A stretch of 64,000 bases of DNA from Heliocidaris erythrogramma (taxonomy: Eukaryota; Echinodermata; Echinoidea; Camarodonta; Echinometridae). The number at the start of each line of letters is the position of its first letter. Positions within the stretch are counted from its first letter, which is position 1. The notes beneath the pieces are model-generated. The model did no database searches, was not told the origin of the DNA, and saw only the letters and a list, made by a program, of their open reading frames with translations. Below, in pieces: positions 1 to 64,000 of the stretch. The stretch is taken from assembly GCA_025617745.1 (NCBI GenBank), contig CM046853.1:64427024-64491023 (forward strand). Reading direction: 5' to 3'. The position numbers and the translations under genes were made by a program.

Positions 1-269
1 CGCGGCGACCAGGAAATGTACACAATGACTCCGATAGCTCGTTTCGCGAGAATCAACAGTAAATTACGGATTTCATTTTTGGAAATATCTTTTCCAACAT
101 TGGTGAGTTGAATTTATTGTATTTCTTGGATATTTTGGGGTCGGTTTTTGAAAATTAAATGCCGATTTTGAGTGAATATTGGTGACTTTTGTGCAGTGGT
201 GTTTTAAAAAGATGAGGTGTATGACTGCCTACATTATACACACGAAGTATAGGAATGTAGCTATGAGTG
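1..269 (-). mobile_element. hAT-like MITE family A, left part, reversed, cut by the window edge
   Basis: Reverse-oriented left part of family A, ending in GCTATGAGTG and followed by the octamer CTTCCTGT (270-277). The remainder lies before base 1. It is nearly identical to 1946-2214. Confidence 0.75.
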
Positions 270-435
270 CTTCCTGTCACACCACGAATAGTGGTCATAT
301 TGACCACTACGAATACAATATGCAAAAATAGTTGGTATTTTCTGTCGCGTGTAGTAAAGGTATGGGGGGGAAAATAAGATAAATATTTTAAATACCTTGC
401 TTTCAAATTCAGCCCTTAAAAATCTCACTCCTACC

Positions 436-1945
436 CACTCATAGCTACATTCCTATACTTCGTGTGTATAATTTAGGCAGTCATACACCTCAACTTTTTA
501 AAACACCACTGCACAAAAGTCACAAACATTCACTCAAAATCGGCATTTAATTTACAAAAACCGACCACTAAATATCCAAGAAATACAATAAATTCAACTC
601 ACCGATGTTGGAAAAGATATTTCCAAAAATGAAATCCGTAATTTACTGTTGATTCTCGCGAAACGAGCTATCGGAGTCATTGTGTACATTTCCTGGTCGC
701 CGCGGGCGCTGACATCTCCCCAAAAGAGTTTTGTCCTTAAAAATTCGGTCCCTATGTAGCATACACGGAAAGTCCCGATTTTCTGTGTGCGCGATCGTAA
801 AGATCGATGTGCGCTTGCGATCCCGAGTTTCTTCGTGGACAAAAATTTTATTGGCCGATTTTAGTCTAAGACATCGGCAGTATGTAAACAACACGCGATC
901 GCGAAACAAATCGGCGGGGATTTCTCCGGTTTTGGACAAGATTTTGACTTTGGATTTTGCTGAAAATATCAAAAGTTCTTCCTAACCACTCATAGGTACA
1001 CGCCATTGCCGACTGTGTAGTAACGCAGGCAATAGTGAGTACGGTACTAATATGTATCACTGTGCATTTTTGGCTATATTTAAGTGAAACCCATATCTTG
1101 GTGTTTACTTAAATATAACTAATTATGTTGAATAATAGATGATTAAAACTTACCAGTTTGTTTTGTGACCTTTGAAGAGGGTTTCCTGAAATTTTGGGTC
1201 CTTTTTGTCGATAACTGCTATCGAGACTGTCCCGTCAGCATCCAGTTTGTATTTTTCACGATTATGATGAAGGGAGCCCTCAGCGCTCGTAGTAGTACCG
1301 GCGCGATGGGTTCGTCGATCTCCTACGAAGACCTGGAAGGGCCAAACTGACGACGTAAAAAAATAAAAAATATTACGTACGCACGTAATAATTACTACGT
1401 ACGTACGTAATATTTTTTATTTTTTTACGTCGTCAGTTTGGCCCTTCCAGGTCTTCGTAGAATAGCTTGTGTGCGTAACATTCTGCGTACGTATCTACGG
1501 TGCGTAACCATGTAGAGCGGCCTCACTAGTGCGCAACATTATTGAGAGCAGTCGTGATCCGTATGGAGATGTGGGTAACGAGTACCGAAAAGAGGGCTGT
1601 AAATGTAAGTTTTTATAACTTTCTACATTTTGTATCTTAACGAACTGATAACTTAAAATCTAAAGAATGATACTTAAGTATCAGTTTGCCCACAAAAACA
1701 TCAATTTCAAACAAAATTACATCTGTATCCCCAATACCCAGTATACACACATGTATATGATTCTAATGGTCAATATGACCATTGCTTGCTGATGTGTTCC
1801 TAACGGCCATTTGAGGTAGGAGTGAGATTTTTAAGGGCTGAATTTGAAAGCAAGTATTTAAAATATTTATCTTATTTTCCCCCCCATACCTTTAGTACAT
1901 GCGACAGAAAATACCAACTATTTTACAGTAATGTACCCGTGAGTG
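436..1945 (+). mobile_element. Family A element interrupted by a C element
   Basis: Starts CACTCATAGCTACATTCC at 436 after the octamer CTCCTACC and ends in CCGTGAGTG at 1945. A parts are 436-986 and 1805-1945; removing the C element at 987-1796 and one target copy gives a family A element of the usual length of about 690 bp. Confidence 0.7.
987..1796 (+). mobile_element. hAT-like MITE family C, copy 1
   Basis: 810 bp, from CACTCATAGGTACACGCC to GCTTGCTGATGTG, flanked on both sides by TTCCTAAC (979-986 and 1797-1804). The uninterrupted target (TTCCTAACGGCC) is visible in the related A copy near 3620, proving insertion. The centre is a long inverted repeat: about 60-bp arms (GGAAGGGCCAAACTGACG outward, TACGTACGTA inward). 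Non-coding. Confidence 0.85.
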
Positions 1946-2379
1946 GCGGCGACCAGGAAATGTACACAATGACTCCGATAGCTCGTTTCGCGAGAATCAA
2001 CAGTAAATTACGGATTTCATTTTTGGAAATATCTTTTCCAACATTGGTGAGTTGAATTTATTGTATTTCTTGGATATTTTGGGGTCGGTTTTTGAAAATT
2101 AAATGCCGATTTTGAGTGAATATTGGTGACTTTTGTGCAGTGGTGTTTTAAAAAGATGAGGTGTATGACTGCCTACATTATACACACGAAGTATAGGAAT
2201 GTAGCTATGAGTGCTTCCTGACACACCACGAATAGTGGTCATATTGACCACTACGAATACAATATGCAAAAATAGTTGATATTTTCTGTCGCGTGTAGTA
2301 AAGGTATGGGGGGAAAAATAAGATAAATATTTTAAATACTTGCTTTCAAATTCAGGCCTTAAAAATCTCACTCCTACCC
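1946..2379. repeat. Duplicated block of A-left and B-left sequence
   Basis: Repeats bases 1-435 with few differences: reversed A-left half to about 2214, an octamer CTTCCTGA, then B-left sequence up to CTCCTACC. Spacing of the two copies is about 1,945 bp. The following A-left sequence (2380-2646) also matches 436 onward. Confidence 0.7.
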
Positions 2380-2646
2380 ACTCATAGCTACATTCCTATA
2401 CTTCGTGTGTATAATTTAGGCAGTCATACACCTCAACTTTTTAAAACACCACTGCACAAAAGTCACAAACATTCACTCAAAATCGGCATTTAATTTACAA
2501 AAACCGACCACTAAATATCCAAGAAATACAATAAATTCAACTCACCAATGTTGGAAAAGATATTTCCAAAAATGAAATCCGTAATTTACTGTTGATTCTC
2601 GCGAAACGAGCTATCGGAGTCATTGTGTACATTTCCTGGTCGCCGC

Positions 2647-3337
2647 CACTCACGGGTACATTCCTGTAAAATAGTTGGTATTTTCTGTCGCATGTACTAA
2701 AGGTATGGGGGGGAAAATAAGATAAATATTTTAAATACTTGCTTTCAAATTCAGCCCTTAAAAATCTCACTCCTACCTCAAATGGCCGTTAGGAAGAACT
2801 TTTGATATTTACAGCAAAATCCAAAGTCAAAATCTTGTCCAAAACCGGAGAAATCCCCGCCGATTTGTTTCGCGATCGCGTGTTGTTTACAAACTGCCGA
2901 TGTCTTAGACTAAAATCGGCCAATATAATTTTTGTCCACAAAGAAACTCGGGATCGCAAGGGCACATCGATCTTCACGATCGCGCACACAGAAAATCGGC
3001 ACTTTTCCGTGTACGCCATAGGGACCGAATTTTTGAGGACAAAACTCTTTTGGGGAGATGTCAGCGCCCGCGGCGACCAGGAAATGTACACAATGACTCC
3101 GATAGCTCGTTTCGCGAGAATCAACAGTAAATTGCGGATTTCATTTTTGTAAATATCTTTTCCAACATTGGTGAGTTGAATTTATTGTATTTCTTGGATA
3201 TTTTGTGGTCGGTTTTTGAAAATTAAATGCCGATTTTGAGTGAATATTGGTGACTTTTGTGCAGTGGTGTTTTAAAAAGATGAGGTGTATGACTGCCTAC
3301 ATTATACACACGAAGTATAGGAATGTAGCTATGAGTG
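2647..3337 (-). mobile_element. Intact 691-bp family A element nested in another A element
   Basis: From CACTCACGGGTACATTCC to GCTATGAGTG, in reverse orientation, flanked by perfect 8-bp repeats GTCGCCGC (2639-2646 and 3338-3345). The host A element continues on each side: left half about 2380-2646, right half 3338-3769. The length equals the copy at 38349-39039. Terminal repeats are short and imperfect (CACTCxxxGGTACATT). The 110-residue open frames inside are not treated as genes. Confidence 0.85.
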
Positions 3338-3777
3338 GTCGCCGCGGGCGCTGACATCTCCCCAAAAGAGTTTTGTCCTCAAAAATTCGGTCCCTATGGC
3401 GTACACGGAAAAGTTCTGATTTTCTGTGTGCGCGATCGTAAAGATCGATGTGCGCTTGCGATCCCGAGTTTCTTCGTGGACAAAAATTATATTGGCCGAT
3501 TTTAGTCTAAGACATCGGCAGTTTGTAAACAACACGCGATCGCGAAACAAATCGGCGGGGATTTCTCCGGTTTTGGACAAGATTTTGACTTTGGATTTTG
3601 CTGAAAATATCAAAAGTTCTTCCTAACGGCCATTTGAGGTAGGAGTGAGATTTTTAAGGGCTGAATTTGAAAGCAAGTATTTAAAATATTTATCTTATTT
3701 TTCCCCCCCATACCTTTAGTACATGCGACAGAAAATACCAATTATTTTGCAGTAATGTAGCGTTGAGTGCTCCTACC

Positions 3778-4586
3778 CACTCATAGGTACACGCCATTGC
3801 CGACTGTGTAGTAACGCAGCCAACACACATCCCATACCTAAACTGCATCACTGTGCATTTTTGGCTATATTTAATTGAAACTCATATATTGCAGTTTACT
3901 TAAATCCAAATACTTATGTTGAATAATAGATGATTAAAACTTACCAGGTTGTTTTGTGACCTTTGAAGAGGGTTTCCTGAAATTTTGGGTCCTTTTTGTC
4001 GATAACTGCTATCGAGACTGTCCCGTCAGCATCCAGTTTGTATTTTTCACGATTATGATGAAGGGAGCCCTCAGCGCTCGTAGTAGTACCGGCGCGATCG
4101 GTTCGTCGATCTCCTACGAAGACCTGGAAGGGCCAAACTGACGACGTAAAAAAATAAAAAATATTACGTACGTACGTAATAATTACTACGGACGTACGTA
4201 ATATTTTTTATTTTTTTACGTCGTCAGTTTGGCCCTTCCAGGTCTTCGTAGAATAGCTTGTGTGCGTAACATTCTGCGTACGTATCTACGGTGCGTAACC
4301 ATGTAGAGCGGCCTCACTAGTGCGCAACATATTGAGAGCAGTCGTCATCCGTATGGAGGTGTGGGTAACAAGTACCAAAAAGAGGGCTTTAAATGTAAGT
4401 TTTTATAACTTTCTACATTTTGTATCTTAACGAACTGATAACTTAAAATCTAAAGAATGATACTTAAGTATCAGTTTGCCCACAAAAACCTCCATTTCAA
4501 ACAAAATTACATCTGTATCCCCAATACCCAGTATACACACATGTATATGATCCTAATGGTCAATATGACCATTGCTTGCTGATGTG
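3778..4586 (+). mobile_element. hAT-like MITE family C, copy 2
   Basis: 809 bp, about 95 percent like copy 1 by eye, with the same central palindrome (near 4110-4250). Left flank is CTCCTACC, right flank GTTAGGAA (the complement of the copy 1 target TTCCTAAC), so the flanks do not match and one junction has been rearranged. Confidence 0.8.
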
Positions 4587-5108
4587 GTTAGGAAGAACTT
4601 TTGATATTTTCAGCAAAATCCAAAACCGGAGAAATCCCCGCCGATTTGTTTCGCGATCGCGCGTTGTTTACATACTGCCGATGTCTTAGACTAAAATCGG
4701 CCAATAAAATTTTTGTCCACGAAAAAACTCGGGATCGCAAGCGCACATCGATCTTTACGATCGCGCACACAGAAAATCGGGACTTTTCCGTGTATGCCAC
4801 AGGGACCGAATTTTTAAGGACAAAACTCTTTTGGGGAGATGTCAGCGCCCGCGGCGACCAGGAAATGTACACAATGACTCCGATCAACAGTAAATTACGG
4901 ATTTGATTTTTGGAAATATCTTTTCCAACATCGGTGAGTTGAATTTATTGTATTTCTTGGATATTTTGTTGTCGGTTTTTGTAAACTAAATGCCGATTTT
5001 GAGTGAATGTTTGTGACTTTTGTGCAGTGGTGTTTTAAAAAGTTGAGGTGTATGACTGCCTAAATTATACACACGAAGTATAGGAATGTAGCTATGAGTG
5101 CTTCCTGT

Positions 5109-5950
5109 GCTGTGCTGTAGATTCAGATATGATTGAAACAAACATTTTATTCTAAATCTAATGACACTGACAATCAATACATCACAGTTAGACTGGTAAA
5201 CAGTTGTGCGAGTGTTGACATATGACTTTTCAGACAATATTTGTTGATTTGCCTGTTTGCAGACTGGAATATTAGTATTAGAATCAAAATGAAAATGGTA
5301 ACATATTAAAATGTTATTCTGATGGAACTTAAGACTTTTAAGTCTAGGATTAGGAAAACATGATGCATGTGAAAGAGATCCTTTCCCTTTTTTTTGGTCA
5401 TATTTTAGCCCCGGGACGCTGCCACGAAGTGGCAGCGTCCTGAGTGAAACCAGTACGATTCGGTGGGTCTCACAATTTACCAATGTTCAAATGACCATTG
5501 AAAATATGGCCATATAAGTTATTTTTTTTAATTAAAGTATCATATATACGATGCCACTTACCTAAACAGACCTTCCGCAAATCAGCTTTTCCTAAAAAAT
5601 GTGTAGAATCGATGAATGTCACTTTTTACTCTCAATTTTCGAAACCAGTCCCATTCGCCATGTTGTTGAAGCAGAAGCGAAAATAGGCACTTGCGCATGC
5701 GCCTATGAATATTTATTACGACGGCATAGTTTTCGTCACAGGAATAATGAATATTCATATATCCACTGTGATCCGGCGATCTCTATTCGCTCGAGCTCCT
5801 GCCTGCCACTCGTCCTAATGAATATTCATAATGCTCCCTTCTTGTCTGACGCATGCGCATTGCAAGCAAAACACCGACCTACGGAAGTTTTTAGTACAGG
5901 CTTTTGGAGATAAATAGGCCTTTTTTGTATCATCCTCATTGAAAAGAAAG
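5109..5950 (+). promoter_or_regulatory. Probable NDUFAF3 promoter with paired NRF1-type palindromes
   Basis: Unique, locally CpG-containing sequence just upstream of the proposed NDUFAF3 exon 1. It holds TGCGCATGCGC at 5692-5702 and CGCATGCGCA at 5850-5859, both matching the NRF1 core palindrome (the sea urchin homologue is P3A2). Two copies of the 12-bp palindrome ATGAATATTCAT lie at 5747-5758 and 5818-5829. NRF1 is a known activator of nuclear genes for mitochondrial proteins, which suits a complex I assembly factor. No TATA box is obvious. Site function and transcription start are inference. Confidence 0.5.
5414..5440. repeat. Perfect 12-bp hairpin upstream of NDUFAF3
   Basis: GGACGCTGCCAC (5414-5425), loop GAA, GTGGCAGCGTCC (5429-5440). 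Perfect inverted repeat of unknown role; not part of the element families around it. Confidence 0.8.
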
Positions 5951-8900
5951 ATGACAGTCAATCGTAAAGTATTGTAAGTACCTAAAGTAGCCTAAAATCA
6001 AATAATGTCATGTTTCATGGCTATCATTTTGACAAACGACCTTGTAATTAAGAGACATCCAAGCAATCAAAGGACTGCTGATCGCAGCCCGAACACTACG
6101 TGTTCGGGCTGCCGCAGTAAGTCATATTTATGCTTTTCCCTTTTGTTTTTTAAAAAGAAAGTAGGCTAGATCTAGACCACTCATAGGTACACGCCATTGC
6201 CGACTGTGTAGTAATGCAGGCAATAGTGAGTACGGTACTAATATGTATCACTGTGCATTTTTGGCTATATTTAAGTGAAACCCATATCTTGGAGTTTACT
6301 TAAATATAACTAATTATGGTGAATAATAGATGATTAAAACTTACCAGTTTGTTTTGTGACCTTTGAAGAGGGTTTCCTGAAATTTTGGGTCCTTTTTTTC
6401 GATAACACCTATCGAGACCCGTCAGAGCATCCATTTAGTATTTTTCACGATTATGCTGAAGGGAGCCCTCAGCGCTCGTAGTGGTACCGGCGCGATCGGT
6501 TCGTCGATCTCCTACGAAGACCTGGAAGGGCCAAACTGACGACGTAAAAAAATAAAAAATATTACGTACGTACGTAATAATACTATGTACGTACGTACGT
6601 AATAATTACTACGTACGTACGTAATAATTACTACGTACGTACGTAATAATAATACGTACGTACGTAGTAATTATCACGTACGTACGTAGTATTTAATACG
6701 TAGGTACGTAGTATTATTACGTACGTACGTAATATTTTTTATTTTTTTACGTCGTCAGTTTGGCCCTTCCAGGTCTTCGTAGAATAGCTTGTGTGCGTAA
6801 CATTCTGCATACGTATCTATGGTGCGTAACCATGTAGAGCGGCCTCACTAGTGCGCAACATATTGAGAGCAGTCGTCATACGTATCGATGTCTGTGTAAC
6901 AACTACCAAAAACAAGGCTGTAAATGTAAGTTTTTACATTTTGTGTCTTAACGAACTTGTAAATTCATATGTATAGACTGATACCTAAGTATCAGTTTGC
7001 CCACAAAAACCTCCATTTCAAACAAAATTACATCTGTATCCCCAATACCCAGTATACACACATGTATATGATCCTAATGGTCAATATGACCATTGCTTGC
7101 TGATGTGATCTAGACTAATAAAACTAGGAACGAATGACAGGACTTGACATACTAGAGTAGACTAGAGAGAAGAAAGAGAAAGGGAGGCGTGAGATAGACT
7201 AGTCTACAAGGAAAAATTAAGTAAACTCTAGTAGGGTTAATTCAGATTAATTTAGTTTAAGTGAGCCAGCAGGTTAATTCCATGGTAACGGAAGGACATT
7301 TAGATACAGTTTGTGATTGTCCTTTCGTTACTGTGGAATTGACCAGCAGCCATTGTCATGATTGTAGAGATGCTGGAGAGAACTTTTGGCACCTTTTCTT
7401 ATAATTTGTTCAGTATTCTTGGCATAAACAAAAGTAATAATAGGTCTGATAATAATAATAATGAGGGGGGATAAAACTAAAGGAAGAAAATTGGAAGAAA
7501 TTGAATCTAAATTTCTTGCTGGCTAAGAAAGATTGATGTGAAACCAAAGTCTTTTTTTTTTACTCATGGGAGAGGGAGGGTTGCAATGACACTCAAACAT
7601 TGTAAATGAAACTTCATGTGTAAGTGATGATAATATTTGAGAACTTTTCTTAGAATCAATTAAGTTAGTTTTTTTTTCTTTAAATAGCATTTACAGGCTT
7701 GTCACAAAACTTGTCAGCACTTACAAACTGCTGAAAATCATCTATTACTGGAGTCGTAGATAGATCCTCAGTCTCATTCGGGGTAACTCCCTATCATATA
7801 AATATCTATTATCTCATGTGCAGGTTAGTGAACACAACTTCAAGATGCATGGGCAAGCTTCAACCGACTGATGATGAATTCTACACTAGAACAACAATCA
7901 GTCTCCTTTCCAAAGAGTCCTCAGACGTCCCCTTCATATCAAACTACAGCGTCCAAGGTTTCACCATCAGCGGAGACAAGGTCTATGGGCCTGTAGCCAT
8001 CTTGCCTAGGAGTATGGTGTCATGGAATGTAAGTAAAACAGTGAAAATTGAGAATGATATTTTGAAGTATATACAGGGTATGAAAAAAAAAAATTAAATA
8101 AAAACCTACTGAAAAGGCTTAACATTAACAGGGGCCCAGTGTACATGGGCTCTTTTGCTTTTGTTATAACTGTGATTTAATTACAGCCATGGAAAAAATT
8201 ATTAGACCAAGAATGGTTACTGATAGTGTTATTTTTGTGGTAAGAAGGAAATGAAATATCATAAAAACAAGGTGAAATTGCTGGAATTTGGTATTCATTC
8301 AATGAAATACAAAGAAAAATCATTTTTTTATATTTTGTTTGCATATTATAGTACCTTTATTACAGAAGCTTGGTCTAATAATTTTTTCCAGGGCTGTATA
8401 TATGGGCAACACTTACCTTTACCCTTTCTGTAGTTGAATAGCACAAGAATAAATGAATATAGAGCAAAATATTTCACATCTTTCCCCCCCCCCCAAGTGT
8501 TATAAATAATTCATGCAGCTGTCTGAAATTTGTAAGAAGACACTGGAATATGTGATGATTCATATTAGTGTGTTGTGTGAAAATTACTGATTTGGAAACT
8601 TCATTATTTGGCAAAATGTTTTTTTTTAATAAATATATATCAATTCAAATTTGAAAATATTTTTGAAGTATTATTTGAAGTAATGACACAAAATTAACTC
8701 AAGGAAGATTTATACCCATCAACTTTAATAGTGTGCAAGATTTGTATGAGTTGTAATCTCTAATCCTTTATCAATTGAGGTCGCCATCGACATCAAACAA
8801 ATCGCTTATGATGATGGTCTCCTGCGTTCACTATCCTGTTAATTGTAAAATATTACTTTCCCATATTGTATACATATTTTCTTTGTAATGAAGAAGTAAA

Positions 8901-10901
8901 TTGTTAATGTTTGACAATATGTTTACTTATTTTTTTATCTGTAATACATGTATTACTATATTTTCTATCATGCTATTGAATGCAGAAATAAATCAATTAA
9001 TCAAAAGTAGACTATCAGGAGATTGAACCAAACATTGTCAAGTGCTCAATTGTTGATACTTACATTCATTTTTATACTGGTATTTGTAGAATATATAAGA
9101 GAATGATCATTTCAACTCCCTCCATCTGGAGAGCGTTTCATCAAGTGTTTTGTCAGTGATTTTTACCAACAGATTTGCTCTCAGCCAATCAGATGCAAGG
9201 ATTTCAGTAGCTTATAACAGTTGTCGGTGAAAATCACTGACAAAACACTTGATGAAACGCTCCTCTTTTTACCTTTAGATTGCTGGATTGCATGATATCC
9301 ATGAAGATAGCCTATCATTGTTTCATCTGATAGAACCCAAAATAGGTGAGTGCAATTTGTATTTGTTGTGATTACATAAGGACAAGGAAGTGGAAGCAGG
9401 CAAGGAACATGATTCATTCTAATTATTACCAAAAAAAAATCCTCAGGAATTGAGAATTACTGTGTTTTATGCTTGTAATGAGTGAAACATTCTTGTCCAT
9501 TTTCGAGCAGATGTAGTTTCTTCTTTATGTAATCAGAATATTTGTTCTAAAAAAATCTTGAGATGGCATTGATAAAACCCCCAAATACAATTGAAAATGA
9601 TGCAATATGTGTGGAAAATATGTTCAATCAATACAATACAAATGGTTAAAGTTTTGTCAAACACAAAAAGAAAACGAGTAAAAAGCCAATATATGGCCTA
9701 CCTTCTACCTGCAGTACCTGAAATGTTTCCTTATCAGATATTAATCATAAATTCTTGTATGAAAGAGAAAGTCATGGCAGTTGCATCTTTTATTTTCCTC
9801 AGAAATTTTGGTGATTGGGACTGGAGCAGAATATCACAAGCTAAGTCCAGAGCTACACAAGTTCATGAGACTGAAAGGAATAGCACTAGAAGTCCAAGAT
9901 ACGGTGAGATAAGTTGAAGATCTTTTCACTGTAGCGTCCGTTTTAAAAACATTTTTGCATCCTTTGCAATATACTGTTCTGCAAGTCCAAATGACTAAAC
10001 TTGTATTTTGTCTACAAACTAGTGAAAATTATTCAGAAATCCATGACTTGACTTAGTCACAGCCAGGAAAAGCTCAATTATGGACAGCAGATAGACTTGA
10101 CTAGACTTAGGTCTCAAACTCTGCCGACTCGATATGACTCTAAACTCAAAACTTAGCTCTTCAGACTGAAGATGAGTTGAACTTGAATCACACTCGAGTC
10201 AGTTTTTAAAGTTAACTTAACTTGACTCCAGTCACAGCTACCACTTGGGATTTAATCCCTTGTTGACTCAACTCGATTCTGGGGAGCGTTTCATCAAGCG
10301 TTTTGTCAGACTTATTTTTACTGACAAATTTGCTCTCAGCCAATCATATGTAAGGATTTCAGTAGCTTATAACAGTTGTCGGTAAAAATCACTGACAAAA
10401 CGCTTGATGAAACGCTTCCCTGGACTGTGGCTTTAGGGACTCGATTACAACAAGGTTTGCATCATACAGACCCTTACGTAATTCATGTACAGTTGTTTCC
10501 AGTGTTAAGAGCAAACACTTCTCCATATCTTGATTAGGGCCTTTCAATCATGTAATGGTGAAACTTTTCAAACTCCTTTTTATATAAGCTTATGAAACTT
10601 GAAAATGGTGTGATTTGCAAACATCAGGGTACTGTGACAACTGAAAACCAAATTTTTAGTGAAAAGTAGAGAACAAGACAGTACCTTCAACTCCCCCACA
10701 CACACACACACACACACACGCACGCACAAGTAAAATAAATAAATTTATAAAGAAATTATGATTTTCAAATTTTCTGACTAACCGCTATCCTTATCTTATT
10801 TTGTTTGATAGCCTCATGCCTGTGCAACATTCAACTACCTTGCCAGAGAGAGCAGAGTGGTGGCAGCAGGGCTTTTACCTCCTGAAAAAGTGACACGGTG
10901 A
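5951..10901 (+). CDS. NDUFAF3: NDUFAF3, mitochondrial complex I assembly factor 3 (5 exons)
   Basis: Coding exons 5951-5973, 7824-8028, 9279-9345, 9803-9903 and 10812-10901 join in phase to a 161-residue protein. From family knowledge, NDUFAF3 is a small Mth938/DUF498-fold protein that works with NDUFAF4 at an early step of respiratory complex I assembly at the inner mitochondrial membrane. Visible matches to the human protein include DDEFYTRTTISLL, GPVAILPRSMVSWN, HDIHEDSLSLFHLIEPKI, ILVIGTGAEY, LEVQDTPHACATFNYL. Human NDUFAF3 is 184 residues; the difference is a shorter N-terminal presequence here. Exons 2-5 are firm: every acceptor AG, donor GT and phase fits. Exon 1 is inferred: a 23-nt exon (ATG plus 7 codons, phase 2, donor GTAAGT) is the only upstream piece I found that joins the phase of exon 2; it gives a basic start MTVNRKVLLVNTTSR fitting a targeting peptide. 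An alternative start is the ATG at 7816, which overlaps the exon 2 acceptor. Confidence 0.9.
6084..6112. repeat. Perfect 13-bp hairpin in NDUFAF3 intron 1
   Basis: GCAGCCCGAACAC (6084-6096), loop TAC, GTGTTCGGGCTGC (6100-6112). It lies 110 bp after the proposed exon 1. Same design (3-nt loop, GC-rich stem) as the hairpin at 5414 but a different sequence. Confidence 0.8.
6178..7107 (+). mobile_element. hAT-like MITE family C, copy 3, with expanded centre
   Basis: 930 bp in NDUFAF3 intron 1, flanked by the perfect 8-bp duplication ATCTAGAC (6170-6177 and 7108-7115). That octamer fits the nTCTAGAn target preference known for hAT elements. The central hairpin (about 6520-6785) is enlarged by extra TACGTACGTAATAATTA units compared with copies 1 and 2. 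Confidence 0.88.
7116..7823. other. NDUFAF3 intron 1, remainder
   Basis: Ordinary AT-rich intron between C copy 3 and exon 2. One inverted pair is visible: TTAATTCCATGGTAACGG-like sequence near 7274 and its complement near 7320. Nothing else recognised. Confidence 0.5.
9128..9263. mobile_element. Short foldback MITE (family F) beside NDUFAF3 exon 3
   Basis: Inverted ends GAGCGTTTCATCAAGTG and CACTTGATGAAACGCTC, centre GCTCTCAGCCAATCAGATG. It ends about 15 bp before the acceptor AG of exon 3. Same family as 10281-10420 and 23478-23618. Confidence 0.8.
10281..10420. mobile_element. Short foldback MITE (family F), copy 2
   Basis: 140 bp in NDUFAF3 intron 4, with ends GGGGAGCGTTTCATCAAGCG and its inverted match; highly similar to 9128-9263. 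Confidence 0.8.
10699..10727. repeat. CA dinucleotide repeat
   Basis: Run of CA with a few CG steps in NDUFAF3 intron 4. Confidence 0.85.
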
Positions 10902-12464
10902 TCCTTCACTGGAGCAGATTCTCTTTGTGATATTTATTGACTCTTAGTAGCCTGGTGCTGATTTGGGGGACTTGTTCCCCAAATAAGGGAATAAACCACC
11001 TCACAAAGGCTACCATGGTAAAATGGAAACCACCTCACTTGTATTTGAACTGCACTGTCGACGTACGAAGAGGCAATGTTGTTGTTATATCTTGGGGGGG
11101 GGGGGGTTAAAAGAATTTTGCATGCATGCATACTGAGTATTTAATTTTAGATTTCTGTGGATCATTTTGCAAAGTGGCATACTGCCTCAAATGGAACAAG
11201 CTTGATAGATGGTTGAAGGGATGATCTAACAGGGCTGTGTGTGTGGATCCAGATCTTTTCCATCTAGAAGCCTGGATGCTATCCTTAAAGGGAACTGTAT
11301 CCAAATTGTACATCCCACAGTATAGCAGCAATTAAGTGAATGAGTAAATTATGCACCTACCAACCAAGACATGAAGTGGGAAGTGCACCACAGCTGCACT
11401 ACACACATTCTCTAATACTACAAATGAAAATGGGAAAGACAATTTTGGGTCATAATCATGTTCGTTTTCTTACCAATGGAATAGCGACAAGCAACAGCAA
11501 AGTACAGTCAAAACTGCCGTAGCGACCACCTGTATAGAAAGGCCACCTGTCTATAAAGACCATAATTTTTTGTTTCCCTTTAGTGGTCTTTATAGACAGG
11601 TTTCACTGTAATATATTTTCAACCTGCCATAGTGTCCACCTCACTATAAATGCTACCTTTTCATAGTGGTCACTCATGTTGCCTCCCTCTAGAAAATGTG
11701 TTGTCGAACCTGTCTAGAAACGCCACTTTGCTTTACTCAGTTTACCTTTGTACTTGTAATTGGTTATGATCCACACAAGAGTATTCTGTCACATTTCAAG
11801 GCCAACTCCAAGTACTTACCAAAGGTTTTCCAAGAAAATATTAAGAATTTGTTTGTACCTGTAGCTATGCCCTCATTATAAAATCCTTGATCTGCTATAG
11901 CAGACTGTTCCTATTTCATGCTTCAATGTTTTTTTGTTTTTTTTTTAACTTGCTGGAAACCACAAACCGTGAAAATCGTCAACACTTGGGACAACATAGC
12001 AGTTATGTGGCCCAATCACAGTCGTGACTTTTCATTTCTCTGTTTATTTTGTGAATAACCCAGCAATTACACATATTCTTCCATTATCATAGGGCATGTT
12101 CTATTTATTTTACAATTATAAATAATTGATGATAATCGTGTTGGATCCAATTAGAATTTGTTTTTCATCATTGCTCAAGATTATTGTAAAAATCTTCCTA
12201 TAATTTGTGCAAAAGTGAAAGCTTCTGAGCATAGGCTATGAAAATCGTACTGTAACAAATATGTATGTATTCATGTTTAAATACATGTACATAGAATAGA
12301 GTGTTGTTTGCAATAAAATCTTTGACATGTACAATGTACATTGATTCTATCAGAAATGAAAGAAAAAGATGCATATCTCATGGTAATAAAAATAAGAAAA
12401 TCACGAATGTGAAATAGAAAGGATGTCTTTGTCATTCTTTGTAATCCTTTCTTGTATCATATCT
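10902..12464. other. NDUFAF3 3' flank
   Basis: No gene seen. An AATAAA at 12312-12317 is a possible but distant polyadenylation signal. 11510-11690 holds loosely repeated sequence around ACCACCTGTCTATAAAG, probably an old inverted-repeat element. Confidence 0.4.
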
Positions 12465-12612
12465 GGGCCCTGTTTCATAAAACTTGCTATTAATAACAAG
12501 TTGCAATAATTGATATAAGCTACTGAAATCCTTGCATTTTATTGGTCGAGGGAAAATTTGTTATATAATTTTGGCATTTGTTATAGATAAAACACATTTT
12601 ATGAAACGGGGC
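12465..12612. mobile_element. Foldback MITE with TTTCATAAAAC ends
   Basis: GGGCCCTGTTTCATAAAAC at the left and TTTTATGAAACGGGGC at the right, about 148 bp. Related to 15088-15236 and 44655-44968. Confidence 0.7.
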
Positions 12613-15087
12613 TCAACTCTGGAAATCACTTTGCAAGTGTACCGTGGGTGGTGGACCCAAGTATGTATACATGTTGGGATGCCATTGGATTTTGATTTTC
12701 AACAAACACATTTATTTTGTCTAGACTCCAGCCTAAACCAAAGTTCTCTCAAGCTAAGTACTCAACAGGTTAATACATGGCTCTACACGTAACTTTCCAG
12801 AGGAAAATATCTGTCCATTGCAGCAGACTCTTGTAATCATTTTGATGTTTGGGGAGGGGGAGGGGGTGGTCTGCAGTGCATTTTCAGGGATCAATGTGCC
12901 AAAATTTGGTTCAATGGTTAATGGTAGGCAAGTGGTTGGAAAATGTGTTTCTAGGATGGCTATACAGTCTAAATAAGAAAACACTTGTGTGGCTGACAGA
13001 AGGGCATTCGCATACATGCGTGCCGTAAAGCACTTACATCCTTCTGCTAGCTACACAACGCATTAATGATATACCTAAATAGTACACTAAATTTAAAGAA
13101 CAAAATTCAATGCACACAATGTTCATCATATGAAAAATAAGTTTTTATTGATACATATTCCATACATACAGAATATTAAACCAGCAATATAACTTTTAAA
13201 TCAAATAGGTTGCATTATCCTTCCCGATGACATGAGTAATATTTAAAATGGATTGGGGGGGGGGTGTAGCAGTGGGCATAATTTTACTGAGGTCATTTTC
13301 TGTGTATATAACATTTGTGAAAGTATCACTAAATTGATAAATGTAAAAAACACCAACTATTAAGTATGGTAATACATAAAGAAAATAGGAGTTGAATTTA
13401 GGGACTTAAAATACCTCTTTTTTCCATAGATCAAATATATTGGTCATATTTATTCTTTATAATAAAAAATGTTATATTGTGATACAATACAATTCATCAG
13501 ATCGCCCACATCTGAGTACATTATGACAGTCTGATTACTAACTTATAGTATGTAGCAATAGTAACTCTCCATGATTATTTCTATTACACTAGTTCGTATT
13601 GTGATCTGCAACACGATTCATCAAATTAATTACATCTGAAAATAGATACCTAAAGCAATATCTCATGACAGACTATTTGTGTACATGCATGGCAAATGCT
13701 GATGAATAGTATTCAACTGGAATAAAATGGATGAATAGTAACAAAACATATGTAGTATACACATTTTATCTCAAATGAATAAACTGGTACTTGCTACAGA
13801 AATCTAGAACACTTCTTCAAGAAAATGGGACACAAACTTTGTTTCAGCAAGTAATAGTATTGCAAGAAATTCTCATTTTCATATTGTCATAATCTACTGC
13901 ATTTTTGGCATCATAAAACTATTTTGCAAAATGTAATCTTTGGCTATATAATATCAAAATCATTAAATTCCCACTATCTTGCAATACTTGTTAACCTGAA
14001 ATAAAAGCATCATCAGATAAATGACACATCTTGGTGTCACACGTACCTGGCTACTATTATATATAAATTATGAATATAGTAATTATTACAAAAGTTAGTT
14101 AAATAGGCAAGAACTGAAATTGAGTTGCTAGAATGGAAACTGAGAAAAATTGCTGGACTAACTTTACATAATTCATCATTCCTGAGACAATCAACAGGGC
14201 TATTTATAACCAACCACAATCTCAGTCATCAAACTCAGAAGCCACTGATATATAAAATCACTTTCAAACTTTTGAGGTAAAATAAGATTTTTCTATGAAA
14301 TTGGACACAAATCTATCTTGTAAGTGCTAGGGAAAATTACCCCTTTAGCCCTTGCCTTGTATTTGCAGCCCTAAAAGAATTTTGAAAATGGCAACAATTT
14401 ATTATCAGCATTTTCAAATGTAGGAAGAATCACCTAAGTACCGTAGTCCCTTTTTAATGGTTCTTTTTCATCAGTAAATAATGTACAGGTTCAACTTCAT
14501 AGTACCATATTATCTCAGAAATTGTAAATTAATTACAACAACAATTCACAGACTTTGACATCTGTCATGATCTGATAGAACACAAAATATAGCAAATGAC
14601 CAATAGTAAAGCACTTTCAGTATAAATTTCACTATATATACAAAATGCTATGAAAGGCATGGTACAAAAATATTCAAGGTTACAACAGAATTCTTACATT
14701 CATAAATATAGGCTAACATGTATACTGACAGATACATGTAGAATGAAGTTAGATGGAATATATATACTACTTGATATGTCCAGCTTACAATGAAAGCATG
14801 AAGTAAAAGAATGTGATATAAGCAGATATATGTCAGAATTCTTTGTGCCTCATTAGGAAAGAATAGAATGGCACAGTATTGCTAGTACTGCAACAAAATA
14901 AGTATCCTCTCTCCAGAGTTTCTCAAAGAAAGTGTTCATTAAAAAAAAAATACTTTAACAAGTGCGTAATATGCGTATAGTAGCCATGTACTCATTGAAA
15001 GAGAGAGCAAATAGTGAAGTATTCAGCAATATTTATAACTCTTATTCCGTTGCTATTTATCAGTATCTAGGCAAGTATCTCACTCCA
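12613..15087. other. Intergenic AT-rich sequence
   Basis: About 2.5 kb with no exon, RNA gene or repeat family that I recognise. Confidence 0.4.
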
Positions 15088-15236
15088 GGGCACCATTTCA
15101 TAAAATTTGTTTATCAATAACAACTGCCACACTTCTATGACAAATTTGCTCTCAGCCAATCAGATGCAAGGATTTCAATAGCTTATAACAATTATTGTAA
15201 CTTGTTATTGAAAACAAAGCTTTATGAAACGGGCCC
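15088..15236. mobile_element. Foldback MITE with TTTCATAAA ends, second copy
   Basis: Inverted ends GGGCACCATTTCATAAA and TTTATGAAACGGGCCCC; centre CTCTCAGCCAATCAGATG shared with family F. Confidence 0.75.
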
Positions 15237-15449
15237 CAAGTTGGCTCATGGGCAGTTTTACCATAATGAAATTGTATCTACTGGTATATAATTTTCAGGG
15301 GATGTACAGAGGTAATCTACCAACCAGTATTTATTTTACATGGACATCAGTTCACAAAAATAGATTTATACATGTATATCTACAATACAGAAAGCACTTT
15401 GATTGGATATTTCCAGAAACATCATTGAGATGACAAAAATCACATTATG

Positions 15450-15459
15450 AGAGAGAGAA

Positions 15460-15508
<49 letters not shown>

Positions 15509-15545
15509 GAGAAAGAGAGAGCGAAAGAGAGAGAAAGGGAGGGAG
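15450..15545. repeat. GA repeat
   Basis: About 95 bp of GA dinucleotides with some AAAG and GCGA interruptions. Confidence 0.9.
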
Positions 15546-15616
15546 AAAGAACAAAGTAACAAGTCTATACCACCAAACTATGCATTAGGACGATTCTGTG
15601 CAGTGTCCGGTATGAC

Positions 15617-18600
15617 GGGGGCATCTCGTTTTTCCGAAGGTTCGTTTTTCCGAAGGTTCGTATTTCCGAAGGTTCGTATTTCCGAAACACTAATTTCCCA
15701 TGCCTGGGGGTTCATAATTCCGAAAATGAAAAAGGGTTCGTAATTCCGAACATTTGTTGCATTATTCCGAAGGTTCGTTATTCCGAAGGTTCGTTTATCC
15801 GAAGGTTCGTTTATCCGAAGGTTCATAATTCCGAAAATGAAATAGGGTTCATATTTCCGAAGGTTCGTATTTCCGAAAATGAAAAAGGGTTCATAATTCC
15901 GAAGGTTCGTATTTCCGAAAATGAAAAAGGGTTCGTATTTCCGAAAATGAAAAAGGGTTCGTATTTCCGAAAATAAAATAAGGTTCGTATTTCCGAAAAT
16001 GAAAAAGGGTTCGTATTTCCGAAAATGAAATAGGGTTCGTATTTCCGAAAATGAAATAAGGTTCGTATTTCCGAAAATGAAATAAGGTTCGTATTTCCGA
16101 AAATGAAATAGGGTTCGTATTTCCGAAAAATGAAATAGGGTTCATAATTCCTGTTAAAAAAAGGCGAATTCATCAGGAGCAGAGGTGTAGCAACGGGGGG
16201 GGGGGGAGGGCACGCCCCCACCCCTCCCTCATCGGATGGTGAAAAAAAGAAAGAAAATGGAATAGGAAAGAAGATGGTTGGACCCCTTCCGGCAACCCCC
16301 AACCCTCTTCCACCAGCGGCTTCTTAGATTAGCTTTAAGATTATTCCAAAAGACTTGTGCCTCCAATGGTGCCAGTGCTCCCACAATGCCTAGACTCTAG
16401 CTACGCCACTGTTAACGGGAAACTTTAGGGTAACGATAGGATATTATGGTTTTAATTGCCATCTTTAAAAAGCGGATCTCTTTTCGACGAAAAGCACCTC
16501 CCCCACCCCCGCAATGAATAAAAAAATAAAATGGAAACTGGAAACGCGAAGGTTGGGGTTTGATCCCTGTTACGGCACCTATGGCCTTTTTGTTGTAAAA
16601 AATTTACGAGCGCGCGAAGCTAGCGACCAAAAATAATTGTGCCATTCCGTTGTGAAGAATCATAAAAATAACGTATTTCGGCATATAATGACTGGAATAT
16701 GAGGATATTCGGGCACCTCACTCACTGAATATGAGGTGTGAGTTGCCGGAATATCTGCACTTTCAAAATCCGGGGGGGGGGGGTTGGCTGCAGCAGCCCC
16801 CTTCTCGTACGCCTATGCCTAGGCCTATGTTAAGTACACAGTTGCGATTGATTTTAACTTGCGATTGTTTCAAATAAATCGCTTCAACTCCTTATAAGGC
16901 GGGGCACTGGTTGATAAAAGCCATTAATTTAGGTCAGAATGTTTTCTTCTCCATGTGTAATTCCTTATTTCTATTTTTTACGATGAGGATTGTTTTACTC
17001 TCAATGTTTTTTAGTGTTTTGTAACGGTTAAAAACGCAGACTGTGCAGTAAAATGAAGCAACTCATTAGAATCTGTACAAATTTATTATGCTGTAAGCAG
17101 CTGTATAAAATGAAAGATTTTCATCCATGTTTAGAAATGATGGCATTTTGGCAAAGTTAAAGAACATGTTCAATGATTTTAATCTATTTATGCGGCATAG
17201 ATAGTTAGGATTATTCCCTGTATGATAATTATTTTAGCCCGACTGAAAGAAAACTTAACATTTTGATCCACTATTCTTCAAATTTGGTTGTATGTTGCTT
17301 TTAATCATTATCATTATATTCAATTAGCGATTGCACCTGACCTATATACTTACACATAATATGCCAGTATAAAGAGTTATTTTTATTCTTCAGATGCGGT
17401 GTGCTACATAGCAGTGGCTTTAACATTTTTGTTATTGCTCACTTGTTATCTTTCTTTTCTTGAATTTGGTTTTCTTAAGAAGTAGCTGCTGCACGGCTTT
17501 TGTAAAGTTCTGTTGGAATTGTAAAGTGTTTGAAAACTATCTGCGTCATAGATCATTTCTGATATGCGGCAAACAAAATGCTGTATAGTTGTGTAAGCAA
17601 GGTCATTACTTACAGCATACTATGCTGCATTTACCTCTACAATTTAAGATTTTAATGTGTTTTAAGAAATGTTAATATTTTTGCAAGGTTATAAAACATG
17701 CTCAATGATTTCAGTCTGCCCTGCTGCATAAATTGTTTGAGATATTTTGCATTATAGTTTGGTTTTACTTTTGTTTCCTTTTATGATAATCATATCAGCC
17801 TGATGATAAGACTCCTTCTTTAACTTGTTACGATCCATCTTTCTTCGGCTTTGGTTGTTTATGGTATCTATTCATTTATTTTTTTTTTTTTTAATCACAA
17901 TTTATGTTGAATGTTGACGAAGTAATTACATCTTACATGTCTTAAAGATAATAAAGTGTCAATGTTTGGCTCGCTGGAATCCAGCAGCGTGGTTCCCGAA
18001 AATCCTTTTATTTTGGGAAGCGAGATGGTCGGCTATCCTTATCTGTGGGCGGGAAGGTACTCAAAATGTTATCGTTGTTTGGATTATCTGGTAACAAAAT
18101 CATTGTTCTATATACAATATCTCTATTTTTTTACTTGCTCACTAGCGCGTAAGATTTAGAAACGGAATAGTTTGGGACAGGGAACGCCCTTCATTAGGGC
18201 GAGTGAAGTGCCCAAATATTCCATATTCGGCAGCAGTTAAGTAATATTATTCATGGCTCATTATTACATGTTTTCTGAATTTATAACCATTTTTCATTTT
18301 CGGAAATACGAACCCTTTTTCATTTTCGGAAATACGAACCCTTTTTCATTTTCGGAAATACGAACCCTATTTCATTTTCGGAAATACGAACCCTTTTTCA
18401 TTTTCGGAAATACGAACCCTTTTTCATTTTCGGAAATACGAACCCTATTTCATTTTCGGAAATACGAACCCTTTTTCATTTTCGGAAATACGAACCCTTT
18501 TTCATTTTCGGAAATACGAACCTCATTTCATTTTCGGAAATACGAACCTTCGGAATTATGAACCCTATTTCATTTTCGGAAAAAAGAACCTTCGGAAAAA

Positions 18601-18722
18601 CGAACCTTCGGAAAAACGAACCTTCGGAGTAACGAACCTTCGGAATAACGAACCTTCGGAATTATGAACCTTCGGAAAAACGAACCTTCGGAAATACGAA
18701 CCTTCGGAGAAACGACATGTAA
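15617..18722. mobile_element. 3.1-kb foldback element with inverted minisatellite arms
   Basis: Two arrays of the same short repeat lie in opposite orientation: 15630-16150 (units around TTCGTATTTCCGAAAATG) and 18288-18716 (CATTTTCGGAAATACGAA). Outer units are 16 bp (CCTTCGGAAAAACGAA type), inner units 26 bp. The outer ends match imperfectly in inverted orientation (GCATCTCGTTTTTCCGAAGG against ACATGTCGTTTCTCCGAAGG). Both sides carry CCGGTATGAC (15607-15616 and 18723-18732), a likely target duplication. The 2.1-kb middle has no gene. The design recalls sea urchin TU foldback transposons, whose arms are tandem short repeats; family identity is inference. Confidence 0.7.
16180..16411. mobile_element. 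Possible hAT-type MITE inside the foldback element
   Basis: Left end CAGAGGTGTAGCAACGGGG and right end CTAGCTACGCCACTG are imperfect inverted matches of the CAGTGGCGTAGC type found in many invertebrate MITEs. No clean target duplication seen. Confidence 0.4.
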
Positions 18723-18757
18723 CCGGTATGACATACATGTATGACATTTATCCATGT

Positions 18758-19080
18758 ACTGTACACGCTGTTATTTTCGCGCTGAGCGACCCCAAAACAT
18801 ATTCGCGGGTTCTTAAATTCGCGATGCACAATTACACGCTCGTATGTACACCCACTCCATTTATTAATTTACACACACGCAGTCCATTCAAATGCATACG
18901 GCATGCGCAACTACACACACGCGCACAAAAATGAGTTGGACACACACACACATATTAATGTGCTGAAGCGCACAATTCATTCAACCCGCATAGGAAATCA
19001 GGCTAATATTTTCGCAAGTTCTAGAATTCGTGCCCGCCGAAAATAGCGCAAAATCCGCGAAAATTAATGTACATTTACAG
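18758..19080. mobile_element. TA-flanked MITE (Tc1/mariner-like), copy 1
   Basis: 323 bp between TA dinucleotides, ends CTGTACACGC and CATTTACAG, with GCGCTGAGCGACC and TTCGCG-rich parts. Same family as 46150-46519. Confidence 0.65.
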
Positions 19081-19082
19081 TA

Positions 19083-20265
19083 TTTCATCCACAAATGAAA
19101 AATTCCTTGATATGACCATGACTATAGGTGGTGATACCAGAAAGCTTCATTATTCAATGGTCATATCAAAAGAGTTATCATTTTTGGATGAAATATGTAG
19201 AAAGAAGACATATGTGATACGGGATACATTGCACGGAATCGCCCATTGGACAAAGAGATAGAGACAAGAACGAAACATAAAAAGAAAGAGGGCAAAAAAG
19301 AGAAACAAAAATATCTAGACACAAATTGGCGAAGTATCATTCCTTTGAGTTATTTTTATCCATGGAGATGTATATACCGCAGCACCAAATTCCACAACAA
19401 ATATATCCATATTTGGCAAGCAAACATATAGGGCTAATAACTACTCATAACAGAGTGCCAGGTTTAAATACGAACCAGGTATATATGAGTGCTTAAATCA
19501 ATAAAAAAAATAAATAACTGCCACACCTGTCAAAATATTCAAGTACATAACTGATAACTTCTATATTGCTTCTCAGTTCTCATGGTACAATATTGCTGAA
19601 TTTTTCTATTTTCATTGAAGCTCAAGACAAAATAAATACATTAGTACAATGACCAACTCTTTTCTTGATAAAATAGAAGAAAACATTTTACCCTAGTAAG
19701 AACATTTTATCCTTTTAAATTTTAATAAAGAATGACAAGGGGAACACAGCTTATAAATTTGAAAGACTATTATCATGATAAACACAAGTTATAATGATAA
19801 TATTGTATACCACATATCAAAGTGTAATATAACATCTCTATGTACAAAACATCAGAAATTATTGTTATCACTTGATCCCTTTTTTTCTATACGGCAGCGA
19901 TATCAAATACATGATTATGTATTAGGTTTTATCTTGAAAATTTCACAGCATTATCCGTCAGAGTATAATACAATGTAGTAAAAATGCAATGCAGGTTTTT
20001 ATATCGGTGACCTCCCTTGTAAAAAAGAACCATACTGTAGTACCCATGGTAATTTGACCAAATTACCCTGATTTGATGGTAATTTGGTCAAATTACTGTC
20101 AAATTACCATGGGTACTAAGGTACTTTTTGACAAGGGCTGACATTTGCCCCGGTGACATTTGCTCCAGGCCTTATTTTTTCAAAGACATAGGCTTAGATT
20201 TGGTTTAGCATGAGGATTAGGGTTAGAGTTAGGTTTGGTCCATGGTATTCGGTGAGAATAGGATA
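19083..20265. other. Intergenic sequence
   Basis: No gene. Short foldbacks are visible near 19082-19200 (TTTCATCCACAAATGA and inverse) and 20030-20130 (CATGGTAATTTGACC and inverse). Confidence 0.4.
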
Positions 20266-20269
20266 TTAA

Positions 20270-20877
20270 AGGCCAAGTCCACCCTAACAAAAAGTTGATT
20301 TGAATAAATAGAGAAAAATCCAACAAGCATAACACTGAAAATTTCATCAAAATAGGATGTAAAATAAGAAAGTTATGGTATTTTAAAGTTTTGCTTAATT
20401 TCGCAAAACAGTTACATGTATATGCACATCCTGCTAAGTATGCAAATGAGGGAACCAGTGACGTCACCCACTCACTATTTCTTTTGTATTTTATTATGTG
20501 AAATATAGAATATTTTAATTTCTGCAGATTTCACAATTAGGAAGCTCTCATTGAATTGTGTATAGGTTGCAACAATGGCAATTACACATGTTCGACGAGG
20601 AATCAAACCTTGTTTCACATTATAACAAGGAAAAATTGAAATATTTCGTATTTCATGTAATAAAATACAAAAGAAATAGTGAGTGGTTGACATCACTGGT
20701 TCCCACATTTGCATACTGAGCAGGATGTGCATATAATTGTTTTGCGAAATTAAGCGAAACTAAAATACCAAAACTTTCTTATTTTACATACTATTTTGTT
20801 GAAATTTTCAGTGTTATGATTGTTGTATTTTTCTCTATTTATTCAAATCAACTTTTTGTTAGGGTGGACTTGGCCTT
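20270..20877. mobile_element. 608-bp TTAA-flanked foldback MITE
   Basis: Ends AGGCCAAGTCCACCCTAAC and its exact inverse GTTAGGGTGGACTTGGCCT, inside TTAA (20266-20269 and 20878-20881). The arms continue as inverted repeat for about 200 bp. A TTAA duplication is the hallmark of piggyBac-type transposition. Confidence 0.85.
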
Positions 20878-20881
20878 TAAA

Positions 20882-21261
20882 GATAAAGTTGAGTTCTGGT
20901 CATGCGGTAACATTGTGAAAGAAACTGTCTGGAAGCAATTGGGAAAGGATGATCATGTCTAAATAAGGATTGCTATATAATGTGAGGTTTTGGAATCATC
21001 AAAATGATAAGAAATCAACCCAAACTCGCTCAATAGCTCATGCACCGCACGCAGAAATGGGTATATGGGACTGCACACAGATGTGGCATGAATGTTCAGT
21101 CGAATACTTCACGTATTTTTCGTCATATTTTGAATAAAAGGGCAGTTGAAGAGAAATCCTTTTCAGGGGACATTTCTACTATGATGTTCTTCCAAACTGA
21201 CATAAAAGGAATGAGAAAGCTCACAAATTGTTTTTCACCTATCCCATAACTCAACATTCCC
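20882..21261. mobile_element. 380-bp TTAA-flanked MITE, copy 1
   Basis: Starts AGATAAAGTTGAGTTCTGG and ends near CCATAACTCAACATTCCC; flanked by TTAA at 20878-20881, shared with the neighbouring element, and at 21262-21265. About 80 percent like 28658-29032. Confidence 0.7.
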
Positions 21262-21521
21262 TTAACAGCAGATCAATTGACACCTGAGCATGTGTTGTAC
21301 AACTTTTATATCACAATTTACAGTCAATAAAATACTTTGACTGACTGTGTAGCAATGAGTTCCAGCAACAAGCCTAAGACCCTCTTAGCCCAACTACGCT
21401 ACTCATACTCTGGTATGGTATAGGAATACAAATGTTATACAAATGTTATACTTTTTCTAGCACTTTGTAAATTAACACAGTTCAATACACCAAGATCACA
21501 AAAATAATTAACCCCAAACCC

Positions 21522-24500
21522 CTATAAATAAGTATCTTTTATTCTCTTCACGCCAGGCCTCTCCTCTTCCGAGTCTCTTACAAGTAACGATCCGTTAGAT
21601 GCCCGTGAGTCGTCGTCATCACATGACACCAAAACCTCGGACTCGGACCCGTCTGAAGACTTTGCTGGCACGCTGCGGTAGTAATGCACTCTTGGTCTCC
21701 TGTCTTTCCCATTTAAACCTCGACTCTCCTTGCCATGACCCTTCATCTTTGACCTCTTCCCCATCAGGAAGTTATCCACCACCCAAAACATAATGCTCTG
21801 CAAACAAAACAAAATGCACATCATATGAATTATCACATACAAAGCAACTGATTGCTGCCGGTATCACTGTCAAGTGACAAAAAAAAGGGCAATGCAAAGC
21901 GTAGCATCCCCTCGCCAGGTACAAATGGCCTATATACGTCAGAACAAGTTAAGTCCATTAGACTATACTATTATATTACTACATGTAGGCAAGGAAGTTA
22001 CTAATACCTGGGGATTGGATGTACAGAAAGTGTACTACTTTATGGAATGACCCATGAGAACATCTAAAGATGAACTTTCTCATGTACACAATTAGCAATT
22101 TTTGTATATTTAATGAGCTGTGACCGTTGATCTTTGACTTACATACTCTACAGCATTACTTACATAAACCACATTTTCGCAAAAAACATTGTATAATTAG
22201 CTATTTTTGCATATTTAATGAACTGCGAACTTTGACCTTTGACCTACATACTTGAAGATCGAACTTGGGCTATATCTTCATCAGTGTTATAGCTACGGTG
22301 GTCGGCGGTGGACGGGCCCGACCAGCACGGGGGATTTCCGTCCACCACTCCGGGTGAAAAACACTGCTTCCGACCGGCACTAATTTCACATAAGAAACAG
22401 CGTTAAACGTAACTGTTTGTGAAGAAACGTGGTACTTACATTCATATTTCCATCTTTAGTCTTGTTTTATTTGCAATCGTACAAGAATCATGCTTTCTAT
22501 TTGACAATAAATGATTATTTCTTAAAGATTTGCTGAGTTTTGTTGTCTTTTGTTACGCACTATACTGTACTACTGTTCGTAATTTGCACGTACAAATATA
22601 TATCATGTTTTACGTAGCGTATACCGGAAGCTGCTAATTGCGAGGCTCCGTTCGCTAGAATGACTTGTTGCTCGTCAGTCAGTGAAATTTGAACCACCAC
22701 TAAAAAGTTCCTAGCTATAACACTGATCTTCATACTATGTACATTCTTACCAAATTTCATTAAAATCTATCTAACATTACTAAAGTTTATCTAACATTAC
22801 TAAAGTTATTGAACGGAAACCACATTTCGGATTTTCACATATTTAATGAGCTCCGAAATTGAACTTAGGCTCTATATTGATACCATGTACCTTCATATCA
22901 AATTTCATTAAAATTCATCGAACATTACTAAAGTTATCGAACGAAAAGCACATATTCAGATTTTCGCATATTTAATGAGCTATGACCTTAGGATGTATTT
23001 TGATACCACCTTCATATCAAATTTCATTAAAATAAGTCAAACATTACTATTAAAAAGTTATCGAACGGAAACCAGATTTGTTACGGACGGCGGCGTTGCT
23101 ATATCCCCTCCGACTTCGTCAGCGAGGGGATAATAAAATGTAGATCAATAAAAGTTTGAGTTTTAATCTGTTACATGATAAACGGGTTTCTAATATTGTG
23201 AGGATCCAACACAAATTGAAAACTCCTATGATTTTACAAGCAATCTAATTTTCATGTTTTTGTTCACAAAAATGAGTTTAATTTCTTCAAAAGAACATAT
23301 CTTTAGGAATTGCGTTCTACTCTCTTAAATTCTCTTAGATGTATCCCAAAATTATAATCAAGGAATCTATTTACCAACACGTTACCTTTACAATGTGGCT
23401 GTTTTTTAATCAAGTCCCCAAAGCTTCAGTACATTGACGATTCCCCAAAATGATATATCAATTGCTTAGTCACCTCAGGGGACCATTTCATCAAGCATTT
23501 TGTCAGTGATTTTTACTGACAAATTTGCTCTCAGCCAATCAGATGCAAGGATTTCAGTAGCTTATTATAACAGTTGTCGGTAAAAATCACTGACAAAACG
23601 CTTGATGAAACGCTCCCCAGAAGTTTAGTGCATTGTGAGTGTCCTATTGCGCATATTTTCAAGTCCTGCGTAGCTTATGGACCCTTGGACTAATACAACA
23701 TTTCATTGTGGTAACAGGAGGGTCAATATAATACTTACATTCACAATGAAAGGGATGATAAGCATCACCAAAGTCAATTCTAATTTAGGGCTGTGTATAG
23801 GACTCAGTAAGACATCAGCAACCTGTAGTATAAACATGAACCATTATAGGACAAAAAAAAAAGAGAGATCAAACAAAAAATTATATTTTTTCTCACAGAG
23901 GCTCCCACATGGTGTTACCCAAAGCCTTCAATTGTGAATGCTCACTCACCATGGAAACCTATAGAGAACATCAAATTCCATTTTGCTGGAATCGACCGTA
24001 AGAGTATAATCAATCATAAGAGTATTGCAATATAATTGCCAATTGTTTTTTATTCACCGGTACATATTGGATTCTTCAAAATACAGACAGATTTGGAAAG
24101 AGTTGCCAAAACAAGATCTTCTATCATTTCTTTTTGGTTGAATAGTGTAGGATCAGTGTTTTCTAAGTAGCCCTGCATGTATTTTACCTTTTCTGTGCCA
24201 AAACAGTTTTTATGCTGCAATGTGTGTTTGTACTGAGAAAAGCTTATTTTTCCATCCTGACTAGAAATGGGAATATGCACTGTGAAGTTTCTTGCAGGAT
24301 TTCATGTCCAATTCGAACATCAAACAGAGTGGATTAAAACCTAAAAAGTCTCTAAAAATATTAATTTATAATATATATTTTTTTTTTGTAAACTTAGTGG
24401 CTAGAGATGGGTTCTATGGAACATGCTCCAGCATCAATTGCTTGGAAATTTCCTACACTACGCAAATTCTTAACTTCATCCTGGGATCAAATACTATACC

Positions 24501-27500
24501 TAACCCTAACCCTAAAACCCGATTGCAACCCTAATCCTAACCCTAAACCTAACCCTTAACCTGACCTAAAACCCGATTGCAACCCTAATCCTAACCCTAA
24601 ACCTGACCTAAAACCCGATTGCAACCCTAATCCTAACCCTAAACCTGACCTAAAACCAAACCTGACCTAAAACCCGATTGCAACCCTAATCCTAACCCTA
24701 AACCTGACCTAAAACCAAACCTGACCTAAAACCCGATTGCAACCCTAATCCTAACCCTAAACCTGACCTAAAACCCGATTGCAACCCTAATCCTAACCCT
24801 AAACCTGACCTAAAACCCGATTGCAACCCTAATCCTAACCCTAAACCTGACCTAATACCCGATTGCAACCCTAATCCTAACCCTAAACCTGACCTAAAAC
24901 CCAACTGCAACCCTAATCCTAACCCTCTATCTTTGATGAAATAAAGCCTAGAGAAAATTCGCTGCAGCAAATGTCTGCTCACCTATAGATAAAAGAGGTC
25001 AAAATGGCTCACCTTTGTCCAGAATGGAATGAATGTAAGCAGAGTGATAGCGATCTTTTCTATGATAACGATGATGATGAAGACACCGCACTGCCCGATC
25101 CAGGCGTCCCACTTGGGAGGGTCCCCATACTCTCCAAACCTCAGTGACTTACAGGCACACCTTATAACAATCTTCTGGGCTATTCTCACTTGAAGGTAGA
25201 TGAAGAAGAGTCCGGCTGTGGAGTCCAGTAAGAAGTATATCACATACCTGCAGTATGATGATGGGGTAAATATGAGAACAAGAACATAACTAGAGCACTC
25301 GGAGGGGGGACCAGTCCGAGTACATGTATCCCCCGAACCCATCACCCATCTCTTATTTGAATCAATGTTGTGACTGAAATGAATAAAGTGGCAATTTGGG
25401 ACCTCGGGTATCACTGCTGACAAAAATGACCTTTTTGTACTTTAGTTATTTTTTAGTTGTTTTGCAATTGAAGGTGATCCGACAAAATCTGCAGCCGGTA
25501 GAGCGCTCACAAGAAAGTCTTTACTATTTCTTTTAAAAATATGGTTACCATGGCAACAATGTTGACTCCGCCCACACCAAAAACAACCGGCGTCTTCATC
25601 TTACCATAATGCACCTCCATGAGAAATTTGAAGGTGATCCGACAAGAACTGCAGCCGGTAGAGCGCTCACAAGAAAATCTTTACCACTTCTTTAAAAAAT
25701 ATGGTAACCATGACAACAACGTCGACTCCGCCCACACCAAAAACAACAGGTGTCTTCATCTTACCATAATGCACCTCCATGCAAAATTTGAAGGTGATCT
25801 GACAAGAATTGCAGCCGGTAGAGTGCTCACAAGAAAATCTTCACCATTTCTTTAAAAATATGGTTACCATGGCAACCATGGCTCCGCCCACACCAAAAAC
25901 AATAGGCTTCTTCATCTAACCATAATGGACCTCCATACTGTGAAATTTGAAGGTGATCGGACAAAAACTGCAGCCAGTAGAGCGCTCACAAGAAAATCTC
26001 TGCGGCGCGACGATGCCAAATCCATAGTATACATAGGGATACAATAATTATATTATATAGCACATTACATACAAGACTGCACACAATGTACATTAATCTA
26101 GCAAGAGCTTAATAATTGCTTTGGCAGGGATTTTCTTGCACCTTCACATACACACGGTAGATAGAGATAGAGGCAAAAGCTATTTGCTATTCTGACATAT
26201 ATTCAAACAAATATCTTTATTTTATATGAAATCATGAAAATATGAGATAAAATATATTAACATTGATTCGAAAAAGTGCAATGGAATAATGTCGGACAAT
26301 CATTGATAGAGGAGATATTTAATTCATTGATCTAAATACATGTACAACCTTATAAAGCTACAGGGCTCTGGGTAACTATGTTGTATGCATGTACTTTCAA
26401 TTTTGTGAGTAAAGGTAAAATATCCCTTTTCAAATGCATCAGTATTTGCTTGCACATGCATGGAACCAAAGTTGGACTTTGGTTCCATACACAGGGATTT
26501 TATCTTATTCTTTATTTTCATCATACATTTTAACTGTTCACCCATATAACACCGGATAAAGTGTCATGGAGTTGATTTTAGACGTACCAGCTGTACACAA
26601 GTTGTTTTTAGATAGCTGGTTCCCTTTAATATGACTGATATCTTACCAAGTACATGCATCGCCGCGTAATGAAATCATTGAAAGTAGGATGTTGATGACA
26701 TGGATCAGGCCAGCACCAAGAGCCTGCTTTGAAGTATCGAAAAACCTGCAAGAATACCAAATAAATCATTAAATTGGTATATGCTGTAAAAAATGTACCA
26801 TGTCATATGTTCTAAAGATTCTTAAAGTTCTGATCATTGAAAGTAGGATATTGAGGACATGGATCAGGCCAGCACCAAGAGCCTACTTGGAGGTATCGAA
26901 AAACCTGCAAGAATACCAAACAAATCATTAAATTGGTAATGTTGTAAAAAATATACATGTCATATGTTCTCCTAAAGATTCTTAAAGACAAAGTTCTGAT
27001 CATTGAAAGTAGGATATTGATGACATGGATCAGGCCAGCACCAAAAGCCTGCTTCGAGGTATCATAAAACCTGCAAGAATACCAAACAAATCATGAAATT
27101 GGCAATGTTGTATTTATAAAAATTATATCATGTCACATGCTCTCCTAAAGATTCTTTAAATTTTTTTATTCTTACTCAGTTATTCCATGAATTGGTCTAA
27201 AGACCAATAACTCTTTTGATAAACACACATTTAGTTGAATTGATAAGACCAAGCCTACAAATTTGCACTCCCACAACCCACTCTTTATATACAAACAGAC
27301 GAGTGTAAATACATTAGGAAGAATATAGGCTGTAATTCTTATGTAAAAAAGATAGACTTTGTTGGAATTTACGATCCCAATTTTTATGTCAAAAGCATGT
27401 ACAATAATCAAGTCGGAAGATTATGGACTGCTTTTATAATTAAAAGAAAAACAATATCAAATACTGTAGCTTACATCAACAAAATATGTATTACTAAATC

Positions 27501-30500
27501 ATAACAACTGAAAACAAATCTTGTATACATCCAGGAAGGAATGGCAGAAATAATAAAGAATATCTGCAACTAGCACACACATCTGCAGTGAGAATTCACC
27601 TGGACATATCATATGCCACGTGATACTTTGATGCATTATGTCAACAAACCAATATCATTCAAGGCTATTTTCATCCCTCATTCTGTATCTGAATGTGGAG
27701 TGTGTGGCTGTGCAATGTGCATTTACATTACAGGTAACCTCAAATATACAGGAACTGACATCATGACCATTTCAATATTCCCTTTCAATATTTTCAGCAA
27801 ATTATAGGCACGTCTTAAGTACACTTGGCAAAGCCGTGTAAAAAGTGATCTTTAAATGTATGATGAAAAGATGACTGAACACTATTGCCCTACGACAAGC
27901 TTATAATATATCTGGCCAAGAAGTCTTCTAACAACAAATCTACAGCCAAAAGTAGTTGCCAAGGTAAAGCAGAGTTTTTAAACATGCACTTGACAACATC
28001 CTTGCCTGTAATTTCCATTTCAATAAGCAGGTGTTCATGCATGTAGTGTTTAATAATGATACATGTACTTGAGTAAATACAGCTGTGAAACAGGCTACAT
28101 GTATCTGCGATAGGTAAAGCCAGCAAATTAACAAATAAACATGTGATTTCTTGAAAATGCAGGTGTTCCAGATTAAGGAAATCTAGATATGGAATCCTTC
28201 AAAATTTACCAAAACCTTTAACAATATTATGTTGCAGAGAAGTAAAATCTGTATCAATCTTTATCATGAAATGATACCAGATGATCTACATGTATGCCTA
28301 ACTAGTACATGTACCTATGAATATCCATTACTTAGAAATATGATGGCCAGCATACTGAAAAATATATACGTGTAGGCCTATTACATGTACGTTGGATATA
28401 GAAAGTAGGTAGGAAGTTGAGCCTGAAAGAAAATTGGTCTGATGTAATGTGTTTTGACAAGCACCTTTGAAAGGAAGGAATAACTTACTGTATACATTTT
28501 TGTACCTACTACATATACATGTACATTTATGTGCATTACTATTACTATATAGTAATAGTAAATTACATGTACTCTATTCAGGTACAATATAATGCTACAT
28601 GTAGTAGATGATACATGTACGTGTACATGTATTTAAGGTACATGTATCAACTATTAAAGATAAAGTTGAGTTCTGGTCATGCGATTACATTTGTGAAAAG
28701 AAACTGTCTCAAAGTAATTGGGAAAGGTTGATCATGTCTACGTAAGAATTGGTGTATACTGTGAGGTTTAGAAATCATCAAAATGATAAAAAATTGACTC
28801 AATCTCACTAAAAAGCACAAGCACTGTACACAAAAATGGGTATATGGGACTGCACACAGATCGTGGCATGAATATTTGGCCAGAACACTTCAGCCATTTC
28901 TCGTCATATTTCGAATATGAGGGTATTTGAAGAGCAATCCTTTTCAAGGGATGATGTTCTTTCAAACTGTCATTAAAGGAATGAAATGGGTCACAAATTA
29001 TTTTTCACCTTTCCCAGAACCCAACCTTCCCTTTAAGTTTAAGCCACACTTATCCATTCAAGCTTTACTACACATGAACATACATGTACATGTACACATA
29101 ATAACCTATAAATTAACATGTTTACAACAAACTGTTATCAAAACCATGAATAATTGCATTCGGGTGACATAAAATTCAATAAATCTGTCAATTATGTTTA
29201 TATTGCTTCATTCAGAATGACAGACAGTGTATCCACAATGTAATCAATATGTACACAAACCACCATAACCTCTACAGTACATGTGCATCTATGTGGGGCA
29301 GCCTCAAGTTTCAATTAAGAGCTTAAATGAGATGTACCACATAATTGGATTGTCAGTTCTATAATCCTATCTTGATACATGGACTGCTGACATTCAAAAT
29401 CCAATTTAAAGCTATGCCATATCTGTATAAAACCAAGTTACACTGTATAACGATTCATCATTTCTATTCCAAATTGTAAAAAATGAAGAAAAGGGGTTTG
29501 TATTATTAGACATTTTCCAAGATAGCCACCACAATACCAGTATTAGGGTCAGTTAAAAATTTAACTTAAGTTTTTATAATATTTCAGTTGTCCATCCAAT
29601 TTAGAGGCTCTAAGCAAGTTCAGAATTAAACTTAATGATTATTCTTACTCTCTTGACTAGCAAATGGATTTATTAATTGGCCACATGCAAGATGTTGCAT
29701 TAACATATTTCTGGGTAAAACCTCTTTAGAAATGAATATGCTAGTTTGCTACACTAACAAAGAAAGTACTGGTATACAATTATACAGAAGACTACTAATT
29801 TAGAATATTCATACAATGCATTATTCTCATTTTGTTGCACAGAAAATAAATCATTGTTTTCTATATTTTTCAACACTACATGATACATTTATGCAATTGT
29901 AATAAACATGTACACTGCCTATTGAAGCCTCTCACATGTTTACATGTAATGTATCTCAATAAAGTGATAAGACCAAACAACATGACAGAAAATAATAACT
30001 ATTCCATGATGATTCTTTCCCAAAGATTTCTCTTTCATTCTTTTCTTCTCCTTTTTTCCTTCACTTTTCAAAGCAATATTATTCCATATCTGGTCCGATA
30101 CAAGTACCGCAATCAATAACTGATGACAGATGGGCACAGCATTTCCAATTATATACCCGGTAATATTCTCTGGAATGTCATTATACATGCAAGTCAATAA
30201 CGCATGAATTTTACACTACATCAGTTTTATAATGACTACATTACTTCCTCAATTTGAAATTATTCATGAACATTGCCCAGTGCACAAAAACATAATTCTT
30301 TGGGAAATAAATGCATTATCAAAAATTTCAAATTATCAACATCTTTTGAAATTTCTATGGGTTATTCTAAGCAAGTAACTTTATGGCATTCATACGATAG
30401 TACACAATATGCCAGTGTACAGTACCACAATAATTTTAGCTTGAAGTCTCTTACTATGTTTTTTTTTCTTCTCCCCACCTATACAATGTGATTTAATCTT

Positions 30501-30860
30501 GTTTTAAAATTTGTTTCTAAAAGATAAATTTCAACTACACTGTAACTTACCAAATCTTCCATGGTCTTCTCTCATCCTTGGGTTCTCTTAGTCTCTTTAC
30601 TGCAAATAAACAAGATATATTCAAGGTAAATTTGGATTTATTCAAGGCAATATTGCTAACTCAAGGTTGACAAGTAATGTAAAGATTTAATAGTTCATTA
30701 TAAATTTGGTTTAAAAGAAGGAGGAGGAGGAGGAGGAGGAGAAGGAGAAGGAGTAGAAGGAGGAGAAAAAGAAGAAGAAGAAGAAAAAGGAGGAGGAGGA
30801 GGAGAAGGAGGAGAAGAAGAAGAAAAAGAAAACGGAGGAGGAGAAGGAGGAGGAGGAGGA

Positions 30861-30891
<31 letters not shown>

Positions 30892-33800
30892 AAGAAACTG
30901 ACAATGATACCATTAGTACAGAAAATTTATCGACATTTTACAATAAAATATAAAATGTATCAGACTTCTACAGTACTGCATCGTGTAAGGTGTGTATCTA
31001 AATTTTTTAACAATCAGTGTTTTGAGTTAAAAAAAACTAATACACACAATATTCAATTTATTCTCCTATACTTATTCATAAAATCCCTCTATAATCCTAG
31101 AAAATTGAATTTTCTTGAAATCACATGTTGGTGGTTTATATGATATCAGATGGAATAAAAAAATAATAAGTGTGTTTACGGAAGGGGACAGGTACATGTA
31201 CATGTACCTATTTCATCCAGCAAAATACAATTTATTGTAGGGCAGAGGGCAACTTTCCTCTAATTAACTAAAAAAGCCTTTGTCTATTCTGGTGTTAATG
31301 GAGTATGATGCATAAAATCTTTGAACAAAGGAGTTTGACTTAAACATAGTTCTCATGATTTTTTTTAGGGGGGGGGGAGGCTTACTGCCTATAAACATGT
31401 ATATAATAAACTGATCTAATGGACAAGACATACATACAGTGTATTTCACTAACAAGAGACAAGACTAATCAGCTTAAAATGCCCAGCCTGACATTCAGAT
31501 GCACTGAAATAGTTTAGATCCCAAGACCGCTGCTGTCATCTACACATAAACTCACTTAATTTAATAAATTTATCTACATGTATACAGATTTACCCAATAT
31601 TCCAATACACAAAATTAAAGTCGTATTTCAAAGACACTACAAATCAACATAGCCTGACTGCTTTACATTGATGCACTCTAATATAAGAGCCAAAGATTCA
31701 ATATGCATACAATAGGCACAGGCAGATCAGGAGGACGAAATGCCCCCCCCCCCCCCCCCCCCCCCCCCCGAGCAAAAAAAGAACACAAAACAAAACATGT
31801 AGAAATAAATTGTGTTTGGATGTTTGGATATAAAATCATTAAATGAATTTTAATTTTAATTTGTTTGGATATTTTTTGTCTTCATCCTACTGGAAATAAT
31901 ATTCCCAGGAAAACATTTCCTCCATCCCACCCCCTTCCCCCTCCCCTGACCAAGTATGGGAGGATGAGCAGGAAAACAGGCCATAGCTACTAACCTATAT
32001 GAAAGGAGAGTTTCTATGTCCTCTAACAAAAAATTATACATGAGATATATATACACTGTAGGCCTACATTTCACAGACAAGACACAGCTAATCAGCTAAA
32101 TTGACCTGCTTGACATTTAGAAGCTTTCAAATATTTACAGCCCAAGTGGTCTACTGGCTCTACTGCATGAGGTGTGTTTACATTGCATGAAGGCTAAATC
32201 GTGTCAAAGAAAACCATCAACAGGGATGGGTCACTACATTTTTTTTTCTCATTTAACTGTTTATCCTTTTCTTAAATGAATGGATCAGTCTTGTTCGAAT
32301 ATATAGAAAGAAAATTCTGACATGAATTTGAGAAACATTAAAACATGGTTTTAGACATTAGTAGCACAAGGAAATAAAAAGCTGAAATATTGGCAATAGC
32401 CAAATGTTGCATTTAACCCATTTCAGGAAACAAAGATGGGTAGTGGACAATGCAATTCTAACAAAAACAAACAAACAAACAAACAAACAAACAAACAAAC
32501 AAACAGAAAGACAAGACTTCCAAATGGTAATAAGTTGACATCCAAATGGTAAGTGTTTGGACTCGGACCTACATGTATTTCCCAACATGTAAGTACCAGG
32601 CTACCAGCTGCTACCACTTCACTGTACTAATATGGAGTGTGCAATAAGCTGACAGTATAAAATTGTATACTCTTGTGTATTAAACATTAAAACAAATGTT
32701 GAAGACAGATTGACAAAATGTGTGAACATCTCAATATCCAATTTTTGTAAAAAGCCCTTTGTCAGATATCTCCCTCCCTCTCTCCCTTCCTCGTTATCTC
32801 TCTCTCTCTCTCTCTCTCTCTTACTTTCTCTCCTTCTTCACAGCTCTATGCCAAAGATCATTGCACATCAGTATGCTCTCCTGGCAGGATAGGAATTTCT
32901 AATTAGGAATTTCTAATTAGGAAATATACTGCTACATATACATGTACATGTAGGCATATATCTTTCATAACATTTTCTTGGTACACTGATTATGCTATAC
33001 TGAAAGAATTAATTAAAATTGTTATACATAATGCATTATTAGAAAAAGCATTTTATACTGCATGTATGTACAAAGGGTGCAGAAGTGTGGACGGGCAGCA
33101 GCAACTTGACTGTAAGCAAAACAAACTACATATATGAACAGCTATAATCATTTCACAAACATTTACTCAAATAAGTTCCATATAGAGGAGTGTGTCTGCA
33201 TTAAGGGGCGCGCAAATTTATAACCAAAATCAAAAGACATTGCCCATTTTCTGAATTAAGAAAACACAGTAACTGGTACGGATATTTTTGCATTCCTGAC
33301 CACTGCCCACTTGAAATCTCCCCTCCAAATATTAAGTCCATTAGAAACTGACAACTTTGTCACGATTTGTATGGCATTACTTTTAATTCATTACTTGGAG
33401 AACAACAAAACCTCAAAAAAATAAATCTAAATGTAGCCCACTAATTTTTTTTTAATATAAAATATAAAATATGGGCCTGCTCTAATATAAAGACACATTA
33501 CCCATAAATTTTCAATTAACTTGACAAAAACATGTACTGTAATGTATTACAAATCAAATTCACTTTTTTCTTTTCAATTTTCATCTTCATCAGTTTGTAT
33601 GACCTAATGTAACTTCATACATGTAGCCCAATTTGAATTGCAACAAAAAAGACTAGCTTTTGTTTGGCCAAAGTTATTGTAAAGGTGGTAGTAACTGTGA
33701 AGCAATATACATGTAAGGGATTTTTTAATTGAAAAACTTCAGAAAAAGGAAACATTCTTTCTGAACAACAGCATAGTTGTGGATTCCTCCAGAAGTAAAA

Positions 33801-36599
33801 CAAAATTGAATTCACAATCAATTGATCGTATTTACTCAAAACAGTTATGTCCCCTAGTACTTGTGTACGGTATCTGCTGGAGATTGTAGTTCTCAGCCTT
33901 GACAAAAAAAAAATCAATTGTGATGTAATGATCCTTATAAAATTATATTTTACTGCAACCAAAGTGTCTGTTAGCTAGGCTTAAGTCTCTGAATTGCTAA
34001 TGCAAATATGAGATATCCCCAGAATGGTATCTATTTTTAGGCTCTATTCATTGTTAAAAAACATTTTAACCTCAATTAAATGATTTTTAAAATTGACTTT
34101 CTTAATGGCTATCATCACTTATAAAGAGTAATTCAGTTAATAATTTTTCTATATAAAGGCCCCCTTGCATAAAACTTACCATTAATGGTAACTCTGCTAT
34201 CAATGGTAACTACCATGGCAACATCACTATTACCTTTATTACCGGATCTACTGGAAAAATGCAGTTACTTCTGCAGTCGTGTTTCCAGGTCTATCTTCTC
34301 TTTTCTATCTCTCTCTAGCTGTCTGTGTGCTGTGCCAATGGGGTGGAATATGTCACTATTCCCATGGGTGAGCATAATGCGATGCTGACCAAAACTTGTC
34401 TAACTTTGCCTTGAAGCTATTGACCGTTGAAGCCATGACTATGTCTGCAGGCAAAGAATTCCAGTCATTTACTACTCTGACACTAAAGGTGTTATGTCTC
34501 ACATTAAGTCTGCTCCTTCTTACAAACAACTTGTAGGGATGGCCACGTGTTGTCTGAGTGGTAGCAGGCGTGAAGAACATGTCTTTGTCCAAATTGTCGA
34601 TGCGTGGATGATCTTGTAGGTCTGAATCATGTCACCTCTTCGTATTCTGTACTGGATGGAAGGTAGCTTCATGGCACGGAGTCTTCTGCCATAGTCCAGT
34701 CCTTTCAAAGATGGCACCAGTTTAGTGGCTCGTCGCTGGACTTTCTCAATAGACTTCAAGTCGGAAGCATATCTCGGGTACCAGATTCCGTTAGCATACT
34801 CAAGAATAGGTCTCACCAGTGTTTTGTACAATCTCTTGATGTTGTCTTTCTCTCTGTACAGGAATGTACGTCTGATCATTGCGAGAACACGGTTTGCTTT
34901 CAAGACTGCACTGGCTACGTGGGAATGGAATTTCAGCTGTGTGTCGATAATGACTCCCAAGTCTTTTTCTTCAGCAACTTCTTCCAGCACTTCTCCATTT
35001 AGTCGATATTGGTAATGCAGACTCTGTTGCCCTATGTGAAGAGATCTGCACTTTGTAGTGTTAAACTGGAGTTGCCATTTCTTTGCCCATCGAGTTAGGT
35101 TGTCTAAGTCTGCCTGTAGACATCACTCAACAGCCAATCAAAATCAAGGTTTCCATGGGAGTTGCCACCGTGTGTGTGTGTGTGTGTGTGTGTGTAATTG
35201 GGTTTTTACAGACGTGTATCAATCAGATATGATTATTTACGTCTGGGACCGACCTTTAACGTCACCATCCGAAAGACACTGATGGCAAAGTTACTGTTAA
35301 TGGTAAGTTTTATGCAACGGGCCCAGATGTTTCCAGTTACATTAATTTTAATGCTCTCTACCAGAGCTCTTAAGGAACTTTCAAGCTAAATCGCACTCTG
35401 CTCCCATGTACGTGAACATGTACATGTAGTTTTGTCAAGTGCTGCAAGGTTAATTTCACCTCTTCTTCTTCTTCCTTGGATACAACTGCCTCCTTCAATT
35501 CTGAAGATTATTGCAGTCTTTTCTAAGGTACCACTTCAAGTTGTGTATTACAGGCACACTAAACACCGGGTTGACACCCTACTCTTTGCGAGAAGTGTAG
35601 TGTATTAACGTTCTGTCCAAGGAACGGAGTGATTTCCCCCGAACCCGGGCCTGCATTGAGAACAGGGGGAAGGGTACGATTACACACAACACAGCGACAA
35701 TACTTTCGTCAGCTCAGGGCGGGACTCAAACCCACGTGTATGACGAAAGTCATATTCAGAGCCTGACAACGATCCAATTGCGCCACACCTTTAAACATGT
35801 TTAACCAAGAAAAAAGAAAAAAAGCTAGTTGAATGTAAGAAACTTACATAAATGTCAAAATTTGTACTGTCACTGTATTACACTGGACAGTAAAAAGTAT
35901 TTTTCCTAAAAAATGAAACATCATAAAATTCAACCTACCCCATCAAATATCGGTTTGTGATGAATGCTTGCCATCAAAATGAATCCTGATTTCTTATGTA
36001 ACCTATCTAACCTATCTCTCATTGCCATATCAAAGAAATTGTGAGTCTGGTTCACTTTTAATAGTGGAGTGGCCACGAGTTGGGGAAAATATGTTTATAA
36101 GAGCAATATACCACTTCCAAGAGATAAAAACCAGGATTAGTAACAACAATCTCTTATTAAACTAACAAAGCTAAGTGGTGGTTTATCTTGGTCTTTAAAT
36201 ATATTTCATCTTGTGAAAATGTTGCCTTTTAAACTTAGGCCCTAAAGGAAACAAGACACAACAGGTGCAAACTTATTACATGTACATAATTTTAACTTAA
36301 GATTACATTTGAATTGAAACATCACTATAAAAACGCTATAAAAATATAAGAAGAAGAAGATGAAGAAGAAGAAAGAGAGAAGAAAAAGAAGAAGAAAAAA
36401 AAAGAAGAAAAAGAAGAGTGAAAATAAGAAGAAAAATAAGAACTGAAATCTATTAAAAATCCTTACTTATTAAAAAACTGAAAGCAAGAAATGCAAGAAT
36501 TCCTTGCTCGAGCATTCCAAAACGATCCGTGAAGTTTTCCGGCTTGCAGTGTTCAGTCACTTCAGTGGATGATTCATTTGTGGGCACTGCCATGTCCAT
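21522..36599 (-). CDS. STIMATE: STIMATE (TMEM110), ER store-operated calcium entry regulator (6 exons)
   Basis: Minus-strand exons in coding order: 36599-36467, 30599-30551, 26745-26647, 25247-25013, 23822-23739, 21797-21522; all phases join, giving 291 residues (human 294). From family knowledge, STIMATE is a multi-pass ER protein at ER-plasma membrane junctions that helps STIM1 activate store-operated calcium entry. Matches to the human protein include KRLREPKDERRPWKIW, FDTSKQALG, YFLLDSTAG, LRFGEYGDP, WIGQCG, IMFWVVDNFLM. Hydrophobic spans fit about five membrane segments, starting at GILAFLAFSFLI and ending at LVMLIIPFIVN/IMFWVV. The C-terminal tail is cytosolic-type, basic then acidic, with SESEVLVSCDDDDS corresponding to the human SESEILISADDE region. 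Start: first of two in-frame ATGs (36599, 36593). Two decayed copies of exon 3 lie upstream of it in intron 2. Confidence 0.93.
22060..23130. repeat. Degenerate tandem repeat in STIMATE intron 5
   Basis: Repeated phrases TTTGCATATTTAATGAGCT, TTTGACCTTTGACCTACAT and ATCAAATTTCATTAAAAT recur about every 120-160 bp. The right end (GACGGCGGCGTTGCTATATC to CGAGGGGATAATAA) looks like the end of a larger repeat unit. A hAT-type MITE sits inside. Confidence 0.6.
22282..22725. mobile_element. 444-bp hAT-type MITE
   Basis: Inverted ends CAGTGTTATAGCTA and TAGCTATAACACTG, flanked by the perfect 8-bp duplication ATCTTCAT (22274-22281 and 22726-22733). CAGTG ends plus an 8-bp duplication are diagnostic of hAT. 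Non-coding. Confidence 0.88.
23478..23618. mobile_element. Short foldback MITE (family F), copy 3
   Basis: Ends GGGGACCATTTCATCAAG and CTTGATGAAACGCTCCCC, about 140 bp, about 100 bp from the STIMATE exon at 23739-23822. Confidence 0.8.
24500..24930. repeat. Telomere-like satellite in STIMATE intron 4
   Basis: About ten units of roughly 42-44 bp built from CCTAACCCTAAACCTGACC and CCCGATTGCAACCCTAAT. CCCTAA is the complement of TTAGGG, the common animal telomere repeat, but it is part of a longer unit here. The apparent repeat protein read on the minus strand is an artefact. Confidence 0.9.
25465..26000. repeat. 160-bp tandem repeat, about 3.3 units, in STIMATE intron 3
   Basis: Units start AATTTGAAGGTGATCCGAC at about 25465, 25625, 25785 and 25945 and contain GCAGCCGGTAGAGCGCTCAC and GACTCCGCCCACACCAAAA. 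Confidence 0.9.
26832..26904 (-). pseudogene. Decayed second copy of STIMATE exon 3
   Basis: Keeps the acceptor (TTGCAG) and the start of the exon but has an in-frame TAG at the seventh codon (AAG TAG, where the functional exon has AAG CAG). It stops matching at CTTTCAATGAT and lacks the last 27 nt and the donor GTAAGA of the functional exon at 26647-26745. Confidence 0.85.
26999..27070 (-). pseudogene. Decayed third copy of STIMATE exon 3
   Basis: Acceptor kept, reading frame still open (FYDTSKQAFGAGLIHVINI), but truncated at the same CTTTCAATGAT point as the 26832-26904 copy, with no donor site. Unit spacing between copies is 159 and 166 bp and includes flanking intron. Confidence 0.85.
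27071..28653. other. STIMATE intron 2, part
   Basis: AT-rich intron with scattered TACATGTACATGTA-type runs, most dense at 28270-28640. No gene seen. Confidence 0.4.
28658..29032. mobile_element. 375-bp TTAA-flanked MITE, copy 2
   Basis: AGATAAAGTTGAGTTCTGG at the left, CCAGAACCCAACCTTCCCT at the right, with TTAA at 28654-28657 and 29033-29036. Same family as 20882-21261. Confidence 0.75.
30718..30897. repeat. GGA/GAA purine tract
   Basis: 180 bp almost purely purine on the + strand, mostly GGA and GAA triplets, in STIMATE intron 1, 120 bp from the exon at 30551-30599. Able in principle to form triplex DNA. Confidence 0.9.
31743..31769. repeat. Run of 27 cytosines
   Basis: Uninterrupted poly-C in STIMATE intron 1; the length is prone to sequencing error. 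Confidence 0.9.
32464..32505. repeat. AAAC tetranucleotide repeat
   Basis: About ten AAAC units in STIMATE intron 1. Confidence 0.9.
34365..35117 (-). pseudogene. 5'-truncated LINE: reverse transcriptase C-terminal region
   Basis: The minus strand reads a peptide like the end of CR1/Jockey-type non-LTR reverse transcriptases: LTRWAKKWQLQFNTTKC, EKDLGVIIDTQLKFHSHV, LYKTLVRPILEYANGIWYP, IEKVQRRATKLVPSLKGL, MKLPSIQYRIRRGDMIQTY, then NLDKDMFFTPATT, RGHPYKLFVRRSRLNVR, VVNDWNSLPADIV. The last part is in another frame, so there is a frameshift near 34600. No endonuclease or catalytic RT core is present, so this is a dead 5'-truncated copy. Clade assignment is inference. Confidence 0.85.
35171..35279 (-). 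mobile_element. SINE fragment (tail part), reversed
   Basis: Contains GTCTGGGACCGACCTTTAAC and the GT-rich tail TGTGTGTGTGTAATTGGG shared with the SINEs at 44750-44927 and 47693-47890; head missing. Confidence 0.75.
35560..35792 (-). mobile_element. tRNA-derived SINE, reversed
   Basis: On the minus strand a tRNA-like head reads GGTGTGGCGCAATTGG (A box) and GTGGGTTTGAGTCCCGCC (B box), followed by a body ending near GGTGTCAACCCGGTG. A whole tRNA gene is excluded because no cloverleaf closes around it. Confidence 0.7.
36340..36430. repeat. GAA-rich purine tract
   Basis: GAA/GAAA repeats in STIMATE intron 1, ending about 40 bp from the first coding exon. Confidence 0.85.
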
Positions 36600-37668
36600 G
36601 ATTGCACTTTCCGCTGATCTAGCTTTGATGAAAAAGTTATTAATCCTCCTGGTTTGAACTTCAATTCAAGCTAAAATAAATTCATGAATCATGGCCAGTG
36701 TATCACTATCAGTATCAGATGGTTGGCTCAGAAATATTTTTCCTTAAAAAGATTTTCCAGAAAAAAATAATCTGCTTAGCACTGACAGAGTGACAGTCTG
36801 ACAATGGCATATCATGTCAAGCAATGAGAAATGATGATGGTTTACGTATTCAAAACTCATCGAAGTGCACATCACTCGTCAATTCTTATTCTCAGCTGGT
36901 AAAAAAGGCAGGGCGATCGGGACCGTGACCTCAAACGACGCAACGGGGAAGTACCGCGGACGAAACTTTTGACTGTCCGATGCTAATGAATGACCGTGCC
37001 ACTTCCTCAATATTTGAATTGAGGGAGGCGTCGGCTAATGATGATGACCATCCAATCATTGAAAAAATCCACCAAAAGATCATCAACGTGAGCTGAGATA
37101 TATGCATATGATTCAATTATTGCCACTCTAAAGTTCAGAATCACTTTTGCCCAGTACTGGGAGCGTAATTAAATCCAGAAAAATGTATATTCCCAAATCA
37201 GAGCAGCAGAGCTGACAGTACACCAAAATACAGTACGCTTGTTATGACAAGCCATATGTAACCTTTGAGTTATGAATAAACAGTTTTATTAGTCGGATCT
37301 CTGTGTAGTAAAAAGAATATTCTAATAAACAACTCAAACAAAATATTAATAATAACTTTCTACTTAAAATTTTGCCTGACCTTAAATCATTTCAATTACC
37401 ATTATGAGTTAGACAAGAATGAAATTACAATTAACATCTTGGCCTGCCATAGCTACACAATGACCTGCATGCCTATGGGTGCTGCATGCATGCATGTGGT
37501 ATAGCCTATGGGTATAGCCAACCATATGCATGCGTATACGTACGATACGTACACACGTATGCATGTGCTACATTTCGCCATTGCATTTTTTGTGTTTTCA
37601 GTCTCAAAAGAAGATCATCTTTTGGCAGGTTTGGTCTTTAGATTTATCAGTTCGTGTAACCCACAATC
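36600..37668. promoter_or_regulatory. Divergent STIMATE / DNAJC2 intergenic region
   Basis: 1,069 bp between the two start codons, which point away from each other. 36905-36970 is locally GC and CpG rich (GCGATCGGGACCGTGACC, ACGACGCAACGGGG, ACCGCGGACG). 37470-37570 has alternating purine-pyrimidine runs (GCATGCATGCATG, ACGTACGATACGTAC). It must hold at least part of both promoters; shared control is inference. Confidence 0.45.
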
Positions 37669-40600
37669 ATGGTGCTTTTGTTGCTGCCACCAGCAATATC
37701 AGATGCAGATGAAACAGAAATATATGGCACCCTTACAGGTAAGTCCATTTTCGTTATTTCAAAATCAAAGGCAGAACTAATAAAGTAAAGACAAGTAAAA
37801 CTAAAGACATTGCAAGACTAAACTTCTAAAAGTTGTAAAGTCAGATAAGTAAATTAGTAAAAAATCATTGTCATTGACCTGATTGATGCATGCAGCCAGA
37901 ACTTTTCAGTTATGATGACTGATGTCATTGAAATTAAAATTTAAGAAAAGTGACTGAAAGTACTTCATTTTCCTTTTTTACTTTTAGCTTCACAGCAGTC
38001 TTGCAACTCTCTGAAAATCAAATCAATATTACGTACTCTACTTAACGGTCATGCAATGTTTTGCAGTGTTCAGGTGTTACTTAACATTTTGATAAAAAAA
38101 TGAAATTAAAATTTTGATGAATACTTAAATTAAAGTTTGATGAGAAATTAAATTGAAAACTTACTAGGGCCTAGTTGTCCCAACAACAAACCTGATGTTT
38201 TGTAACTTAGCTTGTCTTTTAATTTCTAATGTCATTTCAAGCTGCACAGTAATCATGGTAATTGAATTACCAGGTACAACAAACAAATTGCAGTGTTAAA
38301 CCTGGTTATGTGAACTAGTACAGTAGACATGATAGAGAAGGTCTATAGCACTCATAGGTACATTCCTATACTTCGTGTGTATAATGTAGGCAGTCATACA
38401 CCTCATCTTTTTAAAACACCACTGCACAAAAGTCACCAATATTCACTCAAAATCGGCATTTAATTTTCAAAAACCGACCCCAAAATATCCAAGAAATACA
38501 ATAAATTCAACTCACCAATGTTGGAAAAGATATTTACAAAAATGAAATCCGCAATTTACTGTTGATTCTCGCGAAACGAGCTATCGGAGTCATTGTGTAC
38601 ATTTCCTGGTCGCCGCGGGCGCTGACATCTCCCCAAAAGAGTTTTGTCCTCAAAAATTCGGTCCCTATGGCGTACACGGAAAAGTTCTGATTTTCTGTGT
38701 GCGCGATCGTAAAGATCGATGTGCCCTTGCGATCCCGAGTTTCTTCGTGGACAAAAATTATATTGGCCGATTTTAGTCTAAGACATCGGCAGTTTGTAAA
38801 CAACACGCGATCGCGAAACAAATCGGCGGGGATTTCTCCGGTTTTGGACAAGATTTTGACTTTGGATTTTGCTGTAAATATCAAAAGTTCTTCCTAACGG
38901 CCATTTGAGGTAGGAGTGAGATTTTTAAGGGCTGAATTTGAAAGCAAGTATTTAAAATATTTATCTTATTTTCCCCCCCATACCTTTAGTACATGCGACA
39001 GAAAATACCAACTATTTTACAGAAATGTACCCGGGAGTGGTCTATAGCACACCACGAATAGTGGTCATATTGACCACTACGAATACAAAATGCAAAAATA
39101 GTTTGTATTTTCTGTCGCGTGTAGTAAAGGTATGGGGGGAAAATAAGATAAATATTTTAAATACCTTGCTTTCAAATTCCGCCCTTAAAAATCTCACTCC
39201 TACCTCAAATGGCCGTTAGGAAGAACTTTTGATATTTTCAGCAAAATCCAAAGTCAAAATCTTGTCCAAAACCGGAGAAATCCCCGCCGATTTGTTTTGC
39301 GATCGTGTGTTGTTTACATACTGCCGATGTCTTAGACTAAAATCGGCCAATAAAATTTTTGTCCACGAAGAAACTCGGGATCGCAAGCGCACACCGATCT
39401 TTACGATCGCGCACACAGAAAATCGGGACTTTCCGTGTATGCCACATAGGGACCAAATTTTTAAGGACAAAACTCTTTTGGGGAGATGTCAGCGCCCGCG
39501 GCGACCAGGAAATGTACACAATGACTCCGATAGCTCGTTTCGCGAGAATCAACAGTAAATTACGGATTTGATTTTTGGAAATATCTTTTCCAACATCAGT
39601 GAGTTGAATTTATTGTATTTCTTGGATATTTAGTGGTCGGTTTTTGTAAATTAAATGCCGATTTTGAGTGAATGTTTGTGACTTTTGTGCAGTGGTGTTT
39701 TAAAAAGTTGAGGTGTATGACTGCCTACATTATACACACGAAGTATAGGAATGTAGCTATGAGTGGTCTATAGTTAGATTAAATTTTCCAACATGTATGT
39801 TTACATTGCAATGGCATAAATTCCTGGAGCTGCAGTTATCAATATTTCCTGGCCTTTTTTTTTATAAGCTCCAACCTCTGTCCAAATTGAGCCTGTTGGA
39901 CGATGGTTTGAAGCAAGGCTCCACAGGCAGCGCAATCACCTGTCGGTATCCTACACGGAATCATTGCCAAGTGATGACGATGAGGAGGAGTCAGCTGAGG
40001 AAGATCTCTATGATGAGGATGAAGATGATGCTATGCTCCAAACCTTGGATCCAAAGGAGTGGAAGGTATATCACTCTCAAAATAATTTGATGACCCCCCT
40101 GGAAAAAAAGAAATAGATCTAAATTTAAAAATATTTTAAACCTATTTTAACTTCAGAGTAGTTTACTTTGTCAGGACAACTTCAAAAGAGTCTTGAAAAA
40201 ATGAAATGGAAAAAAGGAAAAAGCCAAATAGGCCCTACATCTTTCTTGCCTAAACATTTTAGCAGTATCTAGTCTTTACAAACACTCATTCTTTGTTCCA
40301 TCATGTAATGATAATCATTTCCATCGAATTGAAATGTATCGGGGCAACTACTTCCCATAAATACATCCCTGAGGGGCATTTATCCATTGAATAATAATAA
40401 TTCTCCTGTAATTGTTTCATGGGTGGGGTGGGTCTGCCTGTCTGGTGCTAGTCAAGGGGTTGATTGTCATAGAATCTGGCAGGGACAGGGAACAAATGTG
40501 GAGGAAATATTATTTCTATGTGAAAAAAGCTTCACAATGCCCCTCCTTAAAAATAATCTGCCATTCTTGGTTCCAAACTATTTTTTTAGCAATTTCAGCT

Positions 40601-43600
40601 ATTTTCAGCTATATACAAGGGATATCGCTAAAGACATCTTCACATCGGCCACCCCAAAAACTAGATGTAGGCCTAACTCTTTTTTTATTTTGACTCTCTT
40701 CATAGAAGTTGAATGAGCCATATTTCAGATGATGTACTAAATAGAAATGTTAATTTCTTTTTTCTCTAACAGAATCATGATCACTATATAATATTGGGAC
40801 TCTCAAAACTGAGATACAAAGCAACACAGCATGACATCAAGAAAGCTCGTAAGTGGACTCAACGGAAACCTCAACCATTATTTCTGTGAAATAAAGAGAT
40901 TGCATTTTATTCAGGAATACAGTCATACCTACCACGAAAACGAAAAAATTATTATGATTCTTCAGTGAGCAATTAAAAAAGAAATTTAAAGATCACATTA
41001 CAAGAAAACTCCATCAAAGTAAATATTGGCTTAATACTTTTTATTGCATATATGGCATAAATTAAACAAGGTTATCGAAATTCAACGCTTGGAAACATTT
41101 GAAGTAATGATTATTATCAATTATAAAACGGTAAAATACAGCCCCCGATATAGCAGCTGAAGAGCTCCTCGAACGCTGCTGAGATGTGTGACGACACACC
41201 AGGGGCCAGTCCTGTCTAAGCAGACGATGTCCCATGACATCTTACACATTTTTCAGTGCCTGTTTTGTCATCTCCTCTTCACTTATTTCTCTTACTTGAC
41301 TAGCGTCAGTCTTAATGTTAGTCTGTTGCCTCACTCTTAACTTCGTGTATGGTATTATTTTGATGAAAAATGCAGCGTTAAAAAAATAAAGGAATCAGTC
41401 ACTTGTAAACAAAATAAGACGCCATTGTATTTTCAGCTGCTTGCACCGGGGCATGTTCGGCGTTTCAAGAGGGAACGAATACCATCCATGCTATTATTCG
41501 GAGGGCTTTTCAATTTGAAAATGGGGTTTATTTCATTGATCATTGACCCTTCTCCTGTGTATTTACAATCAAACGGTTTTAGTTATCAGAATCAGTTTCA
41601 CTTTCCCTTTTAGAATGGTGTGAAATAAGGTCATGTTAAATATACCAAACTCTTTATAATTTGATAAATAATTGCATTGCAATTACGTTCATTCATTATA
41701 GGACGTCGTCTGCTTAAGCAGGATCGATCCCTAGTGTGACGACATCAAAACATCGCTATATTTCTGGCGAATCCTCGGATATTCCAGATGCTTAGAAGAG
41801 CTTTTATTTATGTCGTTTTTATAATCATCAGATACGCAGTTGACATAAAACTTATACGATTGCCATCTGTAAGCTTCCCAGTTTCTAGTGATACATTAAT
41901 TGCCATATTTGTGATTTTCTTGTAATGTGGTCTTTAAGGAAAAACTATTCAAGACATTCAAGTAATTGATAATATGCAGAAAAAAATTTACCTTTATACT
42001 TATTTTCATATATAAATCAAGATGGTGTACTAAATAAAGAATTTTTATGCTTGTTAGCACATTGTCATTTTTCTGTTTTTGCTATAAAGACAAGCGAAAG
42101 GTTCTGAAGCATCATCCAGACAAAAGAGAAGACAGGAAGACCAGAGTACGGAAGGCTGGAGATGACGATTACTTCTCATGTATCACAAAAGGTGAGTCTT
42201 TTTTTATTTTGTCAGGTATCTAAAATTGTGTGAAACATGATTAGGTAATGGAATTTTTTGATGCTTTTATTTGGTTGATTCTCATATTCTATGCAATTAA
42301 TTGTTAAACTGTTATGATGATAATACTACATTTCATTTATAAAGTGCCGTTTCAAGAGACACAGAGCACATAAGTGCTAATTTCAAAGTCTTGACTTTTG
42401 GATAGTGACATGGTTTGTCTCCATCTTGGTTTGTCATTTGCTCAGGTGACATGTGTACTGGGCTTTATTTGTCAAACGTATAGGTTTAGAGTTAGGGTTG
42501 TAATTAGGTTTTAGGTTCAGGATTGGGGTTAGAGTTAGGTATAGTGTTTGGTGCAAGGTTGATGTAAGGATATTGGTTCGTGTTGGAAATTTTTCAGTGG
42601 AGCAGATGTCCCCGGAGCATGTGCTGAAAAACCATATTCTCAAATCTGGTTGACACTTGTCTGTGAAACCCCAAATTACAGTCTTACATTTACGCCTTTT
42701 TTTATCTTTACTCTAGCATATGAGATCCTTGGTAACCCAGTGAGAAGGCGAGCATTTGACAGTGTTGATCCCGAGTTTGATAATGACGTCCCTTCAAATA
42801 ACCAGCAGTCAAAAGACAAATTCTTTGAGACCTATACCAGTGTTTTTAAAAGAAATGCCAGGTGAGAACTGTATTTCATACAGGTCGATGCAATTATGCT
42901 ATATGCAAGAATGGTGGCTTCTTGTATAGCGCTCATGTCCGTCACGTTGTGACGCTCCTGGCACTTCATTATTACCCCGGTCATAGCTTATATTAGCAGC
43001 CAAATATGTAGCGCTCAAGCATATCGGGTACCCATATGCAAGAAATTGATGCAGTTTTATAGTATACAAATATATATACTGTCATGAGAGGGTCTGGTTG
43101 GAAATATGGTCCCAAGGTGACGTGAACCAAGACTATTTTCATGAGGGGCACAGCCCTAAAGGAAAATGGTAGTCTTCACATCACCAAGGATGCCATATTT
43201 TAACCAGAGACTCGAACTAAAGCCCAAATCTACTCATCTACTTAATTATGATCATCTGCACTGCAGGCCTATGGTAGACAGCACACTTACGTACACAAAC
43301 AATTTTGCAGAAGGGATGAATTTGGGTGGTTATCAAACGCGTAATAATGACATTATCCTGCGCCGGTGCCTAAAACAATAGATACGCGCAAATTAATGTC
43401 GTCACAATGTAGTACGCACTTTTCGTGTGTGATGTCATACGGCATAAATAGCATCCGTAAATAGCATCTGTGAATAGTACTACTATTCACAGATCGTGAT
43501 GACAGATGTTGCCCTCCATGGCAATTTGCTCATTTGCATGAGGCTAGTGGGAATTTTATTTTTGCACATGACGCACATTGGATCAATCAATTACGCAAAT

Positions 43601-46600
43601 TCATTTCATGACGGATATAAAACACAATAATTTTAGATCTTTGTTGACTGACCCCTTTTAGGATAATGGCTCACAATTTGTAGTTTTGCTCAACGTTTGA
43701 TTCAAAGCCATAAAAATATAGCAGATGCATGAGCAGAATGGTCAATTTCTGCACACATGTTTATTATTGTTGTTGCGTTACCGTATTGCATCTGTCTATA
43801 ACTGTTGCCATACTCTATAAAAGCTGTCGGTATTCCTTCCATTTCCCGCTAGCTCCCATGTGTACTTTGATCATTTTTGTACTCCTTTTATTACACCCAG
43901 GTGGTCTATAAAGAAGCCTGTTCCTAATCTAGGTGATGACAAATCAACTTTCAAGGAAGTGAACAACTTTTACAACTTCTGGTAAGATCTTGATGCTGTA
44001 TAAATAATTCAATTTGTAGAGAAAGACATTAGCAGTGCAGGGAAATTTTCTGGGCACAACTGGATCATCAATAGTCATGATCACCTTGGAATATTTAAAA
44101 TTTGGCTTTTGATGACCTTCAACAAATTGTGATTGATTCTGTTACCTATTTCTGGCAGGTGTATAAGAGTGCTCACTGTAGATGAAAAGATGGTTGGAGC
44201 TTGGGTCCAGAGCAAGTAAAATAATGGAGACATAGTGATCATCCAGTTGTGTTCTGCAAAATTTTGTCAATTTGTTTTGCCAGATCCTTCCAAGTGTGTA
44301 CACAATGAAGAATTTTCTTTGTTATATTCTGCTCTATATATTCAATTTGTTTCCCACATCATTTCAAGTGTGTACACGTTCAAGATTTTACTTTGTAACC
44401 AAAGATGAAATGTATTATGTCAGGTACGACTTCCAGTCATGGCGGGAGTTCTCTTACCTCGATGAGGAGGAGAAGGAGAAGGGAGAATGCAGAGAAGAGA
44501 GGCGATGGATAGATAAACAGAACAGGGCCGAGAGACAGCGGAGGAAGAAAGAAGAGATGACAAGAATGAGAACACTCATTGGTAAGATGTCAAATTTTAA
44601 TTGATGGATTGATTGATTCGGTTAATGCTGCATTGAATGATTGATTTGTAATGCAAAACTTGTTATCAATAACAACTGCCACACATCTATGACTAATTTG
44701 GTCTCAGCCAATCAGAGGCAAGTATTTCAGTAGCTTATAACTGTTATAACTGGGCGTTGTGGCGTGCGCCTGTAATCCAGCTACCAGTGGAAGTTATAAA
44801 CTGATTCAGCGGACCCAGGTTCGAGACTGAGTCACGTCTTTCGGATGGTGACGTTAAAGGTCGGTCCCAGACGTAAATAATCATATCTGATTGATACACG
44901 TCTGTAAAAACCCAATCACACACACATATTGTAAGTTCATAGATATCAATTTTTATGAAACAGGGCCCTGGTTGGAAATGTAGAAAAGCTGAGTAATGAG
45001 CAAAGAAGAAGGAGGAAATTAAACTAGTTCCTGACATTTTGTCGGATTTTCTCTGAATGCATTTCCATCACCAGAACTTGAGATGAGCTTTAGAGAAATG
45101 TATTTATGGTACAAAACTTACGATTAAACTTATTGTATGATGAAACAAATTATCAATGTCTTTGTCTCGCTGTTATTCTGTTTAGACAATGCATATGCTT
45201 GCGATCCCCGCATCAAACGATTCAAGGATGAGGAAAAGGAACGCAAGGCTAGAGAGAAGCGAGCCAAACAGGAGGCAGCTAAAGCAGCAGCTATGGAGAA
45301 AGAAAAGGTAAGGTACTTACTTTGAACTCTTTGAAACATGTGAATGAAGCCTCTACCTTTTGAGACATTGTGGTTTGAGAGGCATTTGTTTCATTCCAAA
45401 TTTATTAAACATATTTCCCCTCCCCCCATCTTTTTAGTGTAGTAGTTTAGTTTGAGAAACATTCATTTTCACACATATTTTGATACCATCCTTACATGTA
45501 CAGCAAATCAAGGAAGAAAGAAAAAATAAAGGATCTTAGATTAGAATAGGCATTCTTTTTATCAATTTCAACGCCCCAGTGACGAGAATGAGATGGAACA
45601 TAAACCGATCAATGTAAAGCTAAGAAGAATTATTATGCTACGTTGTAGAATGAATATTATAAAACAGATTGAAAATCCCATTACTTAAATGCAAGACACA
45701 ATAATAGGACTACAGTGTATATCCACGAATGTCAGCTTTATGTAGTTCGAGAAAGAAAAAAAACATGGATATGTGATATTAACTGAATTTTTGGAATAAA
45801 ACCAGTTTTATTTAGCATATTTGCTGGTAATGATAGTGATGTTGCAATATCCTGAACATTTCATGTATCTTTTGGAATGTGTGAAAATGTAAATAACTTG
45901 CTCTAACAACAATGTAATGACCCTTGATTCAATTTCCAGGAGCGTCTTGCTGTACTTGAAGCAGAGAGGTTAGCAAAAGAGAAAGAAGAAGAAGAAGCAA
46001 AAGCAAAGGTCAGATATTATAATGCCAGAGTGTTAATGTTTTTGTTCTTTTCATTGCTATGAAGGTCTCTATTATTCTTTGATATTATCTACAGGCAAAT
46101 ATGTAAGGGGTGGATGTCATGAAGACACTTCAAGGCTAATCCTTACCTACTGTAAATGCAGAAATATTTGCGGTACATTAATTTTCGCGGATTTCACGCT
46201 TTTTTCGGCGGGTGTGAATTCTAGAACACGCAAAAATATTAGCACGATTTCTTATGCTTGTTTTTAATGGACGCTGCCTGGCCCGCTTCATCTGATTAAT
46301 ACGTGTTTGAATCCAATTCAATTTAGAGTGTGTGTGTGTAGTTGTGTCTTTAGTTGTGTCTTTAGTATGCATTTGAATGGACCGTGTGCGTGTGAAACAA
46401 TAAATGGAGCCGCATTTTTGCGAGTGAATAATTGTGCAGCACGAATTCAAGAACCCGCGAATAAGTTTTGGGTCGCTCAGCGCAAAAAGTTAATCACACG
46501 AAAATAACAGCATTTACAGTATATGGAGGTTTCTTATGCTATGTGAATTTGTTTTAAAGTTTATTGATGGAGAGCAATTTTTTTTATTCAAAAGATCATA

Positions 46601-49600
46601 TCTGTAGTACTTTGGTGATGTCTGGGAGCAAATATACTGTTTTAACCCATGGAATACTAAGCCCTAGATATCTCGGGCTGAAGTCTATGAGAAATGCATG
46701 TTATACCAATCTCAAATTGTACCCAACGGGTTAAAGGTCTTCGGGTTCTGAATTCCACTTATTTTTTTCAATGGGATGTCAGGGAACTTGTACTTACATG
46801 TATGACAGTTTCATGAAATGCTGCACTGAACTTTAAACCAGTATTATAAGATAGAAATAAAGAGTGAGAGAGAAAGAGTGTGTGTGTGTGTGTGTGTGTG
46901 TGTGAGCAAGAAATTTGAACATAATTCACTTTTGTAGAAGTAAACATGGTATTTTAATCTGATTGTGACTTATTAGGCACAAGCAGCCAAGAAAGAAAAA
47001 GAGGCACTCAAGAAGGCCATGAGGAAAGAGAGGAAAGCTTTGAGGGAAACCTGTAAGGTGAGTATATCAACCATAATCCTACATTATCAAACATCTACAA
47101 GCTGGGCGTCCATTACATCGTTTCACAATGGCATCAGGACTTAACTGACACTTCTTATTTCAATATACTCTTGTAAAGATGCGTATATCGTCCACATGCT
47201 CCGGTGACAATAAGCCAGTTCGTAATTATATGACCCTGAAATGACCCCAGTTTGTACCTGCTCACGCATTTGTTTTGATGGACGCGCTGCTTGTTTAACA
47301 TGTAAAATTATACCGTTGCGCGTACAAAATGACAGCGTAAAAGGTCAATTGTACTCAGTACAAATGACCTTTATCTGCACATGCGCAGATTGTAAATACA
47401 AACTGTCTTATTGCTCTACACTCAGTTTCGCATATGAAGTAAAAAGCTGTGATATCGGTTTGCTCTTTGTCTTGCTCTCATGATACAGAAACATGGTTAC
47501 TTCACTCATGAGGATGGCCTTGTGAAAGCGATGGAAGACATGGAGAGGTTGTGTGAAAGATTATCTCTGGTCAGGTAAATGGAATCTGTTATCATGAACA
47601 TTGTTCAAGAATGCTATCATAAGCTTTGTTCACACATCACTCATGGTAAACCATCTCTTTAAAAAAAAATGCAAAATTAACGGCATAGGTGTAATGCTGT
47701 GTGTGTGTAAATGAGTTTTGACAGACGTGTATCAATCAGATATGATTGTTTACGTCTGGGACCGACCTTTAATGTCACCATCTGAAAGACGTGACTGAGA
47801 TTCGAACCTGGGTCCAATCAGAGTCACTTTGTAGGCGAATACAAAGAGATGCCCATAGACATTACCGCAAGGCCCACTCCTGATCCCTGGTGTTCAAAAT
47901 CTTTGTTAGAAGGCACAGACTAGGATTACAGACTAGGCCCCCCCCCCCACCTCTACTTTGTTTTAATATTCCCATTTACATACAAGATGTTTTTTGTTGA
48001 GGTTGTCTCCTGCGTTGTATGTGAACGGGGCCAGAGGCGATCATATGATATCAAGTTGAGCTTTACTAAGTAACGCATGCATGTTTTGTAATCTATAGCA
48101 GTCTATATCACAATATAAAGGACCAAAAATTGAAATGTTCTCTTTGTTCCTAGTAAATAAGTTTTGTTTTAACAGTATTAAAGATTCTCTGAAAACATAC
48201 TTTTTCATGTAGGCATTATTGTATTCTTTATTTCAATTAGATTACAGGAGGTGAATGAGAGATTCAGCAAAGCCGACGAAGAACAATCGAAGACTGTATT
48301 TCAAGAAGAGGTACATAATTCAACATCCACTCTCTTGCTAATAGAGAACACAAGTATTTCGAGAGAAACCCTTTCACATGGAATGTTGTGTACCCAGCAA
48401 AAGGATGCAATCGTTTGTGAGGATGGTTGTACTTTTTTTTTAATAGCATCCCAATTTTTGACCATAATTTGAAGACATCTGCTCAACACATTTCAGTCCA
48501 TATATTGTCTAAATTGTTAAAAACAGTATTATAACTTCAGCAATCAAAACTGAATGAGAGATTCAGCAAAGCCGACGAAGAACAATTGAAGACCGTATTT
48601 CAAGAAGAAGTACATAATTCAATATCCACTCTCTTGCTAATAGAGAACACAAGTATTTCAAGAGAAACCCTTTCACATAAAATGTTGTGTTCCCAGCAAA
48701 AGGATGCAATCGTTTGTGAGGATGGATGTACATTTCTTTCTAAAAGCATCCCAATTTTTGACCATATTTTGAAGACATCTGCTCAACACATATCAGTCCA
48801 TACATTGTCTAAATTGTTAAAAACAGTATTATAACATCAGCAATCAAAACTAACAGTTTTGGAATTTTCTACCGCATTGACATCGATTAGTTGGTACTGG
48901 TATATTGGTACGATTTTCTTCACCATAGGATGAAAAATTGAGGTATCAGTATCACAATTCATTTTTACCAATACTTAAAAAGTCATAAATGATTACATCT
49001 CTTTCAGGTAGCTGCTCTAACAGCAGAGATTGAACGAGAGCACCAGGAGGAGCTTCGCAAACAGCAGGAGCTCCTCTCCAGCTCCAAGGGAGGGGATGGT
49101 GGTGGATCCAAGGGAGGTAAAGCTTGGAGCGAAGCTGATACACAGCTCCTCATCAAAGCAGCCAACATCTTTCCTCCAGGCACAAGCTCCAGGTATGTAC
49201 AGATGACAAGCATCTTCTACCCTAAATCCATTACCAGAAGTTTTTAGTGAGGAATTTTCAATTAAGAAGAAACTTAGCTGCTACCTACTTATCAGATATT
49301 TAATGTAGGATCTAGAAATGACCAAACATTACCCCGGGGTGCCAACTAAAAAGCATTATTAAAGATCACATTGCAAGAAAATTCCATCAAAATAAATATT
49401 GGCTTAATACTTATTATTGCATAGATGGCATAAATTATACAAGGTTATCCAAATTCAACGCTTGGAAACATTTGAATTAATGATTATTATCAATTATAAA
49501 ACGGTAAAATACAGCCCCCGATATAGCAGCTGAAGAGCTCCTTGAACGCTGCTGAGATGTGTGATGACACACGAAGGACCAGTCCTGTCTAAGCAGACGA

Positions 49601-52600
49601 TGTCCCATAACATCTTACACATTTTTCAGTGCCTGTTTTGTCATCTCCTCTTCACTTATTTCTCTTACTTGACTAGCGTCAGTCTTAATGTTAGTCTGTT
49701 GCCTCACTCTTAACTTTGTGTATGGTATTATTTTGATGAAAAATGCAGCGTTAAAAAAATAAAGGAATCAGTCACTTGTAAACAAAATAAGACGCCATTG
49801 TATTTTCAGCTGCTCGCACCGGGGCATGTTCGGCGTTTCAAGAGGGAACGAATACAATCTGTGATATTATTCGGAGGGCTTTTCAATTTGAAAATGGGGT
49901 TTATTTCATTGATCATTGACCCTTCTCCTGTGTATTTACAATAAAACGGTTTTAGTTATCAGAATCAGTTTCACTTTCCCTTTTAGAATGGTGTGAAATA
50001 AGGTCATGTTAAATATACCAAACTCTTTATAATTTGATAAATAATTGCATTGCAATTACGTTCATTCATTATAGGACGTCGTCTGCTTAAGCAGGATCGA
50101 TCCCTAGTGTGACGACATCAAAACATCGCTATATTTCTGGCGAATCCTCGGATATTCCAGATGCTTAGAAGAGCTTTTAGTTATGTTGTTTTTATAATCA
50201 TCAGATACGCAGTTGACATAAAACTTATACGATTGCCATCTGTAAGCTTCCCAGTTTCTAGTGATACATTAATTGCCATATTTGTGATTTTCTTGCAATG
50301 TGATCTTTAAAACTTAGTTTTCTTTTGATGCTGTACCCTGGGTTACAAAAAGGGGGGAATTGCAGGATGCATAATACAAGTTCAAATGAGCACACTTTGC
50401 GAAATATTTGTTGATTAGATCTATATTGCAGCTGCAAAGACAGTAATCTAACAACAATCTTCTACCAAAATGCCTTGTAACCTCTTGATAAAAACTGTTG
50501 ATGACTGTCATATGTCATTATTTGTCTTTGTTTGTGATGGGTTTATGTTTTGTTATTAGGTATGAAGTGATGGCAAACTACATTAGCAGTCATTCCACAT
50601 CGGGTATCAACAGAGGAGCCAAGGATATCATCAATAAAACCAAGAATCTACAAAAACTAGGTTAGTACTCCCACCATCTCCCTGATTATCTCTGTTGGCA
50701 AATCCATGATTGGTGTCAGCAAGTTTTCTTATTTGCAATTTGGGTCCACCCACCCTCCGCCCAAAAAAGTCTGTTGACAAATCCATGCTTGGTGTCAGCA
50801 AGTTGGTATTTTGCTCATTGGCAAATTTGGGTACACCTACTCCCTCAAAATCTTTTGGCAAATCTTCATAATTTTTGTCAAATAGTTTGTATTATGCTGA
50901 TTGGAACAGTCAGGTTCACCCCCCCCCCCCACAAAATAATGAAAATAACCTGTTGGCAAATATCCATGATTAGTGTCAGCTAGTTTGTATTTTGTTTATT
51001 GACAAATTTGGTCCATCCCCCCAAAAATAGTTGTTGGATTATTTGTGTAGGAAAGTTCTTCACACAGTATTCCGTATTGATGATCAGGGCACCCAACATC
51101 ATCACCATTTCATTGACATGTCATAGTGATACCTTCATGAACTAGGCTGCCAGTGAAGAAGCCCTTTCTGAAGTTCTTGTTTCTTATGATCTAAGAGACT
51201 GGTTTTGGTCCATTTATTCAATACTGCTAATCAGGGAAACTCACATCATCACCACTTTCATGACTTGTCAATGTGTTTTCATCTTCTTCACCATACACCT
51301 CTATGCAGCAGGCTGTGAATGAGAATGCCTAAAAGTTGAGAACCATTTCTGCAAAAGACTGGTTCCTATCATATATCAAATATTACATATACACCTCCAT
51401 GCAGCAGGCTGTGAATGAGAATGCCTAAAAGTTGAGAACCATTTCTGCAAAAGACTGGTTCCTATCATATATCAAATATTACATATCCGAGCAGTTACAC
51501 ACCTTCATTACTTAATTGATTTGTAATTGTGTTACCATTCTATTCATCAGATGCTGGCATGAAGCAAGCAGCCAATGAGAAAGCCTTTGAGAAATTCCAG
51601 CAGGCAACAGGAGGAAAGCTCAAGAAAGCTGATGAAGCTCACCCTTCAGAGAAATATGAAGGTAAGGAAGCAAATAAGTGTCTTTGCTTTTAGACCAATG
51701 GTATTTTCAAGCCATATCCCTCCTGTCAGTTTGTTTCACCCATACAAAATTTGGTGTGGTTGATGGTTTATTTTACCTCACTGCTCAGTAAACTCTGTAT
51801 GCCTGTAAGTTAACAACCAGGGACGTACAGCTTTAAGTCCTATTTGAGGGACTTGGTTATGAAGATTAATGCCAAGCGTATCGACTTGGTTTCAAACTGG
51901 GACCTCCTGGTTACGAGACTTCTGATCTACCATTAAAACAATTTGGCACGTAAAGAACAAATGAGGTCAATCCCATTTTTCAGAACTTTTGTACATTAAA
52001 GAAGAATAAACTGTGGACAACATAACCTGATGATCTAATGCACATTTATGAGCTGTCACGTTTGAATATAAAAAATAGAATTTATTGTTGTAAACAGAAT
52101 GATTGTCATTGGCAAATAATTACATTCCAAGTTTTCAATGATACTTTTAAGTTCAGATGACAATTGAATAAGGTAGTAAATTTGCACTGTTCTTGCTTCA
52201 GGTGGAGAGGGTGCCGCTGCTGCCTCCGCTGCTGCTGCTGCTGCTGCAGAAGGTCCTAAAGCATGGACTACGGAGGAGCAGAAGAGATTAGAACAAGCCT
52301 TGAAGACATTCCCTGCCAGTGCTGCAGATAGATGGGATAAGATAGCTGAAGCCGTACCTACTAGGACTAAGAAAGAATGCATGAAGAGATATAAGGTATC
52401 TAATTTATTATCATTCTTTTCTTCTTTGGCTCTTCTCCTTCTTCATCAGATTCTTCTTTTTTTGTATGCTTCTTCTTTGTCTTTTTCAGTTGCTACTTTT
52501 TCTTCTTTGTTTTCTTCTTTTATTTTTCATCTTCTTCTACTGGTCATCCTACTTCTTCTTTTCCTTTTTTCCTCTTCTTCTTTCTTGTGTGCCATCTCTT

Positions 52601-53485
52601 TCTTATTCTTCTTTTTCGTATGCTTCCCCTTCATCTTCTTTGTGTTCTTCCTATCCTTTTTCTTCTTGCTTTTCTTTCCATCTATTTCTTCATCTTCTAC
52701 TGGTCATTCTACTTCTTTTGTTTTTCCTTTTTTCCTCTTCTTTCTTCTTTTACTTTCTTGTTTGTCTTCTTTTTTCTCATATTTATCCTCTTATACTTCT
52801 CTATCGTCTTTTTAGTTTCTTTTTCTTCTTCTTCTACTCATTCTTCTTTTCTTGCCTCTTCATTTCTCACTTTTCTCACTTTTTTCAATTTTTACAAACA
52901 AGAAGGAGATAAAAGAAGGTAGAAACATGAATTTGTCAAAGAAATAGAAATTAGAAATGATATAAGCACAAGACACCTAATATTTAGAATAAAGGAGACT
53001 TAAATTTTAATTACTTATCTCAAGAGCTTCACTTCATTTTTATACCATTCTATTTGATTTTCATGGCTTTCTATTTTTACATCCTTTTCATTTTACTTCT
53101 TCAAATTCCTTTCCTTTTAATATCTGTATTCATATATCCTATCATCTCATACTTCCTCTCTTTCTCTCTTCATATCCACCCTCTCTCTCTCTCTCTCTAT
53201 CTATCTCTGTATCTATCTTTCCTTTTCTCCCTCTCTTTCTATTTCTCTATCTCTCATTCTAGCTCTTCCTCTATATATTTGTTTTAGATATTTTGTTACC
53301 AAGTATTCAAGAAGCTCTTTCTGGTATTTTATGAATTTATGAATAGTGTATTTTTTAAAATTTGTATTCAATGTATTTATGTAGTATTATTTGCATTTTC
53401 TTTCTCCTAATTCCAGGAACTTGTTGAGATGGTAAAAGCCAAGAAGGCAGCTCAAGCCCAGGTTGCAAAGTCCAAGAAGCCTTGA
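37669..53485 (+). CDS. DNAJC2: DNAJC2 (zuotin / MPP11), ribosome-associated J-domain co-chaperone (17 exons)
   Basis: Exons: 37669-37738, 39869-40065, 40773-40848, 42090-42191, 42717-42861, 43901-43981, 44424-44581, 45186-45307, 45940-46008, 46977-47057, 47489-47574, 48241-48310, 49008-49192, 50560-50660, 51551-51661, 52202-52395, 53417-53485. All phases join, giving 638 residues (human 621). Known role: J-domain partner of Hsp70L1 in the mammalian ribosome-associated complex, stimulating Hsp70 ATPase on nascent chains; also a chromatin role through its SANT domains. Seen: [10 protein letters not shown]-like [15 protein letters not shown] domain from residue 90 with HPD at 123-125; zuotin region [18 protein letters not shown]; charged coiled-coil helix rich in K/E; SANT1 near 457-512 ([21 protein letters not shown]) and SANT2 near 571-617 ([34 protein letters not shown]). 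A poly-alanine stretch precedes SANT2. Intron 12 holds a further in-frame exon candidate (48541-48609). Confidence 0.97.
37739..38340. other. DNAJC2 intron 1, start
   Basis: Plain AT-rich intron before the A/B element pair. Nothing recognised. Confidence 0.45.
38349..39039 (+). mobile_element. hAT-like MITE family A, intact 691-bp copy in DNAJC2 intron 1
   Basis: From CACTCATAGGTACATTCC to GTACCCGGGAGTG, flanked by GTCTATAG (38341-38348 and 39040-39047). This is the cleanest reference copy of family A and has the same length as the nested copy at 2647-3337. Confidence 0.88.
39048..39765 (+). mobile_element. hAT-like MITE family B, intact 718-bp copy
   Basis: From CACACCACGAATAGTGG to GCTATGAGTG, flanked by GTCTATAG (39040-39047 and 39766-39773). 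It matches a reversed A element over most of its length but one end is replaced by about 60 bp holding GTGGTCATATTGACCAC. Confidence 0.85.
40990..41933. mobile_element. 944-bp TTAA-flanked element, copy 1 (DNAJC2 intron 3)
   Basis: Inverted ends AGATCACATTACAAGAAAA and TTTTCTTGTAATGTGGTCT, flanked by TTAA (40986-40989, 41934-41937). An inner inverted pair (GTCTAAGCAGACGATGTCCC near 41216 against GACGTCGTCTGCTTAAGCAG near 41702) is also visible. Non-coding, piggyBac-like by its TTAA only. Confidence 0.88.
42440..42600. repeat. Degenerate TTAGGG/TTAGGTT-rich stretch
   Basis: Irregular GTTAGGGTT, TTAGGTTT and GGGTTAGAGTTAGG phrases in DNAJC2 intron 4; probably a relic of the telomere-like satellite family at 24500. 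Confidence 0.5.
42862..43900. other. DNAJC2 intron 5
   Basis: No gene. A foldback near 43440-43500 (AATAGTACTACTATT with CATCTGTGAATAG and its inverse) is visible. Confidence 0.4.
44655..44968. mobile_element. Foldback MITE interrupted by a SINE (DNAJC2 intron 7)
   Basis: Left part CAAAACTTGTTATCAATAAC with CTCAGCCAATCAGAGGC, right part ATATCAATTTTTATGAAACAGGGCCC. The SINE occupies 44750-44927. Confidence 0.7.
44750..44927 (+). mobile_element. SINE with a 7SL-RNA-like head
   Basis: The first 44 bases (TGGCGTGCGCCTGTAATCC, AGCTAC) closely follow the 5' domain of 7SL RNA (GGTGGCGCGTGCCTGTAGTC). Then a B-box-like GGTTCGAGAC at 44818-44827, the shared body GTGACGTTAAAGGTCGG, and a CACACA tail. 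The resemblance is from memory of 7SL and needs alignment. Confidence 0.65.
46150..46519. mobile_element. TA-flanked MITE (Tc1/mariner-like), copy 2 (DNAJC2 intron 9)
   Basis: 370 bp, ends CTGTAAATGCAG and CTGTTATTT-side GCATTTACAG, TA on each side. Shares GGGTCGCTCAGCGC-type sequence with 18758-19080. Confidence 0.75.
46879..46904. repeat. GT dinucleotide repeat
   Basis: Thirteen GT units in DNAJC2 intron 9. Confidence 0.9.
47693..47890 (-). mobile_element. SINE, same body as 44750 but a different head
   Basis: On the minus strand: CCCAGGTTCGAATCTCAG (B box), GGTGACATTAAAGGTCGG body and a CACACA tail as in the 44750 copy. Upstream of the B box the head is not 7SL-like (TTGCGGTAATGTCTATGGGC, CGCCTACAAAGTGACTCTG). 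Confidence 0.75.
48252..48850. repeat. 299-300 bp tandem duplication containing DNAJC2 exon 12
   Basis: Unit 1 is 48252-48550, unit 2 is 48551-48850, about 95 percent identical. Each starts TGAATGAGAGATTCAGC inside exon 12 and ends CAATCAAAAC in the intron, so the duplication joined intron sequence to the truncated exon. Confidence 0.93.
48541..48609 (+). CDS. DNAJC2: Candidate extra DNAJC2 exon (12b) made by the tandem duplication
   Basis: After AACTTCAG, 69 nt (23 codons, phase 0 to 0) stay open: [15 protein letters not shown], then LKTVFQEE, followed by the same GTACAT donor as exon 12. Including it between exons 12 and 13 keeps the frame and repeats a piece of the charged helix. The human protein aligns without a gap when it is left out, so it is not ancestral. 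The pyrimidine tract before the acceptor is weak; use in mRNA is unproven. Confidence 0.5.
49363..50306. mobile_element. 944-bp TTAA-flanked element, copy 2 (DNAJC2 intron 13)
   Basis: Same length and orientation as 40990-41933, ends AGATCACATTGCAAGAAAA and TTTTCTTGCAATGTGATCT, TTAA at 49359-49362 and 50307-50310. Only scattered single-base differences. Confidence 0.9.
50690..51040. repeat. Degenerate tandem repeat in DNAJC2 intron 14
   Basis: About four units of 85-100 bp built on TTGGCAAATCCATGATTGG, GTCAGCAAGTT and a C-rich patch (CCACCC, CCCCCCCCCC). Confidence 0.75.
51140..51490 (+). pseudogene. Three decayed copies of DNAJC2 exon 15
   Basis: Near 51138, 51313 and 51402 the + strand reads M-N-stop-A-A-S-E-E-A, then twice M-Q-Q-A-V-N-E-N-A-stop, matching [12 protein letters not shown] of exon 15 (51551-51661). 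The last two copies are an almost perfect direct repeat of about 100 bp (51292-51488). Stops and lost splice sites exclude use. Confidence 0.7.
51810..51955 (-). mobile_element. Possible tRNA-derived SINE relic
   Basis: The minus strand has AATGGTAGATCAGAAGTC (A-box-like) and CAGTTTGAAACC (B-box-like) at suitable spacing in DNAJC2 intron 15. Confidence 0.4.
52410..52890. repeat. 480-nt pyrimidine tract in DNAJC2 intron 16
   Basis: TTC/TTTC repeats with few purines right after exon 16. The long open frames here (Ser/Phe/Leu only) come from composition. Confidence 0.9.
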
Positions 53486-54035
53486 TCATCCTCAACCCTC
53501 CACCAAACCATTCACCACCACCACCCCCATTCTTTCAGTTGTACCCACTTCTGCAATGTCACTAAACTATCTTTTCACCTTGACTCATCCTTGGTTCCTT
53601 GTGAATCGATAACTGATTAAAATCATAGAGTACCAAGGATGACGATCGCTTAAGTTTGGCAACGTGAAAGATACATTGTTTACGAGACAAGTATCTAATA
53701 GTGAGAAATGGGGGATGCCTTTATTTGCCTACTTTTGGTTAATGATGAATAAATTACTAGCAAGACCAATATGGGACTTACGCACAGGAAATCTCTTGTA
53801 ATCATTGGAGAAGTACCACAGAATTTTTATCATTTGCATATCAAATACTCCATAAAAGAACAATTAGATATCTTCAAATTGTAGAACTAAAGGCCATGAC
53901 ATATTGTATGATCTGATTATAACCGTACTTTGTCATGGTTAGAGTCTTTGCCGTGGAAAAAAAGGGCAATAATATCAACATATGCCACCACCTTTCTGTA
54001 TTGAGAATCCCACTCTTCAAAGGAATCACTGTCCT
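53486..54035 (+). other. DNAJC2 3' flank / probable 3' UTR
   Basis: Non-coding. AATAAA at 53748-53753, about 265 bp after the stop, is a good polyadenylation signal candidate. Confidence 0.55.
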
Positions 54036-54210
54036 GGGGGGTGTTTCATAAAGCTGTTCGTAAAGTTACGAATGACTTTACGAACGACTGGAACATGTTC
54101 TTGGGTGCTGCTATATTAATCAGATTCTCAATCATTCAGCACAAGAACTGATCACCAGTCGTGCGTAAAGTCGTGCGTAACTTACGAACAGCTTTATGAA
54201 ACACCCCCCT
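54036..54210. mobile_element. 175-bp foldback MITE
   Basis: Ends GGGGTGTTTCATAAAGCTG and CAGCTTTATGAAACACCCC; inner arms ACGAATGACTTTACG and GCGTAAAGTCGTGCG. Confidence 0.85.
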
Positions 54211-54289
54211 GGTGATAAGCATGTTTTGCTTAGAGTGAATCGCCAGCCAATGAACGGCAATAAATAAACTAGACAATGTCTTGTTGCTG

Positions 54290-55495
54290 ATTTTTATGCC
54301 TCCGCCCACCGAAGGTGGGTGCCGGAGGCATTATGTTTTCGGGTTGTCCGTCCGTGCGTCCATGCGTCCGTCCGTCCGTCCCACTTCTCGTTACCACGAT
54401 ATCTGAAGAATCATTTGAGGTAGGAACCTCAAACTTGGTACTAGTATGTATCCCCATACGAAGATGAACTGATTAGATTTTGGGGTAAGGAGGTCAAAGG
54501 TCAGAGGTCAATTTACATGAAATTACATAAAAATTCTTGGTTTTTAGCACCGTTACCACGATATCTCAAGAACTGTTTAAGATAAGAACTTCAAACTTGG
54601 TACTAGTATGTTTCCCTATATGAAGATGAACTGATTAGATTTTGGGGTAAGGAGGTCAAAGGTCAGAGGTCACAGAGGTCAATTTACATGAAATTACATA
54701 AAAATTCATGGTTTTTAGCACCGTTACCACGATATCTCAAGAAATGTTTGAGGTAAGAACTTCAAACTTGGTACTAGTATGTTTCCCTATATGAAGATGA
54801 ACTGATTAGATTTTGGGGTAAGGAGGTCAAAGGTCAGAGGTCACAGAGGTCAATTTACATGAAATTACATGAAATTCTTGGTTTTTAGCACCGTTACCGC
54901 GATATCTCAAGAACTATCTGAGGTGAGAACTTCAAACTTGGTACCAGTATGTATCCCCATAGAAAGAGGAACTGATTAGATTTTGGGGTAGGTAGGTCAA
55001 AGTTCAGAGGTCACAGAGGTCAATTTACATGAAATTACATGGAATTAGTGGTTTTTAGCACCGTTCACCGCGATATCTCAAGAACTATCTGAGGTGAGAA
55101 CTTCAAACTTGGTACCAGTATGTATCCCCATAGAAAGAGGAACTGATTAGATTTTGGGGTAGGTAGGTCAAAGTTCAGAGGTCACAGAGGTCAATTTACA
55201 TGAAATTACATGGAATTAGTGGTTTTTAGCACCGTTACCGCGATATCTCGAACTATCCGAGGTGAGCACTTCAAACTTGGTACCAGTATGTATCCCCATA
55301 CGAAGATGAACTGATTAGATTTTGGGGTAAGGAGGTCAAAGGTCAGAGGTCACAGAGGTCAATTTACATAAAATTACATAAAATTACATGAAATTACTGG
55401 TTTATAGCTTCGTTATCAAATATTTCTAGAACAGTTTGAGCCATCAACTGAATTTAGGCGGAGGCATATAGGAGACGCAGTCGCATTCATCTTGT
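54290..55495. repeat. Tandem repeat (about 160-175 bp units) with DR1 motifs
   Basis: Begins with a hairpin (CCTCCGCCCACCGAAGGTGG) and GTCCGTCCGTCC, then about six units each with TACCACGATATCTCAAGAAC, TCAAACTTGGTACTAGTATG and GGAGGTCAAAGGTCAGAGGT. It ends GGCGGAGGCATATAGGAG, the inverse of the start, so the whole block resembles one element. The TDGRTDG peptide on the minus strand is a repeat artefact. Confidence 0.85.
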
Positions 55496-56007
55496 TCCTT
55501 GTTGCTATAAACTAGGTCTTTACAGCAGTTTGATCTTTTTTTTTCAATGCTTTGTATTAGTCAAAATGTTGATTTCCAAAACTATGCAACTTCACTTACT
55601 TTGAAGTGATCCATATTGGTATGGCTTAAAGATTGATCTCATTTCACTCTTATTTAAATAACCCCTTCTGTATCTGCTTCTCTTTTTGCCTCCTCTTTTC
55701 AACAACAGTTTAGTAACAAACAAAATAACCTTTATCATACATTATCCTTCCTTCAATGGCTGTGTCGAGACACTATTTTTTATTGCAGTTTATATACCAG
55801 CTGTTGGAGAAATTTCGATTGAAGAAGTCCAAAGAACCTAATCATTATTGGATATAATGAGGAACTATTTCGTGACAATGATGAATAAACCATTTTTGAA
55901 AGAAAAAGAATAGCCCTTGTATTTGAAATTTTGTTGATCATGCTGCAGCATTAAGATTTACAGTGTGAAAAAGGAAACCCAATTTTTCTTCTCGATTATT
56001 GAAAATA

Positions 56008-56184
56008 CAGTGGAAACTCTCTATAACGAGGTCCTTGGGACCATGAAAATTACCTTGTTATATCAGGAATCTCTCTATATCAGGGTAAAAAATAAAAGAA
56101 CATAAAGACCTGGGACCAGCAAAAATTACCTTGTTATATCGGGAATCTTGTTATATCGGAGCTCTTTATAACATATTTCCACTG
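56008..56184. mobile_element. 177-bp TA-flanked foldback MITE
   Basis: CAGTGGAAACTCTCTATAAC at the left and TTATAACATATTTCCACTG at the right, each next to TA; inner ACCTTGTTATATC repeats. Confidence 0.7.
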
Positions 56185-56308
56185 TATCAGTATTTCTAAT
56201 GGATATGTAACATTCCTGTAAAATATCAAATGTGTCATAATTGTCATTTTTGATTGAGAGTTGGAATTCGATGATCCCCAGCTCTATCATCACAGATATA
56301 TCATATCA

Positions 56309-56576
56309 CAGTGGCGTATCCAGGGGGGCGCAACAGGCGCGCACCCCCCCCCCCTATTGGCCGTCGTAAAAAAAAAAAACTAGCAAAAAAAAAAAAATCC
56401 TCGTACCAATTGAAAATATTGTTCATTAAATAGGCTTCAAAATTGGTCACATATAGCACTATTTTGCATCTCAGCCCTTCTTCAGAAGCAAAAATTTTCC
56501 AATGACTCCTCCCCCATGACGGCGATCAATAATTCCTGGTGCCCCCCCCTATTGGGAAATCCTGGATACGCCGCTG
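56309..56576. mobile_element. 268-bp MITE with CAGTGGCGTATCC ends
   Basis: CAGTGGCGTATCCAGG at the left and CCTGGATACGCCGCTG at the right, C-rich and G-rich arms inside. The flanking duplication is not clean (ATATCA shared). Confidence 0.75.
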
Positions 56577-58693
56577 ATATCAAAGACAAAAAAAAACACA
56601 ATTTTTAATATGCATCATAAGAGATATACTTATGTTTAAAGAGATATTGCTTTGGAAATTTGGATTTTTCTTTTTTAAGAAACACACTGAAATATCAAGT
56701 ACGATATCATTTTTGTGACTTTTCAGTAACTGAAATTTTCTTGAAAATTCAATTTGTTAGCAGTGCCATGATTAGCAGCAACACTTCATTTCGTACATGT
56801 ATATTCATTTGGGGGGCATTTATGAATAAGCTTAATATATTCTTCGCTGAAGTTTTATAACCATTGAATTTTAATAGGAGTTTCATTGCATACCATATGC
56901 TGGATAATAATGAAGTGTCTTGAAGAGGATGAGTGACAAAATAGATCTTACTCCAAAGAGACTGAACTTTAAACCAAGGGAAAGAAATTGGAACTTCTGA
57001 CATATCTTACAGGATCTTACATTACAAAAATGAGGACAAATGTGAAAAGTTTTTCTCATTTCAATTGCAGCCATTTTTATTTCATAATTTACACTTTTCA
57101 ATATTGAACATCGAATTTTGAATTGTACATGGTGCATTCAAATTGTGTACCTTATAAATCAACATTATTGATTGCTGTAAATACCCAAATACGTACTTTT
57201 ACATTCTGACCACTGTACACTTCTATCAAAATATGGAATCAAGTAATATACAATGCATGATTGACATTACAGTTTGATGGATTGTCAAATAATTACTAGT
57301 AATTTTCATAGAAATTTAGTTTTTATTCACTGATTATAAGTTTGTGTGAGTGACTGATATATTCTGATATTAATAGACACTGATTTACGGATCAAATTTG
57401 TTTGGCAAGCACGGTTCTATGACATAAGTTTTTTTTCTCCCTATTTCAAAGAATTCATGTGAGCTCAAAACGATGAAGGCTTATCAAAATGATACTGTTC
57501 CATCTGGCCAAATTACAGATTACATACAATTCAACAAATGAGCAAAATCTGGAAAAAGCATGAAGTATGATTCAAAGGGAATAATAAATATCTGAATTCA
57601 TGCGAGTGCTTCCCCAAGCTAAGTAAAATGAAAAGGGGTGATTTTAACACTATGATCAACATGTCTTCCCTCCCGACTTGGAGGGTTTGAGGAAAAAGAA
57701 ATTATTTCATTTTACAAGCAATCAAGTTTGTCAATCAAATTTGTCAATCAAATTTTGGCAAACCACTATTTTACATCCTGTAAAAACTTGAAAAAGATGT
57801 GACGGGCAAGGAACAAGTTACATCTGAAAGTTTAGTAGACTGCATTATCGGAAACAAATTTCAGTAAACAAACTGCTTGTCCTAATGCCTTTTCCAATTT
57901 TCTTTTTATTTATATTGCCATATGAAGGCATGACATTGTATGTATTAATTAAGTTAAATTAAGAGTTTTAAAAAATCCATTATATTCAGTATGTATTTCA
58001 GTATATATTTCAGTTTTGGCAAACCTGATACGTACATTTCAAAATACTTTTCATATAAATCTATCAGCTGATGGACAAGAAACTGAACAATGACATATTC
58101 TACAAACGACATATTATATACAATTGAGACTGAGAGAAATTCATGACAGAAGGTGACAACCACTGGCTGACATCCAAAAACCTAAAGCACTTGATTATGG
58201 AGCTAGATCTAAAACTACAAAATTCTCCGGATATAATTACACTATGAGTAAATTTTAAACTTTGATAATGTTGTGCATGAAATATAGTTGGCACGTTCAG
58301 CAAATAATACTTTTAATGAGGCAGCTTTGTCTTTGATTTGCATCAAATGTTTCTCCATTCATCAGTGAGCGCATTAGTCGGCTTTGCTTGAGGAAAAGTT
58401 GTATCCCTAACATTTTTAATGGCAAATTCAGAATGCTTGTTCGTTAATGTTGTTCGAAAATGTTCAATTTGAGGGCTATATTAACATCGCTTACAATAGA
58501 ATCTGAAAAATGTTTCATTACTAGTTGCCAAATTTGGCTGTTCTGTCGGCAAACATCGGTTGGCAAACTTAGCTTGTTCTGACAACCCCTTCAAAATGTT
58601 CTAACAAAGCCCCTGACATATACTGATACAAGTGATAGCAAATCATTATACCAATGAGGTCCGAACATTCAGGAAAAATTCTACATTCCCCCA
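56577..58693. other. Intergenic / 3' flank of the CNB gene
   Basis: No exon recognised. TTTATT at about 57907 (AATAAA on the minus strand) is a possible polyadenylation signal for the minus-strand gene. Confidence 0.4.
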
Positions 58694-61600
58694 TTAAAAT
58701 GAGGACGAGTGTGTCCTTTGCGACCCCGCCGACCGAGACAAGGGACGGTACGCATACGAAAAGCCTTGTTGAGAGTGACTGCTTCTGCTGGAGGAAGGTC
58801 TACCAGACGACTTTGATGGCGCGTTAAGATTGGTAAACGAAGAAGATGTTGTTTGAAGGTGAACTGACTGGTAAATTCCTGGACTAAACGTTTGACTTCT
58901 CAGCCGACGTACATCCTTCAACAACCCATTCTTGCTTTCATCTCTGGGTACTGATAAGCTCGACTTATCCTTGTTGTCGAGGGCGTTCAGTAGTTGTCGT
59001 CTTGATCGTGGTATAACAAGTTGCCCGTTGGTGTTCATGACGCCAGATTGGTTCCCTTTGTTCTGATGATTGAGAAGATTCCGCGGAACGCGTATCTCCG
59101 TCGCACGGATAAGTCCAGTGATCGGATCCACACGGAGTTTGACATTGGACGGGACGTCAGGGAAGATATCTGACGCCTTTCGCTCGATTGTCGACGACTC
59201 GATGTCGGGAATGCGTTCGTAGTTGTAACTTGGCATGTTCTGCATCTCAAGCTGCAGTCCCAGACTGGCGGCGTGCGCCATCTGCATGTTCCGCTTCTCC
59301 TCCAGACGCTTCTCTCGCTGTCTGCGTCGCAGGAATTGACGTTGTTTATCGCGGTATTCTCCGATGATTTCATCCCCGCCGCCGACGATGACGCCGCCGA
59401 TGGAAGACGTCGACGCAACAACAAGTTTTGATTTGGGCTTGGTCTTCCAGCCATTGGGTTTGTTTAGCAGCTGCAGGCGATTCAACATGGTCTCTAAGAC
59501 TGGCATATAGATCTGGCGAATTGGAAAGCATTATTCTAGGCATTAGTTGTAGTGGGATGAAGAAATCAATAGTAATATGGCACGAAAAAGAGACATGATA
59601 ACGAAGTTTTTCGACCTGCACTCATCACGTTATCACGCAGGTACCGTTTTTGAAGTGAAAATATTAATGACTGACAATGGTAACTGTCAAATATGGAAGT
59701 GTTCGGTTTTTTCTTCATTTGATAAAGTCATGCCTCTTTGTGGAAGTATTAAACTATTTTTAAAAAGTATAATTTCTCTGATGGTCCTATTGTTAATTTT
59801 GGACTTGACAACACCGATCGTAAATATGTTGACAAACCTGATGGTCCCGGACAAGCCGTTTGACCCTTGCTCGCAACTTGGTTTCGGCCGTTTCTTTGAG
59901 TAACGCATACGTGGTCGGGCTCTTCTTGACGATCTGGCGCTCAAAGTTATTGAGGTCCAGTTCGAAGGTGTCCACTCCCTGAAGGCATTTCACAGAGAAG
60001 CTGTAGGTGGGCAGCCGTAGAAGAACCTCAAAGTCACCTGTGGAGCAGCAGAAGGACAGTGTTTCTTTGTAACGTGGCCCTGGAAAATTCCGATTAATCA
60101 TAATCAAACTGAAGTCCCTATATCAACTGCAAGCCACAACCTAATCAAATGTAATGGTTAGATGATTTTGTGATTGACGGCAATCACAACTCTTGGTTCC
60201 CCAAAATGTGATCCAGATCTATGTTGCAAAGTGGTATGGACGTTTTCGCCACATTTTGCTTTGTAGAATTTGGCTGAGTCAACTTTGAATATTGATAAGA
60301 TAAGGTAACTATTTATTAAAGTTTCCGAATGTATGATATTAGAGGCGAAAAATTGGTTTCCAAATTTTAACTTAAATTACAGGCGGCGTAAAGGTTTTGT
60401 CATCCGATTTTACCACTGATAGTAAATTAATTTACTTTGCAAAAATGAATTACCTATGTAGTCTCCAGTCCCGATGACACACATGTCGGTGTTCTTGTAG
60501 TTCAAATCCTTCTCAGCCTCGGCGTAGGTCTCCTTTCGTCGGACGCAGTGCTGGACACCTCGCCGACTGCTTCCCGACTCCCATGAGCTGGATCCGGGAT
60601 GGGAGGTCCGTGTTCCTCTTCCAGTCCTATCAAGTGAATAACCATAACAAACCTCTATTATTAAAATCAACGGATTGGAATCAAATATTTCATGAGATGG
60701 GTTAAACAATTGTTTAAAACACTTTCTAAGCTGAACGCTACTACATTTGAATAGGTTGTGTTGCACACTAGGCGTCATCATTTGCAGACATATGGTGCCG
60801 ACTTTGATGCGCCAATGGGGAGTTTTCGAGTGTGTCAACGTGAACGCCGTCCTAGATCCTCCCAGCTACATGGACTGCTTTTGTGTTAACTGCATACAAA
60901 GTAGGTGAAGCGAGGTTCACGTTTTAGAGAAGACGGCAATACCATGTTGGACGCGTTCTCGATCGGACTAGTGGACGAGGGAGAAGCCAGTCTTGCACAA
61001 AGCAGTCCACTGTAGCTGGAAGATCTAAGACGGCGTTCACGTTGACACATTCGAAACTCCCTATTATAGAGTGACATCGTACAAAAGGTGATTGTAGAAT
61101 GAATACTGCCTCAAATTTCTAGCGCTTGTCATTTTCTTTCACAAGCTTGAAAATCGAAATGACACCACTTGTGCAACGAGCATACGTCACCTTATGGGTG
61201 TCCCAACTTACTTCACGTCTTTGGCAAACTGGACATCCTTCTCTGTACAGAAGTTAGGGTACTGCTCGATGTGCTGAACAGTGTCTGTCGAGACCTTAGC
61301 GCTCCCCTGGGTGATAAAATGAAGTCCTCTGACCGCTGCTCCTTGCCTGGCCATAGTGTTACCAAATTGGTATTGGTATCGGGTCAGGCTCATAGTCATC
61401 ACGCTACGCTGCCGTGGAGTCCAGTTCCTACATGAATAAACATTTTAGATTCATACTTGGGTCATTCGTCATGAGAAATTGACGTAATGTTAGCAAGTGC
61501 AAAGTAGGCCTAACACAAAAATATTATATACACAAAATATTATCGAATAAAAATGTTCTGGATATCCCATAAGAAACAAGACTTGTAATATCCATATGAT

Positions 61601-62207
61601 GAAGCCAACATTTTTATTTTGTCTTGTTTTTGAATACCAGGATCAAATTTTAAACCAGTCCTACAACTGACCCTGTTATTTTGTAAAAAATGTGTTTTAA
61701 TAATAAATAGATATGAGGACATATTCAACAAAACAATTTTGATTCAAGAACTAAAGATTATCTTTGAAATTGGGATGATGGACAATCACGTGACACAAGA
61801 AGTTTTCATCGTACCTGAATAGAGGGAAAGTGTTGACAAAGTTCTTCTTGAGGTTAAACTCGTGTTGTTGTGCTGCCTTGAGGCATCGGTTGTAGAGTTC
61901 TCTGTTGATGACGATAAGGTTGGTCTGCTGGTTGGCTATGATAGAAGCAGTCCGGATAGGGTTGGTCTGAACAAGGGCTAGCTCTCCGAAACACTTGCCC
62001 GCCTCTGCATCAATAGAAAGTATAAAAAAGGGTTAACTGATTTTTGAGATAGTGATGAGCCACGATTTTTGTTTGTGTATGTGTGAAAAGTATAGTCAGA
62101 TACGATTGTACCTGATGTATCTGGGTGCGTTATTTGGTGCTTCATTTGGGGGAGTCTTCTTTTCATTGTCTCATCCGTGGAGTTATGTTCACCTCTAACT
62201 CATCCAC

Positions 62208-62252
<45 letters not shown>

Positions 62253-63653
62253 ATCTCTCTCCTCTATATATCTACCCCTCCTCGTTCTACACTCTCTTTA
62301 GTGTTATACCCTTCTTCTTTCTTCATTATAAAGTCCGTATTGAAATTCGAAAGACAGAAAGTTCCGACCTAACTTATTTAATATTAATATCAATATTAAT
62401 ATATTTAATTCCGACGGCAGGGGGCTCGAGTAATTAATTGGATTATTGGGCGAATGTTGATCTCCAAATACCATTCAAACTTTATATTGAATTATTTAGT
62501 CATATACTAACCCAGTTCACGAATGTGAACTCCAAACAGTGCTCTTTCCAGTTTGGTTGTATTCGGTTTCAACATATCCTCGTCATCATCATCATCGGAA
62601 TAGTCAAAGTCGCTATCAAAGTCATCATCATAGTCGTCATCGTCATCATCGTCGTCTCCCTCTACTCCGCCGTCGCTTTCGTTTTCGTTTTCGTTATTGT
62701 AGACATGATTATCGTTTTCGTCCACGAGCATTCCATCCGACGACAAACCGCTATCCGCTTGGCTTTCAGAGGCATCATCATCGATGATGATTTCGATCCG
62801 ATTTGTCGAACTGGCGTCTGCTTTCCCGCCAATTCCGTCCCCAGAAATTCGGCCGCTGTCGTCTGCCCGATTATCCTGCTCCGATGGACTCTTTCCGACT
62901 TTCTCGCCCGAGTCCACGGAATCTTTCGAATTGGACGAAGAAGATGGTGAATCATTTTCTGCTGGTTGTCTCTGTTTTAGGGTCGATGGGCGATCTTGGG
63001 ATCGGGGTACCTTTTCCGGCGATCTTCCTCGAGTACTTGGTCTAGTGTTTGGTCTTGTATTTGGTCTAGATTTCCTGGTCCTGGCCCGTGACGGTGGAGC
63101 CTTGGTCACGTTGTCCTGGTCTTCCAAAGCCTGGTTGATGTACACGGACACAGAGCCAGATAGGATGATGTAAAAGCTGTAGATGGATCACAAACCGATA
63201 CAATAAACGACATAGTTTGGTTTAACATTCAGATCAGATACAATTAAACGTAATCATACATTCTGGTATAGTGGTAAAAAGATGGCATCCCAGAGGAAAC
63301 TTACAATAATATTCAAGAAAACAAATAAATACTACATGTATATGTGCAATAGCTAATGAGTAAAGGGAGGTATAATCGAATCGAGCTAGCTCTCCCGATC
63401 GAGTGCTTAACACGCGGCATTAATGTGCAATTTTGAGTTGTACTTTTTAGTTAAAGAAAAGCTTCAGCGTATAAGATTATGTTCTTAATTATGTGTATAT
63501 TTATTTTCATAGACATAATGTTTGCTAAAATGAAGTAATTTTGGTGGATTTCGATGAAAACTTACCAGTCGCCCTTCCCTCCTTGTTTGATGATGACTGT
63601 GTCTACAGGTGCAGATAGAAAGTCGCAGTTCCTCACAATATCCTTCACGACAT
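58694..63653 (-). CDS. CNBD2: Cyclic nucleotide-binding-domain protein, probable CNBD2 (CRIS) orthologue; 5' end outside window
   Basis: Minus-strand exons in coding order: 63653-63566, 63176-62512, 62004-61815, 61427-61212, 60626-60454, 60079-59838, 59512-58694; phases join to about 797 codons, 5'-partial. Exon 1 seen plus the start of exon 2 give the beta strands of a CNB domain (DTVIIKQGGKGD, CFYIILSGSVSVYI). The phosphate-binding cassette FGELALVQTNPIRTASII is in the 62004-61815 exon and has the Gly-Glu and Arg positions used for cyclic-nucleotide binding in PKA and relatives. A second, weaker CNB-like part (GNTMARQGAAVRGLHFITQG, VIGTGDYIGP) lacks an R-A/T-A-S/T cassette. Between the strands and the cassette lies a disordered insert of about 200 residues. 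The last exon encodes a basic, Ser/Arg-rich tail. Family membership is firm; the CNBD2 assignment is inference from the CNB architecture and needs a search. Confidence 0.75.
62208..62254. repeat. CT dinucleotide repeat
   Basis: About 22 CT units in an intron of the CNB gene. Confidence 0.9.
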
Positions 63654-64000
63654 CTGGAACAAAGGATGAATTAAAATAGAATTACAGAATGATGTTATTA
63701 CTAACATTGAATATATATGAAACTTGATTTGATTTAAATGATAAGCTACCTGATTGCCAGCAGCTGACGATATGCCATCACAATTAATTTGTCCAAAATG
63801 ACAGAGGCATACATAGTACATATATGTATGTCTCCTTCAGCAAAGGGATTAGGTCCAGTAAACCCCCAAATTTATAGTTGAAATATTTCATATACACATC
63901 TTTGTCTTATCCTTAATGTCATATTTATGCAGGTATATTGTACACCGTTTAAATGCAATATAAATGATTTCTGTTTTATATTGTTGGAAGCAAAGCGTTA
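63654..64000 (-). other. Intron of the CNB gene at the window edge
   Basis: No further exon recognised; the upstream coding exons must lie beyond 64000. Confidence 0.5.

What the first reader, a model, noticed from the sequence alone, without database searches (positions are those of the whole stretch)
48252..48850. Tandem duplication gave DNAJC2 a new in-frame exon with a newly made 3' splice site
Seen: two 299-300 bp units. The second copy of exon 12 lost its own start but is now preceded by intron sequence ending AACTTCAG, which puts an AG in phase 0 before 23 open codons and the intact GTACAT donor. The original exon 12 goes from phase 2 to 0 and the new one from 0 to 0, so adding it keeps the frame. 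The human protein aligns without it. This would lengthen the charged helix that spans ribosomal contacts in zuotin.
Basis: partly seen in the sequence, partly recalled or inferred. Interest (0 to 1): 0.75.

Follow-up and report, generated by a model that had tools for sequence, protein, structure and literature searches.

The report
Partial exon duplication in DNAJC2 intron
A 300-base stretch holding most of one exon of the animal gene DNAJC2 was copied next to itself; the copy could in principle be read in frame, but its splice signals are poor, so it is probably an ordinary leftover rather than a new working exon.

Summary
Exon 12 of a DNAJC2 (zuotin) gene, minus its first 11 bases, and 240 bases of intron are tandemly duplicated (48252-48550, 48551-48850; 16 mismatches, 1 gap). 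The candidate exon 48541-48609 is open, phase 0 to 0, and would add 23 residues. That it is a new exon is only partly supported. The donor is not fully intact: its -1 G is now A (GAA|GTACAT) and +5 is A. None of 15 inferred donors of this gene lacks both, and it scores below all 15. The acceptor is mediocre but within the range of real ones. The exon copy is not better conserved than the intron copy (3 of 59 versus 13 of 240 differences). The structural claim is wrong: exon 12 lies in the four-helix bundle, not in the charged middle-domain helix. In-frame acceptors arise readily in simulated duplications (6 to 24 percent). Best reading: a probably neutral tandem duplication with little or no inclusion. 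No RNA, relative or whole assembly could be examined.

The parts
48241..48310 (+). exon 12 of the DNAJC2 gene (70 nt, phase 2 to 0); acceptor TTTCAATTAG, donor GAG|GTACAT
   Evidence: frame continuity with exons 11 and 13 and alignment without a gap in this part to human DNAJC2 chain 6cgh_A
48252..48550 (+). unit 1 of the tandem duplication (299 bp: last 59 nt of exon 12 plus 240 nt of intron 12)
48551..48850 (+). unit 2 of the tandem duplication (300 bp)
48541..48609 (+). candidate exon 12b: 10 nt of intron-derived sequence plus the 59-nt exon copy; 23 open codons, phase 0 to 0
   Evidence: translation across E11-E12-12b-E13 is open; no transcript evidence
48525..48540 (+). two candidate acceptor AGs (48525-48526 and 48539-48540); use of the upstream AG puts a TGA in frame
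48607..48615 (+). candidate 12b donor GAA|GTACAT, lacking both -1G and +5G
49008..49192 (+). exon 13 of DNAJC2

Best explanation
A partial tandem duplication (unit about 300 bp, 1-nt microhomology at the junction) inside DNAJC2 copied the last 59 nt of exon 12 and the following 240 nt of intron into intron 12. Exon 12 kept its own acceptor and the better donor and still splices to exon 13. The second exon copy has only a borrowed intronic AG and a weakened donor. It most likely lies in the intron as a decaying exon copy, skipped in nearly all transcripts and at most included at a low level, adding 23 residues to the four-helix bundle. Shown: the duplication, frames, phases and site sequences. 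Inferred: exon borders, skipping, neutrality and relative youth.
For: 12b donor score -3.22 (matrix without exon 12) against 1.96 to 10.94 for 15 real donors, each left out of training in turn. U1 pairing -3.1 kcal/mol against -5.4 to -12.6 for the 15, and 0 of 15 lack both -1G and +5G. No yTnAy branch-like motif 13-60 nt upstream of the 12b AG (13 of 15 real acceptors have one), and another AG nearer upstream than in any of the 15 real acceptors. Exon copies diverge as much as intron copies, 3/59 versus 13/240, Fisher p = 1.0. Chance makes such frames often: of 60,000 simulated duplications in this gene, 6.1% gave an in-frame open AG scoring at least as well, and the nearest AG was in frame and open in 23.8%. 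Other short tandem duplications lie in the same window, e.g. 51293-51486, 26674-27159, 25468-25999.
Against: The frame is open and in phase. The acceptor score (3.64) exceeds 5 of 15 real acceptors, and it outscores the competing AG upstream (0.78). Its pyrimidine count (9 of 21) is above that of one real acceptor (E7, 8 of 21), 2 of 15 real acceptors also lack yTnAy, and the looser nTrAn motif occurs 21 and 29 nt upstream of 12b. Exon 12 itself appears to splice with the weakest of the 15 donors, so this gene may tolerate weak sites. With exon 12 in the training set the 12b donor scores 0.86. Two of the three exon differences are synonymous. Site scores rest on 15 homology-derived sites of one gene.
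Confidence: 0.7

Rival explanations
1. 12b is a real cassette exon, constitutive or regulated, that adds 23 residues repeating the exon 12 part of the four-helix bundle.
For: Phase 0 to 0 and 23 open codons; acceptor within the range of real sites; two of three differences synonymous. [quoted passage not shown]
Against: Donor below all 15 real donors; a competing AG 14 nt upstream gives a stop; no excess of conservation.
Confidence: 0.18
2. The second unit is an assembly artefact: two diverged haplotypes of a heterozygous animal written one after the other.
For: About 5.6% divergence including one indel is of the size that could separate alleles in very heterozygous invertebrates (recalled, not tested). 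The window's own assembly could not be searched.
Against: No N in the window; the boundary is a clean junction with unique flanks on both sides; several other short tandem duplications, 84 to 99% identical in the three named above, lie in the window.
Confidence: 0.1
3. 12b acts as a decoy whose use makes transcripts with premature stops and so lowers DNAJC2 output.
For: The upstream AG gives a TGA in frame, and skipping exon 12 in favour of 12b also gives stops.
Against: No sign of conservation or of a strong site; nothing beyond the reading frames supports it.
Confidence: 0.02

Closest known systems
Tandem exon duplication, including unannotated copies in introns (Ivanov and Pervouchine 2022, PMC9013439; abstract and Results section read)
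   Same: A second copy of exon sequence lies next to the first inside its gene, found by sequence similarity, and needs RNA-seq to show use.
   Different: Here only the 3' part of the exon was copied, its own acceptor was lost, and mutually exclusive use would break the frame.
Tandem genomic duplication as a source of introns (review PMC3443670, passages seen)
   Same: Tandem duplication with use of latent splice sites in the duplicated region, adding nucleotides to the coding sequence ('imprecise' gain).
   Different: The known route duplicates an exonic AGGT; here the duplication spans an exon-intron border and the would-be acceptor is intronic. No gain is demonstrated.
Human DNAJC2/MPP11 isoform 2 (PMC6519820, passages seen)
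   Same: Splice variation in the same protein segment, ending at the residue that matches the exon 12/13 border.
   Different: Human isoform 2 removes the segment; 12b would repeat part of it.

Membership tests
DNAJC2/zuotin gene | zuotin homology domain, RAC head and SANT/Myb domain in order | tested here: met
   Pfam ZUO1-like_ZHD 127.5 bits, RAC_head 62.2, Myb_DNA-binding 51.1, all above cut-off, on the joined E6-E17 translation
DNAJC2/zuotin gene | J domain with HPD upstream | tested here: inconclusive
   LKHHPDKR is read in exon 4; the J domain was not scored with a profile
Tandem duplication of exon sequence (partial copy) | head-to-tail copies of exon sequence with flanking intron | tested here: met
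   94.4% over 301 aligned columns
Whole-exon tandem duplication | second copy carries the complete exon and both of its splice sites | tested here: not met
   the original acceptor and the first 11 exon bases are missing from the copy; donor has A at -1
New functional exon | included in mature mRNA | not testable with these tools
   no transcript data
New functional exon | usable donor and acceptor | tested here: inconclusive
   acceptor within range of real sites, donor below all 15
New functional exon | selective constraint on the copy | tested here: inconclusive
   3/59 against 13/240, too few changes
Mutually exclusive exon pair | either exon alone keeps the frame | tested here: not met
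   12b without exon 12 gives stops

The most novel reading that the evidence does not exclude
A young cassette exon caught at birth: a tandem duplication cut off an exon's acceptor, an intronic AG replaced it in the right phase, and DNAJC2 now makes some protein with a 23-residue repeat in its four-helix bundle, within the segment that human isoform 2 removes.
Probability: 0.15. Interest if true: 0.45.

Novelty: new member of a known kind. Interest (0 to 1): 0.2.

Why it matters
If 12b were spliced in, it would be a clear example of how a partial duplication can recruit an intronic AG and lengthen a conserved ribosome-associated chaperone without breaking its frame. If it is skipped, as seems likelier, it is a useful warning that an in-frame open exon copy arises readily by chance and that the donor must be read on its exonic side too.

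Tried and rejected
'Lengthens the charged helix' was rejected: exon 12 maps to the four-helix bundle. Mutually exclusive use of 12 and 12b was rejected for frame reasons. A repeated origin of the unit was rejected within the window: only the two copies match; the whole genome was not searched. The 99-codon open frame 48535-48831 through unit 2 has no Pfam match and is not taken as a gene. Rfam (gathering thresholds) and tRNA scans of the window gave nothing. A look for other genes scanned 10 ORFs against Pfam: one match above its cut-off (STIMATE); the others, DUF498, ADNP_N and seven families on one ORF, were below theirs; six of the ten ORFs had no match; no further gene model was built, so the splice matrices rest on DNAJC2 alone. 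A search of solved structures with one of these ORFs gave nothing. A first count of 14 intronic differences was wrong; it is 13 plus one indel. The species was not identified. No structure was predicted: the spliced protein is not one contiguous reading of the window, and I did not submit it.

Full report
What is there. The gene is a DNAJC2/zuotin orthologue on the + strand. I placed 15 introns, between E2 and E17, by frame continuity; exon 1 and the start of E2 were not placed, and no transcript was available, so all exon borders are inferred. The joined translation of E6 to E17 (441 aa) carries the zuotin homology domain, RAC head and a Myb/SANT domain and matches PDB chains named zuotin and human DNAJC2 (DnaJ homolog subfamily C member 2). 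Exon 12 is 48241-48310 and ends in phase 0. The conceptual protein aligns to 6cgh_A without a gap through exon 12 into exon 13; the only gap is one residue in exon 11.

The duplication. Two units, 48252-48550 and 48551-48850, are head to tail. They differ at 16 positions and one 1-base indel: 3 of 59 in the exon part (48288, S to L; 48295 and 48310, synonymous) and 13 of 240 in the intron part. The junction has 1 nt of shared sequence. The unit has no other match in the window. Several other short tandem duplications lie in this window, so the event fits a common local mutation type. An assembly artefact cannot be excluded: the search of the window's assembly did not complete.

Could 12b be an exon? 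The frame is right: 69 nt, open, 23 residues inserted between FQEE and VAAL. Of the routes that I translated, only exon 12 plus 12b from the AG at 48539-48540 keeps the frame; 12b in place of exon 12, use of the AG at 48525-48526, and retention between the two all give stops. The acceptor scores 3.64 on a matrix from the gene's 15 acceptors. Those score -0.99 to 9.87 when left out in turn (5 of 15 below 3.64), and 59 of 554 intronic AGs, itself counted, reach 3.64; the competing AG upstream scores 0.78. It has 9 of 21 pyrimidines (real ones 8 to 17) and no yTnAy motif 13 to 60 nt upstream, as in 2 of 15 real acceptors; the looser nTrAn occurs at 29 and 21 nt. So the acceptor is poor but possible.

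The donor is the main objection. Exon 12 already has the lowest-scoring of the 15 donors (GAG|GTACAT, 1.96). The copy is GAA|GTACAT and scores -3.22 on a matrix without exon 12; on the matrix with exon 12 it scores 0.86, and 161 of 655 intronic GTs, itself counted, do as well or better. Four of 15 donors lack +5G and one lacks -1G; none lacks both. Predicted pairing with U1 is -3.1 kcal/mol against -5.4 to -12.6. The matrix is small, so these are rankings, not splicing measurements. If exon 12's donor is the ancestral form, the change in 12b is a loss, as expected of an unused copy; without an outgroup this polarity is inference.

How surprising is the frame? In 60,000 simulated duplications starting inside an exon and ending in the next intron of this gene, the nearest AG was in frame and open in 23.8%, the best-scoring AG in 18.8%, and an in-frame open AG at least as good as that of 12b occurred in 6.1%. 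Since only about four new codons must be open and the rest is a fairly recent exon copy, the in-frame reading is not strong evidence of selection. The exon copies have not diverged less than the intron copies (Fisher p = 1.0). With only 3 changes the test has little power; constraint on both copies is weakly disfavoured (P of 3 or more = 0.046 under a rough model that frees a quarter of the sites, an assumption).

What would it do to the protein? The four-helix-bundle paper (PMC6519820, passages) puts the middle domain at human residues 279-345 and the bundle from 346 on, with helix I as the part that contacts the 40S subunit in S. cerevisiae. With chain residue 3 of 6cgh_A taken as human 346 (87 residues of the fragment in an 89-residue chain, my inference), exon 11 begins opposite human 362 and exon 12 ends opposite 414. 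12b would therefore repeat a part of the bundle, by position helix III and the start of helix IV (inference), and not lengthen the charged middle helix. The same paper says human isoform 2 lacks codons 362-414, which is exactly the homologue of exons 11 plus 12 (156 nt here; 159 nt in human by those residue numbers), and substantially rescues zuo1-deleted yeast on paromomycin. So the segment can vary without destroying function in that assay, which keeps the cassette reading alive.

Verdict. The duplication is real and well described; the new exon is possible but not the likeliest reading. Tandem exon duplication and use of latent sites after tandem duplication are known processes (a section and passages). 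No title or start of abstract listed by my searches (lists capped) named a duplicated DNAJC2 exon, but only three papers were opened: the bundle paper and two general ones. That is not proof of absence from print.

Noticed in passing
40976-41937 and 49348-50310: Two 97% identical copies of a repeat of about 960 bp in introns 3 and 13 of DNAJC2, with inverted ends TTAAAGATCACATT.. or TTAAAGACCACATT..; looks like a non-autonomous DNA transposon, perhaps with TTAA target sites (inference).
   Followed up: partly
1-7110 and 38347-39768: A mosaic of direct and inverted repeats of about 110 to 820 bp, 89 to 99% identical, within the window's left end and shared with the region before DNAJC2.
   Followed up: no
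15626-16151 and 18261-18719: Arrays of 16/26/42-bp units (GGTTCGTATTTCCGAA...) in opposite orientation, about 2 kb apart.
   Followed up: no
24986-25441 (- strand): ORF matching the STIMATE family (Pfam, 67.9 bits).
   Followed up: no
47489-47574 and 48241-48310: Exons 11 and 12 together (156 nt) are in frame and match exactly the segment missing from human DNAJC2 isoform 2, so the same two-exon skip is possible here.
   Followed up: partly
48535-48831: Unit 2 is open for 99 codons right through the donor and the intron copy; no Pfam match.
   Followed up: partly
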